Source: Pseudomonadota bacterium (GTDB lineage: Bacteria > Pseudomonadota > Gammaproteobacteria > Burkholderiales > Rhodocyclaceae). Taken from it: a DNA stretch of 64,000 nucleotides. Below the pieces are notes generated by a model that was not told where the DNA came from, made no database searches, and saw only the letters and a list, made by a program, of their open reading frames with translations. Shown one piece after another: positions 1 through 64,000 of the stretch. The DNA lies in contig JAGTRT010000030.1 in the NCBI GenBank assembly GCA_018261895.1, positions 1 through 64,000 on the forward strand, in the 5' to 3' direction. Each line of letters starts with the position of its first letter. Position 1 is the first letter of the stretch. A program made the position numbers and the translations under genes.

Positions 1-1668
1 TTGTTCGGTAGCACCGCTCTTGGTGACCGTGAAGGTGATCGTGCCCGCCGCTTCGTCAACCACAATGTCCGGGCTCACACTGAGAACCGGACGGTCGTCA
101 TGGGAAGTGACCGGCGGGGTCGGGTCGCCCGGCAGGGGCGGCGGCGGGGGAACCGGAGTTGGTGTGCCAGTGCTGCCGTCATCGACAATGGTGGCAGTAC
201 CAGTTGCAATTTGGGTGCTGGCGCTGAGGTTAGCGCTGAGGGTGAAGGTTTCCGGTCCTTCGTAGACAGTGCCAGGCTCGTCGGGCAGCGTGGGAACGCT
301 GACTTGATAGCTGGTAACGCCGGCCGGGACGGTGATGGTGCCGCTCGCGCCGACGGCGACCCAGGTGGCGCCGCCATCAAAGGAAACTTGCAGGCTGTTG
401 CGCACGTCGGCGCCCAGGGTGGCATCCGTATCGGCAGGACTGGCGGTGTTGCCAAGCGCGAGTTGCATGCCGACCGGCGTGGCATATGCGGAATCTAGCG
501 TGACGGTAAAGATGGCCTGGAATCCTTCAGCAACCGTGACGCTATTGACTGAGACAGCGGGCTGATAGGGTTGATTGGCGGTGGCCGTGAAGGTGTTACC
601 AGCGATATCTTCGCCGCTAACGCTGGCGCTGACGGATTTGCCACCGTCGGCGGCGAGGTCGCTGCCTGGGACGGATATGGCGTAGGTGTTGCCGGGCTGG
701 ACGGTGCCGGTGTAGGTGTGACCATTGATGGTCAGGGTGATGGTATCGCCTGGTTCGGCATCACCACCGACAGTGCCGGTGATGGTGATGTTGCTGCCGG
801 CTTCGGCGGCAGTCAGGATGTTGTCCGGGGTGACCGGATCGACGGTGATGGAGGCGGAAGCGACAGTGTCGATGGTTACACCGACGGTGGCTTTGGCGGT
901 GGCACCATCCGGATTGCTCGCCGTGACGTCGAAGGTGACCGGACCATCGGGAATCGGCGTGGCCGGGGTGACGGTCCACGAGCCATCGGGAGCCACGGTG
1001 GTGGTCATCGTCTCGCCGGTAGGGCTGACGACGGTGATCTGAGCGCCCGGCGTGCCGGTACCGACCAGGGTCGGGGTATTGTCATTGGTGATGGCATCGC
1101 CCTTGAGCGCGCTATCTGATGCTGGCGCCAAGGAAGCAGCCACTTCAATTGGCGAGCTCGTAGCCGTAGCGGCTGCGAGTAACGGCGCTCCGTCTATTGT
1201 CTCCAGCGGCCGACCTCGCTCGGTTCCAAATTGGTACGCCAACGGGTCAACCGTTTCGACAATTCGCAACAGCTCAACAAAGGTGTGCCCTTCGTTTCCA
1301 CCCTGACCAGCAAGACCGGCTGCGGGCGCTTCTTCCTCAAGAAGCGCATCAAGATCACCGCCAGACTTTAGAACAGAGGCAAGCTTCTTGAAGCCATCGT
1401 TGGTATTGGCTACCGCACTATCGGTAGCGTCTGGCTTTATGGGTGCGGCAACCTCAGCATCAATTTTTGCTGTTTCACCGGGGCGAACACTGATTTCCCG
1501 ACCGTCAGCAAGGGCCAGGACAACTTTGGCGCCATCAGCCGCGACGACGCTCTCTCCCTCTCGGACAGGATCACCAAGCTTGAGTCGCCGCATATTCCCA
1601 GCGCCATCCCGCGCAAATGCCTGACCTGAGAGGATGGAAACGTGGGCGACAATTTGAGCTTGGGCCAT
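1..1668 (-). CDS. N-terminal part of a giant LapA/BapA-like T1SS adhesin (retention module plus Ig-like/Calx-beta-like repeats), truncated by the window edge
   Basis: Continuous open frame on the minus strand from ATG at 1668 (MAQAQIVAHVSILSGQAFARDGAGNMRRLKLGDPVREGESVVAADGAKVVLALADGREISV...) to position 1 (556 codons, no stop). Thr/Val/Asp-rich repeats (GTPGAQITVVSPTGETMTTTVAPDGSWTVTPATPIPDG). T1SS genes lie directly upstream. Absent from the ORF track because there is no stop in the window. Confidence 0.85.
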   Translation of the reverse strand, partial: MAQAQIVAHVSILSGQAFARDGAGNMRRLKLGDPVREGESVVAADGAKVVLALADGREISVRPGETAKIDAEVAAPIKPDATDSAVANTNDGFKKLASVLKSGGDLDALLEEEAPAAGLAGQGGNEGHTFVELLRIVETVDPLAYQFGTERGRPLETIDGAPLLAAATATSSPIEVAASLAPASDSALKGDAITNDNTPTLVGTGTPGAQITVVSPTGETMTTTVAPDGSWTVTPATPIPDGPVTFDVTASNPDGATAKATVGVTIDTVASASITVDPVTPDNILTAAEAGSNITITGTVGGDAEPGDTITLTINGHTYTGTVQPGNTYAISVPGSDLAADGGKSVSASVSGEDIAGNTFTATANQPYQPAVSVNSVTVAEGFQAIFTVTLDSAYATPVGMQLALGNTASPADTDATLGADVRNSLQVSFDGGATWVAVGASGTITVPAGVTSYQVSVPTLPDEPGTVYEGPETFTLSANLSASTQIATGTATIVDDGSTGTPTPVPPPPPLPGDPTPPVTSHDDRPVLSVSPDIVVDEAAGTITFTVTKSGATEQ

Positions 1669-1759
1669 GGCGATACTCCAGACACGATTAGTAATACTAA
1701 AAGTGTAAATGTATCAATAGTCACAAGCCATTGAACCAAAGTACAGTCTCGCGATAAAA

Positions 1760-1775
1760 CGTGAAAATTGTCACG
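1760..1775. promoter_or_regulatory. CRP/FNR-type dyad CGTGA-AAATTG-TCACG upstream of the adhesin gene
   Basis: GTGA-N6-TCAC perfect dyad about 92 bp upstream of the adhesin ATG. Confidence 0.4.
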
Positions 1776-1781
1776 CCAAAA

Positions 1782-2402
1782 TCAAATACTCACCCCATTG
1801 ATCCGCAGCGATAGTTGAAGCCGGTCGCGAATAGCCAGCTTTTCAAAAACAGCCGAAAGATGAGCCTTGACGGTCCGTTCGGTAATGAAAAGTTGCTCGG
1901 CGATTTCCCTGTTGCTGGCCCCATTTGCGACGAGCCTGGCAACCTGGGTCTCACGCTCAGACAACCTTTCGCACCAATTATCAACTCTGGCTTTTTCGCC
2001 ATTCTTAGCGAGAAGACGGGAAGTACTACCAACCAGACTGGACAGTAGTGACCTTCCAATCCACAAACCGCCATTTTCGACAACCAGCGCAACTTGTCGG
2101 AGCACATCGGGCGCAGCATAGGTATTGCAACAACCCGAGGCCCCTGAGGCCAATGCCTCCTCAATGAGCGAATCGCTCGGTTCGTCAGCCAGAACAACGA
2201 ACAAAATCCTGGGGGGTAAAGCAACTCCATGGAAAACAGCAGTCAAAACCTCCCCAGCTCGAATCCTGAACCACAGCACGCCAGGTTCGTCGCCAGTTCC
2301 AATTCTCGACAAATGGTCGCGTCCGAAAACCAGCGAATCGGGAAACGCCTCTTGCCACGACGCCATACCATTTGGTTCTTTATCAATAAACCAGTGACGC
2401 AT
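1782..2402 (-). CDS. LuxR-type response regulator/transcription factor
   Basis: C-terminal HTH: LSERETQVARLVANGASNREIAEQLFITERTVKAHLSAVFEKLAIRDRLQLSL. Confidence 0.85.
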   Translation of the reverse strand: MRHWFIDKEPNGMASWQEAFPDSLVFGRDHLSRIGTGDEPGVLWFRIRAGEVLTAVFHGVALPPRILFVVLADEPSDSLIEEALASGASGCCNTYAAPDVLRQVALVVENGGLWIGRSLLSSLVGSTSRLLAKNGEKARVDNWCERLSERETQVARLVANGASNREIAEQLFITERTVKAHLSAVFEKLAIRDRLQLSLRINGVSI

Positions 2403-3817
2403 TAGCGCTCCGTTAACGCCACGCTCTTGGCTCGCAGAACCGGCTTAAGCAAATAGGCGAGTACGGTTTTCTTGCCGGTCAATATATCAACTTCAGCGAC
2501 CATACCCGGAATGATAGGCAGGTTGGCGTCACCAAAACCCGACTTATTGGTCCGCACCCGAACCGTGTAGAAAGCATTTCCCTTTTCATCTGTCACGGTG
2601 TCAGCCCCGATGTGCTCCAAGGTTCCATCCAATCCGCCGTAAATGGAAAAGTCATACGCGGTAAATTTCACCACCGCGGCTTGCCCTGGGCGCAGGAACG
2701 CAATATCCCGAGGCAACACCCGAGCCTCAAGCAGCAAAGTATCTTCCAGAGGAACGATTTCAATCATGTCCTTACCGGGCTGAACGACCCCACCAACCGT
2801 ATTGACCAGCAAGCGCTTGACCGTCCCCTTTACCGGAGATCGAATCGACGACTGCTTTACTCGGTCTGACAGCGCCACGCTCCCCTCCGCCAAGCTATTC
2901 AACTTGGACATGACCTCGGAAAGCTCTTTGCTGGCATCGTTCCGAAAAGTCAGTTCGACCTCCTCGATTTTCCGCTGAGCTTCATTGATTGCTGCCTGGA
3001 CACGGGAAATCTGGGCAGACGCCATATCTCGCTCGCCACGGTAACGAGAAACATCACGCTCAAGACGCAGCAATTCAACTTCGGAAACAGCCCCGGAAGC
3101 AATCAGAGGGCGGGTTACCGACAGTTCCTTCGAGGTCAATTCATAACTTTGCGAAGCCTGCGATCGCTTCGCCTGCGCCTCGTTCAATTCCTGCTGACGT
3201 TGGTTAAGCTGCTGGCGAGCAATGGAGACTGCAGCAGTGAGTTCATCGTTTCGCGCCTCATAAAACTGGCGCTCCTGAGCAACAATGGATGGATCGGCCT
3301 TCATGACCTCTGGCGGAGGAACAAATGGCTTACCTTCGGAAATTGCCCGAAGGCGCGCCGCCCTGGCAACCAAGCCCAGGTACTGGGCCTGGTTTTCTTT
3401 CACCGAAGAAACAAAACGCGTCTCGTCGATCTTGATAAGCAATTGATCGGGCAGAACGACCTCACCCTCCCGCACCAGAATTTCGGAGACAAGACCACCG
3501 TCAATACTCTGCAACACCTGAACCTGTCGCGAAGGTATAACCTTGCCTTCTCCGCGGGTAACTTCATCAAGCTGAGCAATGGCCGCCCAAAGGACGAAGA
3601 GCAAGAAAACAATGCCGATCGAACGCAACATGACGCGAGCGCGCAAAGGCTCCTGTCGCAGCATGGCCAAATCAGCATCGGTCGCGAAATCAACGACCTC
3701 TATTTCCTCCCGATTCGGCAATCGCCCGAGCACTCGCTCTACGTAGGGCGCGCCTTTTCCGGCAACATTTTCCAGCCACGCATGCGTTGCAACCAGGATG
3801 CGTTGAAGGCCTTTCAT
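2402..3817 (-). CDS. HlyD-family type I secretion periplasmic adaptor (LapC-like)
   Basis: Single TM, coiled coil, and C-terminal RSPVKGTVKRLLVNTVGGVVQPGKDMIEIVPLEDTLLLEARV typical of the HlyD family. Confidence 0.9.
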   Translation of the reverse strand: MKGLQRILVATHAWLENVAGKGAPYVERVLGRLPNREEIEVVDFATDADLAMLRQEPLRARVMLRSIGIVFLLFVLWAAIAQLDEVTRGEGKVIPSRQVQVLQSIDGGLVSEILVREGEVVLPDQLLIKIDETRFVSSVKENQAQYLGLVARAARLRAISEGKPFVPPPEVMKADPSIVAQERQFYEARNDELTAAVSIARQQLNQRQQELNEAQAKRSQASQSYELTSKELSVTRPLIASGAVSEVELLRLERDVSRYRGERDMASAQISRVQAAINEAQRKIEEVELTFRNDASKELSEVMSKLNSLAEGSVALSDRVKQSSIRSPVKGTVKRLLVNTVGGVVQPGKDMIEIVPLEDTLLLEARVLPRDIAFLRPGQAAVVKFTAYDFSIYGGLDGTLEHIGADTVTDEKGNAFYTVRVRTNKSGFGDANLPIIPGMVAEVDILTGKKTVLAYLLKPVLRAKSVALTER

Positions 3818-5991
3818 GACGCCCTCCCGATCCGGCCACTTTGCAACGCCTGAATAACCTGATCACGCGGGCCATCGGCAACGATCCGGCCATCGTCAAC
3901 AACCAGTACGCGAGTAGCAAGGTCGAGCAGACTATTCCGGTGCGTCACAATCAACACCGTCTTGTGAGCAGCCATCACCTTCAGGCGCTCCTTGAACTGT
4001 TGCTCAGAAGAAAAATCCATGGCACTTGTCGGCTCATCAAGCAGCAAAATAGGCGGATCCATCAGGAATGCCCGGGCGATGGCCACGCCCTGACGCTGGC
4101 CGCCCGACAGAGAATCGCCACGCTCTCCAATTTGCATATCGAACCCGTCAGGGTGACGATTGACGAACTCCGTCAGTCCTCCCGCCTCAGCTGCCGCAAC
4201 AATTGACGCGTCATCAGCAAACGGGGCGCCAATCGCGATGTTTTCGCGAAGCGTCCCATAAAACAGGGTGACATCCTGCGCGACATAACCAATATTTCGC
4301 CTCAGGTCTGCCGGATCCAGCTGTCGTAGATCGACGCCATCAATGCTTACTGCACCGGCACTTGGCCGATACAAACCCATGAGTATTTTTTGCAAGGTAG
4401 TCTTGCCGGAACCGATTCGGCCGATAACGACAACTTTTTCGCCCTCGCTGATCCGGCAACTCAAACCCTTCAGCGCAGCCACTTGGCAATTTGGGTAACT
4501 GAAATGAACATCGCGAAAATCGATGTTCCCCTTCAATTCCGGACGATGCACAAAGTTGGCATCATCCGGACGCTCAACCGGGTTCTGCATGATCTGGTCC
4601 AGCGACTCAAGCGCGACCTTGGCGTTGTGATACTGCATGAGCAATCCGACCATCTGCCCCAAGGGCGCGACCGCACGTGAGGTCAACATCGTGCAAGCGA
4701 TCAGCCCCCCCATGCTGAGCTTTCCATCTCCGATCAGGTAAACCCCTGCAATGACGACCACCACGTTGACGATTTGCTGGATTTCCATTGCACCGTTGGT
4801 CGCTGCAGCAGACAAAAATCGCATCTGATTGTTAACTCTTGCGACAAACGATACCGTCTTCTCCCACTTTCCTTGCATCAATCCTTCTGCGCCTTGGGTC
4901 TTGATGGTTTCCAGCGCAGACAGACTCTCAATCAGCGTTGCATTTCGCTGCGCGGAAGCACGATACGTTGACTCCGACAGCGCATGCATTTTGTACTGAA
5001 GGACATACGCATAGACGAGCACAATACCAATCGCCAGCAGCACAGGAATAATCAACTGCCACGCAATCAGCGCGATAACAAGGACAAACAACAAAGCGAA
5101 TGGCAAGTCGATGAATGCAGTAACCGATGCCGAGGTAATAAAATCCCTGACCGATTCGAACGAGCGAAGATTTGAAGAAAATGCGCCGACGGCCACCGGC
5201 CTCGACTCCATTCGGATTCCCAGCACGCGCTCCATGATCCCGGCTGAAAGCTGAACGTCAATTCTCGCACCTGCCAGATCGATGAAATAACCGCGCAAAG
5301 AGCGCAGAACCATGTCAACTACAACGATCAGCACGACGCCAAGCGCGAGAACCCAAAGCGTCTCAAAAGCGCGATTGGGTACCACCCGGTCATAAACGTT
5401 CATGGTGAACAACGGCATGGCCAAGGCCATCACGTTGATCAGCAATGCAGCTACCAGAACATCGCGATAGACAGGCATCTGGTCTGCCAAGGCACCCCAG
5501 AACCAATGGCGAAGCCTGATATCACCAACCTGAGGCGTACGGCTATCAAAACGAAAATGCGGCCTGGCGAATATGGCTATCCCGGCATAACGAAGAAACA
5601 ATTCCTCGCGAGCCATTTGCACCGATCCTTGAGCCGTTTCAGGAAACAACAAGCGCGCAGTCTGACCGGACTCATCCCATCCCAGGAGAACACAGGCGTG
5701 ATCTCCTTTCAGGAGCAGAACTGCCGGCAAAATCAAATCGTCGATACGGTCAAGCGATCGCTTTGCCACTTTGGCTGATAGTCCAGCACGACTGGCTGCA
5801 CGTCCGAACAATGAGGGCGTCAGCGAGCCTTTCTCCAGTGGCAAGCCGGCAACCAAGGCGGCACGCGTGCTCGGGCGCCCGTAAATTCGAGTTAACTCGA
5901 CCAGACAATCCAGCAAAGGATCGAAATGAAGAAGATCCTCCCGCATTCCGGAATTGCCTGCATCTGCAGATTCAGTTGCCACGTCGCTCAT
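3814..5991 (-). CDS. Type I secretion system permease/ATPase (LapB-like) with N-terminal C39-like domain
   Basis: Walker A GRIGSGKTTLQKIL, signature LSGGQRQGVAIARA, Walker B ILLLDEPTSAMD; overlaps the HlyD gene by 4 bp. Confidence 0.92.
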   Translation of the reverse strand: MSDVATESADAGNSGMREDLLHFDPLLDCLVELTRIYGRPSTRAALVAGLPLEKGSLTPSLFGRAASRAGLSAKVAKRSLDRIDDLILPAVLLLKGDHACVLLGWDESGQTARLLFPETAQGSVQMAREELFLRYAGIAIFARPHFRFDSRTPQVGDIRLRHWFWGALADQMPVYRDVLVAALLINVMALAMPLFTMNVYDRVVPNRAFETLWVLALGVVLIVVVDMVLRSLRGYFIDLAGARIDVQLSAGIMERVLGIRMESRPVAVGAFSSNLRSFESVRDFITSASVTAFIDLPFALLFVLVIALIAWQLIIPVLLAIGIVLVYAYVLQYKMHALSESTYRASAQRNATLIESLSALETIKTQGAEGLMQGKWEKTVSFVARVNNQMRFLSAAATNGAMEIQQIVNVVVVIAGVYLIGDGKLSMGGLIACTMLTSRAVAPLGQMVGLLMQYHNAKVALESLDQIMQNPVERPDDANFVHRPELKGNIDFRDVHFSYPNCQVAALKGLSCRISEGEKVVVIGRIGSGKTTLQKILMGLYRPSAGAVSIDGVDLRQLDPADLRRNIGYVAQDVTLFYGTLRENIAIGAPFADDASIVAAAEAGGLTEFVNRHPDGFDMQIGERGDSLSGGQRQGVAIARAFLMDPPILLLDEPTSAMDFSSEQQFKERLKVMAAHKTVLIVTHRNSLLDLATRVLVVDDGRIVADGPRDQVIQALQSGRIGRAS

Positions 5992-6054
5992 GCCACTCCC
6001 AGATTACTTTTTCTGATTCTAACTTGGCTTCAAAATTGCGGATCAAAGAAATGT

Positions 6055-6082
6055 AAAAAGGCGGCCGCAGCCGCCTTTTTTG
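6055..6082 (-). terminator. Rho-independent terminator downstream of hppA
   Basis: AAAAAGGCGGCCGCAGCCGCCTTTTTTG hairpin with flanking A and T tracts. Confidence 0.75.
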
Positions 6083-6098
6083 CAATTATTTGCTGTGT

Positions 6099-8165
6099 TT
6101 AAACAATTAACGGGACAATCAGCAACGCTACCAGATTGATGATCTTGATCAACGGATTCACTGCGGGACCCGCCGTATCCTTGTACGGATCGCCAACCGT
6201 GTCTCCGGTAACCGCTGCCTTGTGGGCATCCGAGCCCTTACCGCCAAAATGTCCATCTTCGATGTATTTTTTGGCATTGTCCCAGGCACCACCACCCGTG
6301 GTCATGGAAATCGCGACAAACAGACCGGTCACGATGGTACCAACGAGCAAACCACCAAGGGCAACAGGTCCCAGGATCATGCCTACCAGAATCGGAACTG
6401 CGACAGGCAGAATCGACGGGATCATCATTTCCTTGATCGCCGCCACCGTCAACATATCCACTGCGCGGGAATAGTCCGGCTTGGCAGTACCTTCCATGAT
6501 TCCGGGGATTTCCTTGAACTGGCGACGAACTTCAACCACAACCGCACTAGCCGAACGACCGACGGCCTCCATTGCCATGGCACCAAACAGGAATGGGATC
6601 AGGCCGCCAATGAAGAGGCCAATGATGACCAAATGGTTGGACAGGTCGAAGGTGAAAACCTTGCCCGAAACAGCCTCCAGACCGTGGGTGTAGTCGGCAA
6701 AAAGAACCAGCGCGGCAAGGCCGGCGGAACCAATGGCATAACCCTTGGTAACGGCCTTGGTCGTATTGCCCACTGCATCGAGCGGATCGGTCACATTGCG
6801 AACTTCCTTGGGCAATTCGGCCATTTCGGCAATACCACCGGCGTTGTCAGTGATCGGACCGTAGGCATCGAGTGCAACCACAATGCCGGCCATCGAAAGC
6901 ATTGAGGTGGCGGCGATCGCGATACCAAACAAGCCGCCCATCGCATAGGCTGCGTAGATTGCAGCACACACGGAAAGAACCGGCAATGCGGTAGCCTTCA
7001 TCGAAACACCGATACCGGCGATGATGTTTGTTGCATGGCCGGTCTGACACGCAGCAGCTACGTGCTTAACCGGCGCGTAGTCAGTCCCCGTGTAGTACTC
7101 GGTGATCCACACCAGCGCAGCAGTAAGCACTAACCCTACGACCGAGCAACCGAACATCGTCATGGTGTTGATGACGGTACCGTCTGGCAATGTAGCACCG
7201 GCGCCAATAAGCCACGAAGTAACCGGGTAATAGAAGATCAGGGCGAGGACGCCGGCCACGATCAGACCGCGATACAACGCAGCCATGATTTTGCCGCCCT
7301 CAGTTGCCTTGACGAAATAGCAGCCCACGATCGAAGCGATGATCGACACGCCACCCAAGGCTAGCGGATAAAGCACGAGATTCTCGCCAAGCCCGGCCGC
7401 GGATTTAATGATCAGCGCAGCAAGCACCATGGTTGCAACGACCGTGACGGCGTACGTCTCAAAAAGGTCTGCTGCCATGCCCGCACAGTCACCGACGTTG
7501 TCGCCGACATTGTCTGCGATAACGGCCGGATTACGAGGATCATCCTCCGGAATGCCTGCTTCGACCTTGCCCACCAGGTCTGCACCAACGTCAGCGCCCT
7601 TGGTGAAGATACCGCCACCGAGACGGGCGAAGATGGAGATCAGCGAGGAGCCGAATGCCAACCCGACCAGCGGTTCGATGACATGGTGCAGATCTGCACC
7701 TGAGGCATTTACGGATTTCAGGAATGCAAAGTAGCCGGCAACACCGAGCAGGCCCAAGCCGACCACCAGCATGCCGGTAATCGCACCGCCCTTGAAGGCG
7801 ACATCCAGAGCCGGAGCGATGCCTTTACGGGCAGCTTCGGCAGTGCGGACATTGGCCCGAACCGAAACATTCATGCCAATGAAGCCTGCTGCACCGGAAA
7901 GCACTGCACCAATCAGAAAACCAAACGCCGTCAGCCACCCCAGTTTCGGGATGAAACCGATGACGAGGAAGAGTATGACGCCGACCATGGCAATGGTCTT
8001 GTACTGCCGACTGAGATAGGCCTCCGCCCCCTCCTGGATGGCTTTGGCAATTTGCTGCATACGCTCGTTGCCGGCAGGCAACGCGAGGATCTGCTGACTG
8101 GAAATCCAGCCATACAGGACTGCCAACACGGCGCAACCGAGCGCCAGTAACAACGCTGTACTCAT
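6099..8165 (-). CDS. hppA: Membrane-bound proton-translocating pyrophosphatase
   Basis: [50 protein letters not shown]; start set at [14 protein letters not shown]. Confidence 0.97.
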
Positions 8166-8194
8166 TACTCCCCCTTTGTGACAGACAAAAAAAC

Positions 8195-9454
8195 CTACAC
8201 TGCGAATGCCTCCAACTTCTTGGGCACCGCGATATTCTTCAGGCGTACATAATCCGGCAAACCGTTTCGATATGGCGGCGGCTCCTCCCCTTCTATGAGG
8301 GGTTGCAGGTAAGTCCGGCACGCATCTGAAATATGAAATCCATCGGCCGTTATGAATTCGGCCGGCATCTTGCGCTCGACGTTGGCGATTTCTGCCAGCG
8401 GCGCTTCACCAATTTCCCAGCGATATGGGCTGTTGGCGGTTCGATTGATCGTTGCCATCACCGCATTCTTGCCGCGCAGAGCCAAATTGACCGCGGCGAC
8501 GCCCAAGGCATGCGCCTGCTCAAGATCGGTGCGCGAAGCCAGGTGACGCGCGGAGCGCTGCAGATAATCGGCCAGTGCCCAGTGATACTTGTATCCCAAG
8601 CGATCCTTGATGAGCTGAGCCACAACCTGACCAACACCACCCAGTTGCGAGTGCCCAAAGGCATCTTTGGTACCTGACTCGGCAATCAAATTGCCAGAGG
8701 CATCGGACAAACCTTCGGAAACGGCGACCGTACAATAACCGTACTGCACGACACATTCATTGACCCTGGCGAGAAAACGCTCGGGATCAAACGGAATTTC
8801 AGGGAAGAGGAGGATATGCGGCGGCTCGCCGACGTTTTCGGAAGCAAGGCCGCAAGCAGCGGTAATCCATCCCGCGTGACGCCCCATAACCTCGAGCACA
8901 AAAATCTTGGTCGACGTACGCGCCATTGAGGCAACGTCATAGCCGGCCTCGCGAATCGATGTGGCCACGTACTTGGCCACAGAGCCGAATCCCGGGCAAC
9001 AATCGGTGTGGGGAAGGTCGTTGTCCACGGTCTTGGGCACGCCCACACAAACAACCGGGTAACCCATCTTTTCGGCAATCTGCGACACTTTCCATGCGGT
9101 ATCCATGGAGTCGTTGCCGCCGTTGTAGAAGAAATAGCCGATGTCATGAGCCTTGAACACTTCGATCAGGCGCTCGTATTGGGCACGGTGCTGCTCAAGG
9201 CTTTTCAATTTGTAGCGACAAGAGCCGAACGCACCACCCGGTGTATGGCGCAGGCGCGCAATGACGTCATCGGGCTCGAAACTCGTGTCGATCAGGTCTT
9301 CGGTCAGGGCGCCGATTATGCCGTCACGTCCGGCGTAGACTTTCCCGATTCGGTCGGGATGGCGGCGTGCCTCCTGAATCAGGCCGCACGCCGTCGTATT
9401 GATGACGGCGGTAACGCCCCCTGACTGTGCGTAGAAGGCGTTTTTCACCGTCAT
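8195..9454 (-). CDS. pfp: Pyrophosphate-dependent 6-phosphofructokinase
   Basis: PFK fold: [47 protein letters not shown] (PKTVDND is PPi-PFK-like), MGRHAGWI. Confidence 0.85.
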
Positions 9455-9462
9455 TTGCCTGC

Positions 9463-10176
<714 letters not shown>

Positions 10177-10190
10177 CTAAGAGCGGAAAA

Positions 10191-10976
10191 TTACTCGCTA
10201 TTTCCGGCTCGGTCAAACAGTTTGCGCATCCGCTCGGCGTCTTCGGGCGTATCCACGCCCGGCGCCGGAGCCGAATCGATCAGCGTGACGCTGATCCGGT
10301 AGCCATGCCACAACGCACGCAGTTGCTCCAACGATTCGAATTGTTCGGTCGGTGCTACGGTCAACCCGGAAAATGCCTTTAAAAACGAAGCCCGATAGGC
10401 GTACAGACCAACATGCCGGTATGCCGGAAAATTATTCGGCAACGATTCGCCGCCAGCCTCCCGGGCGAAATGGTCGCGGGCATACGGGATCGGGGCGCGG
10501 GAAAAGTAGGCTGCATCGCCATCGGCACGACACACCACCTTGACCACGTTCGGATTGAAAAAATCGGCCGGATCGCTTATCGGATGGGCGACGGTCGCGA
10601 TGTCTGCCCCACTGGCCGCCAACTGGCGCGCGGTCTGCAGGATCACCACAGGCTCGATCAAGGGTTCATCACCTTGCACGTTGACGATGATGGTGTCACC
10701 GCTCCAGCCACGCTGTTCGACAACTTCGGCCAAACGGTCGGTGCCGGTGGGATGGTCGCTGCGGGTCATGAGCGCCGCGACCTCATGTGACTCGGCGGCA
10801 GCACGCACTTCCGGATGATCGGTTGCCACCCAGATCTCCTCGGCCCCCGACAGGCGGGCCCGCTCGGCCACCCGGACAACCATCGGCTTGCCGCCGAGAT
10901 CAAGCAGGGGCTTGGCCGGCAGGCGTGTCGACGCGTAGCGCGCCGGGATGACGACCTTGAAGGAAAGTCCCGACAT
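10191..10976 (-). CDS. kdsB: 3-deoxy-manno-octulosonate cytidylyltransferase
   Basis: [35 protein letters not shown]; sits in the lpxK-ycaR-kdsB cluster. Confidence 0.95.
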
Positions 10977-11152
10977 TACTGCCCGTCCGCGTTGAGCTGA
11001 CGCGCTTCGTCCTCGAGCATGATCGGAATGTCATCGCGGATCGGGAAGGCCAGCTTGCAGGGCTTGCACACCAATTCCTTTTCGGCCTTGTGGTGTTCGA
11101 GATTACCCTTGCAAATCGGGCAGACGAGAATATCAAGCAACCTGGCGTCCAC
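10976..11152 (-). CDS. Trm112/YcaR-family small zinc-ribbon protein
   Basis: GTG-start 58-aa frame [58 protein letters not shown]; below the track length cutoff. Confidence 0.88.
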
Positions 11153-12134
11153 GGAGTTTCTCCACTATGTGTTCAATAAGGGCCGGCGACAGCTCGGCCT
11201 CGACCGGCAAAACCCAGGTTTCGCCCGCCGTCAGTCCGGCGCATTTTACTGCATCTTTTTCCGTCATCAGCAGGATGCCGTCCTGGGCAAATGTCAGATC
11301 GGCAGCGGTATAGCGATGATGATCGGGAAACGCCTGCGTCTTGCAGTCAAGCCCAAGCGCCGCAAGGGTCTGGAAGAATCGCTCCGGATTGCCAATGCCG
11401 GCCAGTGCATAGAGCGGGGATCGTCCGTGAAAACGTTCTGCCGTGCAGGTTTGCGAGGGATCATCCAGACGATAGAACTCCCCGGGCAGCAGACGCATCT
11501 CGAAGCCTGGCGCAGCGCCGGACAACGTCGATTTCAAATTATTGCCAATAATCGCGTCGACCGTGGCAAGCCGGCTCAATGGCTCGCGCAGGGGCCCGAC
11601 CGGCAGACGCCAGCCATTGCCCGCACCTCTAGCATCGAAAACCACAAGCTCAACATCCCGGGCCAGGGCATGGTGTTGCAGCCCATCGTCGCATAGCAGG
11701 ACGTTTACTTCCGGATGTGCGGCGAGCAAGGCCGCACCTGCCTCGGCTCGCTGCCTTCCAACCCAGACCGGCACACCGCTGCGCCGGGCCAGCAACAATG
11801 GCTCGTCGCCCACCTCTGTAGGCAGGGAGTCTGCATGGACCGGGATCACGCCATCGCCCGTGCGGCCATAGCCACGACTGACGATCCCCGGTTGCCATCC
11901 AAGCGCCTTGAATTGCTTCGCTAGCCAGAGCGTGAGCGGTGTCTTGCCGGCGCCACCGACGATCAGGTTGCCCACGACGATGACTGGGACCGGCAGGCGT
12001 ACCGGTTTGGCCAGGGCACGATTGAGGGCGCTCAGCACAACATAGATGGCGAGCAGCGGCAGCAAAAGCCACAACGCCGGCGTCAGCCGGCGTTGTTCAA
12101 ACCACTGTCGCTGTAGCCAGCGGGCGAACATCAA
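11133..12134 (-). CDS. lpxK: Tetraacyldisaccharide 4'-kinase
   Basis: [42 protein letters not shown]. Confidence 0.95.
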
Positions 12135-12544
12135 CGATTCTGGGTGGCGAAGGAAATGTGCGGATAACCGGCCGTCTGCGCCGCCTGCATGACATCGACG
12201 ACGCTTTGATGCGTTGCCTTGGCGTCGGCGTTGATGACGATCAGCGGATCCTCTCGGCTGCCCGCCGCCCGGCGCAAACCATCGGCAATGCTCTTGACGT
12301 CACTGGTCGCCAGCGGCGACTTGTTGATCAGCACCTGACCAGTGGCTGTCACAGCCACATCGACCTCGTTGGGTTGCTCGGCCTGCTTGCTGGCATCCGC
12401 CGTCGGCAGGTTGATTTCCAGACCGGAAAACTTGGCGTAGGTCGTGGTCAGCATCAGGAAGATGATGATGACCAACAGTACGTCGATCAAGGGAATCAGA
12501 TTGATCTCCGGCTCTTCCCGGCTACGACCGCGCTGAAAATTCAT
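12131..12544 (-). CDS. exbD: ExbD/TolR biopolymer transport protein
   Basis: EPEINLIPLIDVLLVIIIFLMLTTTY. Confidence 0.9.
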   Translation of the reverse strand: MNFQRGRSREEPEINLIPLIDVLLVIIIFLMLTTTYAKFSGLEINLPTADASKQAEQPNEVDVAVTATGQVLINKSPLATSDVKSIADGLRRAAGSREDPLIVINADAKATHQSVVDVMQAAQTAGYPHISFATQNR

Positions 12545-12547
12545 CGC

Positions 12548-13153
12548 TTACTTCCGATCGCCGTGCATGTACTCGACCAGGCGGACGGCCTGCTGCTCCA
12601 TCTCGACAACAAACCCGTCGGCAAGCGCGCGGAAATGGCGCCAGAAGATCAGACTGGGAATGGCGATAACCAGACCGAAGCCGGTGTTGTAGAGCGCCAC
12701 GGAAATGCCGTGGGCCAGTTGCATCGGGTTGGCGCCGGTCGGCGACTGCGAACCGAAAATCTCGATCATGCCGACCACGGTGCCAAAGAGGCCCATCAAC
12801 GGGCTGACCGAGGCGATGGTGCCCAGTGTCGTCAGGTAACGATTCAGTTCGTGCGAAACAGCCGACCCGGCCTCTTCGATCGACTCCTTCATGATCTCCC
12901 GCGACGCATTGACGTTGCGCAGGCCGGCAGACAGCACTCGGCCAAGCGGCGAATGGCGATCCAGATCCTCAAGCAGCTTGTCGTTGTTGGCGCCGCGCTT
13001 GAATTCACCGACGGCACGCTGCAGCAGCCCGGATGGCACTACCTTGGCGTGGCGGAGGGCCACCAGGCGTTCGATAATCAGCGCCACGGAAATGACAGAT
13101 GCCAACAGCAAGGGCCAAATGGGCCAGCCGGCCGCTTGAACGATAGCTAACAC
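12548..13153 (-). CDS. exbB: ExbB/TolQ/MotA-family proton channel protein
   Basis: TTLGTIASVSPLMGLFGTVVGMIEIF. Confidence 0.9.
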   Translation of the reverse strand: MLAIVQAAGWPIWPLLLASVISVALIIERLVALRHAKVVPSGLLQRAVGEFKRGANNDKLLEDLDRHSPLGRVLSAGLRNVNASREIMKESIEEAGSAVSHELNRYLTTLGTIASVSPLMGLFGTVVGMIEIFGSQSPTGANPMQLAHGISVALYNTGFGLVIAIPSLIFWRHFRALADGFVVEMEQQAVRLVEYMHGDRK

Positions 13154-13242
13154 GTGAGTTGATCCTCAATGGAAAATTAGCCTGCAATTCTGCCCTGCCC
13201 CCCGCCGCAGGGCAAGCGGCGTAATGACGCAGTTTTGGCGGC

Positions 13243-13265
13243 TTATCCCCAAAAGCTGTGGATAA
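13243..13265. promoter_or_regulatory. Pair of DnaA-box-like sites (TTATCCCCA and inverted TGTGGATAA)
   Basis: TTATCCCCA at 13243-13251 (one mismatch) and TGTGGATAA at 13257-13265 (reverse complement of the perfect TTATCCACA box). Confidence 0.5.
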
Positions 13266-13436
13266 GTCTGTGAATGAAGTGTCATCAACGATGCTAACCC
13301 CGCATCAGCAAAGGATTTTTTTTACTCTGCCAAAAAACGAGGCATTCAATTTAATCCCTTACAAATCAATAATTTAAAAAATATTTAGCCTGTCAAGAAG
13401 GGATGCTGAATTTTTTACCCGGGTTACAATCCGGCC

Positions 13437-14789
13437 ATGCAAAATTCCGTTTCGCCTGTCGGTAACTCCGTCCTCAGCATATCCACCTTGAATAGACTGG
13501 TCAGGGACTGCCTTGAATCTGCTTTCCCATTGACCTGGGTTGGCGGTGAAATTTCCAACCTGACCTACGCCGCTTCCGGCCACGTTTATTTTTCGCTCAA
13601 GGACAGCAACGCGCAGGTGCGCTGCGTGATGTGGCGAAACCGGGCGCAGTTGCTCGGCTGGCGCCTGGAAAACGGTCAGAAGATCGAAGCCCGCGCACTG
13701 GTTTCCTTCTACGAGCCGCGTGGCGAGTTCCAGCTCAATGTCGAAGCGATCCGCCGGGCCGGCCAGGGCGACCTGTTCGAACGCTTCCTCCAACTCAAGG
13801 CAAAACTTGAAAATGAGGGCATTTTTGCCGTTGACCGTAAGAGGCCGCTACCCGCCTTCCCGCGCCGCCTCGCCATCGTCACCAGCCCGCAGGCCGCCGC
13901 CCTGCGCGACGTACTGACCACATTGCACCGGCGCGCGCCGCATGTCGCCATCACGCTTTTTCCGACCCCCGTGCAGGGCGAAGGCGCCGGCGCCAAAATC
14001 GCCGAAGCCATAGCGCAAGCCGCCGGCAGCGACTGCGACACCATCATCCTGTGCCGCGGTGGCGGCAGCATCGAAGACCTCTGGGCCTTCAACGAAGAAT
14101 GCGTAGCCCGGGCCATCAACGCCTCGGCCAACCCGGTGGTATCCGGCGTCGGTCACGAAACCGATTTCACCATTGCCGATTTCGCCGCCGACCTGCGCGC
14201 CCCGACGCCCACCGCCGCGGCCGAAATGGCCAGTCCCGACCGGGATGCCCTGGTCGACCGACTGACCCAGCTGGAGAACCATCTCGGCCGCCGCATGGAC
14301 CGCCTGCTCTCCGATCAATTGCAACGCCTTGACTGGCTGGGCGCCCGCCTCGTCCATCCGGCCGAACGCATCCGCCAGCGTCAGCGCGACACGGATGCGC
14401 TGCGCACCCGTCTGCAGCACGCCTTGCGCCGCCAGACCGAGCACGGCGCACTTCGCCTGCAAGCCATTGGCCAACGCCACATCAGTGCCCGACCGCGCCC
14501 GGAAAAGCTGGCCGAAGCCCTCGCCCACCTCAAATATCGCCTGACCCGGCACAGTCAATGGGCAATTTCTCAATATTCCGGGAAACTAAATTCACTTGGC
14601 AGCAGTCTGACCCAACTGGATCCGCACGCTGTCCTGTCGCGTGGCTATACACTGGCCATCGACGCTGACGGACGTGCCGTGCGCGACGCCTCCCGGCTCA
14701 GCCCAGGCGATTTGCTGAAACTGCGCTTCGCCAGCGGTTCGGCCAACGCCACGATCAATCAGGTTGTGGCTACCCCGGAAGCTGACTAG
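13437..14789 (+). CDS. xseA: Exodeoxyribonuclease VII large subunit
   Basis: [71 protein letters not shown]. Confidence 0.95.
   Translation: [450 protein letters not shown]
13805..13840 (+). repeat. Intragenic copy of the TTGACCGT repeat in xseA (GCCG subtype)
   Basis: ACTTGAAAATGAGGGCATTTTTGCCGTTGACCGTAA; encodes EGIFAVDRK. Confidence 0.55.
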
Positions 14790-14831
14790 AATTTTCGCTT
14801 TACCCCTTCAACGAACCCACGGAGAACAAAA

Positions 14832-15416
14832 ATGGAACATCAACTGCCCGCCCTGCCGTTTGCCAAGGACGCCCTCGCCCCGCACATGTCGGCCGAGACC
14901 TTTGACTACCACTACAGCAAGCACCACAACGCCTATGTGGTTAACCTGAACAACCTGATCAAGGGCACCGAGTACGAGAACCTCGACCTCGAAGCCATCG
15001 TCAAGAAGGCTCCGGCTGGCGGCATCTACAACAACGCAGCCCAGGTCTGGAACCACACCTTCTTCTGGAACTGCCTGACCCCGAACGGCGGCGGCGCACC
15101 GAAGGGTGCCCTGGCTGCTGCCATCGACGCCAAGTGGGGTTCGCTCGACGCCTTCAAGGCGGCCTTCCAGGCCTCCGCCGTCGGCAACTTCGGCTCCGGC
15201 TGGACCTGGCTGGTCAAGAAGGCCGACGGTTCCGTCGACATCGTCAACATGGGCGCCGCCGGCACCCCGCTGACCACCGGCGACAAGGCTCTGCTCTGCG
15301 TCGACGTCTGGGAACACGCCTACTACATCGACTACCGCAACCTGCGCCCGAAGTTCGTCGAAACCTTCCTGGCTTCGCTGGTCAACTGGTCGTTCGCCGA
15401 AGCCAATTTCGCCTGA
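14832..15416 (+). CDS. sodB: Superoxide dismutase (Fe type)
   Basis: MEHQLPALPFAKDALAPHMSAETFDYHYSKHHNAYV; DVWEHAYYIDYRN. Confidence 0.96.
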   Translation: MEHQLPALPFAKDALAPHMSAETFDYHYSKHHNAYVVNLNNLIKGTEYENLDLEAIVKKAPAGGIYNNAAQVWNHTFFWNCLTPNGGGAPKGALAAAIDAKWGSLDAFKAAFQASAVGNFGSGWTWLVKKADGSVDIVNMGAAGTPLTTGDKALLCVDVWEHAYYIDYRNLRPKFVETFLASLVNWSFAEANFA

Positions 15417-15461
15417 TCGACAAAGCTTGTCGACGATGTAATGCTGGCATTGCATCGGAAT

Positions 15462-15489
15462 AAAAAGGGGAGCTGCGGCTCCCCTTTTT
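15462..15489 (+). terminator. Rho-independent terminator after sodB
   Basis: AAAAAGGGGAGCTGCGGCTCCCCTTTTT. Confidence 0.8.
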
Positions 15490-15519
15490 CATGCCGCTTC
15501 CGCAGGACTTGCGGCTGTT

Positions 15520-16869
15520 TTATCGCGCATTTCCGGTCCGCGCGGCAGGTGGAACAAAATCATTGGCGAGCAATGCCTGGTTCACTTCCGAGTGAACTTC
15601 TGCGCTTCGCAGAATGCTGACGTGGTCCTCATCGAATCCCCGGATGGCGACAGCCTGACGTTGCGCGTCAAGGCGGAACTGGCTCTTGAGCGGGATCACC
15701 CCGTCACTGCTGTCACGGCTGAAGCTGGAGGTGTTGCGATAGCTGATCAGCATGGTGTGGCGGACACCGGCAGGGAGAGGGAGGGCAAACAGGCTTTTCA
15801 GAAAAGGCCCTTCTGCCACGAGATTGCGCCAGGCGGGCATGACGACCCGGGCAAAATCGAGCCAGAGCTCCATGTTGGCGACGCCGCCATAGGGACTCGA
15901 AATGGAAACGAAGTTGCCGGCATAGTCACAGCTGTTCGTGCGTACGCACTCGGCCAGATATTCACGGACCATCAATCCGCCCATGCTATGCGCGACAAAG
16001 TGCATCTTGCTGAAGCCATAACGGTGGCGCAGCTCGGCCAGCAAGCCAACGAGTCCGTCGCCCAATGCCCGCAAGTCCATTCCGCTCGGGTAATTGAGCA
16101 CCCAGGGCTGGAATCGCTGCCGGTCAAGATGCCTGATCATTGACTCGAAATTCCGTCCGGTGCCATTGATGCCATGGACAAAAAGCACTGGCGTTTTCGC
16201 TGGATCGTAGGGTTCGAGGAAGAATATGCCGGCACGACCGGCCTTCATGAACCCGATGGGCTCCCACATGCTCATCGCGGCCGATTCACGACTGAAGCGC
16301 TCGTCGTCAAGAGACACCACCTTGCCCAGCTGGACATCGATCTTGCCCAGGGAGTTGCCCCGCAATTCGAACAGTTTTTCCAGGGCTGGCGGTAGCGGAC
16401 GGGCCGCCGGCCCTTTCAGGTCAAGGACGATGTCCGTGACATCGTCCCGCCCGATCGCGCTACCGGAAAGGTCGTACCAGACGGCAGGCTCGGTCGACTG
16501 ATAGGCAAAATCCCGATTCAAATCCTGAAAGGCGACCAGAAACCGTGAATCGCGCAAGGCGGCCAGACGAAACTGTCCGGGACGCTCAAATACACGGTAA
16601 TTGTGGATTTCCTGGCCCTGATCATCGCCCATGACCACGACGATCACCTCGCAATCCTTGCAGGCAGAAGCCTCGACCTTTCCAGAAACCACCCGGAGCC
16701 GTTCCCGGGATTCAGTGATATCCGCAGCCAGACGACCGAAATTGCCACACCCGGACAACAAGGCCAGGCACGGAATCAGGACAAGCAAGATGCCGGATCG
16801 CCGCAACAAAGGCCAAAAGGCACCCCGTTGGCAGGCAAATGCGACCGACGAAAAACTGGACATCATCAT
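15520..16869 (-). CDS. Predicted lipoprotein alpha/beta hydrolase (lipase-like)
   Basis: LLSGCGNFG lipobox; PVLFVHGINGTGRNF; MHFVAHSMGGLMVREYL. Confidence 0.8.
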   Translation of the reverse strand: MMMSSFSSVAFACQRGAFWPLLRRSGILLVLIPCLALLSGCGNFGRLAADITESRERLRVVSGKVEASACKDCEVIVVVMGDDQGQEIHNYRVFERPGQFRLAALRDSRFLVAFQDLNRDFAYQSTEPAVWYDLSGSAIGRDDVTDIVLDLKGPAARPLPPALEKLFELRGNSLGKIDVQLGKVVSLDDERFSRESAAMSMWEPIGFMKAGRAGIFFLEPYDPAKTPVLFVHGINGTGRNFESMIRHLDRQRFQPWVLNYPSGMDLRALGDGLVGLLAELRHRYGFSKMHFVAHSMGGLMVREYLAECVRTNSCDYAGNFVSISSPYGGVANMELWLDFARVVMPAWRNLVAEGPFLKSLFALPLPAGVRHTMLISYRNTSSFSRDSSDGVIPLKSQFRLDAQRQAVAIRGFDEDHVSILRSAEVHSEVNQALLANDFVPPAARTGNAR

Positions 16870-16950
16870 TACCTCAAACCTATCAACACTGCCTTACCAG
16901 AATCTTTATCAAGCCAACGGGGAATGAACTCCCCGAAAGCCCTTCCTGTT

Positions 16951-17520
16951 TTATTTTCGGCCCGGCTTTTTGGGCCGCTTGCTGCCGCCGGCACCACCGG
17001 CCGCCCGCCTCAGCGACACGGCGACGAGGAAGGGGAATTCCGCATCGGCAGAATGGACAACACGAAACTCGGGGCCGACGGCATCGGCAACCCATTCAAG
17101 CAGGACGCCCATGTCCACGGCTTCGCACCGAAGGTCCACCGTGAGGCTGTCGCCATCGGCATACACCGGAAAATCGGAGCACCCCGCCGGCTTGATGGCC
17201 TGACCATAGACCTTGCACGTACGGGCCGTCATGTCGTAGGCCGGACAGGCTTTCTGATGGGCGTAGTAGAGGCCGTTTCCAGCGCGAATCTCGGTGGGCC
17301 CCTGGCCGGCGGAGAGTCGCTGGTCGAAGGTCGCGCGCGACTCATCCAGATGCCAGAACACCTTGACCTGCTTCCAGTTCAACTCGAGCACCAGTGCATC
17401 GAGCCGGCAGCAGGGCTTGGCGCAGACGCTGCAGTGCGGGATGACCTGCGCGTCCTGATAAGCGCTTGCTGCGGCCTCCAACTTGGCGACCAGCGACGGG
17501 GCGCCTCGCTTCGAACTCAT
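16951..17520 (-). CDS. YkgJ-family cysteine-cluster protein
   Basis: HCSVCAKPCCRLDAL, ACPAYDMTARTCKVYGQAIKPAGCSDFPVYADGDSL; start at MSSKRGAPS. Confidence 0.65.
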   Translation of the reverse strand: MSSKRGAPSLVAKLEAAASAYQDAQVIPHCSVCAKPCCRLDALVLELNWKQVKVFWHLDESRATFDQRLSAGQGPTEIRAGNGLYYAHQKACPAYDMTARTCKVYGQAIKPAGCSDFPVYADGDSLTVDLRCEAVDMGVLLEWVADAVGPEFRVVHSADAEFPFLVAVSLRRAAGGAGGSKRPKKPGRK

Positions 17521-17853
17521 GGGCGGCCCCGCATGTCGGGAAAAACGAAGGGGACGAACACTACTGACCTCTGAAAAAACAAAAAATGGGGCCCGAAGGC
17601 CAATGCACGGCAGGGTAACAGGACGATGGGCGGATGGAAATCTGCCTCGATGCCGGTCAACCCGGGGATTCGCCGCCACCGACCATGGCAACGCCGTGCC
17701 ACAAGGACAATCTGCGCCATTTGCGACAAACTGCAAATACATCAACTTGTCGTAGAATGGGCCCTCCCAGAGCACCTTCGGGCCTTTCTGCCTGTCGGTT
17801 TCGCCTCGCCTGACTTCAACCGGACTGCCCTATTTGATTCTGGCCGACCCATC

Positions 17854-19704
17854 ATGACGCTCTTCAAGCACCTACGCTGGCTCCTGCTTGGATTCGCGCT
17901 CCATCACGCCACCGCCCTGTCGGCGGAGTCGATCCGGCTCCAGTTGAACTGGTTTCACCAGTTTGAATTTGCCGGCTATTACGCGGCGCTGGAAAAGGGT
18001 TATTACCGGGAAGCGGGATTGCAGGTCTCGATCGCCGAAGGCGGGCCGCATGTCGATCCCTCGCAACGGGTGGTGAGCGGCGAGGCCGATGTCGGGGTCG
18101 GCTCATCGAACGTCCTGATCGACCGCTCGCGCGGCATGGATCTGGTAGTCCTGGGCGTGATCTTCCAGCATTCGCCGGCCGTGCTGCTCACCCTGCGCGG
18201 TAGCGGCATCAATGCCTTGGCCGACCTTTCGGGCAAGACCCTGTTCGATTCCCCGAATGCCGGCGATGTCGTCGCCATGCTCAAACGGGCAGGCGTTGAC
18301 TATGCCCGGCTGAACAGGATCGAGCACAGCGGCAATCCCAAAGACCTGGTCGATGGCAAGGCGGCGGCCATGATCGCCTACAGCACCAACGAACCCTATG
18401 TGCTCGAAGAGGCCGGCATTCCCTACCGGATTTTTTCGGCACGCGGCTCGGGCATCGACTTCTACGGCGGCAACTTTTTCACGAGCGGTGAAACGCTCAG
18501 AAATAATCCCGAGATGATTCGCGCCTTTCGCGAAGCGACGCTGCGCGGCTGGGAATACGCGCTGAAACACAAGGAAGAAATGGCGGACCTCATCCTGGCC
18601 AAGTATTCCCGTAAAAAGAGTCGGGCGGCGCTGCTCTTCGAAGCCGACCAGACCTTGCAGCTCATTCAGCCCGACCTGATCGAACTCGGCTACCAGAGCG
18701 CCTCGCGCTGGCACTACATGGCGTCGGTCTATGAAGACATCGGAGAGAAAGACGCCGGCGCCGGGCTGGCCGGCTTGATCTACGACACGACACCGCCCCC
18801 GGATAACACGCGCCTGCTCATGGTGGTCGCCGGCTTGCTCGGCGCCAGCCTCATCCTGGGCATGATCGCGCTGAATCACGCCCGCCTCAACCGGCAATTG
18901 CGCAAGGAAATGGATGAGCGCCTCCGGGCAGAGCAGGACCTGCGTACGCATCGCGACCACCTGTACGATCTGGTCAGCGCCCAGACCCAGGCCCTGGTCA
19001 ATGCCAAGGAAGCCGCCGAATCCGCCAACAAGGCGAAAGACGTGTTCCTGGCCAACATGTCGCACGAACTGCGCACGCCGATGCACCAGATCATCGGGCT
19101 GGCCACGATCGGCCAGGAAAAGACCGGAGAGCAGGAATCCCAGCGCCTGCACAGCCTGTTCAAGCACATCCATTCAGCCGGCAAACGCATGGAGCGCCTG
19201 ATCGCCGAACTGCTGGAACTCACCCACCAGCCCGCCGACAGCTCCAAGGCGGCCTTCACCCAATGCGACCTCGTCCAGCTCTGCGAAAGCGCACTGGCCC
19301 GCGAACAGGCACATGCCACCGACAAGCAGATCGCAATCCAGTTGGCGGCCCCCGTTTCGGCCCCGATCTTTTGCGACAAGGTGCGCATCGAACAGATGAT
19401 CTGCCACCTCCTGGGCAACGCCATTCAATACTCACCGCGCGAAAGCAGCGTCGAACTCACGCTCGAAAGCCAGCCGGGCAACTGGCTGCTAAAGGTCGCG
19501 GACCATGGCATCGGCATCCTCGAGGAGGAGCGGGACAGCATTTTCGAGGCGTTCTTCCAGGGCAAACGGACGGCCAGCGGCGCCGGCGGGAAAGGCCTCG
19601 GCCTGGCACTTTGCCGGCAAATCGTGAGCATGCATGGCGGCACCATCCGCGCCTGCGACAACGCACCCCACGGCACGGTCATCGAGGTCGTGCTTCCGTT
19701 CTAA
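17854..19704 (+). CDS. Sensor histidine kinase with periplasmic NMT1/THI5-like substrate-binding domain
   Basis: IRLQLNWFHQFEFAGYYAALEKGYYREAGLQVSIAEGGP; H-box VFLANMSHELRTPMHQIIGLA; ATPase G-box GAGGKGLGLALCRQIVSMHGG. Confidence 0.88.
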   Translation: MTLFKHLRWLLLGFALHHATALSAESIRLQLNWFHQFEFAGYYAALEKGYYREAGLQVSIAEGGPHVDPSQRVVSGEADVGVGSSNVLIDRSRGMDLVVLGVIFQHSPAVLLTLRGSGINALADLSGKTLFDSPNAGDVVAMLKRAGVDYARLNRIEHSGNPKDLVDGKAAAMIAYSTNEPYVLEEAGIPYRIFSARGSGIDFYGGNFFTSGETLRNNPEMIRAFREATLRGWEYALKHKEEMADLILAKYSRKKSRAALLFEADQTLQLIQPDLIELGYQSASRWHYMASVYEDIGEKDAGAGLAGLIYDTTPPPDNTRLLMVVAGLLGASLILGMIALNHARLNRQLRKEMDERLRAEQDLRTHRDHLYDLVSAQTQALVNAKEAAESANKAKDVFLANMSHELRTPMHQIIGLATIGQEKTGEQESQRLHSLFKHIHSAGKRMERLIAELLELTHQPADSSKAAFTQCDLVQLCESALAREQAHATDKQIAIQLAAPVSAPIFCDKVRIEQMICHLLGNAIQYSPRESSVELTLESQPGNWLLKVADHGIGILEEERDSIFEAFFQGKRTASGAGGKGLGLALCRQIVSMHGGTIRACDNAPHGTVIEVVLPF

Positions 19705-19738
19705 AGGCGCCCCGAGGTCGAAACGGTGCCATCCGGAC

Positions 19739-19774
19739 ATTTCGATTTTGGCCCTTTTTTCCGGTTGACCGTGA
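19739..19774 (+). repeat. Dispersed TTGACCGT repeat copy
   Basis: ATTTCGATTTTGGCCCTTTTTTCCGGTTGACCGTGA. Confidence 0.8.
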
Positions 19775-19881
19775 AAGGCTGCCCCAAAGCAAAAATGCCA
19801 GGCAGCAAGGCCCGAAACACGCCTGAAATACAGGCCAGATAAGGCTTGGCATGACACATTCATCGGTTTAAGATTGTTAGA

Positions 19882-19903
19882 CGATTTGCATCACGGCAAA
19901 TCG
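19882..19903. promoter_or_regulatory. Perfect 8-bp inverted repeat upstream of the caspase/CHAT/patatin cluster (candidate operator)
   Basis: CGATTTGC-ATCACG-GCAAATCG about 98 bp 5' of the first ATG. Confidence 0.4.
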
Positions 19904-20000
19904 GACTGCGCAGCAAAAAACAAGAAGCACGCTGGCCCGCGAGTGGTTGGTCTTGATCGCTCCGGTTCGGCAGATGATGTCAGCCAACAGAGGGGCGTAC

Positions 20001-21980
20001 ATGAGTCTGCATGTCTTCGTCGCCATGCCGTTCGGGATCAAGTCTACCGAGGACGGCGGCCCGGTCGATTTCGACCGGATCTATGGCGAGCTGATCCGCC
20101 CGGCCCTGCAGGGCATCGGACTCGAAGTACTGCGCGCCGACGAGGAACAGCGCCCCGGCGACATCCGCGCGGACATGTTCCAGGAACTGCTGATGGCCGA
20201 CCTCGTGGTCGCCGACCTGACGCTCGACAACCCCAATGTCTGGTACGAACTCGGCGTCCGCCACGCTTTGCGCTCGCGCGGCGTCATCCTTATCCAGGGC
20301 CCGCGCGCCGCCCAGCCCTTCGACATCTACACCGACCGCAAGCTGACTTACCACCTGCAGGACGGCGCCCCCGACCCGAACACCCTGGCCGCCGACATCG
20401 CGGCGCTGGCGGCGATGGCCAAGAACACGCTGAACGCCTGGCGCGGGCGCAAGACCAGCCCGGTCTACAGCCTCCTGCCCAACCTCGAAGAGCCCGACTG
20501 GTCGCGCCTGCGCGTCGGCAATGCCCTGGAATACTGGGAAAGCCACGACGAGTGGGCGACCCGCATCGAGGTCGCCCGCAACGCCAACCGCCCCGAGGAC
20601 ATCCTCGTCCTCGCCGACGAAGCCCCGGCCACGCCGCTGCGCGTGCATGCCCACCTCGAAGCCGGCGAGGCCCTGCGCCGGATGCAGCATTTCAATTTCG
20701 CGCTCGAACAATGTGAAATGGCGCTCGACTACGCGCCGGACAACCATGAAGCCGCCCGCCAGCGCGGCGTCTGCCTTCAGCGACTGGGCCGCACGGACGA
20801 AGCGCGGGCCGTTTTCAAGAAGCTCATCGCGGACAACGAGGACGATATCGAAGCCTGGGAACTGCTCGGCCGCCTGGACAAGGAGGAATGGGTCAGCGCC
20901 TGGCGGATCGAGGGCCACACGCCCGAGCAGATGCGCCAGGACGCCGCCTACGAAGACGCCCTGCTGCGCGACACCATCCTCAGCTACAGCCGGGCCTTCC
21001 GGAGCAGTCCCGGCCACTACCTCTCAGGCATCAACGCGGTCATGATGATGCACGTCTACCGCGACCTGACCGGCGACACACGCTACGAGCGCGAAGCCGC
21101 CATCATGGCCGGCGGCGTCGCCTGGGCGGCCTCCTGCGAACGCGATGACGACTGCCGTTTCTGGGCCCTGGCCAACCTGGGCGCCCTGGCCATCATCGAC
21201 AAGGACCCGGCGGCCGTCGGCACCGCCTTCCGCGAAGCCATCGCCCACGCAGACAACGACTGGCTTGCGCTCGAAGCCACCTACAAGCACATCGCCCTGC
21301 TCGCCGTCCTCGGCTTTCGCCCCGACAACGTCACCATGGCCCTCGGCACGCTCGAACGCGCCATGCTGCGCATCAAGCCGCCGGCCAGCCAGCGCCAGCC
21401 GGACAAGGTCTTCCTCTTTTCCGGTCACATGATCGACAGCCCGAGCCGACCGGAACCGCGCTTTCCCGCCGACAAGGAGCCGATCGCGGCGGCGGCCATT
21501 GGCGAACTGCTCGACCGCCTCGGCGCCGGGCCGGACGATCTGGCGATTGCCCAGGGTGCGGCCGGCGGCGACATCCTCTTCGCCGAAGCCTGCCTGGCGC
21601 GTGGCGTACCGTTCCAGATGCTGCTGCCGCTCGAAGAAGCCGATTTCATCGAAGCCTCGATCCTCCCCTCGGCCAACGGCGAAGCCTGGCGCCAGCGCTA
21701 TCTCGCCCTGCGCGACAAGCTCACGCTGCCACCGCGCATCATGCCGGACGAACTCGGCCCCCTGCCGCGCGACCGCGACGGCCACGAAATGAACGCCTTC
21801 GAACGCTGCAACCTGTGGCTGCTCTACAGCGCGCTGACCCAGGGCCTCAAGCGTGTTCGCTTCGTCTGCCTGTGGAACGGCGGCGGTGGCGACGGCGCCG
21901 GGGGCACCGCGCACATGGTCCACGAAGTCAGGCGACGAACCGGCCAGGTCCATTGGCTGGACACGCGCCAGCTCTGGTAA
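20001..21980 (+). CDS. TIR/nucleoside-deoxyribosyltransferase-like N-terminus (TRAFs-binding-type) + TPR + SLOG-like C-terminal Rossmann domain
   Basis: MSLHVFVAMPFGIKS...DLVVADLTLDNPNVWYELGVRHALRSRGVILI; TPR-like helices; C-terminal VFLFSGHMID...LAIAQGAAGGDILFAEACLARGVPFQMLLPLEEADFIEASI. Confidence 0.7.
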   Translation: MSLHVFVAMPFGIKSTEDGGPVDFDRIYGELIRPALQGIGLEVLRADEEQRPGDIRADMFQELLMADLVVADLTLDNPNVWYELGVRHALRSRGVILIQGPRAAQPFDIYTDRKLTYHLQDGAPDPNTLAADIAALAAMAKNTLNAWRGRKTSPVYSLLPNLEEPDWSRLRVGNALEYWESHDEWATRIEVARNANRPEDILVLADEAPATPLRVHAHLEAGEALRRMQHFNFALEQCEMALDYAPDNHEAARQRGVCLQRLGRTDEARAVFKKLIADNEDDIEAWELLGRLDKEEWVSAWRIEGHTPEQMRQDAAYEDALLRDTILSYSRAFRSSPGHYLSGINAVMMMHVYRDLTGDTRYEREAAIMAGGVAWAASCERDDDCRFWALANLGALAIIDKDPAAVGTAFREAIAHADNDWLALEATYKHIALLAVLGFRPDNVTMALGTLERAMLRIKPPASQRQPDKVFLFSGHMIDSPSRPEPRFPADKEPIAAAAIGELLDRLGAGPDDLAIAQGAAGGDILFAEACLARGVPFQMLLPLEEADFIEASILPSANGEAWRQRYLALRDKLTLPPRIMPDELGPLPRDRDGHEMNAFERCNLWLLYSALTQGLKRVRFVCLWNGGGGDGAGGTAHMVHEVRRRTGQVHWLDTRQLW

Positions 21981-22043
21981 TCTGAATGTCATTTTCCTGC
22001 CGCACCCTGTCAAGTCGCACCGTACTCAACAAGGAGACGCACC

Positions 22044-22877
22044 ATGGCCAAGAAAGCACTTTGCATCGGCATCAACAACTACCCCGGAACACACATGGAC
22101 CTGCAGGGCTGCGTCAATGACGCGCAGGACTGGTCGGCCGTCCTCACCGCGCGCGGCTACAAGACCACGCTGCTGCTCGACGACAAGGCGACCAAGGCCG
22201 CCATGGTCGACGCCATGAGCAAGCTGATCGCCAGCGGCAGCAAGGGCGACAGCCTGATCATCACCTTCTCCGGCCACGGCACCTACCAGCCGGACGAGGA
22301 TGGCGACGAGGTCGACGGCCTCGACGAAGCGCTCTGCCCCTACGACCTGCAGACCAAGGGTGCGGCGCTGACCGACGACGAGATCAAGGGCATCTTCGCG
22401 ACGCGCAAGGGCGGCGTCCGCCTCCTGCTCATTTCCGACAGTTGTCACTCCGGCACCGTGACCCGCGCCGCCAAGGCCGACAAGGATGCCGACACCCGGC
22501 CGCGCTTCATGCCGATGGGCAACTGGCTGCCGGCCAACAAGCTGCCGAAGAATTTCGCCGGCAAGGCCGCGCAGACCATGGTCGGGCCGGTCGGCACCTC
22601 GCCGCTGGCCGGAGCCTTCGTCAAGCAGGTCGGCGACCTGCTGCTTTCCGGTTGCAAGGAAGGCCCGAACAACTACAGCTACGACGCCAAGATCGCCGGC
22701 CGCTACAACGGCGCCTTCACCTACTACGCCCTGAAGACGCTCAAGGCCCTCAAGCCCGAGGCGACCTACAACGACTGGTACAAGGCCATCCTCAAGAGCC
22801 TGCCCTCGGCCAGTTATCCGCAGACGCCGCAACTGGTCGGCACCAGCCAGGCCAAGACGCGCAAGGCACTGACCTGA
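22044..22877 (+). CDS. Caspase-family protein (type I metacaspase-like peptidase)
   Basis: Catalytic His in LIITFSGHGTYQPDEDGDEVDGLDEALCPYD; Cys in LLLISDSCHSGT. Confidence 0.93.
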   Translation: MAKKALCIGINNYPGTHMDLQGCVNDAQDWSAVLTARGYKTTLLLDDKATKAAMVDAMSKLIASGSKGDSLIITFSGHGTYQPDEDGDEVDGLDEALCPYDLQTKGAALTDDEIKGIFATRKGGVRLLLISDSCHSGTVTRAAKADKDADTRPRFMPMGNWLPANKLPKNFAGKAAQTMVGPVGTSPLAGAFVKQVGDLLLSGCKEGPNNYSYDAKIAGRYNGAFTYYALKTLKALKPEATYNDWYKAILKSLPSASYPQTPQLVGTSQAKTRKALT

Positions 22878-22891
22878 TTGAAGCAGAACGG

Positions 22892-22916
22892 TCATTCCCG
22901 CGAAAGCGGGGATGAT
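22892..22916. repeat. REP-like hairpin TCATTCCCGCGAAAGCGGGGATGA between the caspase and CHAT genes
   Basis: Near-perfect inverted repeat ATTCCCGC-GAAA-GCGGGGAT in the 80-bp intergenic gap. Confidence 0.6.
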
Positions 22917-22957
22917 CAACCCGAATTGCGCTCTACCCGGCAAGCAGGAGACACAGC

Positions 22958-25900
22958 ATGACAACACGCACGATCCGCATTCGCGGCACCAAAGTCGGTG
23001 CCGGCAGCCGCGGGGCCAGCCAGCCCGGCGGGCCGGAACCGCTCTTTCGACTCGCCCCGGGCAGCGCCCGCGATGGCGCCGGGGACGAGATCGAGGTCAA
23101 GCCCGAGACGGTAGTGCGTGTTGCGCTCGAAAACGGCTTCGTGCTGTGGAGCCGGGCCGACGACCTGACGCGCGAATACGGCAATCCGCCGCCGCGCGGC
23201 CAGAGTGGCGCCTGGGAATTCACCCGCCTGACACCACGCCGGGCGGCCAGCGGCGAACGCGGCGTAGTCGGACTGGCCATCCGCGTTCTTGAATTCTTCA
23301 AAATCGACGCCACCAAGAAAGCCGCCGGCAAGATCGGCAAGGCGCTCGAAGAAAAACAACTGGGCAAGGCGCCCGGCCTCTACCGCGTCGCCCCCGGCAA
23401 GACGCTGAGCCTCACGCCGGTGCCCGGCACCGGCCCGCTGCCGGCGGCCAAAGGCCCCATCCTCGTCTTCATCCACGGCACGGCGTCGAGCACGACAGCC
23501 GGCTACGGCAAACTCTGGGACCCGCGCAACGCCGACGCGCAGAAGCTGCGCGACAGCCTGACGGCGACCTACGGCGATCGCGTCTTCGCCTTCGAGCACC
23601 GGACCCTGACCGAAAGCCCGATCCAGAACGCCATGGCCCTGCTCGAACGGCTGCCCGACGGCGCCGACGTGCATCTCGTCTCGCACTCGCGCGGCGGTCT
23701 GGTCGGCGAACTGCTCTGCCTGTCGGGCTGCGCGAAGCTGGCCGAGGTGCTGACGCCATTTCAAATTGAGCGCTTTTTTGCCGTTGACCGTAGCATTGCC
23801 CCGCAGCTCGGCCTGCCGCCGCTGTCGGCCGACGAGGAAAAGGCGCGCAACGCCGCCTACGCCGCCGACCGCGACCGCCTCGGCCAATTCGTCACGCTGC
23901 TCGGCAAGAAGAAGATCCGCGTCAGCCGCTTTGCCCGCGTCGCCTGCCCGGCGCGCGGCACGACGCTGGCCTCCGGCCGCCTCGACCGCTGGCTGTCGGT
24001 CATCGACTACCTGTCGTCGGCTGCGCTCGGCAGCGGGCTGGTAGTGAGCGGCGCCGTCGATTTCATCCAGGCCGTCGTCGCCGAACGCACCGACCCGCGC
24101 ACCCTGCCCGGCGTCGAGGCGATGATCCCCGGCTCGGCCCTGACCCGGCTGCTCAACAGCATCCCCGAACTGGCCACTGACGCCGACCTCGCCGTCATCG
24201 CCGGCGACATTGAGGGCGGTGCCACGCTGCTCAACACACTGAAGGTGCTTGCCACCGACTGGTTCTACAAGAACGAGCACGACCTCGTCGTCGATACGGC
24301 GTCCATGCTCGGTGGCCTGCCGCGCCTCAACGGCGGCGCCCGCTACCGCAAGGACCAGGGGCCGAAGGTCGATCACTTCCGCTATTTCACCAACGGCCAG
24401 AGCATCAACTGGCTGCGTGCCGCGCTGACCCGGGCCGATCACGAGACCGGCGGTTTCCTGCCCATCGAAGTCAAGGCACCGCGCCCGGCCCGCGAAATCC
24501 GGCGGCGCAGCAGTGGCACCCCGCGCCCCATCGCCGTCGTCCTGCCCGGCACCATGGGCAGCGAACTCAAGGCCGGTGATGAACAGATCTGGCTCAAGTA
24601 CGGCGCACTGTTCGCCGGCGGCCTCGGCAAGCTGCGCATGGGCAAGCCGGACATCGTGCCGGTCGGTCTGGTCGAGGACTTCTATGGCCCGCTCGTCGAC
24701 TTCCTGGCGCGCAGCCACGATGTCGAGGTCTTCCCCTACGACTGGCGCCACTCGATCCGCGATGCGGCTGCCCGTCTGGCCGACACGCTGGCCCCGCTCG
24801 TCGACCGCGCCGAGCGCACGCAACAGCCGCTGCGCCTCGTCGCCCACTCGATGGGCGGCCTCGTCGTCCGCTCGATGATCGCCGACGGCGGCGCCGGCGC
24901 CGCGCTCTGGGAACGCATCAAACGCCTGCCGGGCAGCCGCTTCCTGATGCTCGGCACGCCCAACCTCGGCTCCTACGAAGCGGTGCGCTGGCTGACCGGC
25001 TTCAACCCGACGCAGGCCAAGCTGACGCTGCTCGACATCGGGCACAACACCGACCAGATCATCGGCATCGTCCGCGACTACCCGGGCCTGCTCGAACTGC
25101 TGCCCTTCGCGCCGAAAGACCCGAATTTCACCGAAATGGCCCACTGGCAGGCGATCAGGGAGAGCACCGAAGCGCAATGGGAACTGGCCAACCCGGCCAC
25201 GCTCAAGGAAGCGGCCGTGTCCTGGCAACGCCTGCTCGCCGCGCCGACCGATCCGCTCATGTGCTACGTCGCGGGCTGCCAGCCGGCCACCGTCATCGAC
25301 TACCAGCTGGTGCCCCGCGACGACGATCCGCCGAGCCAGCGCAAGAAACTCGAATTCATCGCCACGGCCGAAGGCGACGGCACGGTGAGCTGGGCTTCCG
25401 GCCGACTGCCCGGCGTGCCGGTGTGGTACGTCGAGGACACCGCGCATGACGCGCTGTGCGCCCAGCCCAAGGCCTTCCCCGGCTATCTCGACCTGCTCGT
25501 CAAGGGCAGCACGACGCTGCTGCCGGCCGCACCGCCGACCCGCGCCCGCGGCGCCGCCGGCGAGGAACGTTTTGTCCTGCCGTCGCTGCCCGTGGCCGAC
25601 AGCATGCCCGGCCCCGACGACATTGCGACATTTGGATTTTCGGGCGGAATTCCGGTTGACCGTGGGAACGGCGAAAAATCCGGCCAGACCATCGAAGTCA
25701 GCATCACCCACGGCAGCCTGGCCTACGCCCGCCACCCGGTCGTCGTCGGCCACTACCAGGGCGACACCATCGTCAGCGCCGAGAAGGCGCTCGACCGGCA
25801 GCTCGGCGGCGCCCTGTCCGGCCGCGCCGATCTCGGCATCTACCCCGGCCCGCTCGGCACCTGCACGACCTTCTTCAACGACAGCCCGACGGCCAAGCCG

Positions 25901-28378
25901 GCCGGCGCCCTCGTCGTCGGCCTCGGCGAAGTCGGCAAGCTCGGCCCCGGCCAGCTCGAAGAAGCCATGCGCAGCGCCCTGCTCGACTTCGCGCTGCGCA
26001 TCGCTCACTGGCCGGATGATCGCTTCGGCGAAGCCAGCCGGCCGCGCTCGGCGGCCATCAGCTGCCTGCTCATCGGCACCGGTGCCGGTGGCGTCCCGGT
26101 CGGCGACGCCATCGAAGCCGTCCTGCGCGCCGCCATCACTGCCAATGCCCGACTGGTCGACAACGAAATGGACGGCCGGGTCGTCATCGACCGCATCGAA
26201 TTCGTCGAGCTCTACGAAGATCTCGCCATCTCGGCCGCCCACGCCCTGCGCAAGGTGGTCGACAACGCCGAGCTGAAGCCCGGCCTGCACTGGGCTGCAG
26301 AGGCCATCGAGGCGGGCCAGGGCGGGCAGTTCCGCCTGCGCGCCGACGAGGCGCCGGAGTGGTGGCACCGCCTCGAAATCGTCGAGGACGAACACAACGA
26401 CCAGACGCTGCGCTTCATCTTCCCGACCGACAAGGCGCGCGCCGAGGAAACCATGGCCACCGGCCAGCTCTCGCTGGCCGACTCCTTCATCGAACTGGCC
26501 AGCCAGGACACCAACCGCAACGCCGAGGCCGCCAGGACGCTGTTCGAGCTGCTGCTCCCCGTCCGCGTCAAGGAACTGTCCGGCCAGCAGGGCAACCTCG
26601 TGGTGCTCGTCGACAAGCGTTCGGCGCGCTACCCGTGGGAACTGCTCGAGGATCGCTGGGGCAGCAGCCCACGTCCGCCGGCCGTCAATGCCGGCATGAT
26701 CCGCCAGTTCAAGACGGCCAATTTCCGCGCCCGGCCGGCCTATGCGCCGAGCGACACGGCGCTCGTCATCGGCAATCCGGACCTCGGCAACTCGCCCGAT
26801 TTCGACGACCTGCCCGGCGCCCGCGACGAGGCGCTGAGCGTCGTCGGCACCCTGGCCAATGCCGGCTTCGATGTCACCGACCGCGTCAATGAACGCACGC
26901 CAGCCATCCTCGAAGCGCTGCACCGCGAGAAATGGCGCATCCTCCATCTGGCCGGGCACGGCGTCCATGAATACCAGTCGGCCCGCATGAGCGCGCCGCG
27001 TTCGGGCATGGTCATCGGCCTCGACACCATCCTGACCCCGGGCGACATCGGCCAGATGCGCTGGGTGCCGGAACTGGTCTTCATCAACTGCTGCCACCTC
27101 GGCCGCGTCGATGGCCACGGCAAGACCGAGCCCGGCGTCCTCGCCGCCAACCTCGCCGAGCAGTTCATCCTGATGGGCGTCAAGGCCGTCATCGCCGCTG
27201 GCTGGGCTGTCGACGATTCCGCCGGCAAAGCTTTTGGCGAAGGCTTCTACCGGCGCATGGTGGCCGGCGAATTTTTCGGCGAAGCGGTCCGCGCCGCCCG
27301 CGAAGACATTTTCACCGGCTGCGAGAACGTGAACACCTGGGGCGCCTACCAGTGCTACGGCGATCCGAACTACCGCCTGTCGCGCGACAGCGTGCAACGC
27401 CACAGCGAAGGCCTGCCCTACACGACGCCGCACGAACTGGTCGTCGATCTCGACAACCTGGCCTGCGGCCTGCGCAACGGTGACGATGCCTCGGATGTCG
27501 CCGAGCGCATCGAACGCCGCCTGCGGCGCATTCCAGGCACGCAAGCGGCTTGGACGAAGCGCGCCGATGTCGCCGCCGCGCTGGGCTTTGCCTGGGGCGA
27601 AGCGGGCGAATGGGAAAAAAGCATCGCCGAGCTGCGCGTCGCCATCGAAGCCGAAGGCGGGCAATGCAGCGTGCGCGTCATCGAACAGCTGGCCAACTAC
27701 GAAGTCCGCCTGGCCGGCAGCCGCTGGCTCGCGGCCGACGACCGCAATGAAACGCTGCGGGCAGAACTGCGCGCCAGCATCGAACAGGCCATCTCGCGCC
27801 TGGCTGCGCTCTGCGTCAACGGCGAAACAAGCGAACGCCTGAGCCTTCTCGGCGGCGCCTACAAGCGCCTGGCGCTGATCGAAGCGGCCGACGGCAACCG
27901 CCTGGAAGCCCTGGTCAACATGGCCGAGCACTACGGCCGGGCCTACGCGCTGGGTGGCAAGCCCTACGCCTTCACCAACTGGGCCAATGCCGCGCTGCTC
28001 GTCCGCCGCTGCTACCCGGATCAGCCGACCGACCAGCCACCGCTGCGTGGCCTCGACAGCTTGCGCGAAAAGGTCGCCCGCCTGCACCGCGCCCTCGACA
28101 AGAGCAACGCGAGCACGCCGAACTTCTGGGACAGCGCCAGCCTGGCCGACCTCGACCTCGTGCTGGCGATGGCCGACAGCCTGCCCGGCAGCCGGCGGCG
28201 CAAGGCCTCGCCGGCGCCCGACGCCGCCCGCGAAACCTATCGCCAGGCCATCCTGCGCGGGGCCAGCGTGCGCGAGCGCTCGTCGATCACCGAACACCTC
28301 GATTTCCTGCGCGCCCACTACCCCGACGACGACCCGATGGCCGGACTCATTGACCGGATCAAGGAGGACCTCGCATGA
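22958..28378 (+). CDS. Giant multidomain protein: two alpha/beta hydrolases, macro/M17-N-like region, CHAT protease, TPR-like tail
   Basis: Hydrolase 1: ILVFIHGTASSTTAGYG / VHLVSHSRGGLVGELL. Hydrolase 2: AVVLPGTMGSELK / LRLVAHSMGGLVVRSM. CHAT: WRILHLAGHGVHE / LVFINCCHLGRVDG. Confidence 0.85.
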   Translation: MTTRTIRIRGTKVGAGSRGASQPGGPEPLFRLAPGSARDGAGDEIEVKPETVVRVALENGFVLWSRADDLTREYGNPPPRGQSGAWEFTRLTPRRAASGERGVVGLAIRVLEFFKIDATKKAAGKIGKALEEKQLGKAPGLYRVAPGKTLSLTPVPGTGPLPAAKGPILVFIHGTASSTTAGYGKLWDPRNADAQKLRDSLTATYGDRVFAFEHRTLTESPIQNAMALLERLPDGADVHLVSHSRGGLVGELLCLSGCAKLAEVLTPFQIERFFAVDRSIAPQLGLPPLSADEEKARNAAYAADRDRLGQFVTLLGKKKIRVSRFARVACPARGTTLASGRLDRWLSVIDYLSSAALGSGLVVSGAVDFIQAVVAERTDPRTLPGVEAMIPGSALTRLLNSIPELATDADLAVIAGDIEGGATLLNTLKVLATDWFYKNEHDLVVDTASMLGGLPRLNGGARYRKDQGPKVDHFRYFTNGQSINWLRAALTRADHETGGFLPIEVKAPRPAREIRRRSSGTPRPIAVVLPGTMGSELKAGDEQIWLKYGALFAGGLGKLRMGKPDIVPVGLVEDFYGPLVDFLARSHDVEVFPYDWRHSIRDAAARLADTLAPLVDRAERTQQPLRLVAHSMGGLVVRSMIADGGAGAALWERIKRLPGSRFLMLGTPNLGSYEAVRWLTGFNPTQAKLTLLDIGHNTDQIIGIVRDYPGLLELLPFAPKDPNFTEMAHWQAIRESTEAQWELANPATLKEAAVSWQRLLAAPTDPLMCYVAGCQPATVIDYQLVPRDDDPPSQRKKLEFIATAEGDGTVSWASGRLPGVPVWYVEDTAHDALCAQPKAFPGYLDLLVKGSTTLLPAAPPTRARGAAGEERFVLPSLPVADSMPGPDDIATFGFSGGIPVDRGNGEKSGQTIEVSITHGSLAYARHPVVVGHYQGDTIVSAEKALDRQLGGALSGRADLGIYPGPLGTCTTFFNDSPTAKPAGALVVGLGEVGKLGPGQLEEAMRSALLDFALRIAHWPDDRFGEASRPRSAAISCLLIGTGAGGVPVGDAIEAVLRAAITANARLVDNEMDGRVVIDRIEFVELYEDLAISAAHALRKVVDNAELKPGLHWAAEAIEAGQGGQFRLRADEAPEWWHRLEIVEDEHNDQTLRFIFPTDKARAEETMATGQLSLADSFIELASQDTNRNAEAARTLFELLLPVRVKELSGQQGNLVVLVDKRSARYPWELLEDRWGSSPRPPAVNAGMIRQFKTANFRARPAYAPSDTALVIGNPDLGNSPDFDDLPGARDEALSVVGTLANAGFDVTDRVNERTPAILEALHREKWRILHLAGHGVHEYQSARMSAPRSGMVIGLDTILTPGDIGQMRWVPELVFINCCHLGRVDGHGKTEPGVLAANLAEQFILMGVKAVIAAGWAVDDSAGKAFGEGFYRRMVAGEFFGEAVRAAREDIFTGCENVNTWGAYQCYGDPNYRLSRDSVQRHSEGLPYTTPHELVVDLDNLACGLRNGDDASDVAERIERRLRRIPGTQAAWTKRADVAAALGFAWGEAGEWEKSIAELRVAIEAEGGQCSVRVIEQLANYEVRLAGSRWLAADDRNETLRAELRASIEQAISRLAALCVNGETSERLSLLGGAYKRLALIEAADGNRLEALVNMAEHYGRAYALGGKPYAFTNWANAALLVRRCYPDQPTDQPPLRGLDSLREKVARLHRALDKSNASTPNFWDSASLADLDLVLAMADSLPGSRRRKASPAPDAARETYRQAILRGASVRERSSITEHLDFLRAHYPDDDPMAGLIDRIKEDLA
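23758..23792 (+). repeat. Intragenic TTGACCGT repeat (GCCG subtype) in the CHAT gene
   Basis: ATTTCAAATTGAGCGCTTTTTTGCCGTTGACCGTA; encodes PFQIERFFAVDRS. Confidence 0.65.
25630..25664 (+). repeat. Second intragenic TTGACCGT repeat in the CHAT gene
   Basis: ATTTGGATTTTCGGGCGGAATTCCGGTTGACCGTG; encodes TFGFSGGIPVDRG. Confidence 0.65.
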
Positions 28379-29208
28379 CCACCCGCAAAACACCCACCAA
28401 GCCAGCGACCACCGAGCCCCCCGCAGCAAAGCCGCGCGGCCGGCGCCGGAGCGCAACGCCCCCGGTGACCACACAGCCCGAGGTCGTGAGCCAGACGCCG
28501 GCCAAGACGGCCAAAAAACCGGCTGCCGCGAAAAAGGCAACGGCAACGAAGGCTGCCAAGCCGCGCACCACGCCGCCCGCCCCCGCTGTCACTCCCCCGG
28601 CTGCGGGCAAAGCCCGCGGCGCCTCGCGTTCGGCCAATCCCACGGTCGACCGGAAAAATGAGCCAATTTCGCAATTCACCCTGGCCAACATCCGCCACGA
28701 CACGCGCATTTCGCCCAACTTCCTGATCTATGAACTGACCCGATCCGAGCTCGCCGACCGCCGTGGCATCCCCAACCATTTTGCCTCCGACCAGGAGCTG
28801 CGCGCCGCCATCCATCTCGCCCGCGAAGTACTGCAGCCGATCCGCGACAAGTTCGGCAGCTTCACGCCGAACAGCGTTTTCCGCGGCCACCCGCTCGAAC
28901 GCGCCCTCAAGAACAAGCCAGCGAGCTGGCTCAGCACCAGCCAGCATTCGCGCGGCGAAGCCTGCGACATCGAGATCGTCGGCATGAGCACGCTGGACCT
29001 GGCCAACTGGGCGAAGGACAACCTCAAGGATTTCGACCAGATCATCTGCGAATGCTACGACCCGACCAAAGGCCCCAATTCCGGCTGGGTGCACATCTCG
29101 CTCAAGGCCCCGGGCACGGGCGAAAACCGCCGACAACTGCTGAGCTACATCGCCAGCCACGGCAAGATGGTCTACGTGCCGGGCCTGCGCGCCACCGCGA
29201 CCGCCTGA
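28375..29208 (+). CDS. M15-family (D-Ala-D-Ala carboxypeptidase-like) peptidase with Lys/Pro/Ala-rich N-terminus
   Basis: Zn-ligand pattern STSQHSRGEACDIEIVG ... GPNSGWVHISL; overlaps the CHAT stop by 4 bp (ATGA). Confidence 0.75.
   Translation: MTTRKTPTKPATTEPPAAKPRGRRRSATPPVTTQPEVVSQTPAKTAKKPAAAKKATATKAAKPRTTPPAPAVTPPAAGKARGASRSANPTVDRKNEPISQFTLANIRHDTRISPNFLIYELTRSELADRRGIPNHFASDQELRAAIHLAREVLQPIRDKFGSFTPNSVFRGHPLERALKNKPASWLSTSQHSRGEACDIEIVGMSTLDLANWAKDNLKDFDQIICECYDPTKGPNSGWVHISLKAPGTGENRRQLLSYIASHGKMVYVPGLRATATA
28641..28676 (-). repeat. Intragenic TTGACCGT-repeat variant (GTCGACCGT) in the M15 gene
   Basis: Plus strand CACGGTCGACCGGAAAAATGAGCCAATTTCGCAATT; encodes PTVDRKNEPISQF. Confidence 0.5.
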
Positions 29209-29211
29209 CGC

Positions 29212-30777
29212 ATGGCCTCGGGCAAGATTCTGACCCTGCTGGTCATCGCCACGCTGCTGGCGCTGATCGGGGCCTGGATCGTCGCGCGCACTTATCGCAA
29301 GCGGATGCAAGGGCTCATGCAGGCGCCGCTTGCCGCGTCCGCCCCCGGCGATGTGGTCGTAACCGGCAGACCACCTGCCCGTCCTGCCCCCCCGACAAAC
29401 TGGCGACTGGAGGATAACCAGAAGGCGCACCATCGCCTGCTGTGGACCTTCGCCGCGCTGACCCTGCCCATCTCGTTGACGCGGACGGTGCTGACCCAAA
29501 TCATGGCCGACGGCCCGCTCAGCATCACGATCATTGCCGCCCTCGGTACCGCGTATGCGTGGCCGATATTGCCCGTTCTTGCCGTAATCGGCCGCTGGTC
29601 TCGTCCGCGTTTTATCCTTGCCATGCTCATTTGGTGCGCTTTCGCCATAGTGCTCCTTTCCTGGCGCACCAACGAGAATGTCAGCGTGAGCATGGTCACC
29701 ACCTGGGTACTCTTCGACACGGCCATGCCGCTGTTCGTCGTCACGGCGATCTGTCTGGGTGGCGCCACACGGGCCATCAGCCCATGGCTGGCGCCCCTGC
29801 TTGCAGTGTTCATCGGCTCATCGATACTGGGCCTGGACTTTCTCCAGACGCTGTTCGACACACAAAGCCCGCTCGTCGGCTGGCTAGTCCAGTGGTTCAG
29901 TCCCGTATCCGCCATGACCCTGTTTGCCATCCTGCCCTGGCTGATAGTGTGGTGGCCGGTTCGCGCCCTCGGTCGCTGGCTCGGCCAAGCCTACCGGGAA
30001 CGGCGAATCTCCGAACTGTTCTATCTCTATACCGCCGTATGGGCGATCGCAGTGGCGGGCCCCACGCTCGGCGACATCGACGGATCGGGCTGGAAATCCC
30101 TGATCAATCTCCTGCCGCTGCTGTGGATTCCGCTCGGCGCATGGCTCATGAAACGCCATGTCATTCCATCCATGAGCAATTCGCCGCCAACCTTGCTCGT
30201 GCTGCGCGTATTCAAGCAAGACGCAAACGTCCAGGCCATTTTCGACCGGGTCATCGAACGCTGGCGCCTGAGCGGCAATACCGTGCTGATCGCGGGCACC
30301 GATCTCGCCTATCGCACCATCGACGCCGACGACGTATTCACCTTCCTGGACGGTCGCCTAGGCGAGCGTTTTGTCGCCCGTCCATCCGACATCGATGCGC
30401 GCATAGCCCAGATGGAATTCCAGCCCGACACCGAGGGACGCTACCGGATCAACGAATGCTATTGCCACGACACCACCTGGCAGCAGGCACTCGACAGGCT
30501 GGTCGGCATCAGCGACGTGGTGCTCATGGACCTGCGCAATTTCAAGGCGAAAAACGCCGGCTGCGTCCATGAACTCGGCGTCCTGTCCAAGGCGCCCAAT
30601 CTCGCCCGCGTCGTCATCCTGACCAACCCGGACACCGAGCGCGAGGCCGCCCAGGCAGCCGCTGCCGGCGCGCCGGACGGCCGTTTCGTCTGGCTCGACG
30701 AAAGCAGCCGTAACAGCCTCAAACCGGCCGACGTCCTGGCCGCCCTTTTCCCGACCGCAACCGCTGCCACGCGCTAG
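29212..30777 (+). CDS. Multi-pass membrane protein with C-terminal TIR-like cytosolic domain
   Basis: Several hydrophobic helices in the first ~300 aa; C-terminal LLVLRVFKQDANVQAIFDRVIERWRLSGNTVLIAGTDLAYRTI...ISDVVLMDLRNFKAKNAGCVHELGVLSKAPNLARVVILTN. Confidence 0.6.
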   Translation: MASGKILTLLVIATLLALIGAWIVARTYRKRMQGLMQAPLAASAPGDVVVTGRPPARPAPPTNWRLEDNQKAHHRLLWTFAALTLPISLTRTVLTQIMADGPLSITIIAALGTAYAWPILPVLAVIGRWSRPRFILAMLIWCAFAIVLLSWRTNENVSVSMVTTWVLFDTAMPLFVVTAICLGGATRAISPWLAPLLAVFIGSSILGLDFLQTLFDTQSPLVGWLVQWFSPVSAMTLFAILPWLIVWWPVRALGRWLGQAYRERRISELFYLYTAVWAIAVAGPTLGDIDGSGWKSLINLLPLLWIPLGAWLMKRHVIPSMSNSPPTLLVLRVFKQDANVQAIFDRVIERWRLSGNTVLIAGTDLAYRTIDADDVFTFLDGRLGERFVARPSDIDARIAQMEFQPDTEGRYRINECYCHDTTWQQALDRLVGISDVVLMDLRNFKAKNAGCVHELGVLSKAPNLARVVILTNPDTEREAAQAAAAGAPDGRFVWLDESSRNSLKPADVLAALFPTATAATR

Positions 30778-30797
30778 CCCACTACAAGGAGAACCCC

Positions 30798-31976
30798 GTG
30801 AACCAACAAGTCCTGAAGCGCATCAAAGATCCTGGCCAGAAGAAAATCCTCGCCTGCGACGGTGGCGGCATTCTCGGTCTGATGAGCGTCGAAATCCTGG
30901 CCAAACTCGAAGCCGACCTGCGCACCCGTCTGCAGAAGCCCAACCTGGTCCTCGCCGACTATTTCGATTTCGTTTGCGGCACGAGCACCGGCGCCATCAT
31001 CGCCAGCTGCATTTCGACCGGCATGTCGATGGATGTGATCCGCAGCTTCTATACCGCCAGCGGCCAGCAGATGTTCGACAAGGCATCCGTGCTCAAGCGC
31101 CTCAAATACAGCTACAACGACGAACCGCTGGCGAAGAAACTGCGCGAGGAACTCGACAAGGCCCTGCACCACACGGCCAGCGCCGCCGAGCCCAACGCCA
31201 CGCTCGGCGACGCCGGGCTGCGCACGCTGCTCATGATGGTCATGCGCAACGTCAACACCGATTCGCCGTGGCCGGTCAGCAACAACCCGCTGGCCAAATA
31301 CAACGACCGGACCCGCCCCGACTGCAATCTCAAGCTGCCGCTCTGGCAACTGGTCCGCGCCAGTACCGCCGCGCCCACCTTCTTCCCGCCGGAAGTCGTG
31401 ACCTTCGGCGAAGGCACCGAAAAACGCTACGAATTCATCTTCGTCGATGGCGGCGTGACGACCTACAACAACCCGGCCTTCCTCGCCTTCCAGATGGTCA
31501 CCGCGGCGCCCTACAAGATCAGCTGGCCGACCGGCGACGACAAGCTGCTCATCGTCTCCATCGGCACCGGCAGCACGGCCAAGGTTCGCCCCGATCTCGA
31601 TGCCGACGACCTGTGGCTGCTCGACAACGCCAAGAACCTGCCCGGCGCCCTCATGAACGCCGCCTCGGCCGGTTGGGACATGGCCTGCCGGGTCATTGGC
31701 GACTGCCGCTTCGGTCCGAAGATCGACCGCGAAATCGACGACCTCGTGCCAACCGACGTCATCCCGGTCACGTCGAGCGTACCCAAACAGTTCGCCTACG
31801 TCCGCTACGATCCCGATGTCTCCCAGGCCGGGCTGGATGCGCTGGGTCTCTCGACCATCAAGGCAGAAAACGTGCAGGTCATGGATTCGGTCAAGCACAT
31901 GAAGGATATCCAGCAGGTCGGCGCGGCCTACGCCGCGCACAACGTCAGCCTCAAGCACCTGCGGGGCTTCGCATGA
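30798..31976 (+). CDS. Patatin-like phospholipase
   Basis: KILACDGGGILGLMSVEIL oxyanion loop; FVCGTSTGAIIA nucleophile elbow; FVDGGVTTYNNPA catalytic Asp. Confidence 0.93.
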   Translation: MNQQVLKRIKDPGQKKILACDGGGILGLMSVEILAKLEADLRTRLQKPNLVLADYFDFVCGTSTGAIIASCISTGMSMDVIRSFYTASGQQMFDKASVLKRLKYSYNDEPLAKKLREELDKALHHTASAAEPNATLGDAGLRTLLMMVMRNVNTDSPWPVSNNPLAKYNDRTRPDCNLKLPLWQLVRASTAAPTFFPPEVVTFGEGTEKRYEFIFVDGGVTTYNNPAFLAFQMVTAAPYKISWPTGDDKLLIVSIGTGSTAKVRPDLDADDLWLLDNAKNLPGALMNAASAGWDMACRVIGDCRFGPKIDREIDDLVPTDVIPVTSSVPKQFAYVRYDPDVSQAGLDALGLSTIKAENVQVMDSVKHMKDIQQVGAAYAAHNVSLKHLRGFA

Positions 31977-33307
31977 GCACCTGCTTCGTCATCCAGGGCT
32001 TCGGCAAGAAGACCGACTACACGGACGGCCGTATCCTCGACCTCGATGCCTCCTACGCCGTCATCAAGGACGCCATCGAATCTGCCGGCCTGCAGGCCAT
32101 CCGCGCCGACGAAATCCAGCATTCCGCGGTGATCGACGTCCCGATGTACGAAATGCTGCTCAACGCCGATGTCGTCGTCGCCGACCTGTCCACCTACAAC
32201 GTCAATGCCGCCTACGAACTCGGCGTGCGCTATGCCCTCCGCCCCCGCACCACCATCGTCGTTGCCGAGGAAGGCTTCAAGAATCCCTTCGACATCGGCC
32301 ACATCGCCATCCGCCGCTACAAGCATCTCGGCGAGGATATCGGCGCCAAGGAGGCGGTGCGTTTCAAGAACGAACTGAAGGCGGCCATCGCCGAGATACT
32401 CGCCTCGAATCGGGCTGACAGTCCGGTCTACACCTTCCTGCCTGGACTCATCCCTCCGGAACTCGCCGTGGCCAAGAATGCCCCTCCCCCACCGCAGGCC
32501 AGGGGAGGCATCCCCGCACCCGAGGTGCTCGATCAGGCTGACGCTGTCGATGACCTTCTCGCCGCAGCCCCCGAACCGGTCGCCACCCCCAAGGCCATGC
32601 TCGACGAAGCGCTGGCCCGAATCAACCCGCCACCAGGCCAGCCGAGCGATTTCGACGGCGCGCGCGGGCTGCTTCTCAAGGTTTTGCAACAGCGCCCCAA
32701 CGACCCCTTCGTGCTCCAGCAACTGGTCGTCGCCACCTACAAGTCGAAACAGCCGGACCCGCAGAACGCCCTGCTCGAAGCGCGCCGCATCATGGAGAAG
32801 TCGCTCAATCCGGCGTCGACCAACGATCCCGAAACACTGGGCCTGTGGGGCGCGATCCACAAGCGCCTGTGGGACATCAACGCCAACCCGACCGACCTCA
32901 ACGCCGCAGTCGACGGCTACGAACGGGGCTTCTCGCTGCGCCGGGACTGGTACAACGGCATCAACTACGCCTTCCTGCTCGACGTGCGTGCCGTGGAATG
33001 GCTGAAGGCCGGCAATCGCGACGAAGGCATCGCCGACTCCGTCCTCGCCCGGCGCATCCGGAACGAAGTCGGACGCCTGGCCCAGGCGGCGGCGGAAGAC
33101 AAGGAAGCCGACCCGCAAAAGCGCTTCTGGGCCATCGCCACCTTATGGGAAGCAGCGCTCGGTCGCGGCGACACCGCTGAAACCGCGCGCTGGGAGCAAG
33201 CCGCGCAGGCACTCGCCGTGCCGCAATGGATGCAGGACAGCCGACTGGAACAGGGACGGAAACTGCAGGCAGTGCAACAAGCCTTCGCGACGCTATCGGC
33301 CGGCTAG
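31973..33307 (+). CDS. TIR/nucleoside-deoxyribosyltransferase-like (TRAFs-binding-type) protein with TPR-like C-terminus
   Basis: MSTCFVIQGFGKKTDYTDGRILDLDASYAVIKDAIESAGLQAIRADE...NADVVVADLSTYNVNAAYELGVRYALRPRTTIVVAEE; ATGA overlap with the patatin stop; the track ORF starts too far upstream. Confidence 0.72.
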   Translation: MSTCFVIQGFGKKTDYTDGRILDLDASYAVIKDAIESAGLQAIRADEIQHSAVIDVPMYEMLLNADVVVADLSTYNVNAAYELGVRYALRPRTTIVVAEEGFKNPFDIGHIAIRRYKHLGEDIGAKEAVRFKNELKAAIAEILASNRADSPVYTFLPGLIPPELAVAKNAPPPPQARGGIPAPEVLDQADAVDDLLAAAPEPVATPKAMLDEALARINPPPGQPSDFDGARGLLLKVLQQRPNDPFVLQQLVVATYKSKQPDPQNALLEARRIMEKSLNPASTNDPETLGLWGAIHKRLWDINANPTDLNAAVDGYERGFSLRRDWYNGINYAFLLDVRAVEWLKAGNRDEGIADSVLARRIRNEVGRLAQAAAEDKEADPQKRFWAIATLWEAALGRGDTAETARWEQAAQALAVPQWMQDSRLEQGRKLQAVQQAFATLSAG

Positions 33308-33318
33308 GCGGGCCTAAC

Positions 33319-36234
33319 TCAGCTGCGCCGAACGCCTACCTGGCGCTGAAGCTGGTGGAGCAAGGCCAGCGTGGCGTCGCGGGCGGCCAGGAGGTCGGGG
33401 ATGCGGGCGCGTGACTCTTCGATCTTGCCGTCGCGCCAGAGATTGTCGATTTCGTGGGCCACGGCGTGGATACGGCGGTGTGGCACATCGATTTCGGCAA
33501 AGACGGGGTAGTTTTCGTAGCGCCGCCGATGGTCGCTGTAATACCAGCGGCCGAGCTCGCATTTGGTCGCATCGTCGAGATGCGGACAGGGTACCGGTTG
33601 CCCTTCATTGGCGGCGTAGGCGATCTGGGCAACCCAGTTGCGCAACTGGATCTCGGCGATGAGCATGGGGTAGTCGGCCTGATTCCAGTACAGATCGCTG
33701 ATTTCCTGCCAGCTTGGATCGGGACGCCAGGCGCGGACCCAATCGACCATCTTGTCGGCCGACATCGGTTTTGAAATGCCGTAACCCTGCGCGTTGTCGC
33801 AGTTGAGTTGCATGAGCAGACGGCCATGCTCGACGGTTTCGACGCCCTCGGCGATGATCTGGCGCTGGAAGGCGTTGGCCAGCCCGATCACGCCCTGGAC
33901 GATGACGAGATTGTTGAAGTCACTGAGAATTTCACGAACGAAGCTCTGGTCGATCTTGATGATTTCGGCCGGCAGACGCTTGAGGTAGGTGAGCGAGGAA
34001 TAGCCGGTGCCGAAGTCGTCGAGCGAGAAGCGAACGCCGAGGGCGCGACATTCGTCGATGACCCGCGAGGTCTTGGCAACATCTTCCAGCGCCGCCGTTT
34101 CGAGGATTTCCATTTCGAGCAGGTGCGCCACCTTGGGGTGCAGGAACAGCGCGGCCTTGAGCTTTTCGACAAACTCGGCGGCCTGCGCATCGATGACCCA
34201 GTCGCCGATGGACTTGACCATCATGTCGTCGTTGATCAGCGGCAGGAATTCGCTCGGGGCGAGCAAGCCACGCTCCGGGTGGTTCCAGCGGATGAGCGCC
34301 TCGGCGCCGATCACCCGGCCCTCGCGCATGTTCACCTTGGGCTGGAAGAAGAGCACGAACTCGTGGCTCTCCAACGCCTGGCGGATGCGGTTCACATGGT
34401 CGTGGCGGCTGCGTGTGTGGCGATCCTGCTCGGCGTCGAAAATCTGGTAGCAGTTCTTGCCCGCCTGCTTGGCGCGATACATGGCCTGGTCGGCGTGGCG
34501 CAGCAGGGTGTCCGGATCTTCGTCGTCGTTGGGGAACAGCGTCACCCCGACACTGGCCGAGATGCTGACGGCTTCGGGCAGGACGCTGAGCGGCTGGGCG
34601 ATCTGGCTCTGCAGGCGGCGGATCGCTTCCTTGCATTCGGTCTCGGTGGCAAAACCGAGCAGGAGCAGGACGAACTCGTCACCGCCCAGACGGGCCACGG
34701 TATCGCCGCCGCGCATGATGCCGCGCATGCGGTTGGCGATTTCGATGAGCACCATGTCGCCGGCGCCATGCCCCCAGGTATCGTTGATCGGCTTGAAGCC
34801 ATCGAGGTCGAGGTAGCAGATGGCCATCAGTGACCGGGTCCGGCGGGTTTGCGCAATGCCCTGGATGAGTCGGTCGGCCAGCAGGGTGCGGTTGGGCAGT
34901 TCGGTCAGCGGGTCGTAGTAGGCCATCTGCGTGAGCTGCGATTCCTGCGCCTTGAGCCGCCCGATGTCGGAGAAGACCGCGACGTAATTGGTCAGATTGC
35001 CCGCGCTGTCGCGCACGGCGGAAATCGACAGGAGTTCGGGATAGACCTCGCCGTATTTGTTGCGATTCCAGATTTCGCCGCGCCAGCTATCCGTCTCGTT
35101 GATGCTTTTCCACATCGCCTCGTAGAACTCCTGGTCATGACGGCCCGACTTGAGGACGCGGGGATTGCGCCCGATCACTTCGCTGCGCTCCCAGCCAGTG
35201 ATGCGCGAGAAAGCCGGATTGACGTCGAGGATGTTGCCGGAGGCATCGGTCAGCGTGATGCCGTCGTGCGCGCTGCGGAAGGCGGTGGCGTGCAGCGTCA
35301 GTTGCTTCTCGACGGCGAGTTGCGCGGCATAGCGTTCGCCCAGCTCCAGGTTGGCCTTGGCCAGCGAGCGGCGGGCCTGATCGAGCCGGAAGAACAGGAG
35401 GGCGAGGAAGGCGGTCAACGCGACGGCCAGGGCATAGAGTGCCATGCGGAAGTGGCTGGCGACGTGGAGTGCGCGGGCGTGGGCTTCCGCATAGCCGCGT
35501 GTCAGCCCGTCAAGGTACTCGCTGCTGCGCAGCGAGCCGATTTCGGTCATCAGGTCATCCAGCTTGACGAGTCGCGTGACGATGTTGTCGCCATGACGGA
35601 TGATGTTGCCGACCAGATGCTTCTGCGCCGTACCGACCGACAGATTGCTCAGTTCGCTGCGCGCCGCCTGCACGCGTGCATTCCCCTCCTCGCTGGGCGA
35701 GTGCGCAAAGGCCATCACTTCGCGGGCATATTTGCCGACCGGGTCACGCAGGTTGCCGGGCATGCCGGACAGCAATTGGGTATCAAGAAAGGCCGACGTC
35801 GCGATCGGGAAGAAGGACATCGAGTTGCGCAGGATGGCATTGTCCCGCTTGAACTGGTCGACCATGTCCGCCTTGCGGGTCATGACCCCGCTCAGGTCGC
35901 TGACCGCCCTGGTCACCGCCGCACGGTCATCCGCCGACAGGAAGCCCGGCGCTTCGGCCACGTCCTTGACCAGCAGATCGATGCGGCGAACATAATCGGC
36001 GATTGCATCGAAATTCCTGACCAGTTCGAGGCGGTTGGCCAGGATCTGCCCGTCGAGGCGGGTATCGAGTTCGCCGAGGTCGCGCAGTTTTTGTGTGTAG
36101 GCAATATGCTGTTCCGGCGACACGCGCTCGGCCAGGAAGAAAAGCGTGGTCAGCGCCGCGACGAAGAGCCCGACAAAAAGCGCGAGACCGAGCCGTGGCA
36201 ATTGGACGAGAGGGAGAGTCTGGGATGCGTTCAT
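33319..36234 (-). CDS. Membrane sensor with PAS-GGDEF-EAL and a C-terminal CZB-like domain (c-di-GMP turnover)
   Basis: ARLGGDEFVLLLL; GAEALIRWNHPERG; C-terminal CPHLDDATKCELGRWYYSDHRRRYENYPVFAEIDVPHRRIHAVAHE. Confidence 0.9.
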   Translation of the reverse strand: MNASQTLPLVQLPRLGLALFVGLFVAALTTLFFLAERVSPEQHIAYTQKLRDLGELDTRLDGQILANRLELVRNFDAIADYVRRIDLLVKDVAEAPGFLSADDRAAVTRAVSDLSGVMTRKADMVDQFKRDNAILRNSMSFFPIATSAFLDTQLLSGMPGNLRDPVGKYAREVMAFAHSPSEEGNARVQAARSELSNLSVGTAQKHLVGNIIRHGDNIVTRLVKLDDLMTEIGSLRSSEYLDGLTRGYAEAHARALHVASHFRMALYALAVALTAFLALLFFRLDQARRSLAKANLELGERYAAQLAVEKQLTLHATAFRSAHDGITLTDASGNILDVNPAFSRITGWERSEVIGRNPRVLKSGRHDQEFYEAMWKSINETDSWRGEIWNRNKYGEVYPELLSISAVRDSAGNLTNYVAVFSDIGRLKAQESQLTQMAYYDPLTELPNRTLLADRLIQGIAQTRRTRSLMAICYLDLDGFKPINDTWGHGAGDMVLIEIANRMRGIMRGGDTVARLGGDEFVLLLLGFATETECKEAIRRLQSQIAQPLSVLPEAVSISASVGVTLFPNDDEDPDTLLRHADQAMYRAKQAGKNCYQIFDAEQDRHTRSRHDHVNRIRQALESHEFVLFFQPKVNMREGRVIGAEALIRWNHPERGLLAPSEFLPLINDDMMVKSIGDWVIDAQAAEFVEKLKAALFLHPKVAHLLEMEILETAALEDVAKTSRVIDECRALGVRFSLDDFGTGYSSLTYLKRLPAEIIKIDQSFVREILSDFNNLVIVQGVIGLANAFQRQIIAEGVETVEHGRLLMQLNCDNAQGYGISKPMSADKMVDWVRAWRPDPSWQEISDLYWNQADYPMLIAEIQLRNWVAQIAYAANEGQPVPCPHLDDATKCELGRWYYSDHRRRYENYPVFAEIDVPHRRIHAVAHEIDNLWRDGKIEESRARIPDLLAARDATLALLHQLQRQVGVRRS

Positions 36235-37259
36235 TGCAGCCTCTGCCCTTCCCACTCGCCGGTCAGCGTTCGCAGGAAGGCAGTCAGCGCCCGTACGTCC
36301 TCACTGGTGAATTCGCGGCCCAGTTGGTAGCGCCCCATGACGACGACCGCCTGCTCGAGGGTCTCGGCCGAGCCGTCGTGGAAATAGGGCGGCGTGACTT
36401 CGACATTGCGCAGGCTGGGCACCTTGAAGACGTTGATATCGGATTCACGACCGGTCACATTGAAGCGCCCCAGATCCGCCTTGCGACCGGCATCGTTCTT
36501 CAGATAGCTGTCCATGACGCCAAAACGCTGGAACATGTTGCCGCCAATGCCGGCGCCCTGATGGCAACTGGCGCAGCCGTAATCGACGAAGCGTTGGAGC
36601 CCGGAACGCTCCAGCGCGTCGAGCGCGTCCTTGTCACCGTTGAGATAACGGTCGAAGCGGCTGTTGTGCGTGAGCAGCGTGCGCTCGAAGGTGGCAATGG
36701 CATCGACGATGGCTTCGCCGGTGATGCCCTGCTTGTAGAGTTGGGCGAATGCCTGGCGATAGCCTTCATCGCGATTTAGCTTGGGGATGACCTCGGCCCA
36801 GTTCGATCCCATTTCGAGGGGGTTGTGCACCGGCCCGGCCGCCTGTTCCTCGAGGCTGGCGGCCCGGCCATCCCAGAACTGGACGAAATTCAGCGAACTG
36901 TTGAAAACGGTCGGTGCATTGACGCCGCCCTGCTTGCCATCGATGCCAACCGAAACGGGCAGCCGGTCGCTGCCGCCGCTCCCCAGCTTGTGGCAGCTCG
37001 CGCAGGCAATCGTATCGTCGTGCGACAGGCGGGGATCGAAAAACAGTCGCCGGCCGAGCGCGACCTTGTCGGCCGGCAGGTCGGGCACGGGCGGCAGGGG
37101 CAACATGGCGCGCGATCCCGACAGTGTGCTTTGCAAGGCCGGGCTTCCGCTCGGCGTCCGCGTCGCGGCCGCGTCCGGCTGGTCGCGCCGGGCGATCAGC
37201 GCGACACCGGCGACCAGGGACGCCAGAACAAGCAGAACAAGGGCTTTGCGGAGCTTCAT
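36231..37259 (-). CDS. Di-heme cytochrome c peroxidase / MauG family
   Basis: Two CxxCH motifs: TIACASCHKLGSGG and YGCASCHQGAGIGGN; signal-peptide-like N-terminus MKLRKALVLLVLASLVAG. Confidence 0.9.
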   Translation of the reverse strand: MKLRKALVLLVLASLVAGVALIARRDQPDAAATRTPSGSPALQSTLSGSRAMLPLPPVPDLPADKVALGRRLFFDPRLSHDDTIACASCHKLGSGGSDRLPVSVGIDGKQGGVNAPTVFNSSLNFVQFWDGRAASLEEQAAGPVHNPLEMGSNWAEVIPKLNRDEGYRQAFAQLYKQGITGEAIVDAIATFERTLLTHNSRFDRYLNGDKDALDALERSGLQRFVDYGCASCHQGAGIGGNMFQRFGVMDSYLKNDAGRKADLGRFNVTGRESDINVFKVPSLRNVEVTPPYFHDGSAETLEQAVVVMGRYQLGREFTSEDVRALTAFLRTLTGEWEGQRLQ

Positions 37260-37323
37260 GCGCACGATTATAGGGCGCGTATGCACCGTATGCCCAACCC
37301 CAAAAATCGGGTATTCCAGAGGC

Positions 37324-37866
37324 CTATGACGATCGCTTGGAAAGGCGGTTAATGGCCGGCAAAAACACCTCCGTCACCACCACTTCCTGGGTACCGAGGC
37401 GATGCAGGGAACGCCTTGCCCACAGGTATCTGCCATCCGCGCCGAGGGCCGCCGCGCGGCCGAACAGCGGGTGTCGTCGGTCAAGGCGCAGGAATTCGAT
37501 CTGCCCGCGCCGGAAACCCGGATGAGTGAACAGCAGCGAACCGAGCGAATTGCTGCCGAGCCGCGACAGCCATCGGCCAAGCCGACCGTTGCCGGCCGTC
37601 GACAGCGTGGTATGGGCAAAAATCACGGGCACGCCATCGCACTCCAGCACCACTTCGCGCACCCAGGCCGGGTGTCGCGACGGGCGACGGAGCAGGCCTT
37701 CGTCGGCCAGCGCCCGTCCTGTCTCGTAGCGCAAGAGGCGCACGCGAAATGTGTGGCAGTGGCGCTGACAACGCCCCGTCAGCGAACCGGGTTCGCGCAG
37801 CCAGGAGGCCAGATCGGCATCGAGCGCCCCGCCGGGCAGGCGGGCACGCCACCGGTTTCGGCGCAT
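37324..37866 (-). CDS. ubiC: Chorismate--pyruvate lyase
   Basis: WLREPGSLTGRCQRHCHTFRVRLLRYETGRALADEGLLRR...VREVVLECDGVPVIFAHTTL; start at MRRNRWRAR. Confidence 0.8.
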   Translation of the reverse strand: MRRNRWRARLPGGALDADLASWLREPGSLTGRCQRHCHTFRVRLLRYETGRALADEGLLRRPSRHPAWVREVVLECDGVPVIFAHTTLSTAGNGRLGRWLSRLGSNSLGSLLFTHPGFRRGQIEFLRLDRRHPLFGRAAALGADGRYLWARRSLHRLGTQEVVVTEVFLPAINRLSKRSS

Positions 37867-38309
37867 TATTGGGGACGCGGCGCCTTGTCGAGGCCGCCCA
37901 GCTTGACGCCGGGCTTGATGCCGCGCTGGGCGAACCAGCCGAGGTTCATTTCCAGCGCGTAACGGGCCGGACGGCGGGCGCAGTGGTTGTCCTCGGTCTG
38001 CGGCTGCATGTCCTCGATGTTGATGATCTTGCCCTCGGCATCCACGAAGGCCACGGACAGCGGCAGCAGCGTGTTGCGCATCCACATGCAGTGGGTGTTT
38101 TCGTGATTGAACACGAAGAGCATGCCGCGCTGGGCCGGCATCGCCTTGCGGTTCATTAGGCCGATCTGGCGGTTCTGGTCGTTGGCCGCCACCTCGGCTT
38201 CGATACGATGGAAACCGGCGGTCAGCTCCATGACGGGCATGGCATTCTGCGCCAGGGCCGCGGCGCTCAGCGCCCAGCCAGCCAATACCCCGACGATCAT
38301 TCTATTCAT
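37866..38309 (-). CDS. DUF192 family protein
   Basis: NRQIGLMNRKAMPAQRGMLFVFNHENTHCMWMRNTLLPLSVAFVDAEGKI. Confidence 0.88.
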   Translation of the reverse strand: MNRMIVGVLAGWALSAAALAQNAMPVMELTAGFHRIEAEVAANDQNRQIGLMNRKAMPAQRGMLFVFNHENTHCMWMRNTLLPLSVAFVDAEGKIINIEDMQPQTEDNHCARRPARYALEMNLGWFAQRGIKPGVKLGGLDKAPRPQ

Positions 38310-38877
38310 TGAATCTTCCTTGCAAATCCTGATAGCCGCCGTCGATCCGCCGCCATTGCCCGAGCGCCAGACCGTCCAGCGTCACCGCCCCGATGGCGGC
38401 CCTCACCAAACGGAGCGTAGGATAACCGATGGCCGCCGTCATGCGCCGCACCTGCCGGTTCTTGCCTTCGGAAATACGGATTTCCAGCCACGAAGTCGGG
38501 ATCGCCGCGCGAAAGCGGATCGGCGGGTCGCGCTGCCAGAGGCCGGCCGGCTCGTCGATCAGGCGCACCTTGGCCGGCTGGGCGATGAAGTCGGAGAGCT
38601 TGATGCCGGCGCGGAGTTGATCGAGCGCCGCTTCATCCGGCACACCTTCGACCTGCGCCCAATAGGTTTTCTCGAGCTTGTGCTTCGGATCGGCGATCTT
38701 CGCCTGCAACTTGCCGTCATCGGTCAGGATGAGCAGCCCCTCGCTGTCGGCATCGAGCCGACCGGCAACATAAACCCCCTTGACCGGAATGAATTCATCG
38801 AGCGCCCGCCACTTGCCCTCGGGCGTGAACTGACTCAGGACGCCATAAGGCTTGTTGAAGAGGACGATGGAGGACAC
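38302..38877 (-). CDS. RsuA/RluE-family pseudouridine synthase
   Basis: VAGRLDADSEGLLILTDDGKL; ISEGKNRQVRRMTAAIGYPTLRLVR. Confidence 0.92.
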   Translation of the reverse strand: MSSIVLFNKPYGVLSQFTPEGKWRALDEFIPVKGVYVAGRLDADSEGLLILTDDGKLQAKIADPKHKLEKTYWAQVEGVPDEAALDQLRAGIKLSDFIAQPAKVRLIDEPAGLWQRDPPIRFRAAIPTSWLEIRISEGKNRQVRRMTAAIGYPTLRLVRAAIGAVTLDGLALGQWRRIDGGYQDLQGRFNE

Positions 38878-38904
38878 GACAGTCGGTTTCCGATCACGGG
38901 CAAT

Positions 38905-38940
38905 ATTTCGATTTTCGCCGTTTTTTCCGGTTGACCGTGA
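38905..38940 (+). repeat. Dispersed TTGACCGT repeat copy
   Basis: ATTTCGATTTTCGCCGTTTTTTCCGGTTGACCGTGA. Confidence 0.8.
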
Positions 38941-38980
38941 GATTGGCTCAAAAAGCCTGCGGCCTGAGACGTACAGCTTT

Positions 38981-39065
38981 TGGTGCCTTGGGCGAGACTC
39001 GAACTCGCACAGCTTGCGCCACTACCCCCTCAAGATAGCGTGTCTACCAATTTCACCACCAAGGC
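38981..39065 (-). tRNA. tRNA-Leu (anticodon GAG)
   Basis: Minus strand GCCTTGGTGGTGAAATTGGTAGACACGCTATCTTGAGGGGGTAGTGGCGCAAGCTGTGCGAGTTCGAGTCTCGCCCAAGGCACCA; complete cloverleaf with encoded CCA. Confidence 0.93.
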
Positions 39066-39139
39066 ATTGTCATCCGGATATTGCATCCGGCGACGAGGGG
39101 CGCGATTCTAGCCGGAAATTTCGCGCGTGTTAAGTCCGT

Positions 39140-40384
39140 TCAGTGGAAAAAGGCGTAGCCGATCAGGATGGCGCCGACCAGCCCGACGGCGTCGGCGATG
39201 AGGCCGCCGGCCAGGGCGTAGCGGGTTTTGGTGATGCCGACGCTGCCGAAATAGACGGCCAGGACGTAGAAGGTGGTTTCCGTCGAGCCCTGGATGATGG
39301 CGGCGAGTTTGCCCTGGAAGGAGTCGACGCCGTAGGTCGTCATGACGTCGACCATGAGGCCGCGCGCCCCGCTGCCGGAGAGGGTTTTCATGAGCCCGAC
39401 GGGCAGCGCCGGGACGAAGTCGTCGTTGAGCCCGAGCGCCAGCACGACACTGCGGATGCCGCCGATGAGGTAGTCCATGCCGCCCGTGGTGCGAAAAACC
39501 GAGATGGCGACGAGCATGGCGACGAGGTAGGGAATGATCTGCACGGCGACGCCGAAGCCTTCCTTGGCGCCTTCGACGAAGCTTTCGTAGACGTCGATGC
39601 CACGCCACGCGGCAACGGCGACGAAGAGCACGATGATGGAAACAATCAGCCCGCTGCCGAGCAGGCCGATCATCTGCGCCATCTGCTCGGGCGGCATGCC
39701 GGCCAGCCAAAGGTAAAGCCCGGCCATGAGCGCCGCGAAGCCGCCGAAGAAGGCGAGCACGGGCTTGCAGAACAGGTTGATGCGCTGCCAGATGGCGACG
39801 GCGACGAGACCGGCACAGAAGGAAACGAAGGTGGCGAGCAGCGTTGGCAGGAAGATGTCGGCGGCGTTGAAGCCGACCAGGCCCTGCTTGAGGGCGATGC
39901 TCTGGCGGATGGCAATGACCGTGGTCGGGATCAGCGTGATGCCGGCCGTGTTGAGCACGAGGAACATGATCATCGGGTTGCTCGCCGTGTCCTTCTGCGG
40001 GTTGATTTCCTGCAGTTCGCGCATGGCCTTGAGGCCGAGCGGCGTCGCGGCGTTGTCGAGGCCGAGCATGTTGGCGCTGACATTCATGACGATGCTGCCG
40101 CTGGCCGGGTGGCCGGCCGGAATATCGGGGAAGACGCGGCGGAAGAAGGGCGCGACGAGGCGGCTGAAGAGTTCGATCAGCCCGCCTTTTTCACCGACCT
40201 TCATGATGCCGAGCCAGAGGCTCATGATGCCGACCAGGCCGATTGAGATGTCGAAACCGGTCTTGGCGGTGTCGAACAAGCCGGTCAGGACGCGCGTAAA
40301 AATATCGAGGTCGCCCTGCAGCAACTGCGCCACCGCCGCGACGAAGCCGACGAGGATGAAGGCGACCCAGATTTTATTGAGCAC
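39140..40384 (-). CDS. Nucleoside recognition (Gate) domain protein, SpmA/SpmB-like fusion
   Basis: SGSIVMNVSANMLGLDNAATPLGLKAMRELQEINP (SpmA-like) and LMKTLSGSGARGLMVDVMTTYGVDSFQGKLAAIIQGSTETTFYVLAVYFGSVG (SpmB-like). Confidence 0.88.
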   Translation of the reverse strand: MLNKIWVAFILVGFVAAVAQLLQGDLDIFTRVLTGLFDTAKTGFDISIGLVGIMSLWLGIMKVGEKGGLIELFSRLVAPFFRRVFPDIPAGHPASGSIVMNVSANMLGLDNAATPLGLKAMRELQEINPQKDTASNPMIMFLVLNTAGITLIPTTVIAIRQSIALKQGLVGFNAADIFLPTLLATFVSFCAGLVAVAIWQRINLFCKPVLAFFGGFAALMAGLYLWLAGMPPEQMAQMIGLLGSGLIVSIIVLFVAVAAWRGIDVYESFVEGAKEGFGVAVQIIPYLVAMLVAISVFRTTGGMDYLIGGIRSVVLALGLNDDFVPALPVGLMKTLSGSGARGLMVDVMTTYGVDSFQGKLAAIIQGSTETTFYVLAVYFGSVGITKTRYALAGGLIADAVGLVGAILIGYAFFH

Positions 40385-40419
40385 AGGCGACGGGGCAGAA
40401 AGATTGAGAGGCAGCCAGT

Positions 40420-41139
40420 CTAGCCGGCTGGCCGGCGACTGTCACCGCGAGTCGTCAGCGCCGGCAGGCCCCACGCCGCGCGCCGGGCCTCATATTCGGC
40501 CTGCGGCAACTGGACGAGCACGGGCTTGGCTGCGCCATCGAGCCAGCCGGCCAGCGCCATCATGTCGGCCATGGCCATTGCCGTGCACCCGGCTGTTGGC
40601 ACGCCCTCGCCGCCCCAGACGTGGAGAAAGATGCACGACCCGGCACCCGGCACGGCCGGCCCGACGTTGTGGGCGACGACGGCGCCGACGGCATAGCGCT
40701 CGTCGTCGCGCAGCATGTCCTCGCACGACGTCCAGTCGGGCGTCACGGCGGATTGATCGACGATCTGGTTGTAGAAGGCCGAGGCCGGGTCGTCGATGGC
40801 CTTGAGATTGGGCGTCGCAGCCAGGTAGGGCAGCTTCGCGGCATGGGCCAGCGGGCTGTCGGCCGGGGCTGCGCCGAACAAGGCGGTGATGGCGAAAATG
40901 CCGGCTGGCGCCCGCCCGTCGCCCTCGCGCTTTTTCGGCCCGACGGGATTGTCGTCGGCATGCAGACCGCGCCCCCAGGCCAACCCGGATTTGCCCAGAC
41001 TGACCGGGATGGGCGGAAACGCCGCTTGCCAGTCCGCGCCGCGCTCAAAGCAGCACAAGACGCCCGACGGGCTGTTCCAGTCGGGCGCCACGACGAGCAG
41101 CAGTTGGCCGGAGGATGCCAGGGCGGGACAGTCGCTCAT
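40420..41139 (-). CDS. L,D-transpeptidase (YkuD-like) family protein
   Basis: GAGSCIFLHVWGGEGVPTAGCTAMAMADM; start at MSDCPALASSG. Confidence 0.65.
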   Translation of the reverse strand: MSDCPALASSGQLLLVVAPDWNSPSGVLCCFERGADWQAAFPPIPVSLGKSGLAWGRGLHADDNPVGPKKREGDGRAPAGIFAITALFGAAPADSPLAHAAKLPYLAATPNLKAIDDPASAFYNQIVDQSAVTPDWTSCEDMLRDDERYAVGAVVAHNVGPAVPGAGSCIFLHVWGGEGVPTAGCTAMAMADMMALAGWLDGAAKPVLVQLPQAEYEARRAAWGLPALTTRGDSRRPAG

Positions 41140-41143
41140 CAAG

Positions 41144-41575
41144 TTACGCGGCCCGCCGGCCTTCCCACAGGCCGTGCAGCAACGCCCCGGCAAAGATGCC
41201 GGCCAGAGCGACGAGCAGATCGCCGTTGCCGGCACCCAGCCCGGCCAGCGCCGGCCCCGGACAGACGCCGCACAGCCCCCAGCCAATGCCAAACAGGATG
41301 CCGCCGACGACGGCCGTGCCGTTCAGTTCAAAGGGCCGTTGCTGGAATTCCGTTCCGAGCAGGGTTTGGCGCCGCCAACGCGGCACCAGTTGATAGATGA
41401 CGAGGTTGATCGCCACCGCGCAGCCGAGCACGAAGAGCAGCCCGAGGTCGTCGAAGGTCAGGAAGGCGAGCACCGATTCCGGCCGGATCATGGTCGACCA
41501 GGCCAGGCCGAAGCCGAAGAGCAGGCCGCTGGCCAGCGTGGCAGCGGCATCGAGGACGGGACGCGGCGCGCTCAT
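41144..41575 (-). CDS. YeeE/YedE-family transporter subunit
   Basis: GGILFGIGWGLCGVCPGPALAGLGAG. Confidence 0.85.
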   Translation of the reverse strand: MSAPRPVLDAAATLASGLLFGFGLAWSTMIRPESVLAFLTFDDLGLLFVLGCAVAINLVIYQLVPRWRRQTLLGTEFQQRPFELNGTAVVGGILFGIGWGLCGVCPGPALAGLGAGNGDLLVALAGIFAGALLHGLWEGRRAA

Positions 41576-42030
41576 GCCAGCCACCGGAGGAGGTGGGCGG
41601 TGACGATGCCCGCGCCGAGGAAGGTGACGACCATGACCAGCGAGCCGGCCGACAGCGAGGCCATGCCGCAGATGCCGTGGCCGGACGTGCAGCCACCGCC
41701 GAGGCGCGCGCCGAAACCGATGAGCAGCCCGCCGACGGCCAGTTTCCAGGCGGGAATGTGGCTCGCTTCCATGGGCAGGCCAAGCAGCGCGTAGAGCGCG
41801 CCGCCGAGGATCAGGCCGAGTGTATAAATCAGTCGCCAGTTGCGGCTGTCGACCAGCGAGGCCTGGCGAAAAAACGCGGTGCGCAGCAGCCACGACCACG
41901 AGCTGCTGAAAAAGGTGCTGACGCCACCGGGACGCCCGGTGCTGACGTAGAGCAAGGCGACGCCCAGCCCCATCAGGCTGCCGCCAATGGCGAACGGGGC
42001 TATCCCGTTTGGAAAGAGACTCGACAACAT
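41572..42030 (-). CDS. YeeE/YedE-family transporter subunit
   Basis: VGGLLIGFGARLGGGCTSGHGICGMASLSAGSL. Confidence 0.88.
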   Translation of the reverse strand: MLSSLFPNGIAPFAIGGSLMGLGVALLYVSTGRPGGVSTFFSSSWSWLLRTAFFRQASLVDSRNWRLIYTLGLILGGALYALLGLPMEASHIPAWKLAVGGLLIGFGARLGGGCTSGHGICGMASLSAGSLVMVVTFLGAGIVTAHLLRWLA

Positions 42031-42130
42031 GGCGTAACGACGTGAGGAAAACGGCTATTTTCGCATCAGTCGGCCGTATTTCAGCCGTCGCTAATAAATC
42101 AGCACCCCAGCGCGGCGCAAAAGCCGGATC

Positions 42131-42166
42131 TCACGGTCAACCGGAAATTTTGCCCAAAATCGAAAT
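42131..42166 (-). repeat. Dispersed TTGACCGT repeat copy
   Basis: Reverse complement ATTTCGATTTTGGGCAAAATTTCCGGTTGACCGTGA. Confidence 0.8.
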
Positions 42167-42305
42167 CGCTCACTGCCCCCGGCGCTCGTCGACAAGGCTC
42201 CCCGCTTGGGGCACCATGACAGCGCACTGAACGGCCGCATCCTTGGCCGGTTTGACAGACACCAAACAGGCGCCGGCCCCGAGCCGATGCACGGAGGAGA
42301 GAATC

Positions 42306-42779
42306 GTGAATGCACTGCGCAATGCCACATCGGCCATCGCCCTGGCCGGCCTGCTCACCCTCGGCGCCTGTACCCCGATGTATGGACCGGGCTGGGAGCG
42401 GGATTATCCGCCGGTCGCCTATGCGCGCGACCTGCATCCGGGCTATGGCTCGGTCTACGCCATCGACCTGATCCGCCCCGAGCAAAACAACGGCATCGGC
42501 GTCGGCGCCATCGCCGGTGCGGTCATCGGCGGGCTGATCGGGCATCAGGTCGGCGAAGGCAACGGCAACACGGCCGCCACGGTCATCGGCGCCGCCGGCG
42601 GCGCGCTGATCGGACACCAGATCGAAAAGGCCAACCAACCCCAGGGCGACCAGTTCCGCCTGACCATCCGCATGGAAGACGGCCGCTTCCAGACCGTCAT
42701 CCAGAACACCGACTTCGTCGACCTGCGCGTCGGCGACCGGCTCTACATCGACAACGGCGGCGCCGTGCGACGTTATTGA
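42306..42779 (+). CDS. Glycine-zipper 2TM-domain outer-membrane lipoprotein
   Basis: GTG start after a GGAGGAGA RBS; LTLGACTPM lipobox; GVGAIAGAVIGGLIGHQVGEGNGNTAATVIGAAGGALIG. Confidence 0.82.
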   Translation: MNALRNATSAIALAGLLTLGACTPMYGPGWERDYPPVAYARDLHPGYGSVYAIDLIRPEQNNGIGVGAIAGAVIGGLIGHQVGEGNGNTAATVIGAAGGALIGHQIEKANQPQGDQFRLTIRMEDGRFQTVIQNTDFVDLRVGDRLYIDNGGAVRRY

Positions 42780-42833
42780 GACGCGCGAGGATCGCGCTCG
42801 CCGCCAAGCCGACCGATCCGGAACCCCATAAAA

Positions 42834-42871
42834 AACCGCAGGCGGGGTTGCCCCGGCCTGCGGTTTTTTGT
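42834..42871 (+). terminator. Rho-independent terminator
   Basis: AAAAAACCGCAGGCGGGGTTGCCCCGGCCTGCGGTTTTTT. Confidence 0.8.
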
Positions 42872-42894
42872 TGCTGCTCTCCCTTTATTTTTTC

Positions 42895-43062
42895 TTAGTG
42901 CGATCCGGCCATCTTGTTGTTCGGCAAACTCGCCGTGCGCCGGTCTTCTTCGGCGTGACGTGCGGCATAGCGCCAGATATAAACCCCCATCACCAGAATG
43001 AAACCGATGGTGATCAGGCTCATGATGCCAATATCAGAAGTCAATAACAGTTCCCATGCCAT
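42895..43062 (-). CDS. Small membrane protein, DUF3149-like (55 aa)
   Basis: MAWELLLTSDIGIMSLITIGFILVMGVYIWRYAARHAEEDRRTASLPNNKMAGSH; below the track length cutoff. Confidence 0.75.
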   Translation of the reverse strand: MAWELLLTSDIGIMSLITIGFILVMGVYIWRYAARHAEEDRRTASLPNNKMAGSH

Positions 43063-43684
43063 GAGTCTTCTCCGGTAGTTGTAAATCAGGATGAATTTTT
43101 ATTGCTGCCGGACTTTATCTGCAAGACATATGCCCGATGCCTGAACAGACGTTTTGGGGTGATCGGGGAAGTGCAACAGCCAACCAGACAAAATGTCAGC
43201 ATGCCCCTGAAACGACCGGCCCATGGACTTTGGCGGGCTGCCGGCCGACATCGCACCAGGCATCCTGCTGGTGACGACGCCCCCCGCCAGACACTGCCAG
43301 GAATGTCAGCACACCCGACCTTGCCGCCAAAAATGACACAACGCGATTCGCGAGCATCATGCAACCGGCGATTCGACCGGAAGGGATGCAATCCCAGGCC
43401 CCGCCGGTGCCTCGACCGGAAATCGGGGTTGGAAGCCGGCGCTTACCGGGTTGTGACGGATCGATTGCCGCGGCGGGCCCACTGACCTGCCGGGCGAACC
43501 ACGTCGTATCTCAATGGCGGTCTTTCGGCATCACCGCCCCTGGGAGGAAAGGAAGTGATGCCATCGGTACCGCCGGCCTCCGGAAAGCGATATAGCCAGA
43601 TACGTGCCTGACATGACCAAAGCCAACAAACACATAAAAATCAGCCATTTGCAAAAAGCCGCAGCATGCGAAAAAACTCATTCG

Positions 43685-43719
43685 CGACAAATTTGTCAGT
43701 CATATCTGACAAGTTGTCG
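43685..43719. promoter_or_regulatory. Imperfect 35-bp palindrome upstream of the cyanophycin-associated ABC gene
   Basis: CGACAAATTTGTCAGTCATATCTGACAAGTTGTCG. Confidence 0.45.
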
Positions 43720-43754
43720 TTAGCGCGCCAAGCTGACGACCGTCACGGCCTCTC

Positions 43755-43790
43755 TCACGGTCAACCGGAAATTTTGCCCAAAACCGAAAT
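43755..43790 (-). repeat. Dispersed TTGACCGT repeat copy
   Basis: Reverse complement ATTTCGGTTTTGGGCAAAATTTCCGGTTGACCGTGA. Confidence 0.8.
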
Positions 43791-43871
43791 CCTGCCGCCC
43801 ATCGCGGAACAAGCATGGCGGCAAATCCCGGACCTTGAATGCGCGCCTCACCCCTGCGGTATACTCCAGCG

Positions 43872-46166
43872 ATGACCCTGAACGCACAAACTCTCGCCGG
43901 CAATGAGCCGGTGCTGCCGAGCCGCTGGCAGGCAGAGGTATCCGCCAAGCTGACCGCCGGCGAAAAGCCGCAGGCCTGGATCGAAATCGACCTCGACAAT
44001 CGCCTGCAATTCGCCTCCGGCCTCGTCCTGGTGACCGATCGGCGCTTCCTGGCCTTTGCACCGGGCGATACGAACTGGCAGGAATGGCCGCTGCGTGCCG
44101 GCCTGACGCTCAATCACCACGACCACGCCGGCGTCGGCGCGCTCGAACTGGTCGACGACAATGGCCTGCTCGCCACCTGGCGCTACACGCTGGCCAAGAA
44201 CCTCGCCGCCCTGCGCGTCATCACCGAATTCGACCTGCACCGCGACAGCATTGTGAGCGGCCAGCCCGTGCAACGCCCGGACGACGAATGCTGCCCGACC
44301 TGCAAGGCCCCGCTGCCCCCTGGCGAAGACGAGTGCCCGATCTGCAACCGCGAAGCCACCGTCGCGCCGTCGACGTGGACGCTGTTCCGCCTCTGGCGCT
44401 TCGCCCGGCCCTACCGCTGGCAACTGTTCTGGGGCTTTGTCCTGACTCTGGCCTCGACCGCCGCCCAGCTCGTGCCGCCCTACCTGACCATGCCGCTCAT
44501 GGACAACGTGCTGATTCCCTTCCAGAACGGCAAGCCCATCGACTGGCCGCTGGTCGGCATGTACCTCGGCGGCCTGTTCGGCGCCGCGCTGCTCGCCTGG
44601 GTCCTCGGCTGGATCCGCACTTACATCCTGTCGCTCGTCTCCGAGCGCATGGGCCGCGACCTGCGCACGCAGACCTATGATCACCTGCTGGGACTGTCGT
44701 TGGAGTACTTCGGCGGCAAGCGCACCGGCGACCTCATGGCGCGCATCGGCAATGAAACCGACCGCATCAACATCTTCCTCTCGCTCGACCTGCTCAACTT
44801 CGCCACCGACGTGCTCATGATCACGATGACCGCCGTCATCCTGTTCAGCATCAACCCGTGGCTGGCGCTCGTCACCCTGCTGCCACTGCCGATCATCGGC
44901 TGGCTCATCCATTTCGTCCGCGAGAAGCTGCGCACCGGTTTCGAGAAGATCGACCGCGTCTGGGCCGAAGTCACCAATGTACTGGCCGACACCATCCCCG
45001 GCATCCGCGTGGTCAAGGCCTTTGCCCAGGAAAAGCGCGAAGGCGAGCGTTTCCGCGCCGCCAACGAGCACAACCTGCAGATGAACGACAAGCTGAACAA
45101 GACCTGGTCCTTGTTCACCCCCACCGTCACGCTACTCACCGAAGTCGGCCTGCTCGTCGTCTGGGTCTTCGGCATCTGGCAGATTTCCAAGGGCAACAGC
45201 TCGGTCGGCGTCCTCACCGCCTTCCTCGCCTACATCGGCCGCTTCTATACCCGTCTCGACTCGATGAGCCGCATCGTCTCGGCCACCCAGCGCGCTGCGT
45301 CGAGCACCAAGCGCATCTTCGATATCCTTGACCATGTGTCGAGCGTCCCCGAGCCGACCAACCCGGTGCACCTGGAAAAGGTCACCGGCCAGCTCGAACT
45401 CAAGAAAGCCAGCTTCCGCTACGGCACGCGCTCGGTCACCCGCGACGTCGATCTGGTCATCCAGCCCGGCGAAATGATCGGTCTGGTCGGTCATTCCGGT
45501 TCCGGCAAATCCACGCTGGTCAATCTCATTTGCCGCTTCTACGACGTCTCCGAAGGCCAGGTCCTGATCGACGGCGTCGATGTCCGCTCCGTGCCGGTCG
45601 CCGAATTCCGCCAGCACATCGGCCTCGTCCTGCAGGAACCCTTCCTGTTCTTCGGCACCATCGCCGACAACATCGCCTACGGCAAGCCGAACGCGACGCG
45701 CCAGGAAGTCATCGCCGCCGCCCGCGCCGCCCATGCCCACGAGTTCATCCTGCGCCTGCCGCACGGCTACGACTCGCTGGTCGGCGAACGCGGCCAGGGC
45801 CTGTCCGGCGGCGAGCGCCAGCGCATCTCCATCGCCCGTGCCCTGCTCATCGACCCGCGCATCCTGATCCTCGACGAGGCCACCTCGGCGGTCGACACCG
45901 AGACCGAAAAGGAAATCCAGAAGGCGCTCGACAACCTGGTCAAGGGCCGCACCACCATCGCCATCGCCCACCGCCTGAGCACACTGCGCAAGGCCGACCG
46001 ACTCGTTGTCATGGACCGCGGCCGCATCGTCGAAGTCGGCAATCACGACCAGCTGATGGCCGCCGAAGGCCATTACTTCAAGCTCTACATGGCGCAGGCC
46101 CGCAACGTCGATACCGAGGCGGAACTGCCGCGCGCCCCCGAGCTTCCCAAAACCGTCACCGTCTGA
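43872..46166 (+). CDS. ABC transporter permease/ATPase of the cyanophycin-metabolism-associated type
   Basis: GHSGSGKSTLVNLICRFYDV; LSGGERQRISIARALL; internal CCPTCKAPLPPGEDECPIC zinc ribbon; next to DUF1854 and cphA genes. Confidence 0.88.
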   Translation: MTLNAQTLAGNEPVLPSRWQAEVSAKLTAGEKPQAWIEIDLDNRLQFASGLVLVTDRRFLAFAPGDTNWQEWPLRAGLTLNHHDHAGVGALELVDDNGLLATWRYTLAKNLAALRVITEFDLHRDSIVSGQPVQRPDDECCPTCKAPLPPGEDECPICNREATVAPSTWTLFRLWRFARPYRWQLFWGFVLTLASTAAQLVPPYLTMPLMDNVLIPFQNGKPIDWPLVGMYLGGLFGAALLAWVLGWIRTYILSLVSERMGRDLRTQTYDHLLGLSLEYFGGKRTGDLMARIGNETDRINIFLSLDLLNFATDVLMITMTAVILFSINPWLALVTLLPLPIIGWLIHFVREKLRTGFEKIDRVWAEVTNVLADTIPGIRVVKAFAQEKREGERFRAANEHNLQMNDKLNKTWSLFTPTVTLLTEVGLLVVWVFGIWQISKGNSSVGVLTAFLAYIGRFYTRLDSMSRIVSATQRAASSTKRIFDILDHVSSVPEPTNPVHLEKVTGQLELKKASFRYGTRSVTRDVDLVIQPGEMIGLVGHSGSGKSTLVNLICRFYDVSEGQVLIDGVDVRSVPVAEFRQHIGLVLQEPFLFFGTIADNIAYGKPNATRQEVIAAARAAHAHEFILRLPHGYDSLVGERGQGLSGGERQRISIARALLIDPRILILDEATSAVDTETEKEIQKALDNLVKGRTTIAIAHRLSTLRKADRLVVMDRGRIVEVGNHDQLMAAEGHYFKLYMAQARNVDTEAELPRAPELPKTVTV

Positions 46167-46171
46167 TCGCC

Positions 46172-46642
46172 ATGGCCCACACCCCATTTCAACTGCAACG
46201 CGATGCCTACGGCCGACTGGTCCTGACAACCCAAAACGGCGAGGTTCACGAAGGCGTCACGCCCGTGCGCGCCTTCCCCATCGCCGCCCCCGACGAAGGT
46301 CTGTCGCTGGTCAATTTCGAAGGCCACGAAGTCGCCTGGATCGAAAAACTGGCAGACCTGCCGCCAGGCATCGCCCAACTCATCGAAGCCGACCTCGCCA
46401 GCCGCGAGTTCGTGCCCGAAATCGAGCGTATCGAAAGCGTATCGAGCTTCGCCTGCCCGAGCACCTGGCAACTCGTTACCAATCGCGGCCAGGCCGAACT
46501 GATCCTCAAGGGCGAGGAAGACATCCGCCGTCTGAGCCAGACCCGTCTGCTCATCGCCGACGCCCACGGCATCCAGTTCCTGATCCGCGACCTGACCAGG
46601 CTGGATCGGCACAGCCGCAAGCTTCTCGACCGTTTCCTCTAG
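46172..46642 (+). CDS. DUF1854 family protein
   Basis: GHEVAWIEKLADLPPGIAQLIEADLASREFVPEIERIESVSSFACPSTWQLVTNRG. Confidence 0.85.
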   Translation: MAHTPFQLQRDAYGRLVLTTQNGEVHEGVTPVRAFPIAAPDEGLSLVNFEGHEVAWIEKLADLPPGIAQLIEADLASREFVPEIERIESVSSFACPSTWQLVTNRGQAELILKGEEDIRRLSQTRLLIADAHGIQFLIRDLTRLDRHSRKLLDRFL

Positions 46643-46651
46643 GACGCCATG

Positions 46652-46716
46652 TAACGCTTTGTCGTGATGTGTGACATATTTGCACAGCGGTCAGCCACAA
46701 AACGATGAAAGCGTTA
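46652..46716. promoter_or_regulatory. Widely spaced perfect 9-bp inverted repeat upstream of the first cyanophycin synthetase paralog
   Basis: TAACGCTTT (46652-46660) and AAAGCGTTA (46708-46716). Confidence 0.35.
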
Positions 46717-46772
46717 ATAATGCTGAAACCGAACATTCATCACCGCAGGCCAACGGAGCCAAAGCCAAGAGC

Positions 46773-49025
46773 ATGAAGAACAAGGACATCATTTTCCGGG
46801 ACACGATTTCACTGCGTGGCCCCAGCATCTGGACCTACCCGCCGGTCATCGAGACCTGGATCGACATCGGCGAACTGGAGGACTACCCCTCCGACAAGAT
46901 TCCCGGCCTCTACGAGCGCCTCGAAAGCTGGCTGCCCGGCCTCATCGAACATCGCTGCAACTACGACGTACGCGGCGGCTTCCTGCAGCGCCTCAAGGAA
47001 GGCACATGGCCCGGCCACATCCTCGAGCACGTTGTCCTCGAACTGATGACCCTGGCCGGTCTGCCCGACGGCTTCGGCCGCACCCGCGAAACGACGACGC
47101 GCGGCGTCTACAAGCTCGTCGTCAGCAATTTCCATGAGGAATGCACCCGCCTGGCGCTGGATATCGGCCGCGAACTGCTCCTCGCCGCCATTAAGGACGA
47201 GCCCTTCGACATCGCCGAGGCGATCAAGCCCCTGCGCCGCCGGGTGGACCGCAAATACCTCGGCCCATCCACGGCTGCCATCGTCAATGCCGCCGAAGCC
47301 CGCAAGATTCCCCACATCCGCCTGCTCGAAGACGGCAACCTCGTCCAGCTCGGCTACGGTGCCGCCATGCGCCGCATCTGGACGGCCGAAACCGACCAGA
47401 CCAGCGCCATCGCCGAAACCATCTCACGCGACAAGGACCTGACCAAGGAGCTGATTTCCTCGGTCGGCGTACCGGTCCCCGAAGGCCGCGAGGTCGACGA
47501 TGCCGACGACGCCTGCGATGCGGCCGAAGACATCGGCTACCCCGTTGTCGTCAAACCGACCGACGGCAATCACGGCCGTGGCGTCTTCATCGACCTCATG
47601 AATGCCGACGACGTCCGCAAGGCCTACGCCATCGCCGTCGAGGAAGGCTCCGGCGTTCTCGTCGAGCGCTCCATCCAGGGCATCGAACATCGCCTGCTCG
47701 TCGTCGGCGGCAAGCTCGTCGCGGCCAATCGCAGCGACCTCATCACCGTCACCGGCGACGGCAAGCATACCGTCCAGGAACTCATCGACAGACAGGTCAA
47801 CACCGACCCGCGCCGCGGCAATACCGAGCTGCACCCGCTGTCCATCATCAAGATCGATACCGCCGCGAACATCGAACTCGAACGCCAGGGGCTCAAAGCC
47901 GATGCCGTACCGGCCAAGGGCCGCGAGGTACTGATCCAGCGCAACGCCAATCACGCCTTTGACTGCACCGACGAAGTCCATCCCGAAACCGCCCAGGTCG
48001 CCGCACTGGCCGCCCGCGTCGTCGGCCTCGACATCGCCGGCATTGACCTCGTCTGCCAGGATGTCTCGAAGCCGCTGGCCGAACAGGGCGGCGCCATCGT
48101 TGAAGTCAACGCCGGCCCCAGCCTGCTCATGCACATCAAGCCGGGCATCGGCAAGCCGCGCCCGGTCGGCCAGGCCATCGTCGACAACCTGTTCGCCCAG
48201 AGCGAAAGCGGCCGCGTGCCACTGGTCGGCGTCACCGGCACCCACGGCAAGAACGCCGTCGCCAAGATGGTCGCCCATCTCATCTACCTCTCCGGCCAAC
48301 AGGGCGGCCTCGCCTGCAAGGACGGCATCTACCTCGGCCGCCGCCATGTCCAGAAAACCGATGCGGCCAATTGGGAGGGCGGTCGCCGTCTTCTGCTCAA
48401 TCGCTCGATCCAGGCTGCGGTCATCGAAAACGGGGCGCCGGTCATCCTCGGCGAAGGCCTGGCCTACGACCGCTGCTCGGTCGGCGTCGTCACCAATATC
48501 GTCTCGGCCGACGAAGACCTGTCGCGCTGGGATGTCCAGCCCACCGGCGGCGAGTACTACACGACGCCGCGTTCGATCTACCGGACGCAAGTCGATGTCG
48601 TGCTGCCCAGCGGCCACGCCGTGCTCAACGCCGAAGACGAACTGGTCGCCGATTTTGCCGAACTGTGCGATGGCGAAGTGATCTTCTTCGCCTGCGACCC
48701 GACCAACCCGACCCTGGCCGCCCACATTGCGGCCGGCAAGCGGGGCGTCACCGTCGTCGACAATCGCATCGTGCTGCGTTCGGGCAACGAGGAAACCCGC
48801 CTCAGCCGCCTGGTCGACGCGCCCTACATCGGCAAGGCCAAGCAAGCCAAAAACATCGCCAATGTGCTGGCAGGCATCGCCGCTGGCTGGGCCATGGGAT
48901 TGAGCCAGGAAGTGATGACGACGGGCCTCAAGACCTTCGGTCTCGAACTGGCCGATCCCGCGTCGCTGATCCTGCAGCCAGCCAAGAAGTCGCAAACCAA
49001 GAAGCCGGCCACCGCCCGGAAATAA
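46773..49025 (+). CDS. Cyanophycin synthetase-like protein (CphA' paralog)
   Basis: ATP-grasp region YPVVVKPTDGNHGRGVFIDL; Mur-ligase-like C-terminal half with GTHGKNAVAKM. Confidence 0.88.
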   Translation: MKNKDIIFRDTISLRGPSIWTYPPVIETWIDIGELEDYPSDKIPGLYERLESWLPGLIEHRCNYDVRGGFLQRLKEGTWPGHILEHVVLELMTLAGLPDGFGRTRETTTRGVYKLVVSNFHEECTRLALDIGRELLLAAIKDEPFDIAEAIKPLRRRVDRKYLGPSTAAIVNAAEARKIPHIRLLEDGNLVQLGYGAAMRRIWTAETDQTSAIAETISRDKDLTKELISSVGVPVPEGREVDDADDACDAAEDIGYPVVVKPTDGNHGRGVFIDLMNADDVRKAYAIAVEEGSGVLVERSIQGIEHRLLVVGGKLVAANRSDLITVTGDGKHTVQELIDRQVNTDPRRGNTELHPLSIIKIDTAANIELERQGLKADAVPAKGREVLIQRNANHAFDCTDEVHPETAQVAALAARVVGLDIAGIDLVCQDVSKPLAEQGGAIVEVNAGPSLLMHIKPGIGKPRPVGQAIVDNLFAQSESGRVPLVGVTGTHGKNAVAKMVAHLIYLSGQQGGLACKDGIYLGRRHVQKTDAANWEGGRRLLLNRSIQAAVIENGAPVILGEGLAYDRCSVGVVTNIVSADEDLSRWDVQPTGGEYYTTPRSIYRTQVDVVLPSGHAVLNAEDELVADFAELCDGEVIFFACDPTNPTLAAHIAAGKRGVTVVDNRIVLRSGNEETRLSRLVDAPYIGKAKQAKNIANVLAGIAAGWAMGLSQEVMTTGLKTFGLELADPASLILQPAKKSQTKKPATARK

Positions 49026-49041
49026 CGAGGAATAACGCGTC

Positions 49042-51615
49042 ATGGACGTTTCCCGCATTCGTGCCCTGCGCGGCCCCAATCTGTGGAGCCGGCACACCGC
49101 CATTCAGGCCATCGTCACCTGCGAAGGTGCCGAGGTCGCCATCTCTGACCTGCCCGGCTTCGAAGCCCGACTGCGCGAGCGCTTTCCGGAACTCGGTGAC
49201 CTGATCCCCTCGGATCACCTCGACACCGTGTCGATGGCCCACGCACTCGAATTCGCCGCCCTCGGCCTGCAAGCCCAGGCCGGCTGCCCGGTCACCTTCA
49301 GCCGTACGGCCCAGACCGTCGATCAGGGCGTCTATCAGGTCATCGTCGAATACACCGAGGAAGACGTTGGCCGTCTGGCCTTCGAGCGCGCCGAGCAGCT
49401 TTGCCTGGCCGCCCTCAACGACACGCCCTTCGATCTTGACGGCACGCTCAAGGAATTGCGCGACCTCGATGAAGACATCCGCCTTGGCCCCTCGACCGGC
49501 GCCATCGTCTCGGCCGCCGTGGCCCGCGGCATTCCGTATCGCCGCCTGACGCAGGGCAGCCTCGTCCAGTTCGGCTGGGGCAGCAAGCAGAAACGCATCC
49601 AGGCTGCCGAGACCAGCCTGACTAGCGCCATCGGCGAAGCCATCGCGCAGGACAAGGAACTGACCAAAAAATTGCTGCACGCCTCCGGCGTCGCCGTGCC
49701 CATCGGCCGTCCGGTCGAGGACGAGGACGATGCCTGGAAGGCCGCGCTGGAAATCGGCCTGCCGGTCGTCGTCAAGCCGCAGGACGGCAACCAGGGCAAG
49801 GGCATCTCGGTCAACCTGACCACCGAGGAACAGGTCCGCCGGGCCTATCAGGTCGCAGTCAGCTTCTTCGACGACATCATGGTCGAGAAATTCCTTTCCG
49901 GCCACGACTGGCGCCTGCTGGTCATCGGCGACAAGCTGATCGCCGCCGCCCGCCGCGACCCGCCGCTGGTCATCGGCGACGGCACGCATACCGTGCGCGA
50001 ACTGGTCAACATCGTGAACAGCGATCCGCGCCGCTCGGATGGCCATGCCACCTCGCTGACCAAGATCCGCTTCGACGAAATCGCCCTCGCCCGCCTTGAA
50101 GAGCAGGGCTACAGCGCTGACTCCGTTCCCGGCCGCGGCGTTCGCGTCGTCCTGCGCAACAACGCCAACCTGTCGACCGGCGGCACCGCCACCGACGTCA
50201 CCGACGACGTGCATCCCGAACTGGCCGCGGCCGCCGTCGCTGCCGCGCAAACCGTCGGACTCGACATCTGCGGCATCGACGTTGTTTGCGACACCATGCA
50301 CAAGCCGCTCGAAGAGCAAGGCGGCGGCATCGTCGAATGCAATGCCGCGCCCGGCCTGCGCATGCACCTCGACCCGTCCTTCGGCAAGGGCCGTGCGGTC
50401 GGCGAAGCCATCGTCGGCATGATGTTCCCGGACGGCGACAACGCGCGCATCCCGGTCGTCGCCATCGCCGGCACCAACGGCAAGACAACGACCAGCCGCC
50501 TGATCGGCCGCATTTTCGAATCCAACAACCTGCGCGTCGGCATGACCAGCACCGATGGCATCTACATCGAAGGTCGGCGCATCGACACCGGCGACTGCTC
50601 AGGTCCGCGCAGCGCGCGCAATGTCCTGATGCACCCGGACGTCGACGCGGCCGTCTTCGAAACGGCGCGGGGCGGCGTGCTGCGTGAAGGCCTCGGCTTC
50701 GACATGTGCGACGTGGCGGTCATCACCAACATCGGCATCGGCGACCACCTCGGTCTCAACTACATCACAACCGTAGATGAACTGGCCGTGGTCAAGCGCG
50801 TCATCGTCGAAAACGTCGCACCGAACGGCACGGCGGTCCTCAATGCCGCCGACCCGGTGGTTGCGGCCATGGCGCACCACTGCCACGGCGACATCATTTT
50901 CTTCGCCCGTGACCGCATGAACCCGGTGCTCGCCACCCATCGCGCCCAGGGCAAGCGTGTTGTCCATGTCGAGCGCGACGCCATCGTGTGCAGCGAAGGC
51001 CGCAAGAAACACCGCATCCCGCTGGCCAACATCCCGCTTACCCGCAACGGCACCATCGGCTTCCAGGTCGAAAATGCCATGGCCGCCATTGCCACCGGCT
51101 GGGCGTTGGCCTACGAGTGGTCGATCATTGAAAGGGCCTTGGCCGGTTTCGTCAGCGATGCTGCCACGGCGCCCGGTCGCTTCAACGTCTTCGACTACAA
51201 GGGCGCGACGCTGATCGCCGATTACGGCCACAACCCGGACGCCATCCAGGCGCTGGTCGGTGCCATCGAGAACATGCCGGCGGTGCGCCGTTCGGTGGTG
51301 ATCAGCGGTGCCGGCGACCGACGCGACGACGATATCCGCCAACAGACCGAAATCCTTGGCGAAGCTTTCGACGAGGTGATCCTGTACCAGGACGCCTGCC
51401 AGCGCGGGCGCGAGGATGGCGAAGTCATTGGCCTGCTACGCGACGGTCTGAGCAACGCCAGCCGGACCAAGCACATCGATGCGATCACGGGCGAATTCAT
51501 CGCCATCGACACGGCACTGAGCCGCCTGCGTCCGGGTGACCTCTGCCTGATCCTGATCGACCAGGTTGAGGAAGCCCTGGCCCACATCGCCAAGCGGATC
51601 GCCGAAGCCAAATAG
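49042..51615 (+). CDS. cphA: Cyanophycin synthetase
   Basis: LPVVVKPQDGNQGKGISVNL ATP-grasp; AGTNGKTTTSRLIG Mur-ligase P-loop. Confidence 0.95.
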   Translation: MDVSRIRALRGPNLWSRHTAIQAIVTCEGAEVAISDLPGFEARLRERFPELGDLIPSDHLDTVSMAHALEFAALGLQAQAGCPVTFSRTAQTVDQGVYQVIVEYTEEDVGRLAFERAEQLCLAALNDTPFDLDGTLKELRDLDEDIRLGPSTGAIVSAAVARGIPYRRLTQGSLVQFGWGSKQKRIQAAETSLTSAIGEAIAQDKELTKKLLHASGVAVPIGRPVEDEDDAWKAALEIGLPVVVKPQDGNQGKGISVNLTTEEQVRRAYQVAVSFFDDIMVEKFLSGHDWRLLVIGDKLIAAARRDPPLVIGDGTHTVRELVNIVNSDPRRSDGHATSLTKIRFDEIALARLEEQGYSADSVPGRGVRVVLRNNANLSTGGTATDVTDDVHPELAAAAVAAAQTVGLDICGIDVVCDTMHKPLEEQGGGIVECNAAPGLRMHLDPSFGKGRAVGEAIVGMMFPDGDNARIPVVAIAGTNGKTTTSRLIGRIFESNNLRVGMTSTDGIYIEGRRIDTGDCSGPRSARNVLMHPDVDAAVFETARGGVLREGLGFDMCDVAVITNIGIGDHLGLNYITTVDELAVVKRVIVENVAPNGTAVLNAADPVVAAMAHHCHGDIIFFARDRMNPVLATHRAQGKRVVHVERDAIVCSEGRKKHRIPLANIPLTRNGTIGFQVENAMAAIATGWALAYEWSIIERALAGFVSDAATAPGRFNVFDYKGATLIADYGHNPDAIQALVGAIENMPAVRRSVVISGAGDRRDDDIRQQTEILGEAFDEVILYQDACQRGREDGEVIGLLRDGLSNASRTKHIDAITGEFIAIDTALSRLRPGDLCLILIDQVEEALAHIAKRIAEAK

Positions 51616-51644
51616 AGCTGACGCCGATCCAGCCGCTTGAACTC

Positions 51645-51676
51645 AAAGCCCGGCATGCACTGCCGGGCTTTTTTTT
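51645..51676 (+). terminator. Rho-independent terminator after cphA
   Basis: AAAGCCCGGCATGCACTGCCGGGCTTTTTTTT. Confidence 0.85.
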
Positions 51677-51822
51677 GACCCTTTTCCGCCAAATCCTAAT
51701 GCATAAAATTATTTGTTATATTTTTTCTTTATGGTAATTTGACGAATTGCAGCATCCCTCGGACAGCCAGTTGTCGGCAGCCGACATTCCCGTTGTAGCC
51801 ACGAATTTGCTGAGAATACCGT

Positions 51823-52320
51823 ATGGACTCAAATGATCAGACCCACACCCGCGGGCAGGCTCAAGACACCATCGGGTCGGAGTACCTGACTTTCACGCTG
51901 GGCAGCGAGGAATACGCCATTGACATTCTTCGCGTACAGGAAATCCGGGCCTACGAAGCAGTCACCCGCATTGCCAATCTGCCGGATTTCATCAAGGGCG
52001 TCATCGATCTGCGCGGCGTGATCGTGCCCATCGTCGATCTGCGAATCAAATTCGGGTTGCCTGCCGAGTATTCGCCATTGACCGTCGTCATCATCCTGAA
52101 CATTCACAACCGGGTCATCGGCATTGTCGTCGACGGTGTCTCCGACGTGGCACTGTTCAAGGAGCACGAGATCAAGCCGGCGCCCGACTTTTCCGCCAAG
52201 TTCGATACGCGCTACATTCTGGGCCTCGCCTCGCTCGACAAGCGCATGATCATCGTCACCGACATTTCGAAACTGCTGTCCGGCCAGGAAATGGCCTTGC
52301 TGGAGCCGCTGGTCGCCTGA
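51823..52320 (+). CDS. cheW: Chemotaxis coupling protein CheW
   Basis: YLTFTLGSEEYAIDILRVQEIRAYEAVTRIANLPDFIKGVIDLRGVIVPIVDLR. Confidence 0.95.
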   Translation: MDSNDQTHTRGQAQDTIGSEYLTFTLGSEEYAIDILRVQEIRAYEAVTRIANLPDFIKGVIDLRGVIVPIVDLRIKFGLPAEYSPLTVVIILNIHNRVIGIVVDGVSDVALFKEHEIKPAPDFSAKFDTRYILGLASLDKRMIIVTDISKLLSGQEMALLEPLVA

Positions 52321-52377
52321 GCGGCCGACCGCGCCTCATTCCATCGCCCCCCATCTTCACCCGAGAGGAGCTAGCCG

Positions 52378-54231
52378 ATGTTTTCATGGTTATCCGGATC
52401 AAACGCTGCATCCGCCGAAGCAATGGCGGCCAAGGAAGAACTGCTGAACCTGCGTGGCATCGTCGCGGCCATCAATCGCTCCCAGGCCGTCATCGAATTC
52501 GGGCTGGACGGCACCATCCTGACTGCCAACGACAATTTCCTGAAGGCGCTGGGCTATTCGCTGGACGAGATCAAGGGCAAGCATCACAGCCTGTTTGTCG
52601 ATCCCGCCGAATCCAGCGGTGCCGCCTACCGCGCATTCTGGCAGAAGCTGGGACGGGGCGAGTTCGACGCGGCGCGCTACAAGCGCATCGGCAAGGGCGG
52701 GCGCGAGGTCTGGATCCAGGCCAGCTACAACCCGGTGTTCGATGCCGAGGGCAAGCCCTGCAAGGTCATCAAGTTCGCCAGCGACATCACGGCCGAGATG
52801 GAACGCCAGGCCGATCTGGACGGACAGATCGCTGCCATCAACAAGGCTCAGGCCGTCATCCAGTTTTCGCTGGACGGCAAGGTCCTCGATGCCAACGAGA
52901 ATTTCTGCAACACCCTGGGCTACAGCCTGGCCGAGATCAAGGGCCAGCATCACAGCCTGTTTGTCGAAGGCAACTATCGCAACTCGCCGGAATACCGCCA
53001 GTTCTGGGAAAAGCTGGGGCGCGGCGAATTCGATTCGGGCCAGTATCTGCGCATCGCCAAGGGCGGGCGGGAAGTCTGGATCCAGGCCACCTACAACCCG
53101 ATCCTCGACGCCAGCGGCCGGCCGTTCAAAGTCGTCAAATTCGCCGTCGACACGACGGCGCAGGTCCGGGCGGCGCAGGCGCTTGAACGTGCGGTCGAGG
53201 AAACCCAGGCCGTGGTTCAGGCTGCCCAGCACGGCGACCTGAAAAATCTCATCCGCACGGATGACAAGGATGGCCAGATCCTGAAGCTTTGCCAGGGCGT
53301 CAATGCCATGTTGAGCAGCATTGCCGACGTGATTTCGCAAATTCGCACCAGCGCCGACGCGGTCAGCGTGGCCGCCGGCGAAATTTCGCAGGGCAACGCC
53401 GATCTGTCGTCGCGCACGGAAGAGCAGGCGTCGAGCATCGAGGAAACCGCGTCGACGATGGAAGAACTGACCGCCACCGTACGCCACAACAGCGAGAACG
53501 CCGGACGGGCCAACAAGCTCGCCAGCGAAGCGCAATTGGTGGCGGAAAAAGGCGGATCGGTCGTCACCGAGGTGGTGGCGACGATGTCGGCCATCCAGCA
53601 ATCCTCGAACCGCATCTCCGACATCATCGGCGTCATCGACGGCATCGCCTTCCAGACCAACATCCTCGCGCTCAACGCGGCCGTCGAAGCGGCCCGCGCC
53701 GGCGAACAGGGGCGCGGCTTCGCCGTGGTCGCCACGGAAGTGCGCAACCTCGCCCAGCGCAGCGCCAGCGCCGCCAAGGAAATCAAGCAGCTGATCTCGG
53801 ATTCGTCCGACAAGGTGCGCAGCGGCACGCAGCAGGTCGACGTCGCCGGGCGCACGATGGAGGAAGTCGTGACCTCGATCAAGCGCGTCGCCGGCCTCGT
53901 CAACGAAATCTCCGAGGCCAGCCTCGAACAGGCGTCGGGCATCGAGCAGGTGAGCAAGGCGGTGGCCCAGATGGACGAGGTCACCCAGCAAAATGCCGCG
54001 CTGGTCGAAGAAGCGGCAGCGGCGGCGGAAAGCCTCAATGATCAGGCCGGCGCCCTGGTCAGCGTCGTGTCGCGCTATTCGACCGCAGACAATCGTCAGC
54101 AAGCACGCGGCGCGGCGTCCAAGGCAAGACCATCGCTCGGCGCCCCCGCCAAGCGCCTGCCGCCGGCTGCATCGGCTAAACCGCACAAGCCGGCGCCGGT
54201 GTCGCTGGACGACGAGTGGGAAGAGTTCTGA
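52378..54231 (+). CDS. Cytosolic PAS-PAS methyl-accepting chemotaxis protein
   Basis: Two PAS repeats ([30 protein letters not shown] / [30 protein letters not shown]); MCP hairpin [37 protein letters not shown]. Confidence 0.95.
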
Positions 54232-54248
54232 GGCGGATTCCGCTTGCG

Positions 54249-54275
54249 AAAAAGGCGCCGTGGGCGCCTTTTTTG
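54249..54275 (+). terminator. Rho-independent terminator after the MCP gene
   Basis: AAAAAGGCGCCGTGGGCGCCTTTTTTG. Confidence 0.8.
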
Positions 54276-54302
54276 TTTCCTGGCCCTGCCGGCAGTCCTC
54301 TT

Positions 54303-54338
54303 GCACGGTCAACCGGAAAAAATGCCCAAAATTGAAAT
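54303..54338 (-). repeat. Dispersed TTGACCGT repeat copy
   Basis: Reverse complement ATTTCAATTTTGGGCATTTTTTCCGGTTGACCGTGC. Confidence 0.8.
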
Positions 54339-54488
54339 GCTGCGCTGCCCGGCCGGGCAACGTCGACCGGCCGGCGCTTGAACTTTCCCTGGGCACCGGC
54401 ATCGAATTGCACCCCAATCGATCCAGACCAGCCCTTGGCAGCGGCTGCCGCCGGCATTAGGATGGCCGGCTACACGCCACAATCATTC

Positions 54489-55253
54489 ATGAACAACCCA
54501 AACAAACTCGCTGCCGGCAAAGTCTGGCTGGTCGGTGCCGGCCCCGGCGACCCGGAACTGCTGACGGTCAAGGCCGCCCGCCTCATCGCCGCCGCCGATG
54601 CGCTCGTCTACGACCACCTGGTCGGCAGCGGCATTATGGATCTGGCGCGCCCCGACGCCCGCCGCATCTACGCCGGCAAGCAGGCCTCGAAACACACGCT
54701 GCCGCAGGAATCGATCAACGAGCTGCTGGTGTCGCTGGCCCGCGAAGGGCTTTCAGTCGTCCGCCTCAAAGGCGGCGATCCCTTCGTCTTCGGGCGCGGC
54801 GGCGAGGAACTCGAAACCCTGGTCGCCTCCGGCATTCCCTTCGAAGTCGTCCCCGGCGTCACGGCCGCCACCGGCTGCGCCGCCTACGGCGGATTCCCAC
54901 TGACCCACCGCGATCACGCCCAGTCGGTCACCTTCGTCACCGGCCACCTCAAGGACGGCACGGTCAATCTCGACTGGCCGGCCCTCGCCCGGCCACGCCA
55001 GACCGTCGTTTTCTACATGGGCATCGGCGCCGCCGCCGATATCTGCCGGCAGATGATCAATCACGGCCTGCCCTCGATGACGCCCGCCGCCGTCGTCCGC
55101 AATGGCAGCCTGCCCGATCAGCAGACATTGCTCGCCACACTGGGTACACTGCCGCATCGCATCGCCGAATCCGGCATCAAGCCGCCGGCCCTCATCATCG
55201 TCGGCAGCGTCGTCGGGCTGCACGAAAAACTGAACTGGTTCGAAAAGCAATGA
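54489..55253 (+). CDS. cobA: Uroporphyrinogen-III C-methyltransferase
   Basis: GKVWLVGAGPGDPELLTVKAARLIAAADALVYDHLV; VVRLKGGDPFVFGRGGEE. Confidence 0.94.
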   Translation: MNNPNKLAAGKVWLVGAGPGDPELLTVKAARLIAAADALVYDHLVGSGIMDLARPDARRIYAGKQASKHTLPQESINELLVSLAREGLSVVRLKGGDPFVFGRGGEELETLVASGIPFEVVPGVTAATGCAAYGGFPLTHRDHAQSVTFVTGHLKDGTVNLDWPALARPRQTVVFYMGIGAAADICRQMINHGLPSMTPAAVVRNGSLPDQQTLLATLGTLPHRIAESGIKPPALIIVGSVVGLHEKLNWFEKQ

Positions 55254-55660
55254 AAAAAATCTGGCTCACCGTCGCCCTGCTCGCCACGCTGATCGCCCCG
55301 CCGGCCCAGGCCTACACCGCCGACGAACTGCGCGGCGACTGCCAGGCCGCCGACGAGATGTATGGCGGACAAAAATCCACCGATCCCTACCAGTCCATCC
55401 GCAGCGCCCGCTGCATCGCCTACGTCGCCGGCTTTGCCGACAGCTACGCCATCAGCAACTTCCTGGCCGAACAGGTCGGCGTCAAGCTCAACGCCTACTG
55501 CCTGCCGGCCGACGCAGACTTGTCGATGCGCCTCGTCCGCGCCGTCACCATCCATGTCGAACGCGTTCCGCCGCAAACCACCGTCGGACCGGCCAGGCTG
55601 GTCGCCGGCGCGCTCGCAAAAGCCTTTCCCTGTACCGATTCACTTGAATCAAAGAAGTGA
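55250..55660 (+). CDS. Rap1a/Tai-family secreted protein
   Basis: Signal peptide; ARCIAYVAGFADSYAISNFL...YCLPADADLSMRLVRAVTIHVERVP. Confidence 0.65.
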   Translation: MKKIWLTVALLATLIAPPAQAYTADELRGDCQAADEMYGGQKSTDPYQSIRSARCIAYVAGFADSYAISNFLAEQVGVKLNAYCLPADADLSMRLVRAVTIHVERVPPQTTVGPARLVAGALAKAFPCTDSLESKK

Positions 55661-55685
55661 TTCGTGGATAATCCGCCCTCCAATT

Positions 55686-55770
55686 GCCCCGGTGGCGGAA
55701 TCGGTAGACGCAGCGGATTCAAAATCCGCCGCCGAAAGGTGTGCCAGTTCGAGTCTGGCCCGGGGCACCA
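55686..55770 (+). tRNA. tRNA-Leu (anticodon CAA)
   Basis: GCCCCGGTGGCGGAATCGGTAGACGCAGCGGATTCAAAATCCGCCGCCGAAAGGTGTGCCAGTTCGAGTCTGGCCCGGGGCACCA. Confidence 0.95.
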
Positions 55771-55798
55771 GTAACGACAAATCGAGCGGATTCTGACC

Positions 55799-57947
<2,149 letters not shown>

Positions 57948-57992
57948 TAGAATCGCGCGTTCAGAATTCAATCGTTACCCGGAGTTACCTCA

Positions 57993-58319
57993 ATGATTAG
58001 TCTTGCCCACGCCCAGACCGCAGCCGCTTCCGCCGACCCGATGAGCGGCCTGACGCAGATGCTGCCGATGATCCTGATGTTCGTCGTGCTGTGGTTCCTG
58101 ATGATCCGTCCGCAGATGAAGAAGGCCAAGGAGCACAAGGCCCTGCTCGCCGCGCTGGCCAAGGGTGACGAAGTCGTGACCCAGGGCGGCATCGTCGGCA
58201 AGATCGTCAAGGTCGGCGACAGCTACGTGACCGTCGAAATTGCCACCGGCACCGAAGTCGTCGTGCAAAAGCCCTCGATCGGCCTGGTTCTGCCCAAGGG
58301 CACGCTGAAATCGCTGTAA
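57993..58319 (+). CDS. yajC: Preprotein translocase subunit YajC
   Basis: LMIRPQMKKAKEHKALLAALAKGDEVVTQGGIVGKIVKV. Confidence 0.96.
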   Translation: MISLAHAQTAAASADPMSGLTQMLPMILMFVVLWFLMIRPQMKKAKEHKALLAALAKGDEVVTQGGIVGKIVKVGDSYVTVEIATGTEVVVQKPSIGLVLPKGTLKSL

Positions 58320-58324
58320 TCACC

Positions 58325-58355
58325 CCAAAGGGCGGCATCGTGCCGCCTTTTTCGT
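58325..58355 (+). terminator. Possible terminator/attenuator between yajC and secD
   Basis: AAAGGGCGGCATCGTGCCGCCTTTTTCGTTTT. Confidence 0.6.
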
Positions 58356-58367
58356 TTTAAAGTCGCC

Positions 58368-60257
58368 ATGAATCGTTATCCACTCTGGAAGTACATCACC
58401 ATCGCGCTTGCGCTGCTGCTGGGCTTCATCTACACCCTGCCCAATTTCTTCGGCGAATCGCCGGCCGTGCAGCTATCCAGCGCCAAGGCCACGATCAAGG
58501 TCGACGACCGCGCCCGGAGCCGCGTCGAGGATGCGCTGAAGACGGCCGGCATCGCCCATGACGGCTTGCAACTCGACAATGTGGGCGTCAAGGTCCGCCT
58601 CAAGGACACCGACACGCAGCTGAAGGCCAAGGACATCCTGGAAAAGACCTTCAACCCGGATTCCGCCGACCCGCAATACGTCGTCGCCCTGAACCTGCTG
58701 GCCGCTTCGCCGCAGTGGCTGACCTCGCTGCACGCGCTGCCCATGTACCTCGGCCTCGACCTGCGCGGCGGTGTGCACTTCCTGCTGCAAGTCGACATGA
58801 AGGGCGCGCTGACCAAGAAACTCGATTCGACCTCGGCCGACCTGCGCACCGTGATGCGCGACAAGAACATCCGCCACGGCGGCGTCAATCGCGAAGGCGA
58901 GCGCATCGTCGTCAAGTTCCGCGACACCGAGACCCGCGACAAGGCCCGCTACGCCATCGGCGACAGCCAGCCTGACCTGATCCTCGCCGAAACCGGCGAC
59001 AGCAGCGAGCCAAAGCTGGTCGCCACGCTGAAGCCGGAGGCGCTCAAGAAACTCGGCGAATTCGCCCTCAAGCAGAACATCACGACGCTGCACAACCGGA
59101 TCAACGAACTCGGCGTGGCCGAGCCGGTTATCCAGCAGCAGGGCCAGGACCGCATCGTCGTCCAGTTGCCCGGCGTGCAGGACACGGCCAAGGCCAAGGA
59201 CATCCTCGGCCGCACGGCGACCCTCGAAATCCGCATGGTGGACGACTCGACCGGCGCGCTGGAAGCCGCCCTGGCCGGCAACCCGCCCTTCGGCACCGAG
59301 GTTTACACCGAACGTGGCGGCCAGCCGCTGCTCGTCAAGAAGCAGGTCGTGCTGACCGGCGACCGCCTGACCGACGCCCAGCCCGGCTTCGACAACCAGA
59401 CCAACGAAGCGGCCGTCCATCTGACGCTCGATTCGGCCGGCGCCCGCATTTTCAAGGACGTCACGCGCGAAAACATCAACAAGCGCATGGCCATCCTGCT
59501 CATCGAAAAGGGCAAGGGCGAAGTCGTGACTGCCCCGGTCATCCGCAGCGAAATCGGCGGCGGCCGCGTGCAGATTTCCGGCCGCATGAGCACCATGGAA
59601 GCCAACGACACGGCCCTGCTGCTGCGCGCCGGTTCGCTCGCCGCGCCGATGGACATCATCGAGGAACGCACTATCGGCCCGTCGCTCGGTGCCGAGAACA
59701 TCAAGAAGGGCTTCCACTCGACGATGTGGGGCTTTGCCGCCATCGCCGTCTTCATGATCCTTTACTACCAGATGTTCGGCGTCGTGTCGGTCATCGCCCT
59801 GGCCTCCAACTTGCTTTTCCTGGTCGCCATCCTGTCCTTGCTGCAGGCCACGCTGACCCTGCCCGGCATCGCGGCCATCGCGCTGACGCTCGGTATGGCC
59901 ATCGACGCCAACGTGCTGATCAACGAACGGGTGCGCGAGGAACTGCGGGCCGGCATGCCGCCGCAGGCCGCCATCTCGGAAGGCTACGAGCGTGCGTTCG
60001 GCACCATTCTCGACTCCAACATTACCACCCTGATCGCCGGCCTGGCGCTGCTCATCTTCGGTTCCGGCCCGGTGCGCGGCTTCGCCGTGGTGCACTGCCT
60101 GGGCATCCTGACCTCGATCTTCTCGTCGGTCTTCGTTTCGCGCGGCCTGATCAACCTGATCTACGGCCGCCAGAAGAAACTGACCAAGGTGGCCATCGGC
60201 CAGATCTGGAAACCGGGCAACACGACCGGGAATGCCACGGTCAACGGCAAAAAATAA
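58368..60257 (+). CDS. secD: Protein translocase subunit SecD
   Basis: LDLRGGVHFLLQVDM; GMAIDANVLINERVREELRAG. Confidence 0.97.
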   Translation: MNRYPLWKYITIALALLLGFIYTLPNFFGESPAVQLSSAKATIKVDDRARSRVEDALKTAGIAHDGLQLDNVGVKVRLKDTDTQLKAKDILEKTFNPDSADPQYVVALNLLAASPQWLTSLHALPMYLGLDLRGGVHFLLQVDMKGALTKKLDSTSADLRTVMRDKNIRHGGVNREGERIVVKFRDTETRDKARYAIGDSQPDLILAETGDSSEPKLVATLKPEALKKLGEFALKQNITTLHNRINELGVAEPVIQQQGQDRIVVQLPGVQDTAKAKDILGRTATLEIRMVDDSTGALEAALAGNPPFGTEVYTERGGQPLLVKKQVVLTGDRLTDAQPGFDNQTNEAAVHLTLDSAGARIFKDVTRENINKRMAILLIEKGKGEVVTAPVIRSEIGGGRVQISGRMSTMEANDTALLLRAGSLAAPMDIIEERTIGPSLGAENIKKGFHSTMWGFAAIAVFMILYYQMFGVVSVIALASNLLFLVAILSLLQATLTLPGIAAIALTLGMAIDANVLINERVREELRAGMPPQAAISEGYERAFGTILDSNITTLIAGLALLIFGSGPVRGFAVVHCLGILTSIFSSVFVSRGLINLIYGRQKKLTKVAIGQIWKPGNTTGNATVNGKK

Positions 60258-60271
60258 GGGAAAACGAAAAT
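60237..60271 (-). repeat. TTGACCGT repeat (GCCG subtype) spanning the secD stop and secF RBS
   Basis: CACGGTCAACGGCAAAAAATAAGGGAAAACGAAAA; reverse complement carries TTTTTTGCCGTTGACCGTG. Confidence 0.6.
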
Positions 60272-61214
60272 GGAATTTTTCCGCATCAAAAAAGACATTC
60301 CGTTCATGCGCCATGCGCTGACGTTCAATGTCATTTCGCTCGTCACCTTTCTCCTAGCCGTCGTCTTCCTGTTCACCAAGGGCCTCCACCTGTCGGTCGA
60401 ATTCACCGGCGGCACGCTGATCGAAACGCACTACCAGCAGGCAGCCGACCTCGAAAAGATTCGCGGCGCGCTGGGCAAGGCCGGCTTTACCGACTACGCC
60501 GTGCAGAACTTCGGTTCGTCGCAGGACGTCATGATCCGCCTGCCGCTCAAGAACGACCAGAACACCAACCAGATCGGTGAATCGGTCATGAAGTCACTCG
60601 AAGCCGAAGCCCCCGGCGCCGAGTTGCGTCGTGTCGAGTTCGTCGGCCCCCAGGTCGGCAAGGAACTCGCCGAGAACGGTGCCATGGCCCTGCTGCTCGT
60701 CGTCATCGGCATTGTGATCTACCTCGCCTTCCGCTTCGAATGGCGCTTCTCGGTCTCGGCCATCATCGCCAACCTGCACGACGTCGTGATCATCCTTGGC
60801 TTCTTCGCCTTCTTCCAGTGGGAATTCTCGCTGTCGGTCCTGGCCGCCGTCCTCGCCGTGCTCGGCTACTCGGTCAATGAGTCGGTCGTCGTCTTCGACC
60901 GCGTCCGCGAAACCTTCAAGAAGGTGCGCGGCCTGACCACGCCGCAAGTCCTCGACCACGCCATCACGAGCACGATTTCCCGGACGATCATCACCCACGG
61001 CAGCACGCAGCTCATGGTCCTGTCGATGCTGATCTTCGGCGGCGAAACCCTGCACTACTTCGCCATGGCGCTGACCATCGGCATCTGCTTCGGCATCTAC
61101 TCCTCAGTCCTCGTCGCCAGCCCGCTGGTCATGTGGCTGGGCGTCTCCCGCGAGCAGTTCATGGTCAAGCCCAAGGTCATCGAAGGCGCCAACGAGGATG
61201 GCGCCGTCGTCTAA
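60270..61214 (+). CDS. secF: Protein translocase subunit SecF
   Basis: LSVEFTGGTLIETHY; GYSVNESVVVFDRVRE. Confidence 0.96.
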   Translation: MEFFRIKKDIPFMRHALTFNVISLVTFLLAVVFLFTKGLHLSVEFTGGTLIETHYQQAADLEKIRGALGKAGFTDYAVQNFGSSQDVMIRLPLKNDQNTNQIGESVMKSLEAEAPGAELRRVEFVGPQVGKELAENGAMALLLVVIGIVIYLAFRFEWRFSVSAIIANLHDVVIILGFFAFFQWEFSLSVLAAVLAVLGYSVNESVVVFDRVRETFKKVRGLTTPQVLDHAITSTISRTIITHGSTQLMVLSMLIFGGETLHYFAMALTIGICFGIYSSVLVASPLVMWLGVSREQFMVKPKVIEGANEDGAVV

Positions 61215-61221
61215 CCCGATC

Positions 61222-61257
61222 TGACGGTCAACCGGAAAAAAGCCGCCAAATTGAAAT
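61222..61257 (-). repeat. Dispersed TTGACCGT repeat copy forming part of the secF terminator
   Basis: Reverse complement ATTTCAATTTGGCGGCTTTTTTCCGGTTGACCGTCA. Confidence 0.8.
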
Positions 61258-61275
61258 TTGTGCGGCTTTTTTATT
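61236..61275 (+). terminator. Rho-independent terminator after secF
   Basis: AAAAAAGCCGCCAAATTGAAATTTGTGCGGCTTTTTT. Confidence 0.8.
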
Positions 61276-61352
61276 TTGGGCGGCGGCTTGGTGCCCCTTA
61301 GTAGTCAGACTGCTGCGGACGTTGCCATTCCGCATGGGGGTTCGAGCTTGCT

Positions 61353-61787
61353 TTACTTGATTTCCCACTTTCCATCGACGAAATCTCGAAAGTAGCGGGC
61401 TTGGTTTACCGTCAGCGTCACCAAGAGAAGCTGGCTTTCTTCGGGTAGGCCACACCTTGAGCCAAGCCAATTTGGACCAACATGCACAACGCAAAGCAGG
61501 CCGCCAGAAAAGTCAATGAGACTGACGGTTGCCTGGGAGGAGGGGAAAGAGAAGAGCGGCCGCCCCCAACCGCTCTTCACTTTCCGGAGTTCGCTGAGAA
61601 ACTCATTTATTCGGGCAGGCTCAGAAATTGAACCATGCGATCGGATGTTGAGTTGGGAAACCGCGCTGCTTTCCGGGAAAGATGGCATGTCAGAAGCCCC
61701 CAAGCAATTGAGGGAAATGCTCATGACAAAGAACACCGCTAAGAAAGGCCAGTACGGTTTAATGATGCGGTAAAAAGTCGTATTCAT
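61353..61787 (-). CDS. Hypothetical protein with a hydrophobic N-terminus
   Basis: Open frame MNTTFYRIIKPYWPFLAVFFVMSISLNCLGAS...; no family recognised; less GC-rich than its surroundings. Confidence 0.5.
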   Translation of the reverse strand: MNTTFYRIIKPYWPFLAVFFVMSISLNCLGASDMPSFPESSAVSQLNIRSHGSISEPARINEFLSELRKVKSGWGRPLFSFPSSQATVSLIDFSGGLLCVVHVGPNWLGSRCGLPEESQLLLVTLTVNQARYFRDFVDGKWEIK

Positions 61788-61922
61788 GCCCCATCGTGCC
61801 GAAAACCATATGAAATATCAATCACGCTCAATCCCGTTCTGATTTGAAGGGGACCGTCCTCTTTGGAGCGATTTCTTGACTGGCCGGTTGTGGCCGAAAG
61901 AAGGCCTACCTCCCTCCCGCAA

Positions 61923-62615
61923 TTACCAGCTCGGCGTTTCCGCCGCAGGCGGTGGCGGAGGCGGCTCGGGCAGCCAGGCGCCGCTGGCACCATAAACCGC
62001 TGCCGAGGCGAAGGCGAGCGCCAGGAGCAGCGCAACGATGCCGCCGCCCTTGGCGGATTCACCGGAGACGCCTTCCTTCCAGCCGGTGAGCATGGGTTTG
62101 ACGAGGTTTTCCTTCTTGACGCGGGCGTAGAAGGCGATGGCCGCGATGTGCAGGACGACGAGGCCGATCAGCAGGTCGGAAACGAGGTGATGCAGGCCCG
62201 TCAGGCGATCGCTCAGCGATTTGTTGACCAGGTCGAACAGCGGGCCGACGAAGGCGATGTCATCGTTGGCAACGAGCCCGGTGAGGACTTGCACGGTCAA
62301 CAGGAAAATCAGGCCAAAAACGGAAAAGGCGCCGAGCGGGTTGTGGCCGAGTCCGGACCATTCACCTTTGAGGTAGGCCTTGACCTTGGCCGGGGTCGGG
62401 AAGAAATGCGCGAAGCGGGCGTAGGTCGAACCGGCGATTCCCCAGACCAGGCGAAAAGCGACGAGGCCGACGATGGCCAGGCCGATCTTGCCGTGCCACT
62501 CGATCAACTTGCCGCCCAGTTGCCCGCTGATCACCGCCGCGCCGACCGCCAACACGAGCAACCAGTGAAACAGGCGGGTGGGCAGATCCCAGAGGCGAAT
62601 TCGTTGGCTATTCAT
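61923..62615 (-). CDS. Cytochrome b561-type di-heme membrane protein
   Basis: IRLWDLPTRLFHWLLVLAVGAAVISG; HGKIGLAIVGLVAFRLVWG; HHLVSDLLIGLVVLHIAAI. Confidence 0.9.
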   Translation of the reverse strand: MNSQRIRLWDLPTRLFHWLLVLAVGAAVISGQLGGKLIEWHGKIGLAIVGLVAFRLVWGIAGSTYARFAHFFPTPAKVKAYLKGEWSGLGHNPLGAFSVFGLIFLLTVQVLTGLVANDDIAFVGPLFDLVNKSLSDRLTGLHHLVSDLLIGLVVLHIAAIAFYARVKKENLVKPMLTGWKEGVSGESAKGGGIVALLLALAFASAAVYGASGAWLPEPPPPPPAAETPSW

Positions 62616-62636
62616 GTTCTGACCTTTTTGAAGTGG

Positions 62637-62664
62637 AAAAAAACAGGCACCCGCAGGTGCCTGT
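62637..62664 (-). terminator. Terminator-like hairpin downstream of the cytochrome c' gene
   Basis: Minus strand CGACAGGCACCTGCGGGTGCCTGTTTTTTT. Confidence 0.65.
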
Positions 62665-62684
62665 CGATGGCAGTATAAACCGGC

Positions 62685-63140
62685 TTATTTCTTGACCTTG
62701 AAGTCGTCGTGGCAGCCCTTGCAGGTGCCGCCCAGCTTGCCAAACTGCTCTTTGACCGCGGCGGCGTCGCCGGTGGCGGCGACCTTGGCCATTTCGTTGG
62801 CTTCCTTCACGAAGGCACCGGCGACCTTGCCGACGCCTTCCTTGTTGGTGAACAGTTCCGGCTTGACGCGGGTGTCTTCCCAGCCCTTGCCCTTGTCGCT
62901 GCCCGGCACGTACAGCGCGCCCATGCCGGAATTGGCCACGGCCTGGATGGCGTTGGCAGCCTTGATGACTTCTTCCTTGTTGTAGGTGCCTTCGACATTG
63001 GCCTTGATGCGCTGCATGTTCCAGGCCATGAAGGTGTAACCGGACTGGCGGAACTTGATGGCGTCTTCAACCTTGACCTGGGCGGCGGCGGTACCGGCGA
63101 GGGTGACAGTCAGCAGAGCGAGCAGAAGCTTGGATTTCAT
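62685..63140 (-). CDS. Cytochrome c' / c556 family
   Basis: Signal peptide; C-terminal GGTCKGCHDDFKVKK. Confidence 0.93.
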   Translation of the reverse strand: MKSKLLLALLTVTLAGTAAAQVKVEDAIKFRQSGYTFMAWNMQRIKANVEGTYNKEEVIKAANAIQAVANSGMGALYVPGSDKGKGWEDTRVKPELFTNKEGVGKVAGAFVKEANEMAKVAATGDAAAVKEQFGKLGGTCKGCHDDFKVKK

Positions 63141-63304
63141 GTTTTATCTCCGTTTTCAGTGAGGAAGGTTGGGGGCTGCACTGGCGTTAACGTAACGAGC
63201 CCGTGTTTTATTCCCGGAAAATTATAGCGCCCGTTTATGACGATTTACTGATTTGCCCATGAGCATTTTTCATCAGCCCGTTGAGGCTTTTTGAACAGCC
63301 CGGT

Positions 63305-63622
63305 TCAGACGGCAAAAACGTGCTTGACGCGCAGCGCCGGAGAGCCCTGTTCGATGGCGATCAGGCGGGCGATATTGGGATGCTTGCCGGGATTGGCACG
63401 TTCGTCCTCGGTATGCTCGGCGAAGATTTCCAGGCCCTTTTTGGCCGCCTCGACGGTGATCGAACCGTAGGTTTGCGCGAGATGGTTGTAAACGGCCAGC
63501 GAGCCCTGGCTACCGACCTTGTTTTCGATGCTGGCGGCGACGTTGCCGTCGGCATCGAGCAGGTTGATGGCGGCCAGATGCGAGATGCCCGGCAGTTTTT
63601 TCAGGTTTTCGGCAAAAGACAT
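63305..63622 (-). CDS. DUF2322-like protein
   Basis: MSFAENLKKLPGISHLAAINLLDADGNVAASIENKVGSQGSLAVYNHLAQTYGSITVEAAKKGLEIFAEHTEDERANPGKHPNIARLI. Confidence 0.7.
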   Translation of the reverse strand: MSFAENLKKLPGISHLAAINLLDADGNVAASIENKVGSQGSLAVYNHLAQTYGSITVEAAKKGLEIFAEHTEDERANPGKHPNIARLIAIEQGSPALRVKHVFAV

Positions 63623-63671
63623 GGATCAGCTCTCAGCAAAAAGATGGGGGCGCAGTCACGCCCCCTGGTTG

Positions 63672-63707
63672 ATTTCAATTTTGGGCATTTTTTCCGGTTG
63701 ACCGTCA
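63672..63707 (+). repeat. Dispersed TTGACCGT repeat copy
   Basis: ATTTCAATTTTGGGCATTTTTTCCGGTTGACCGTCA. Confidence 0.8.
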
Positions 63708-63723
63708 AATCCGCCCATCCGCC

Positions 63724-63999
63724 CTATTTCCGGTCGCGCCGGGCTTTGAGGAAGGCGATGAGGAAACCGGCGGCGAAGGTGACGACCGGAATGGCGATGG
63801 CGACCGGCACGACGCCCGGTTCGGCGCGGTATTCCATAAGCAGCACGACCATCGGCAGCAGCCCGAGGAACAGGCCCTTGAGCCCGCCGGCGATTGCGCT
63901 GCGCTTCACTTCGCGGTCGCTCGCCCCGCCATTGCCGCTACAACTTGGGCAGGAATTGGCGCCTTCCGGCACCGCCTGCCCGCACTGCTTGCACAACAC
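63724..63999 (-). CDS. Zinc-ribbon membrane protein (5' end at or beyond the window edge)
   Basis: MLCKQCGQAVPEGANSCPSCSGN then two hydrophobic helices; GTG start at the window edge. Confidence 0.65.
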   Translation of the reverse strand: MLCKQCGQAVPEGANSCPSCSGNGGASDREVKRSAIAGGLKGLFLGLLPMVVLLMEYRAEPGVVPVAIAIPVVTFAAGFLIAFLKARRDRK

Positions 64000-64000
64000 G

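Follow-up and report, generated by a model that had tools for sequence, protein, structure and literature searches.

The seven genes A to G of the window (the whole stretch of 64,000 nucleotides that was analysed) constitute an authentic, conserved and mobile conflict or suicide unit organised around one large sensor-protease protein. We propose, with a probability of about one half, that they encode a Thoeris-like system in which an NAD-derived signal is relayed to proteases and triggers cell suicide. If so, a pathway that could be ordered genetically, from NAD-type signalling through a sensor of the ADP-ribose type to lytic enzymes and two caspase-fold proteases, would be encoded by one compact operon.

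Gene organisation and domain composition

The seven open reading frames run in one direction and show codon-position GC of the coding type, in agreement with an earlier note on this DNA, which had described seven co-directional genes (Table 1). Its claim of translational coupling was also borne out, with every junction it gave being exact: C/D and F/G overlap by 4 bp (at 28375 and 31973), and the remaining genes are separated by 63 bp (A-B), 80 bp (B-C), 3 bp (D-E, 29209-29211) and 20 bp (E-F, 30778-30797). In relatives, the 4-bp C-D overlap recurs in most loci, D-E spacings are mostly 3-19 bp and the F-G spacing is -4 in every relative measured, so that the coupling is conserved rather than due to chance. 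The cassette is flanked on the left by genes for XseA, SodB, an alpha/beta-hydrolase, a CxxCxxCC protein and an NMT1-histidine kinase, and on the right by genes for a GGDEF-EAL protein, a MauG-type peroxidase, UbiC and a pseudouridine synthase. The other genes scanned in the window have housekeeping or common transport and signalling functions, among them two cyanophycin-synthetase-type genes side by side (46671-51612), one of which lacks the Mur ligase domains at its end in the Pfam scan. The source assembly comprises 3.3 Mb in 93 contigs and is 85% complete.

Table 1. Genes and domains of the cassette and the interval that holds it, in window coordinates (res, residues)
Feature	Position	Strand	Remarks
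Insertion interval sodB-ubiC, variable, holds cassette in the window's clade	15417-37326	.	Comparison of empty and occupied sites
Gene A	20001-21980	+	
A, TIR-like domain	res 1-150	+	Glu83 in NPNVWYELG; PADLOC TIR-effector profile 2e-6
A, TPR-S	res 231-349 = 20691-21047	+	Pfam PF20308, 56.5 bits
A, SLOG-like C-terminal domain	res ~462-658 = 21384-21974	+	YAcAr SLOG match in homologues
Gene B, caspase-like C14 peptidase	22044-22877	+	Catalytic His78 and Cys134; Pfam PF00656 1e-25
Gene C	22958-28378	+	1806 aa
C domain 1, alpha/beta-hydrolase DUF7379	23435-24457	+	Pfam PF24096; nucleophile Ser244 in HSRGG
C domain 2, LCAT/PGAP1-like alpha/beta-hydrolase	24515-25537	+	Pfam PF02450 2e-7; nucleophile Ser631 in HSMGG
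C domain 3, macro domain (ADP-ribose-type ligand fold)	25670-26302	+	Foldseek; loop IGTGAGG conserved
C domain 4, CHAT protease	26525-27364	+	Pfam PF12770 3e-28; His1334, Cys1378/Cys1379
C domain 5, TPR-S	27611-27985	+	Pfam PF20308, 47.3 bits; ASK1 fold match
Gene D, Lys/Ala/Pro-rich N-terminus and M15-type metallopeptidase	28375-29208	+	Ligands His191, Asp198, His240
Gene E, at least 6 membrane spans (res 1-317) and cytoplasmic Rossmann/TIR-like domain (res 324-500)	29212-30777	+	18-orthologue alignment, AF2, hydropathy
Gene F, patatin phospholipase, accessory	30798-31976	+	Pfam PF01734 4e-23; PADLOC CBASS phospholipase profile 1e-41
Gene G, TIR-like domain, accessory, paired with F	31973-33307	+	Glu82; PADLOC TIR-effector profile 7e-8
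G, TPR-S	32648-32980	+	Pfam PF20308, 81.0 bits

Protein C is the hub of the cassette, a single sensor-protease protein (macro-CHAT-TPR-S) preceded by a hydrolase and an LCAT-type hydrolase. In an AF2 model of residues 880-1806 (pLDDT 79.9, built with 22 sequences), Foldseek matched the macro region to the macro domain TTHA0132 with a probability of 1.00 and a TM score of 0.74 of the target, and to macroH2A1.1 and MACROD2, also with a probability of 1.00; by sequence, Pfam gave a weak M17_N match for this region. The fold matches of the CHAT region include the SAVED-CHAT filament 8tl0, and the TPR-S region matches the central regulatory region of ASK1 (5ulm). The HSRGG, HSMGG, GHG and CCH motifs do not vary among 22 C homologues with identities down to about 31%. 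In B, whose closest solved structure is GSU0716 (3bij, 7e-31), His78 and Cys134 are likewise invariant in 17 sequences. This invariance of the active-site motifs is strong evidence that B and C work as enzymes. In one relative (L060:5839-14007), a single open frame of 2723 codons joins C to the following E-like gene with D absent, either a fusion or an assembly artefact.

TPR-S is found in A, C and G, each above the PF20308 cut-off of 27.6 bits, and G additionally matches MAP3K_TRAF_bd (Pfam, 8e-7). Three of 16 homologues match the YAcAr SLOG family (best 2e-4) in the C-terminal part of A (about 200 residues), and in many loci this part is a separate gene beside C. D falls just under the cut-off of Pfam M15_3 (2e-4; 21.7 against 23.2 bits), with all three metal ligands kept in its orthologues. 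F scores 110 bits against the NCBIfam CBASS lipase, under the cut-off of 200. The C-terminal domain of E would be TIR-like, judging from its topology and from the motif DVVLMDL...HELG, which parallels DLVVADL...YELG in A and G; Glu454 is invariant in the 18 aligned orthologues, and a fold search with this domain (AF2 model of E, pLDDT 77.7) gave no confident match. Canonical Pfam TIR did not exceed its cut-off in A, E or G (best E-value 0.04, in two members), and the TIR-like parts matched only nucleotide N-hydrolases in the PDB, at an E-value of about 0.5. PDB sequence searches with profiles of A, C, D and E returned nothing useful, and C, D and E had no match in the PADLOC profile search. 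All domains listed in the earlier note (caspase, CHAT, patatin, two hydrolases, M15 and three TIR-like domains) are present, M15_3 scoring below its cut-off. That inventory had missed the sensors (TPR-S in A, C and G, the macro region of C and the SLOG-like C-terminus of A) and the multi-span membrane nature of E.

Conservation and movement of the cassette

Strong matches to gene C were found in 24 of the 61 genomes of the genus studied, the window's own included, and at 26 loci on named contigs. The named relatives belong to Azonexus, Dechloromonas and other Rhodocyclaceae MAGs, with Thauera and Rhodoferax more distant. The genes do stay together, as a check of neighbourhood conservation proposed earlier showed, and the cassette has the look of a single transcription unit: B-C-D-E is the core, kept in about 20 loci, gene order is conserved, and A is frequent, either whole or as its SLOG-like part. 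About ten loci retain nothing of A but that part, and L006 lacks E, so that neither TIR-like protein is universally needed. F and G form an accessory pair present in five loci (the window, L004, L006, L012 and L018). The emphasis of the earlier note on multiple effectors therefore does not hold, the hub being one sensor-protease protein and F-G an accessory. L065 (2502-13674) is a mosaic swap within the cassette, in which a 31% homologue stands in for C and a protein with LysM and M15_4 for D; A (74%), B (72%) and E (51%) are kept, and so is the functional set. A distant cassette (L080:3124-6108) carries a second caspase-domain protein, 995 aa long and encoded on the other strand, whose gene separates the caspase gene from that for the SLOG-like protein.

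The sodB-ubiC interval was compared across relatives. In L195 and L194, sodB and ubiC are adjacent with about 50 bp between them, representing the empty site; the same space holds only A-B-C-D-F-G in L006 and is filled by other genes in L193. The empty sites and the cassette-only locus show that the cassette is one insertable unit. The five-domain C also occurs on plasmids of Paracoccus, Ensifer, Azotobacter and Burkholderia. On a Rhizobium leguminosarum plasmid (L205:4026-17916), a macro-CHAT-TPR-S protein without the hydrolases is flanked by two TIR-nSTAND1-WD40 proteins, with a SLOG-like gene, and thus keeps NLR-like company. A phage or viral origin was rejected, since no relative of C was present among 50,697 phage records or in an IMG/VR scan. 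The vertical-looking retention at one locus within a sub-clade could be read as a sign of a non-lethal, regulatory or housekeeping role in proteolysis and lipid turnover. We consider this very unlikely in view of the patchy distribution (24/61 genomes), the movement as a unit, the presence on plasmids and the effector-like set of enzymes.

Known conflict systems and a proposed mechanism

TPR-S/TIR/caspase/CHAT conflict systems are an already described kind (Pfam PF20308), and the cassette stands near known systems. TPR-S or ASK-type prokaryotic conflict systems were reportedly set out by Burroughs and Aravind in 2020. The cassette resembles them in carrying TPR-S in three proteins together with TIR-like, caspase, CHAT and SLOG-like parts, and in the fold of C that is like the ASK1 regulatory region; parts of the cassette are related to the animal ASK1 signalosome. 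To our knowledge, a macro-CHAT hub with two hydrolases, an M15 peptidase, a membrane-spanning TIR-like protein such as E and a link to an injection system has not been described.

The cassette shares with SAVED-CHAT/PCaspase effectors of type III CRISPR a ligand-sensing CHAT protein and a separate caspase, suggesting a cascade, but has macro and TPR-S domains in place of SAVED and no Cas10 or CRISPR parts. Identity with that system was rejected, as no SAVED or Cas10 match was found in the cassette or its flanks. The patatin F is reminiscent of CBASS with the CapV phospholipase, matching the corresponding PADLOC profile; in contrast to CBASS, F is optional and the cassette has no cyclase, no CD-NTase being found among the seven proteins or in the ten genes around them, for which reason membership in CBASS was rejected. 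A gasdermin system was likewise discarded, with no gasdermin family match in the seven proteins (Pfam, PADLOC).

In type IV Thoeris, a TIR-made signal (N7-cADPR) activates a caspase-like protease, and in type II Thoeris such a signal (His-ADPR) acts on the TM-macro effector ThsA (PMC12847820). Like type IV, the cassette combines TIR-like proteins with a caspase-like protease in a single operon; it differs in having no canonical TIR and in adding the macro-CHAT hub, the M15 peptidase and the lipases. The likeness to type II lies in the TIR-like proteins, in a membrane component and in a macro domain that probably acts as the ADP-ribose-type sensor, whereas in the cassette the macro domain is fused to CHAT instead of membrane spans, which sit on the TIR-like E. 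PADLOC matched no Thoeris system among the seven proteins, nor did they match any other named system; its TIR-effector profile did match A and G. The earlier description of the cassette as a candidate undescribed system is supported to that extent, but needs to be tempered by its closeness to the described TPR-S/TIR/caspase/CHAT and Thoeris systems.

Alongside the observed gene content, domains, folds, catalytic residues, linkage and movement as a unit, we propose the following hypothetical course of trigger, NAD+ chemistry, signal, activation and death, in which (i) upon a trigger, which may be a phage or internal stress, the TIR-like A, G and membrane-bound E would act on NAD+, or on a nucleotide related to it, to yield a signal of the ADP-ribose type; (ii) the signal would be sensed by the macro domain of C, with the aid of TPR-S and of the SLOG-like C-terminus of A; (iii) sensing would switch on the CHAT protease of C; (iv) CHAT and the caspase B would then cleave cellular or partner proteins; (v) membrane lipids and the cell wall would come under attack from the patatin F, the putative M15 peptidase D and both hydrolases of C, leading to cell death or lysis. 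Macro domains bind ADP-ribose derivatives, and CHAT and caspase proteases can form cascades. By analogy with their families, the TIR-like domains may make or use NAD-derived signals, and the M15 peptidase and lipases are plausible lytic executors. This suicide cascade is supported by macro, CHAT and ASK1-like TPR folds within one protein and TPR-S in three; by the conserved Glu of the TIR-like motifs, the SLOG-like domain and the kept active sites of B, C and D; and by the conserved order and 4-bp couplings, the distant versions of C on plasmids and the Thoeris precedents. Against it stand the missing Pfam TIR above cut-off, the loci with reduced A or without E, the unmatched fold of E and the housekeeping flanks.

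A plain antiphage abortive infection, in which a phage is the trigger and early death stops its spread, is compatible with the suicide cascade and possible, if somewhat improbable. The domain vocabulary is common to CBASS, Thoeris and TPR-S systems, the cassette is mobile and patchy, and restriction genes occur as neighbours (a type III methylase in L057, a type I restriction enzyme in L016 and a type I restriction-modification system by the Azotobacter C). However, no defence island surrounds the cassette in the window, where the flanks are housekeeping genes, and no phage-sensing component was identified. As regards the antiphage association raised in the earlier note, nothing found shows phage defence; in the genomes, the strongest partner found was no phage-defence island but a contractile injection system.

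Association with contractile injection systems

Many relatives have, in divergent orientation to A or B, genes for Pvc16 (PF14065), sheath (PF04984/PF17482) and tail-tube (PF06841) proteins, which head complete injection-system operons. None of the seven cassette genes itself encodes a structural component (sheath, tube, Pvc16, spike or baseplate). Two injection-system lineages adjoin cassettes, type 2 divergently and type 1 on the same strand in L065, where the cassette lies directly upstream of the operon; the window's genome has a complete operon of type 1, a lineage other than that of the divergent operons, on contig C14. Among the 61 genomes, 17 have C and full-length Pvc16, 7 C only, 2 Pvc16 only and 35 neither, i.e. 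full-length Pvc16 (E-value below 1e-20, a cut-off against short Pvc16 that was chosen after the table had been seen) accompanies C in 17/24 genomes and occurs in 2/37 without it (Fisher p=8e-8). C and Pvc16 lie within about 10 kb of each other in 11 of the 17 genomes with both. With a tree of XseA from 55 genomes, a Pagel-type test of correlated evolution gave LR=21.0 (p=3e-4). After removal of the physically linked tips, the test gave LR=9.2 (p=0.057) and the counts 6/13 versus 2/37 (p=0.002), in a sample in which several genomes are incomplete MAGs and the tree is that of one gene.

Within the genus we take the link to be real, though not proven functional, given the islands that accessory genes share, the incomplete MAGs, the one-gene tree and the post hoc cut-off. 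A general link beyond the genus was rejected, as no cassette was found near 40 outside injection-system loci with home-made profiles whose positive controls worked. We found no literature joining injection systems with caspase, CHAT, patatin or TIR, and the main text of Geller 2021 mentions neither caspase nor CHAT, patatin or TIR; the co-occurrence is new here.

In this genus, the cassette probably also serves, or is served by, the injection system. That this partnership is its actual role, the cassette lysing the producer on cue to free cytoplasmic contractile particles or executing a death that involves the injection system, is rather doubtful. Beyond the co-occurrence, the physical proximity and the two lineages involved, it would fit the peptidoglycan-type M15 peptidase, its LysM-M15 version beside the injection system in L065, the complete operon in the window's genome and the two further C-positive genomes that retain a solo sheath gene of a lost operon. 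The weakening of the tree-based test without linked genomes, four complete C-positive genomes with no sheath and the 40 outside loci argue against it, and both elements could be passengers of the same island types. If the link is true, it would be a candidate explanation for the exit of such particles from Gram-negative cells, or for their tie to programmed death. The more specific idea that a TIR/macro-gated CHAT-caspase cascade controls programmed lysis of producing cells, with particles released or discharged by an apoptosis-like decision, seems unlikely; it would mean that bacteria couple a death pathway to a weapon resembling a phage tail.

Injection systems are known to carry toxins of the TIR and hydrolase types as cargo (PMC11297309) and the cassette adjoins such operons, so its proteins might instead be loaded and delivered to other cells. 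This is highly improbable: E is a polytopic membrane protein, C is 1806 aa long and contains sensor domains, the genes are rich in sensors and conserved instead of being diversified at a toxin end, and the cassette occurs without any injection system. Moreover, the type-1 operon of the window's genome has cargo genes of its own, two adjacent genes that by eye resemble the DUF4157 type (L086:13849-17597).

The seven C-only genomes comprise G002 and G057 with a solo sheath gene, G053 with a phage-size sheath only, and the four without any sheath. The solo genes of G002 and G057 mark sites that formerly held an operon or that hold one in relatives; the surroundings of the G002 gene match those of the complete operon in the window's genome. 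Solo sheath genes of about 490-640 aa with open frames, the other genes of the operon being absent, lie at L197:15600-17519 (G002), L051 (3397-4900 region) and L026 (7254-8738). A short Pvc16-like family of about 151 aa stands apart from the injection-system Pvc16, with homologues in G002, G013, G035, G044, G047, G052, G053, G055, G056 and G060 and a copy with an in-frame TGA in the window's genome (G000:C48:91994-92440).

Follow-up and report, generated by a model that had tools for sequence, protein, structure and literature searches.

A conserved protein joining two alpha/beta-hydrolases to a CHAT protease, encoded in an operon resembling a self-destruct or anti-virus system yet to be characterised

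Why should two lipase-like enzymes be joined to a protease in a single chain? The question is raised by an open reading frame at 22958–28378 (+ strand, as are all genes and domains of its operon given below) of the window, a 64,000-nucleotide stretch of a Rhodocyclaceae contig. A first-pass annotation had read its 1806-aa product as two alpha/beta-hydrolases fused to a CHAT protease, and had suggested a zymogen or self-processing multi-effector. The frame is a genuine gene. An antisense frame (22916–28546, 1876 aa) is longer, but it was ruled out as a real gene because homologs are conserved over their full length in the + frame. Full-length homologs from 72 further loci were aligned, at identities from 86% down to ~33%. 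Since two sequence patterns, HSRGG[LM]V and KAVVAAGW, were used to retrieve these loci, the conservation of these two motifs is partly selected; that of the other catalytic residues is free of this bias. Pfam search of the single protein returned DUF7379 (1.5e-33), LCAT (1.7e-7), CHAT (2.7e-28), TPR-S (3.3e-12) and, weakly, M17_N (0.0045), and neither PADLOC nor NCBIfam has a model for it. AlphaFold was run in two overlapping parts, residues 1–1140 (pLDDT 83) and 880–1806 (pLDDT 88.7). The order of parts is a small N-terminal beta domain, hydrolase 1, hydrolase 2, a macro-fold domain, CHAT and TPR-S. The two hydrolases and the CHAT protease of the earlier reading were thus borne out by Pfam, AlphaFold and the 72 further homologs, and its motif positions were right to within a few bases (the observed starts are 23681 for SHSRGG, 24842 for AHSMGG, 26945 for HLAGHG and 27080 for FINCCH). 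Scans for promoters and terminators yielded numbers close to those expected by chance.

The two nucleophile elbows had been assigned to two distinct hydrolases. The model of residues 1–1140 contains two separate and complete alpha/beta-hydrolase cores plus the macro-like domain, and together with the two aligned triads this rules out one interrupted hydrolase. Hydrolase 1 (DUF7379; residues ~120–500, 23315–24457) has an invariant triad, S244, D442 and H473 each being present in 73/73 aligned proteins, and DUF7379 was found in all 24 of the 24 homologs scanned. Its catalytic Asp loop (439–447) holds invariant residues, yet is modelled with pLDDT < 50, which may mean that the active site is not preformed, or may merely reflect a shallow alignment. 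Hydrolase 2 (LCAT/LPLA2-like; residues ~520–860, 24515–25537) carries S631, D807 and H830, together with YDWR at 594–597. D807 and H830 are each found in 73/73 proteins and S631 in 71/73 (one Cys, one Ala), so conservation of the catalytic residues extends across the 73 aligned proteins. The LCAT profile scored 31.3 bits against a cut-off of 21, covering part of the model, and Foldseek matched lysosomal phospholipase A2 and LCAT (E 1.7e-10). By profile, predicted fold and triad, hydrolase 2 is an LCAT/LPLA2-like lipase, its activity being predicted. The two exceptions at S631, in the homologs at L051 (Cys) and L109 (Ala), are probably natural variants without normal activity of that domain.

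The macro-fold domain (residues 905–1125, 25670–26332) resembles the N-domain of M17 aminopeptidases and carries invariant GHY and GLG..G and a conserved G[TS]G loop. Although M17_N is weak in the single protein, we accept the macro fold, since 29/42 homologs match M17_N and Foldseek agrees (macro-domain matches at E 5e-6, TM-score up to 0.73 by target length); the macro/M17-N-like segment proposed from the letters therefore stands. A full M17 leucyl aminopeptidase was ruled out: M17_N alone matched, and what follows is CHAT instead of a catalytic metallopeptidase domain. The CHAT part (residues 1190–1469, 26525–27364) scored 99.7 bits with PF12770 (curated cut-off 24), and both residues of its dyad, H1334 and C1379, are found in 73/73 aligned proteins. 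H1334 is the second His of HLAGHG (codon 26957–26959), as had been annotated. The Cys had been placed in FINCCH, and it is the second of the two, C1379 (codon 27092–27094), that we identify as the nucleophile, because the aligned FINCC site reads NSC or NTC in two divergent CHAT proteins and because C1379 is kept in 73/73 proteins versus 72/73 for C1378; the first Cys was ruled out accordingly. By profile and dyad this part belongs to the CHAT protease family and is a predicted peptidase. In the model of residues 880–1806, which comprises the macro, CHAT and TPR parts, the loop 1381–1387 following the catalytic Cys is, the N-terminal linker aside, the sole segment with pLDDT < 50. The TPR-like tail of the earlier reading is a TPR-S helical region (27425–28375; Pfam match at residues 1552–1676) in both Pfam and AlphaFold.

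The gene is the third of a seven-gene operon (20001–33307) on a single strand, in which neighbouring genes are at most ~80 bp apart and, at two junctions, overlap by stop and start codon (ATGA). Operon gene 1 (20001–21980) encodes a TIR/deoxyribohydrolase-like–TPR-S protein with a putative SLOG-like C-terminal domain recognised by eye. A Peptidase_C14 caspase (22044–22877) lies ~80 bp upstream of the main gene and has SGHG and SDSCHSG motifs; its R141, directly after the catalytic Cys, is conserved in 36/36 sequences. The start of an M15_3-like peptidase gene (28375–29208) overlaps the stop of the main gene by ATGA, and is followed by a gene for a multi-TM protein (29212–30777) with a C-terminal cytosolic domain by eye and no Pfam match, a similar gene being close to the homolog in 20/79 loci. 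Domain scans identified the last two genes as a patatin-like phospholipase (30798–31976) and a TIR/deoxyribosyltransferase-like–TPR-S protein (31973–33307). Here the longest open reading frame (30974–33307) is misleading as a single gene, since it hides these two genes in different frames. The operon, with these six partner genes, had been absent from the first-pass annotation. In two other loci the SLOG-like domain of operon gene 1 occurs as a stand-alone small gene (L055, 16205–16768; L066, 7427–8017); such a gene is close to the main gene in several loci, which suggests a nucleotide-sensing partner.

We examined how far this neighbourhood is shared. Among the immediate upstream same-strand neighbours of homologs (n = 52), 31 are C14 caspases, 6 are TIR_2 proteins, and a C11 peptidase and a patatin occur once each. 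Downstream, M15_3 was found in 21/52 scanned proteins (50 neighbours, one fused tail and one extra gene). Other homolog loci contain an amidase, a muramidase with a peptidoglycan-binding domain, STAND NTPases or DUF4062-nSTAND1. At L104, a DUF4062–nSTAND1–FGE protein (9100–11724) is encoded just downstream of the homolog and a muramidase/peptidoglycan-binding gene just upstream. When loci were thinned at 60% identity, the caspase was kept in 7/35 and the M15 gene in 7/35, from which we conclude that the exact operon is mainly that of one clade, and the kind of partner more general. The family is patchy and accessory: related sequence was found in 22/300 genomes of the order and 4/399 of the phylum, and a genome of the same genus (G111) has no detectable copy. 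The closest named relatives are from Azonexus, Dechloromonas and other Rhodocyclales, and more distant ones from Geobacter, Nitrospirales, Bacteroidota and Alphaproteobacteria. A full or partial relative is encoded in each of at least 509 candidate stretches from species genomes. No phage record matched the protein, and a phage-borne origin was rejected on this ground.

The relatives are modular. One homolog (L082, 9884–16342) has TIR_2 fused at its C-terminus, and C-terminal extensions alignable with it occur at L086 and L089. CHAT–TPR-S proteins with a macro-like region and no hydrolase are encoded at L110 and L117, the latter on a conjugative plasmid between TIR-nSTAND1-WD40 genes. An LCAT-M17N-CHAT protein (L116) adjoins SIR2 and endonuclease genes, and a near-full-length relative (L120) adjoins type I restriction-modification genes. 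In a distant relative (L118, 5833–8352), the LCAT-like lipase is fused to a trypsin-like peptidase in place of CHAT; relatives of its trypsin part match genes on plasmids that carry the annotation DNA/RNA non-specific endonuclease.

If the protein were a zymogen, activating cut sites would be expected to be conserved within disordered linkers. Two Arg sites stand out as isolated conserved positions amid variable segments of pLDDT < 50. R101-G102 (R101 codon 23258–23260, predicted disordered, conserved in 72/73) is a candidate cleavage or binding site; R864 (codon 25547–25549), near-invariant at 70/73, lies in disordered linker 2 by alignment and AlphaFold (25538–25681), and the residue after it is Gly or Ala in 64/73. 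The low pLDDT of the linkers may stem from a shallow alignment (57 sequences), and linkers of high-GC genomes are Arg-rich in any case. On visual inspection, an ARG[AG] motif also stands out in the M15 and TIR-TPR-S genes of the window, but it was dropped as a shared caspase motif of the operon proteins because orthologs of these genes do not conserve it. R864 is kept in 32/32 homologs with a nearby relative of the caspase versus 37/40 without, which leaves a tie between the Arg sites and an adjacent caspase unsupported. On both grounds, independence from the caspase and lack of conservation in the operon proteins, a shared caspase recognition motif is unsupported. As candidate cleavage sites, R101-G102 and R864 are consistent with the zymogen idea, which alignment and model here support but do not prove. 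The conserved linker Arg pattern agrees with cleavage by an Arg-specific protease, and the neighbouring caspase carries a DSCHSG motif, whose Asp we take to be the residue of a P1-Arg/Lys pocket, as in metacaspases. The linkers could be cut by the protein's own CHAT domain, by an unlinked caspase, or by none. The earlier suggestion thus fared unevenly: the context fits a multi-effector, and the zymogen part finds indirect support in the linker Arg residues and in a lipase fused to a second, unrelated type of protease, with the persistence of the linker Arg beside or apart from a caspase as a contrary point.

With its cell-killing enzymes, the operon has the look of a self-destruct or anti-virus system that is as yet uncharacterised. 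Our tentative reading, to which we give a probability of roughly 0.45, is that the protein is a conflict effector of the abortive-infection or cell-death type, held as an inactive single chain in which the lipases are protease-gated under TPR-S/macro control. For its function we infer four steps. Infection or damage would be sensed by the TIR-like/TPR-S partners and the TPR-S tail, possibly with an NAD-derived ligand bound by the macro-like domain. Sensing would order the active site of CHAT, in which the loop after the Cys is modelled with low confidence. CHAT and/or the adjacent caspase would then cleave after R101 and R864 to free one or both lipases, for which the protease partners of gated nucleases in other immune systems provide precedent. 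Finally, the two lipases, the patatin and the M15-type peptidase would damage membrane and cell wall, and the cell would be killed or arrested. This reading is supported by the catalytic conservation across 73 proteins, the folds, the linker Arg residues, the operon partners, the TIR fusion and the patchy distribution. Relatives adjoining SIR2, endonuclease, TIR-nSTAND1 and type I restriction-modification genes support it as well, as does the swap of CHAT for a trypsin-like protease after the same lipase at L118. It is weakened by the caspase-independence of R864, by linkers that are Arg-rich anyway, and by the presence of the caspase in only 7/35 thinned loci.

Published systems point the same way. 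In some conflict loci caspases always have an alpha/beta-hydrolase neighbour (Kaur 2020, PMC7159879), and such hydrolase–caspase pairs support the effector reading. The vWA-MoxR ternary conflict systems described there likewise place the two side by side, whereas the hydrolases here are additionally fused to a second protease, CHAT, and no MoxR AAA+ or vWA domain was found in the scanned proteins flanking the gene. Hachiman, AVAST and canu nucleases are proenzymes with trypsin-like or caspase protease partners (PMC12799240). These protease-activated pro-nucleases lend further support: they too combine an effector enzyme with interchangeable proteases, a feature mirrored by the L118 trypsin-lipase. 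In contrast to them, the effector here is a lipase on the same chain as the protease, and its gating is a proposal only.

The protein could instead belong to a protease cascade, in which the substrate of CHAT would be the neighbouring caspase or other proteins, and the hydrolases would be permanently tethered and switched by assembly or ligand rather than by linker cleavage; we regard this as possible, if doubtful. The best structural match to the CHAT fold is the SAVED-CHAT/PCaspase system of type III CRISPR (PDB 8tl0), in which, as here, CHAT is encoded beside a caspase, making a cascade plausible. SAVED-CHAT acts on its caspase partner. The caspase is also the commonest neighbour of our homologs and conserves R141, and the macro-CHAT-TPR-S core occurs without hydrolases (L110, L117). 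However, a cascade leaves the near-invariant Arg residues in the disordered linkers unexplained, and 40/72 aligned homologs have no nearby relative of this caspase. The gated effector could, on the other hand, be taken a step further, with one polypeptide combining two phospholipase proenzymes, their own activating caspase-fold protease and a macro-type domain that reads an NAD-derived signal from the operon's TIR-like proteins, so that a single signal would lead to membrane and wall destruction; in this full form we consider it unlikely.

Quite improbable, in our estimate, is that the linker Arg residues are structural or docking contacts in a constitutive scaffolded multi-enzyme that has no proteolytic switch and is perhaps a lipid-damage responder, not a suicide effector. 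R38 and R80 sit in better-predicted regions, isolated conserved W, L and Y residues occur besides Arg, and the Arg conservation is independent of an adjacent caspase, all of which would suit such contacts; a context in which TIR, caspase, SIR2, STAND and wall hydrolases prevail, and the patchy presence, would not. A secreted antibacterial or virulence lipase against other cells is very improbable: hydrolase 2 does match the type VI phospholipase effector Tle4 (4r1d), among others, in both sequence and fold, but neither the protein nor its scanned neighbours showed a T6SS-type marker domain, and the cytosolic sensor-like TPR-S/TIR/CHAT context and the protease fusion are unlike T6SS cargo.

Tests for the defining parts of the SAVED-CHAT, Craspase, macro-Thoeris and M17 families showed these parts to be absent, and the protein belongs to none of the four. 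Unlike SAVED-CHAT it has a macro-like domain, two lipases and TPR-S; the 1806-aa protein has no match to a SAVED domain, and the scanned operon proteins contain no cas domain. Craspase TPR-CHAT (Csx29, PDB 7y85; PMC10028731) similarly joins CHAT to TPRs (fold match E 2.4e-4), but here TPR-S comes after CHAT, lipases are fused upstream, and no gRAMP/Cas7-11 was found among the scanned flanking proteins. TM-macro Thoeris (PMC11204291) also has a macro-fold domain near TIR-like proteins. In contrast to its ThsA/ThsB, the macro-like domain here has CHAT and lipases as its fusion partners instead of TM segments, and it resembles the M17 N-domain, ligand binding being putative. Most likely the protein is a variant of known protease-effector systems, and the TPR-S source paper may already list such architectures. 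If the gated-effector reading is right, lipases would join nucleases, gasdermins and sigma factors as enzymes and factors activated by proteolysis in bacterial immunity, an enzyme and its activator would share one chain, and a single operon would bring TIR/NAD signalling together with a macro-type domain and with caspase-fold proteases. The family is widespread and lacks a PADLOC or NCBIfam model, so its study could then put a name to a new system of defence or cell death and assign DUF7379 a function. Elsewhere in the window, two adjoining cyanophycin-synthetase-like genes (46671–51615) are unrelated to the operon.
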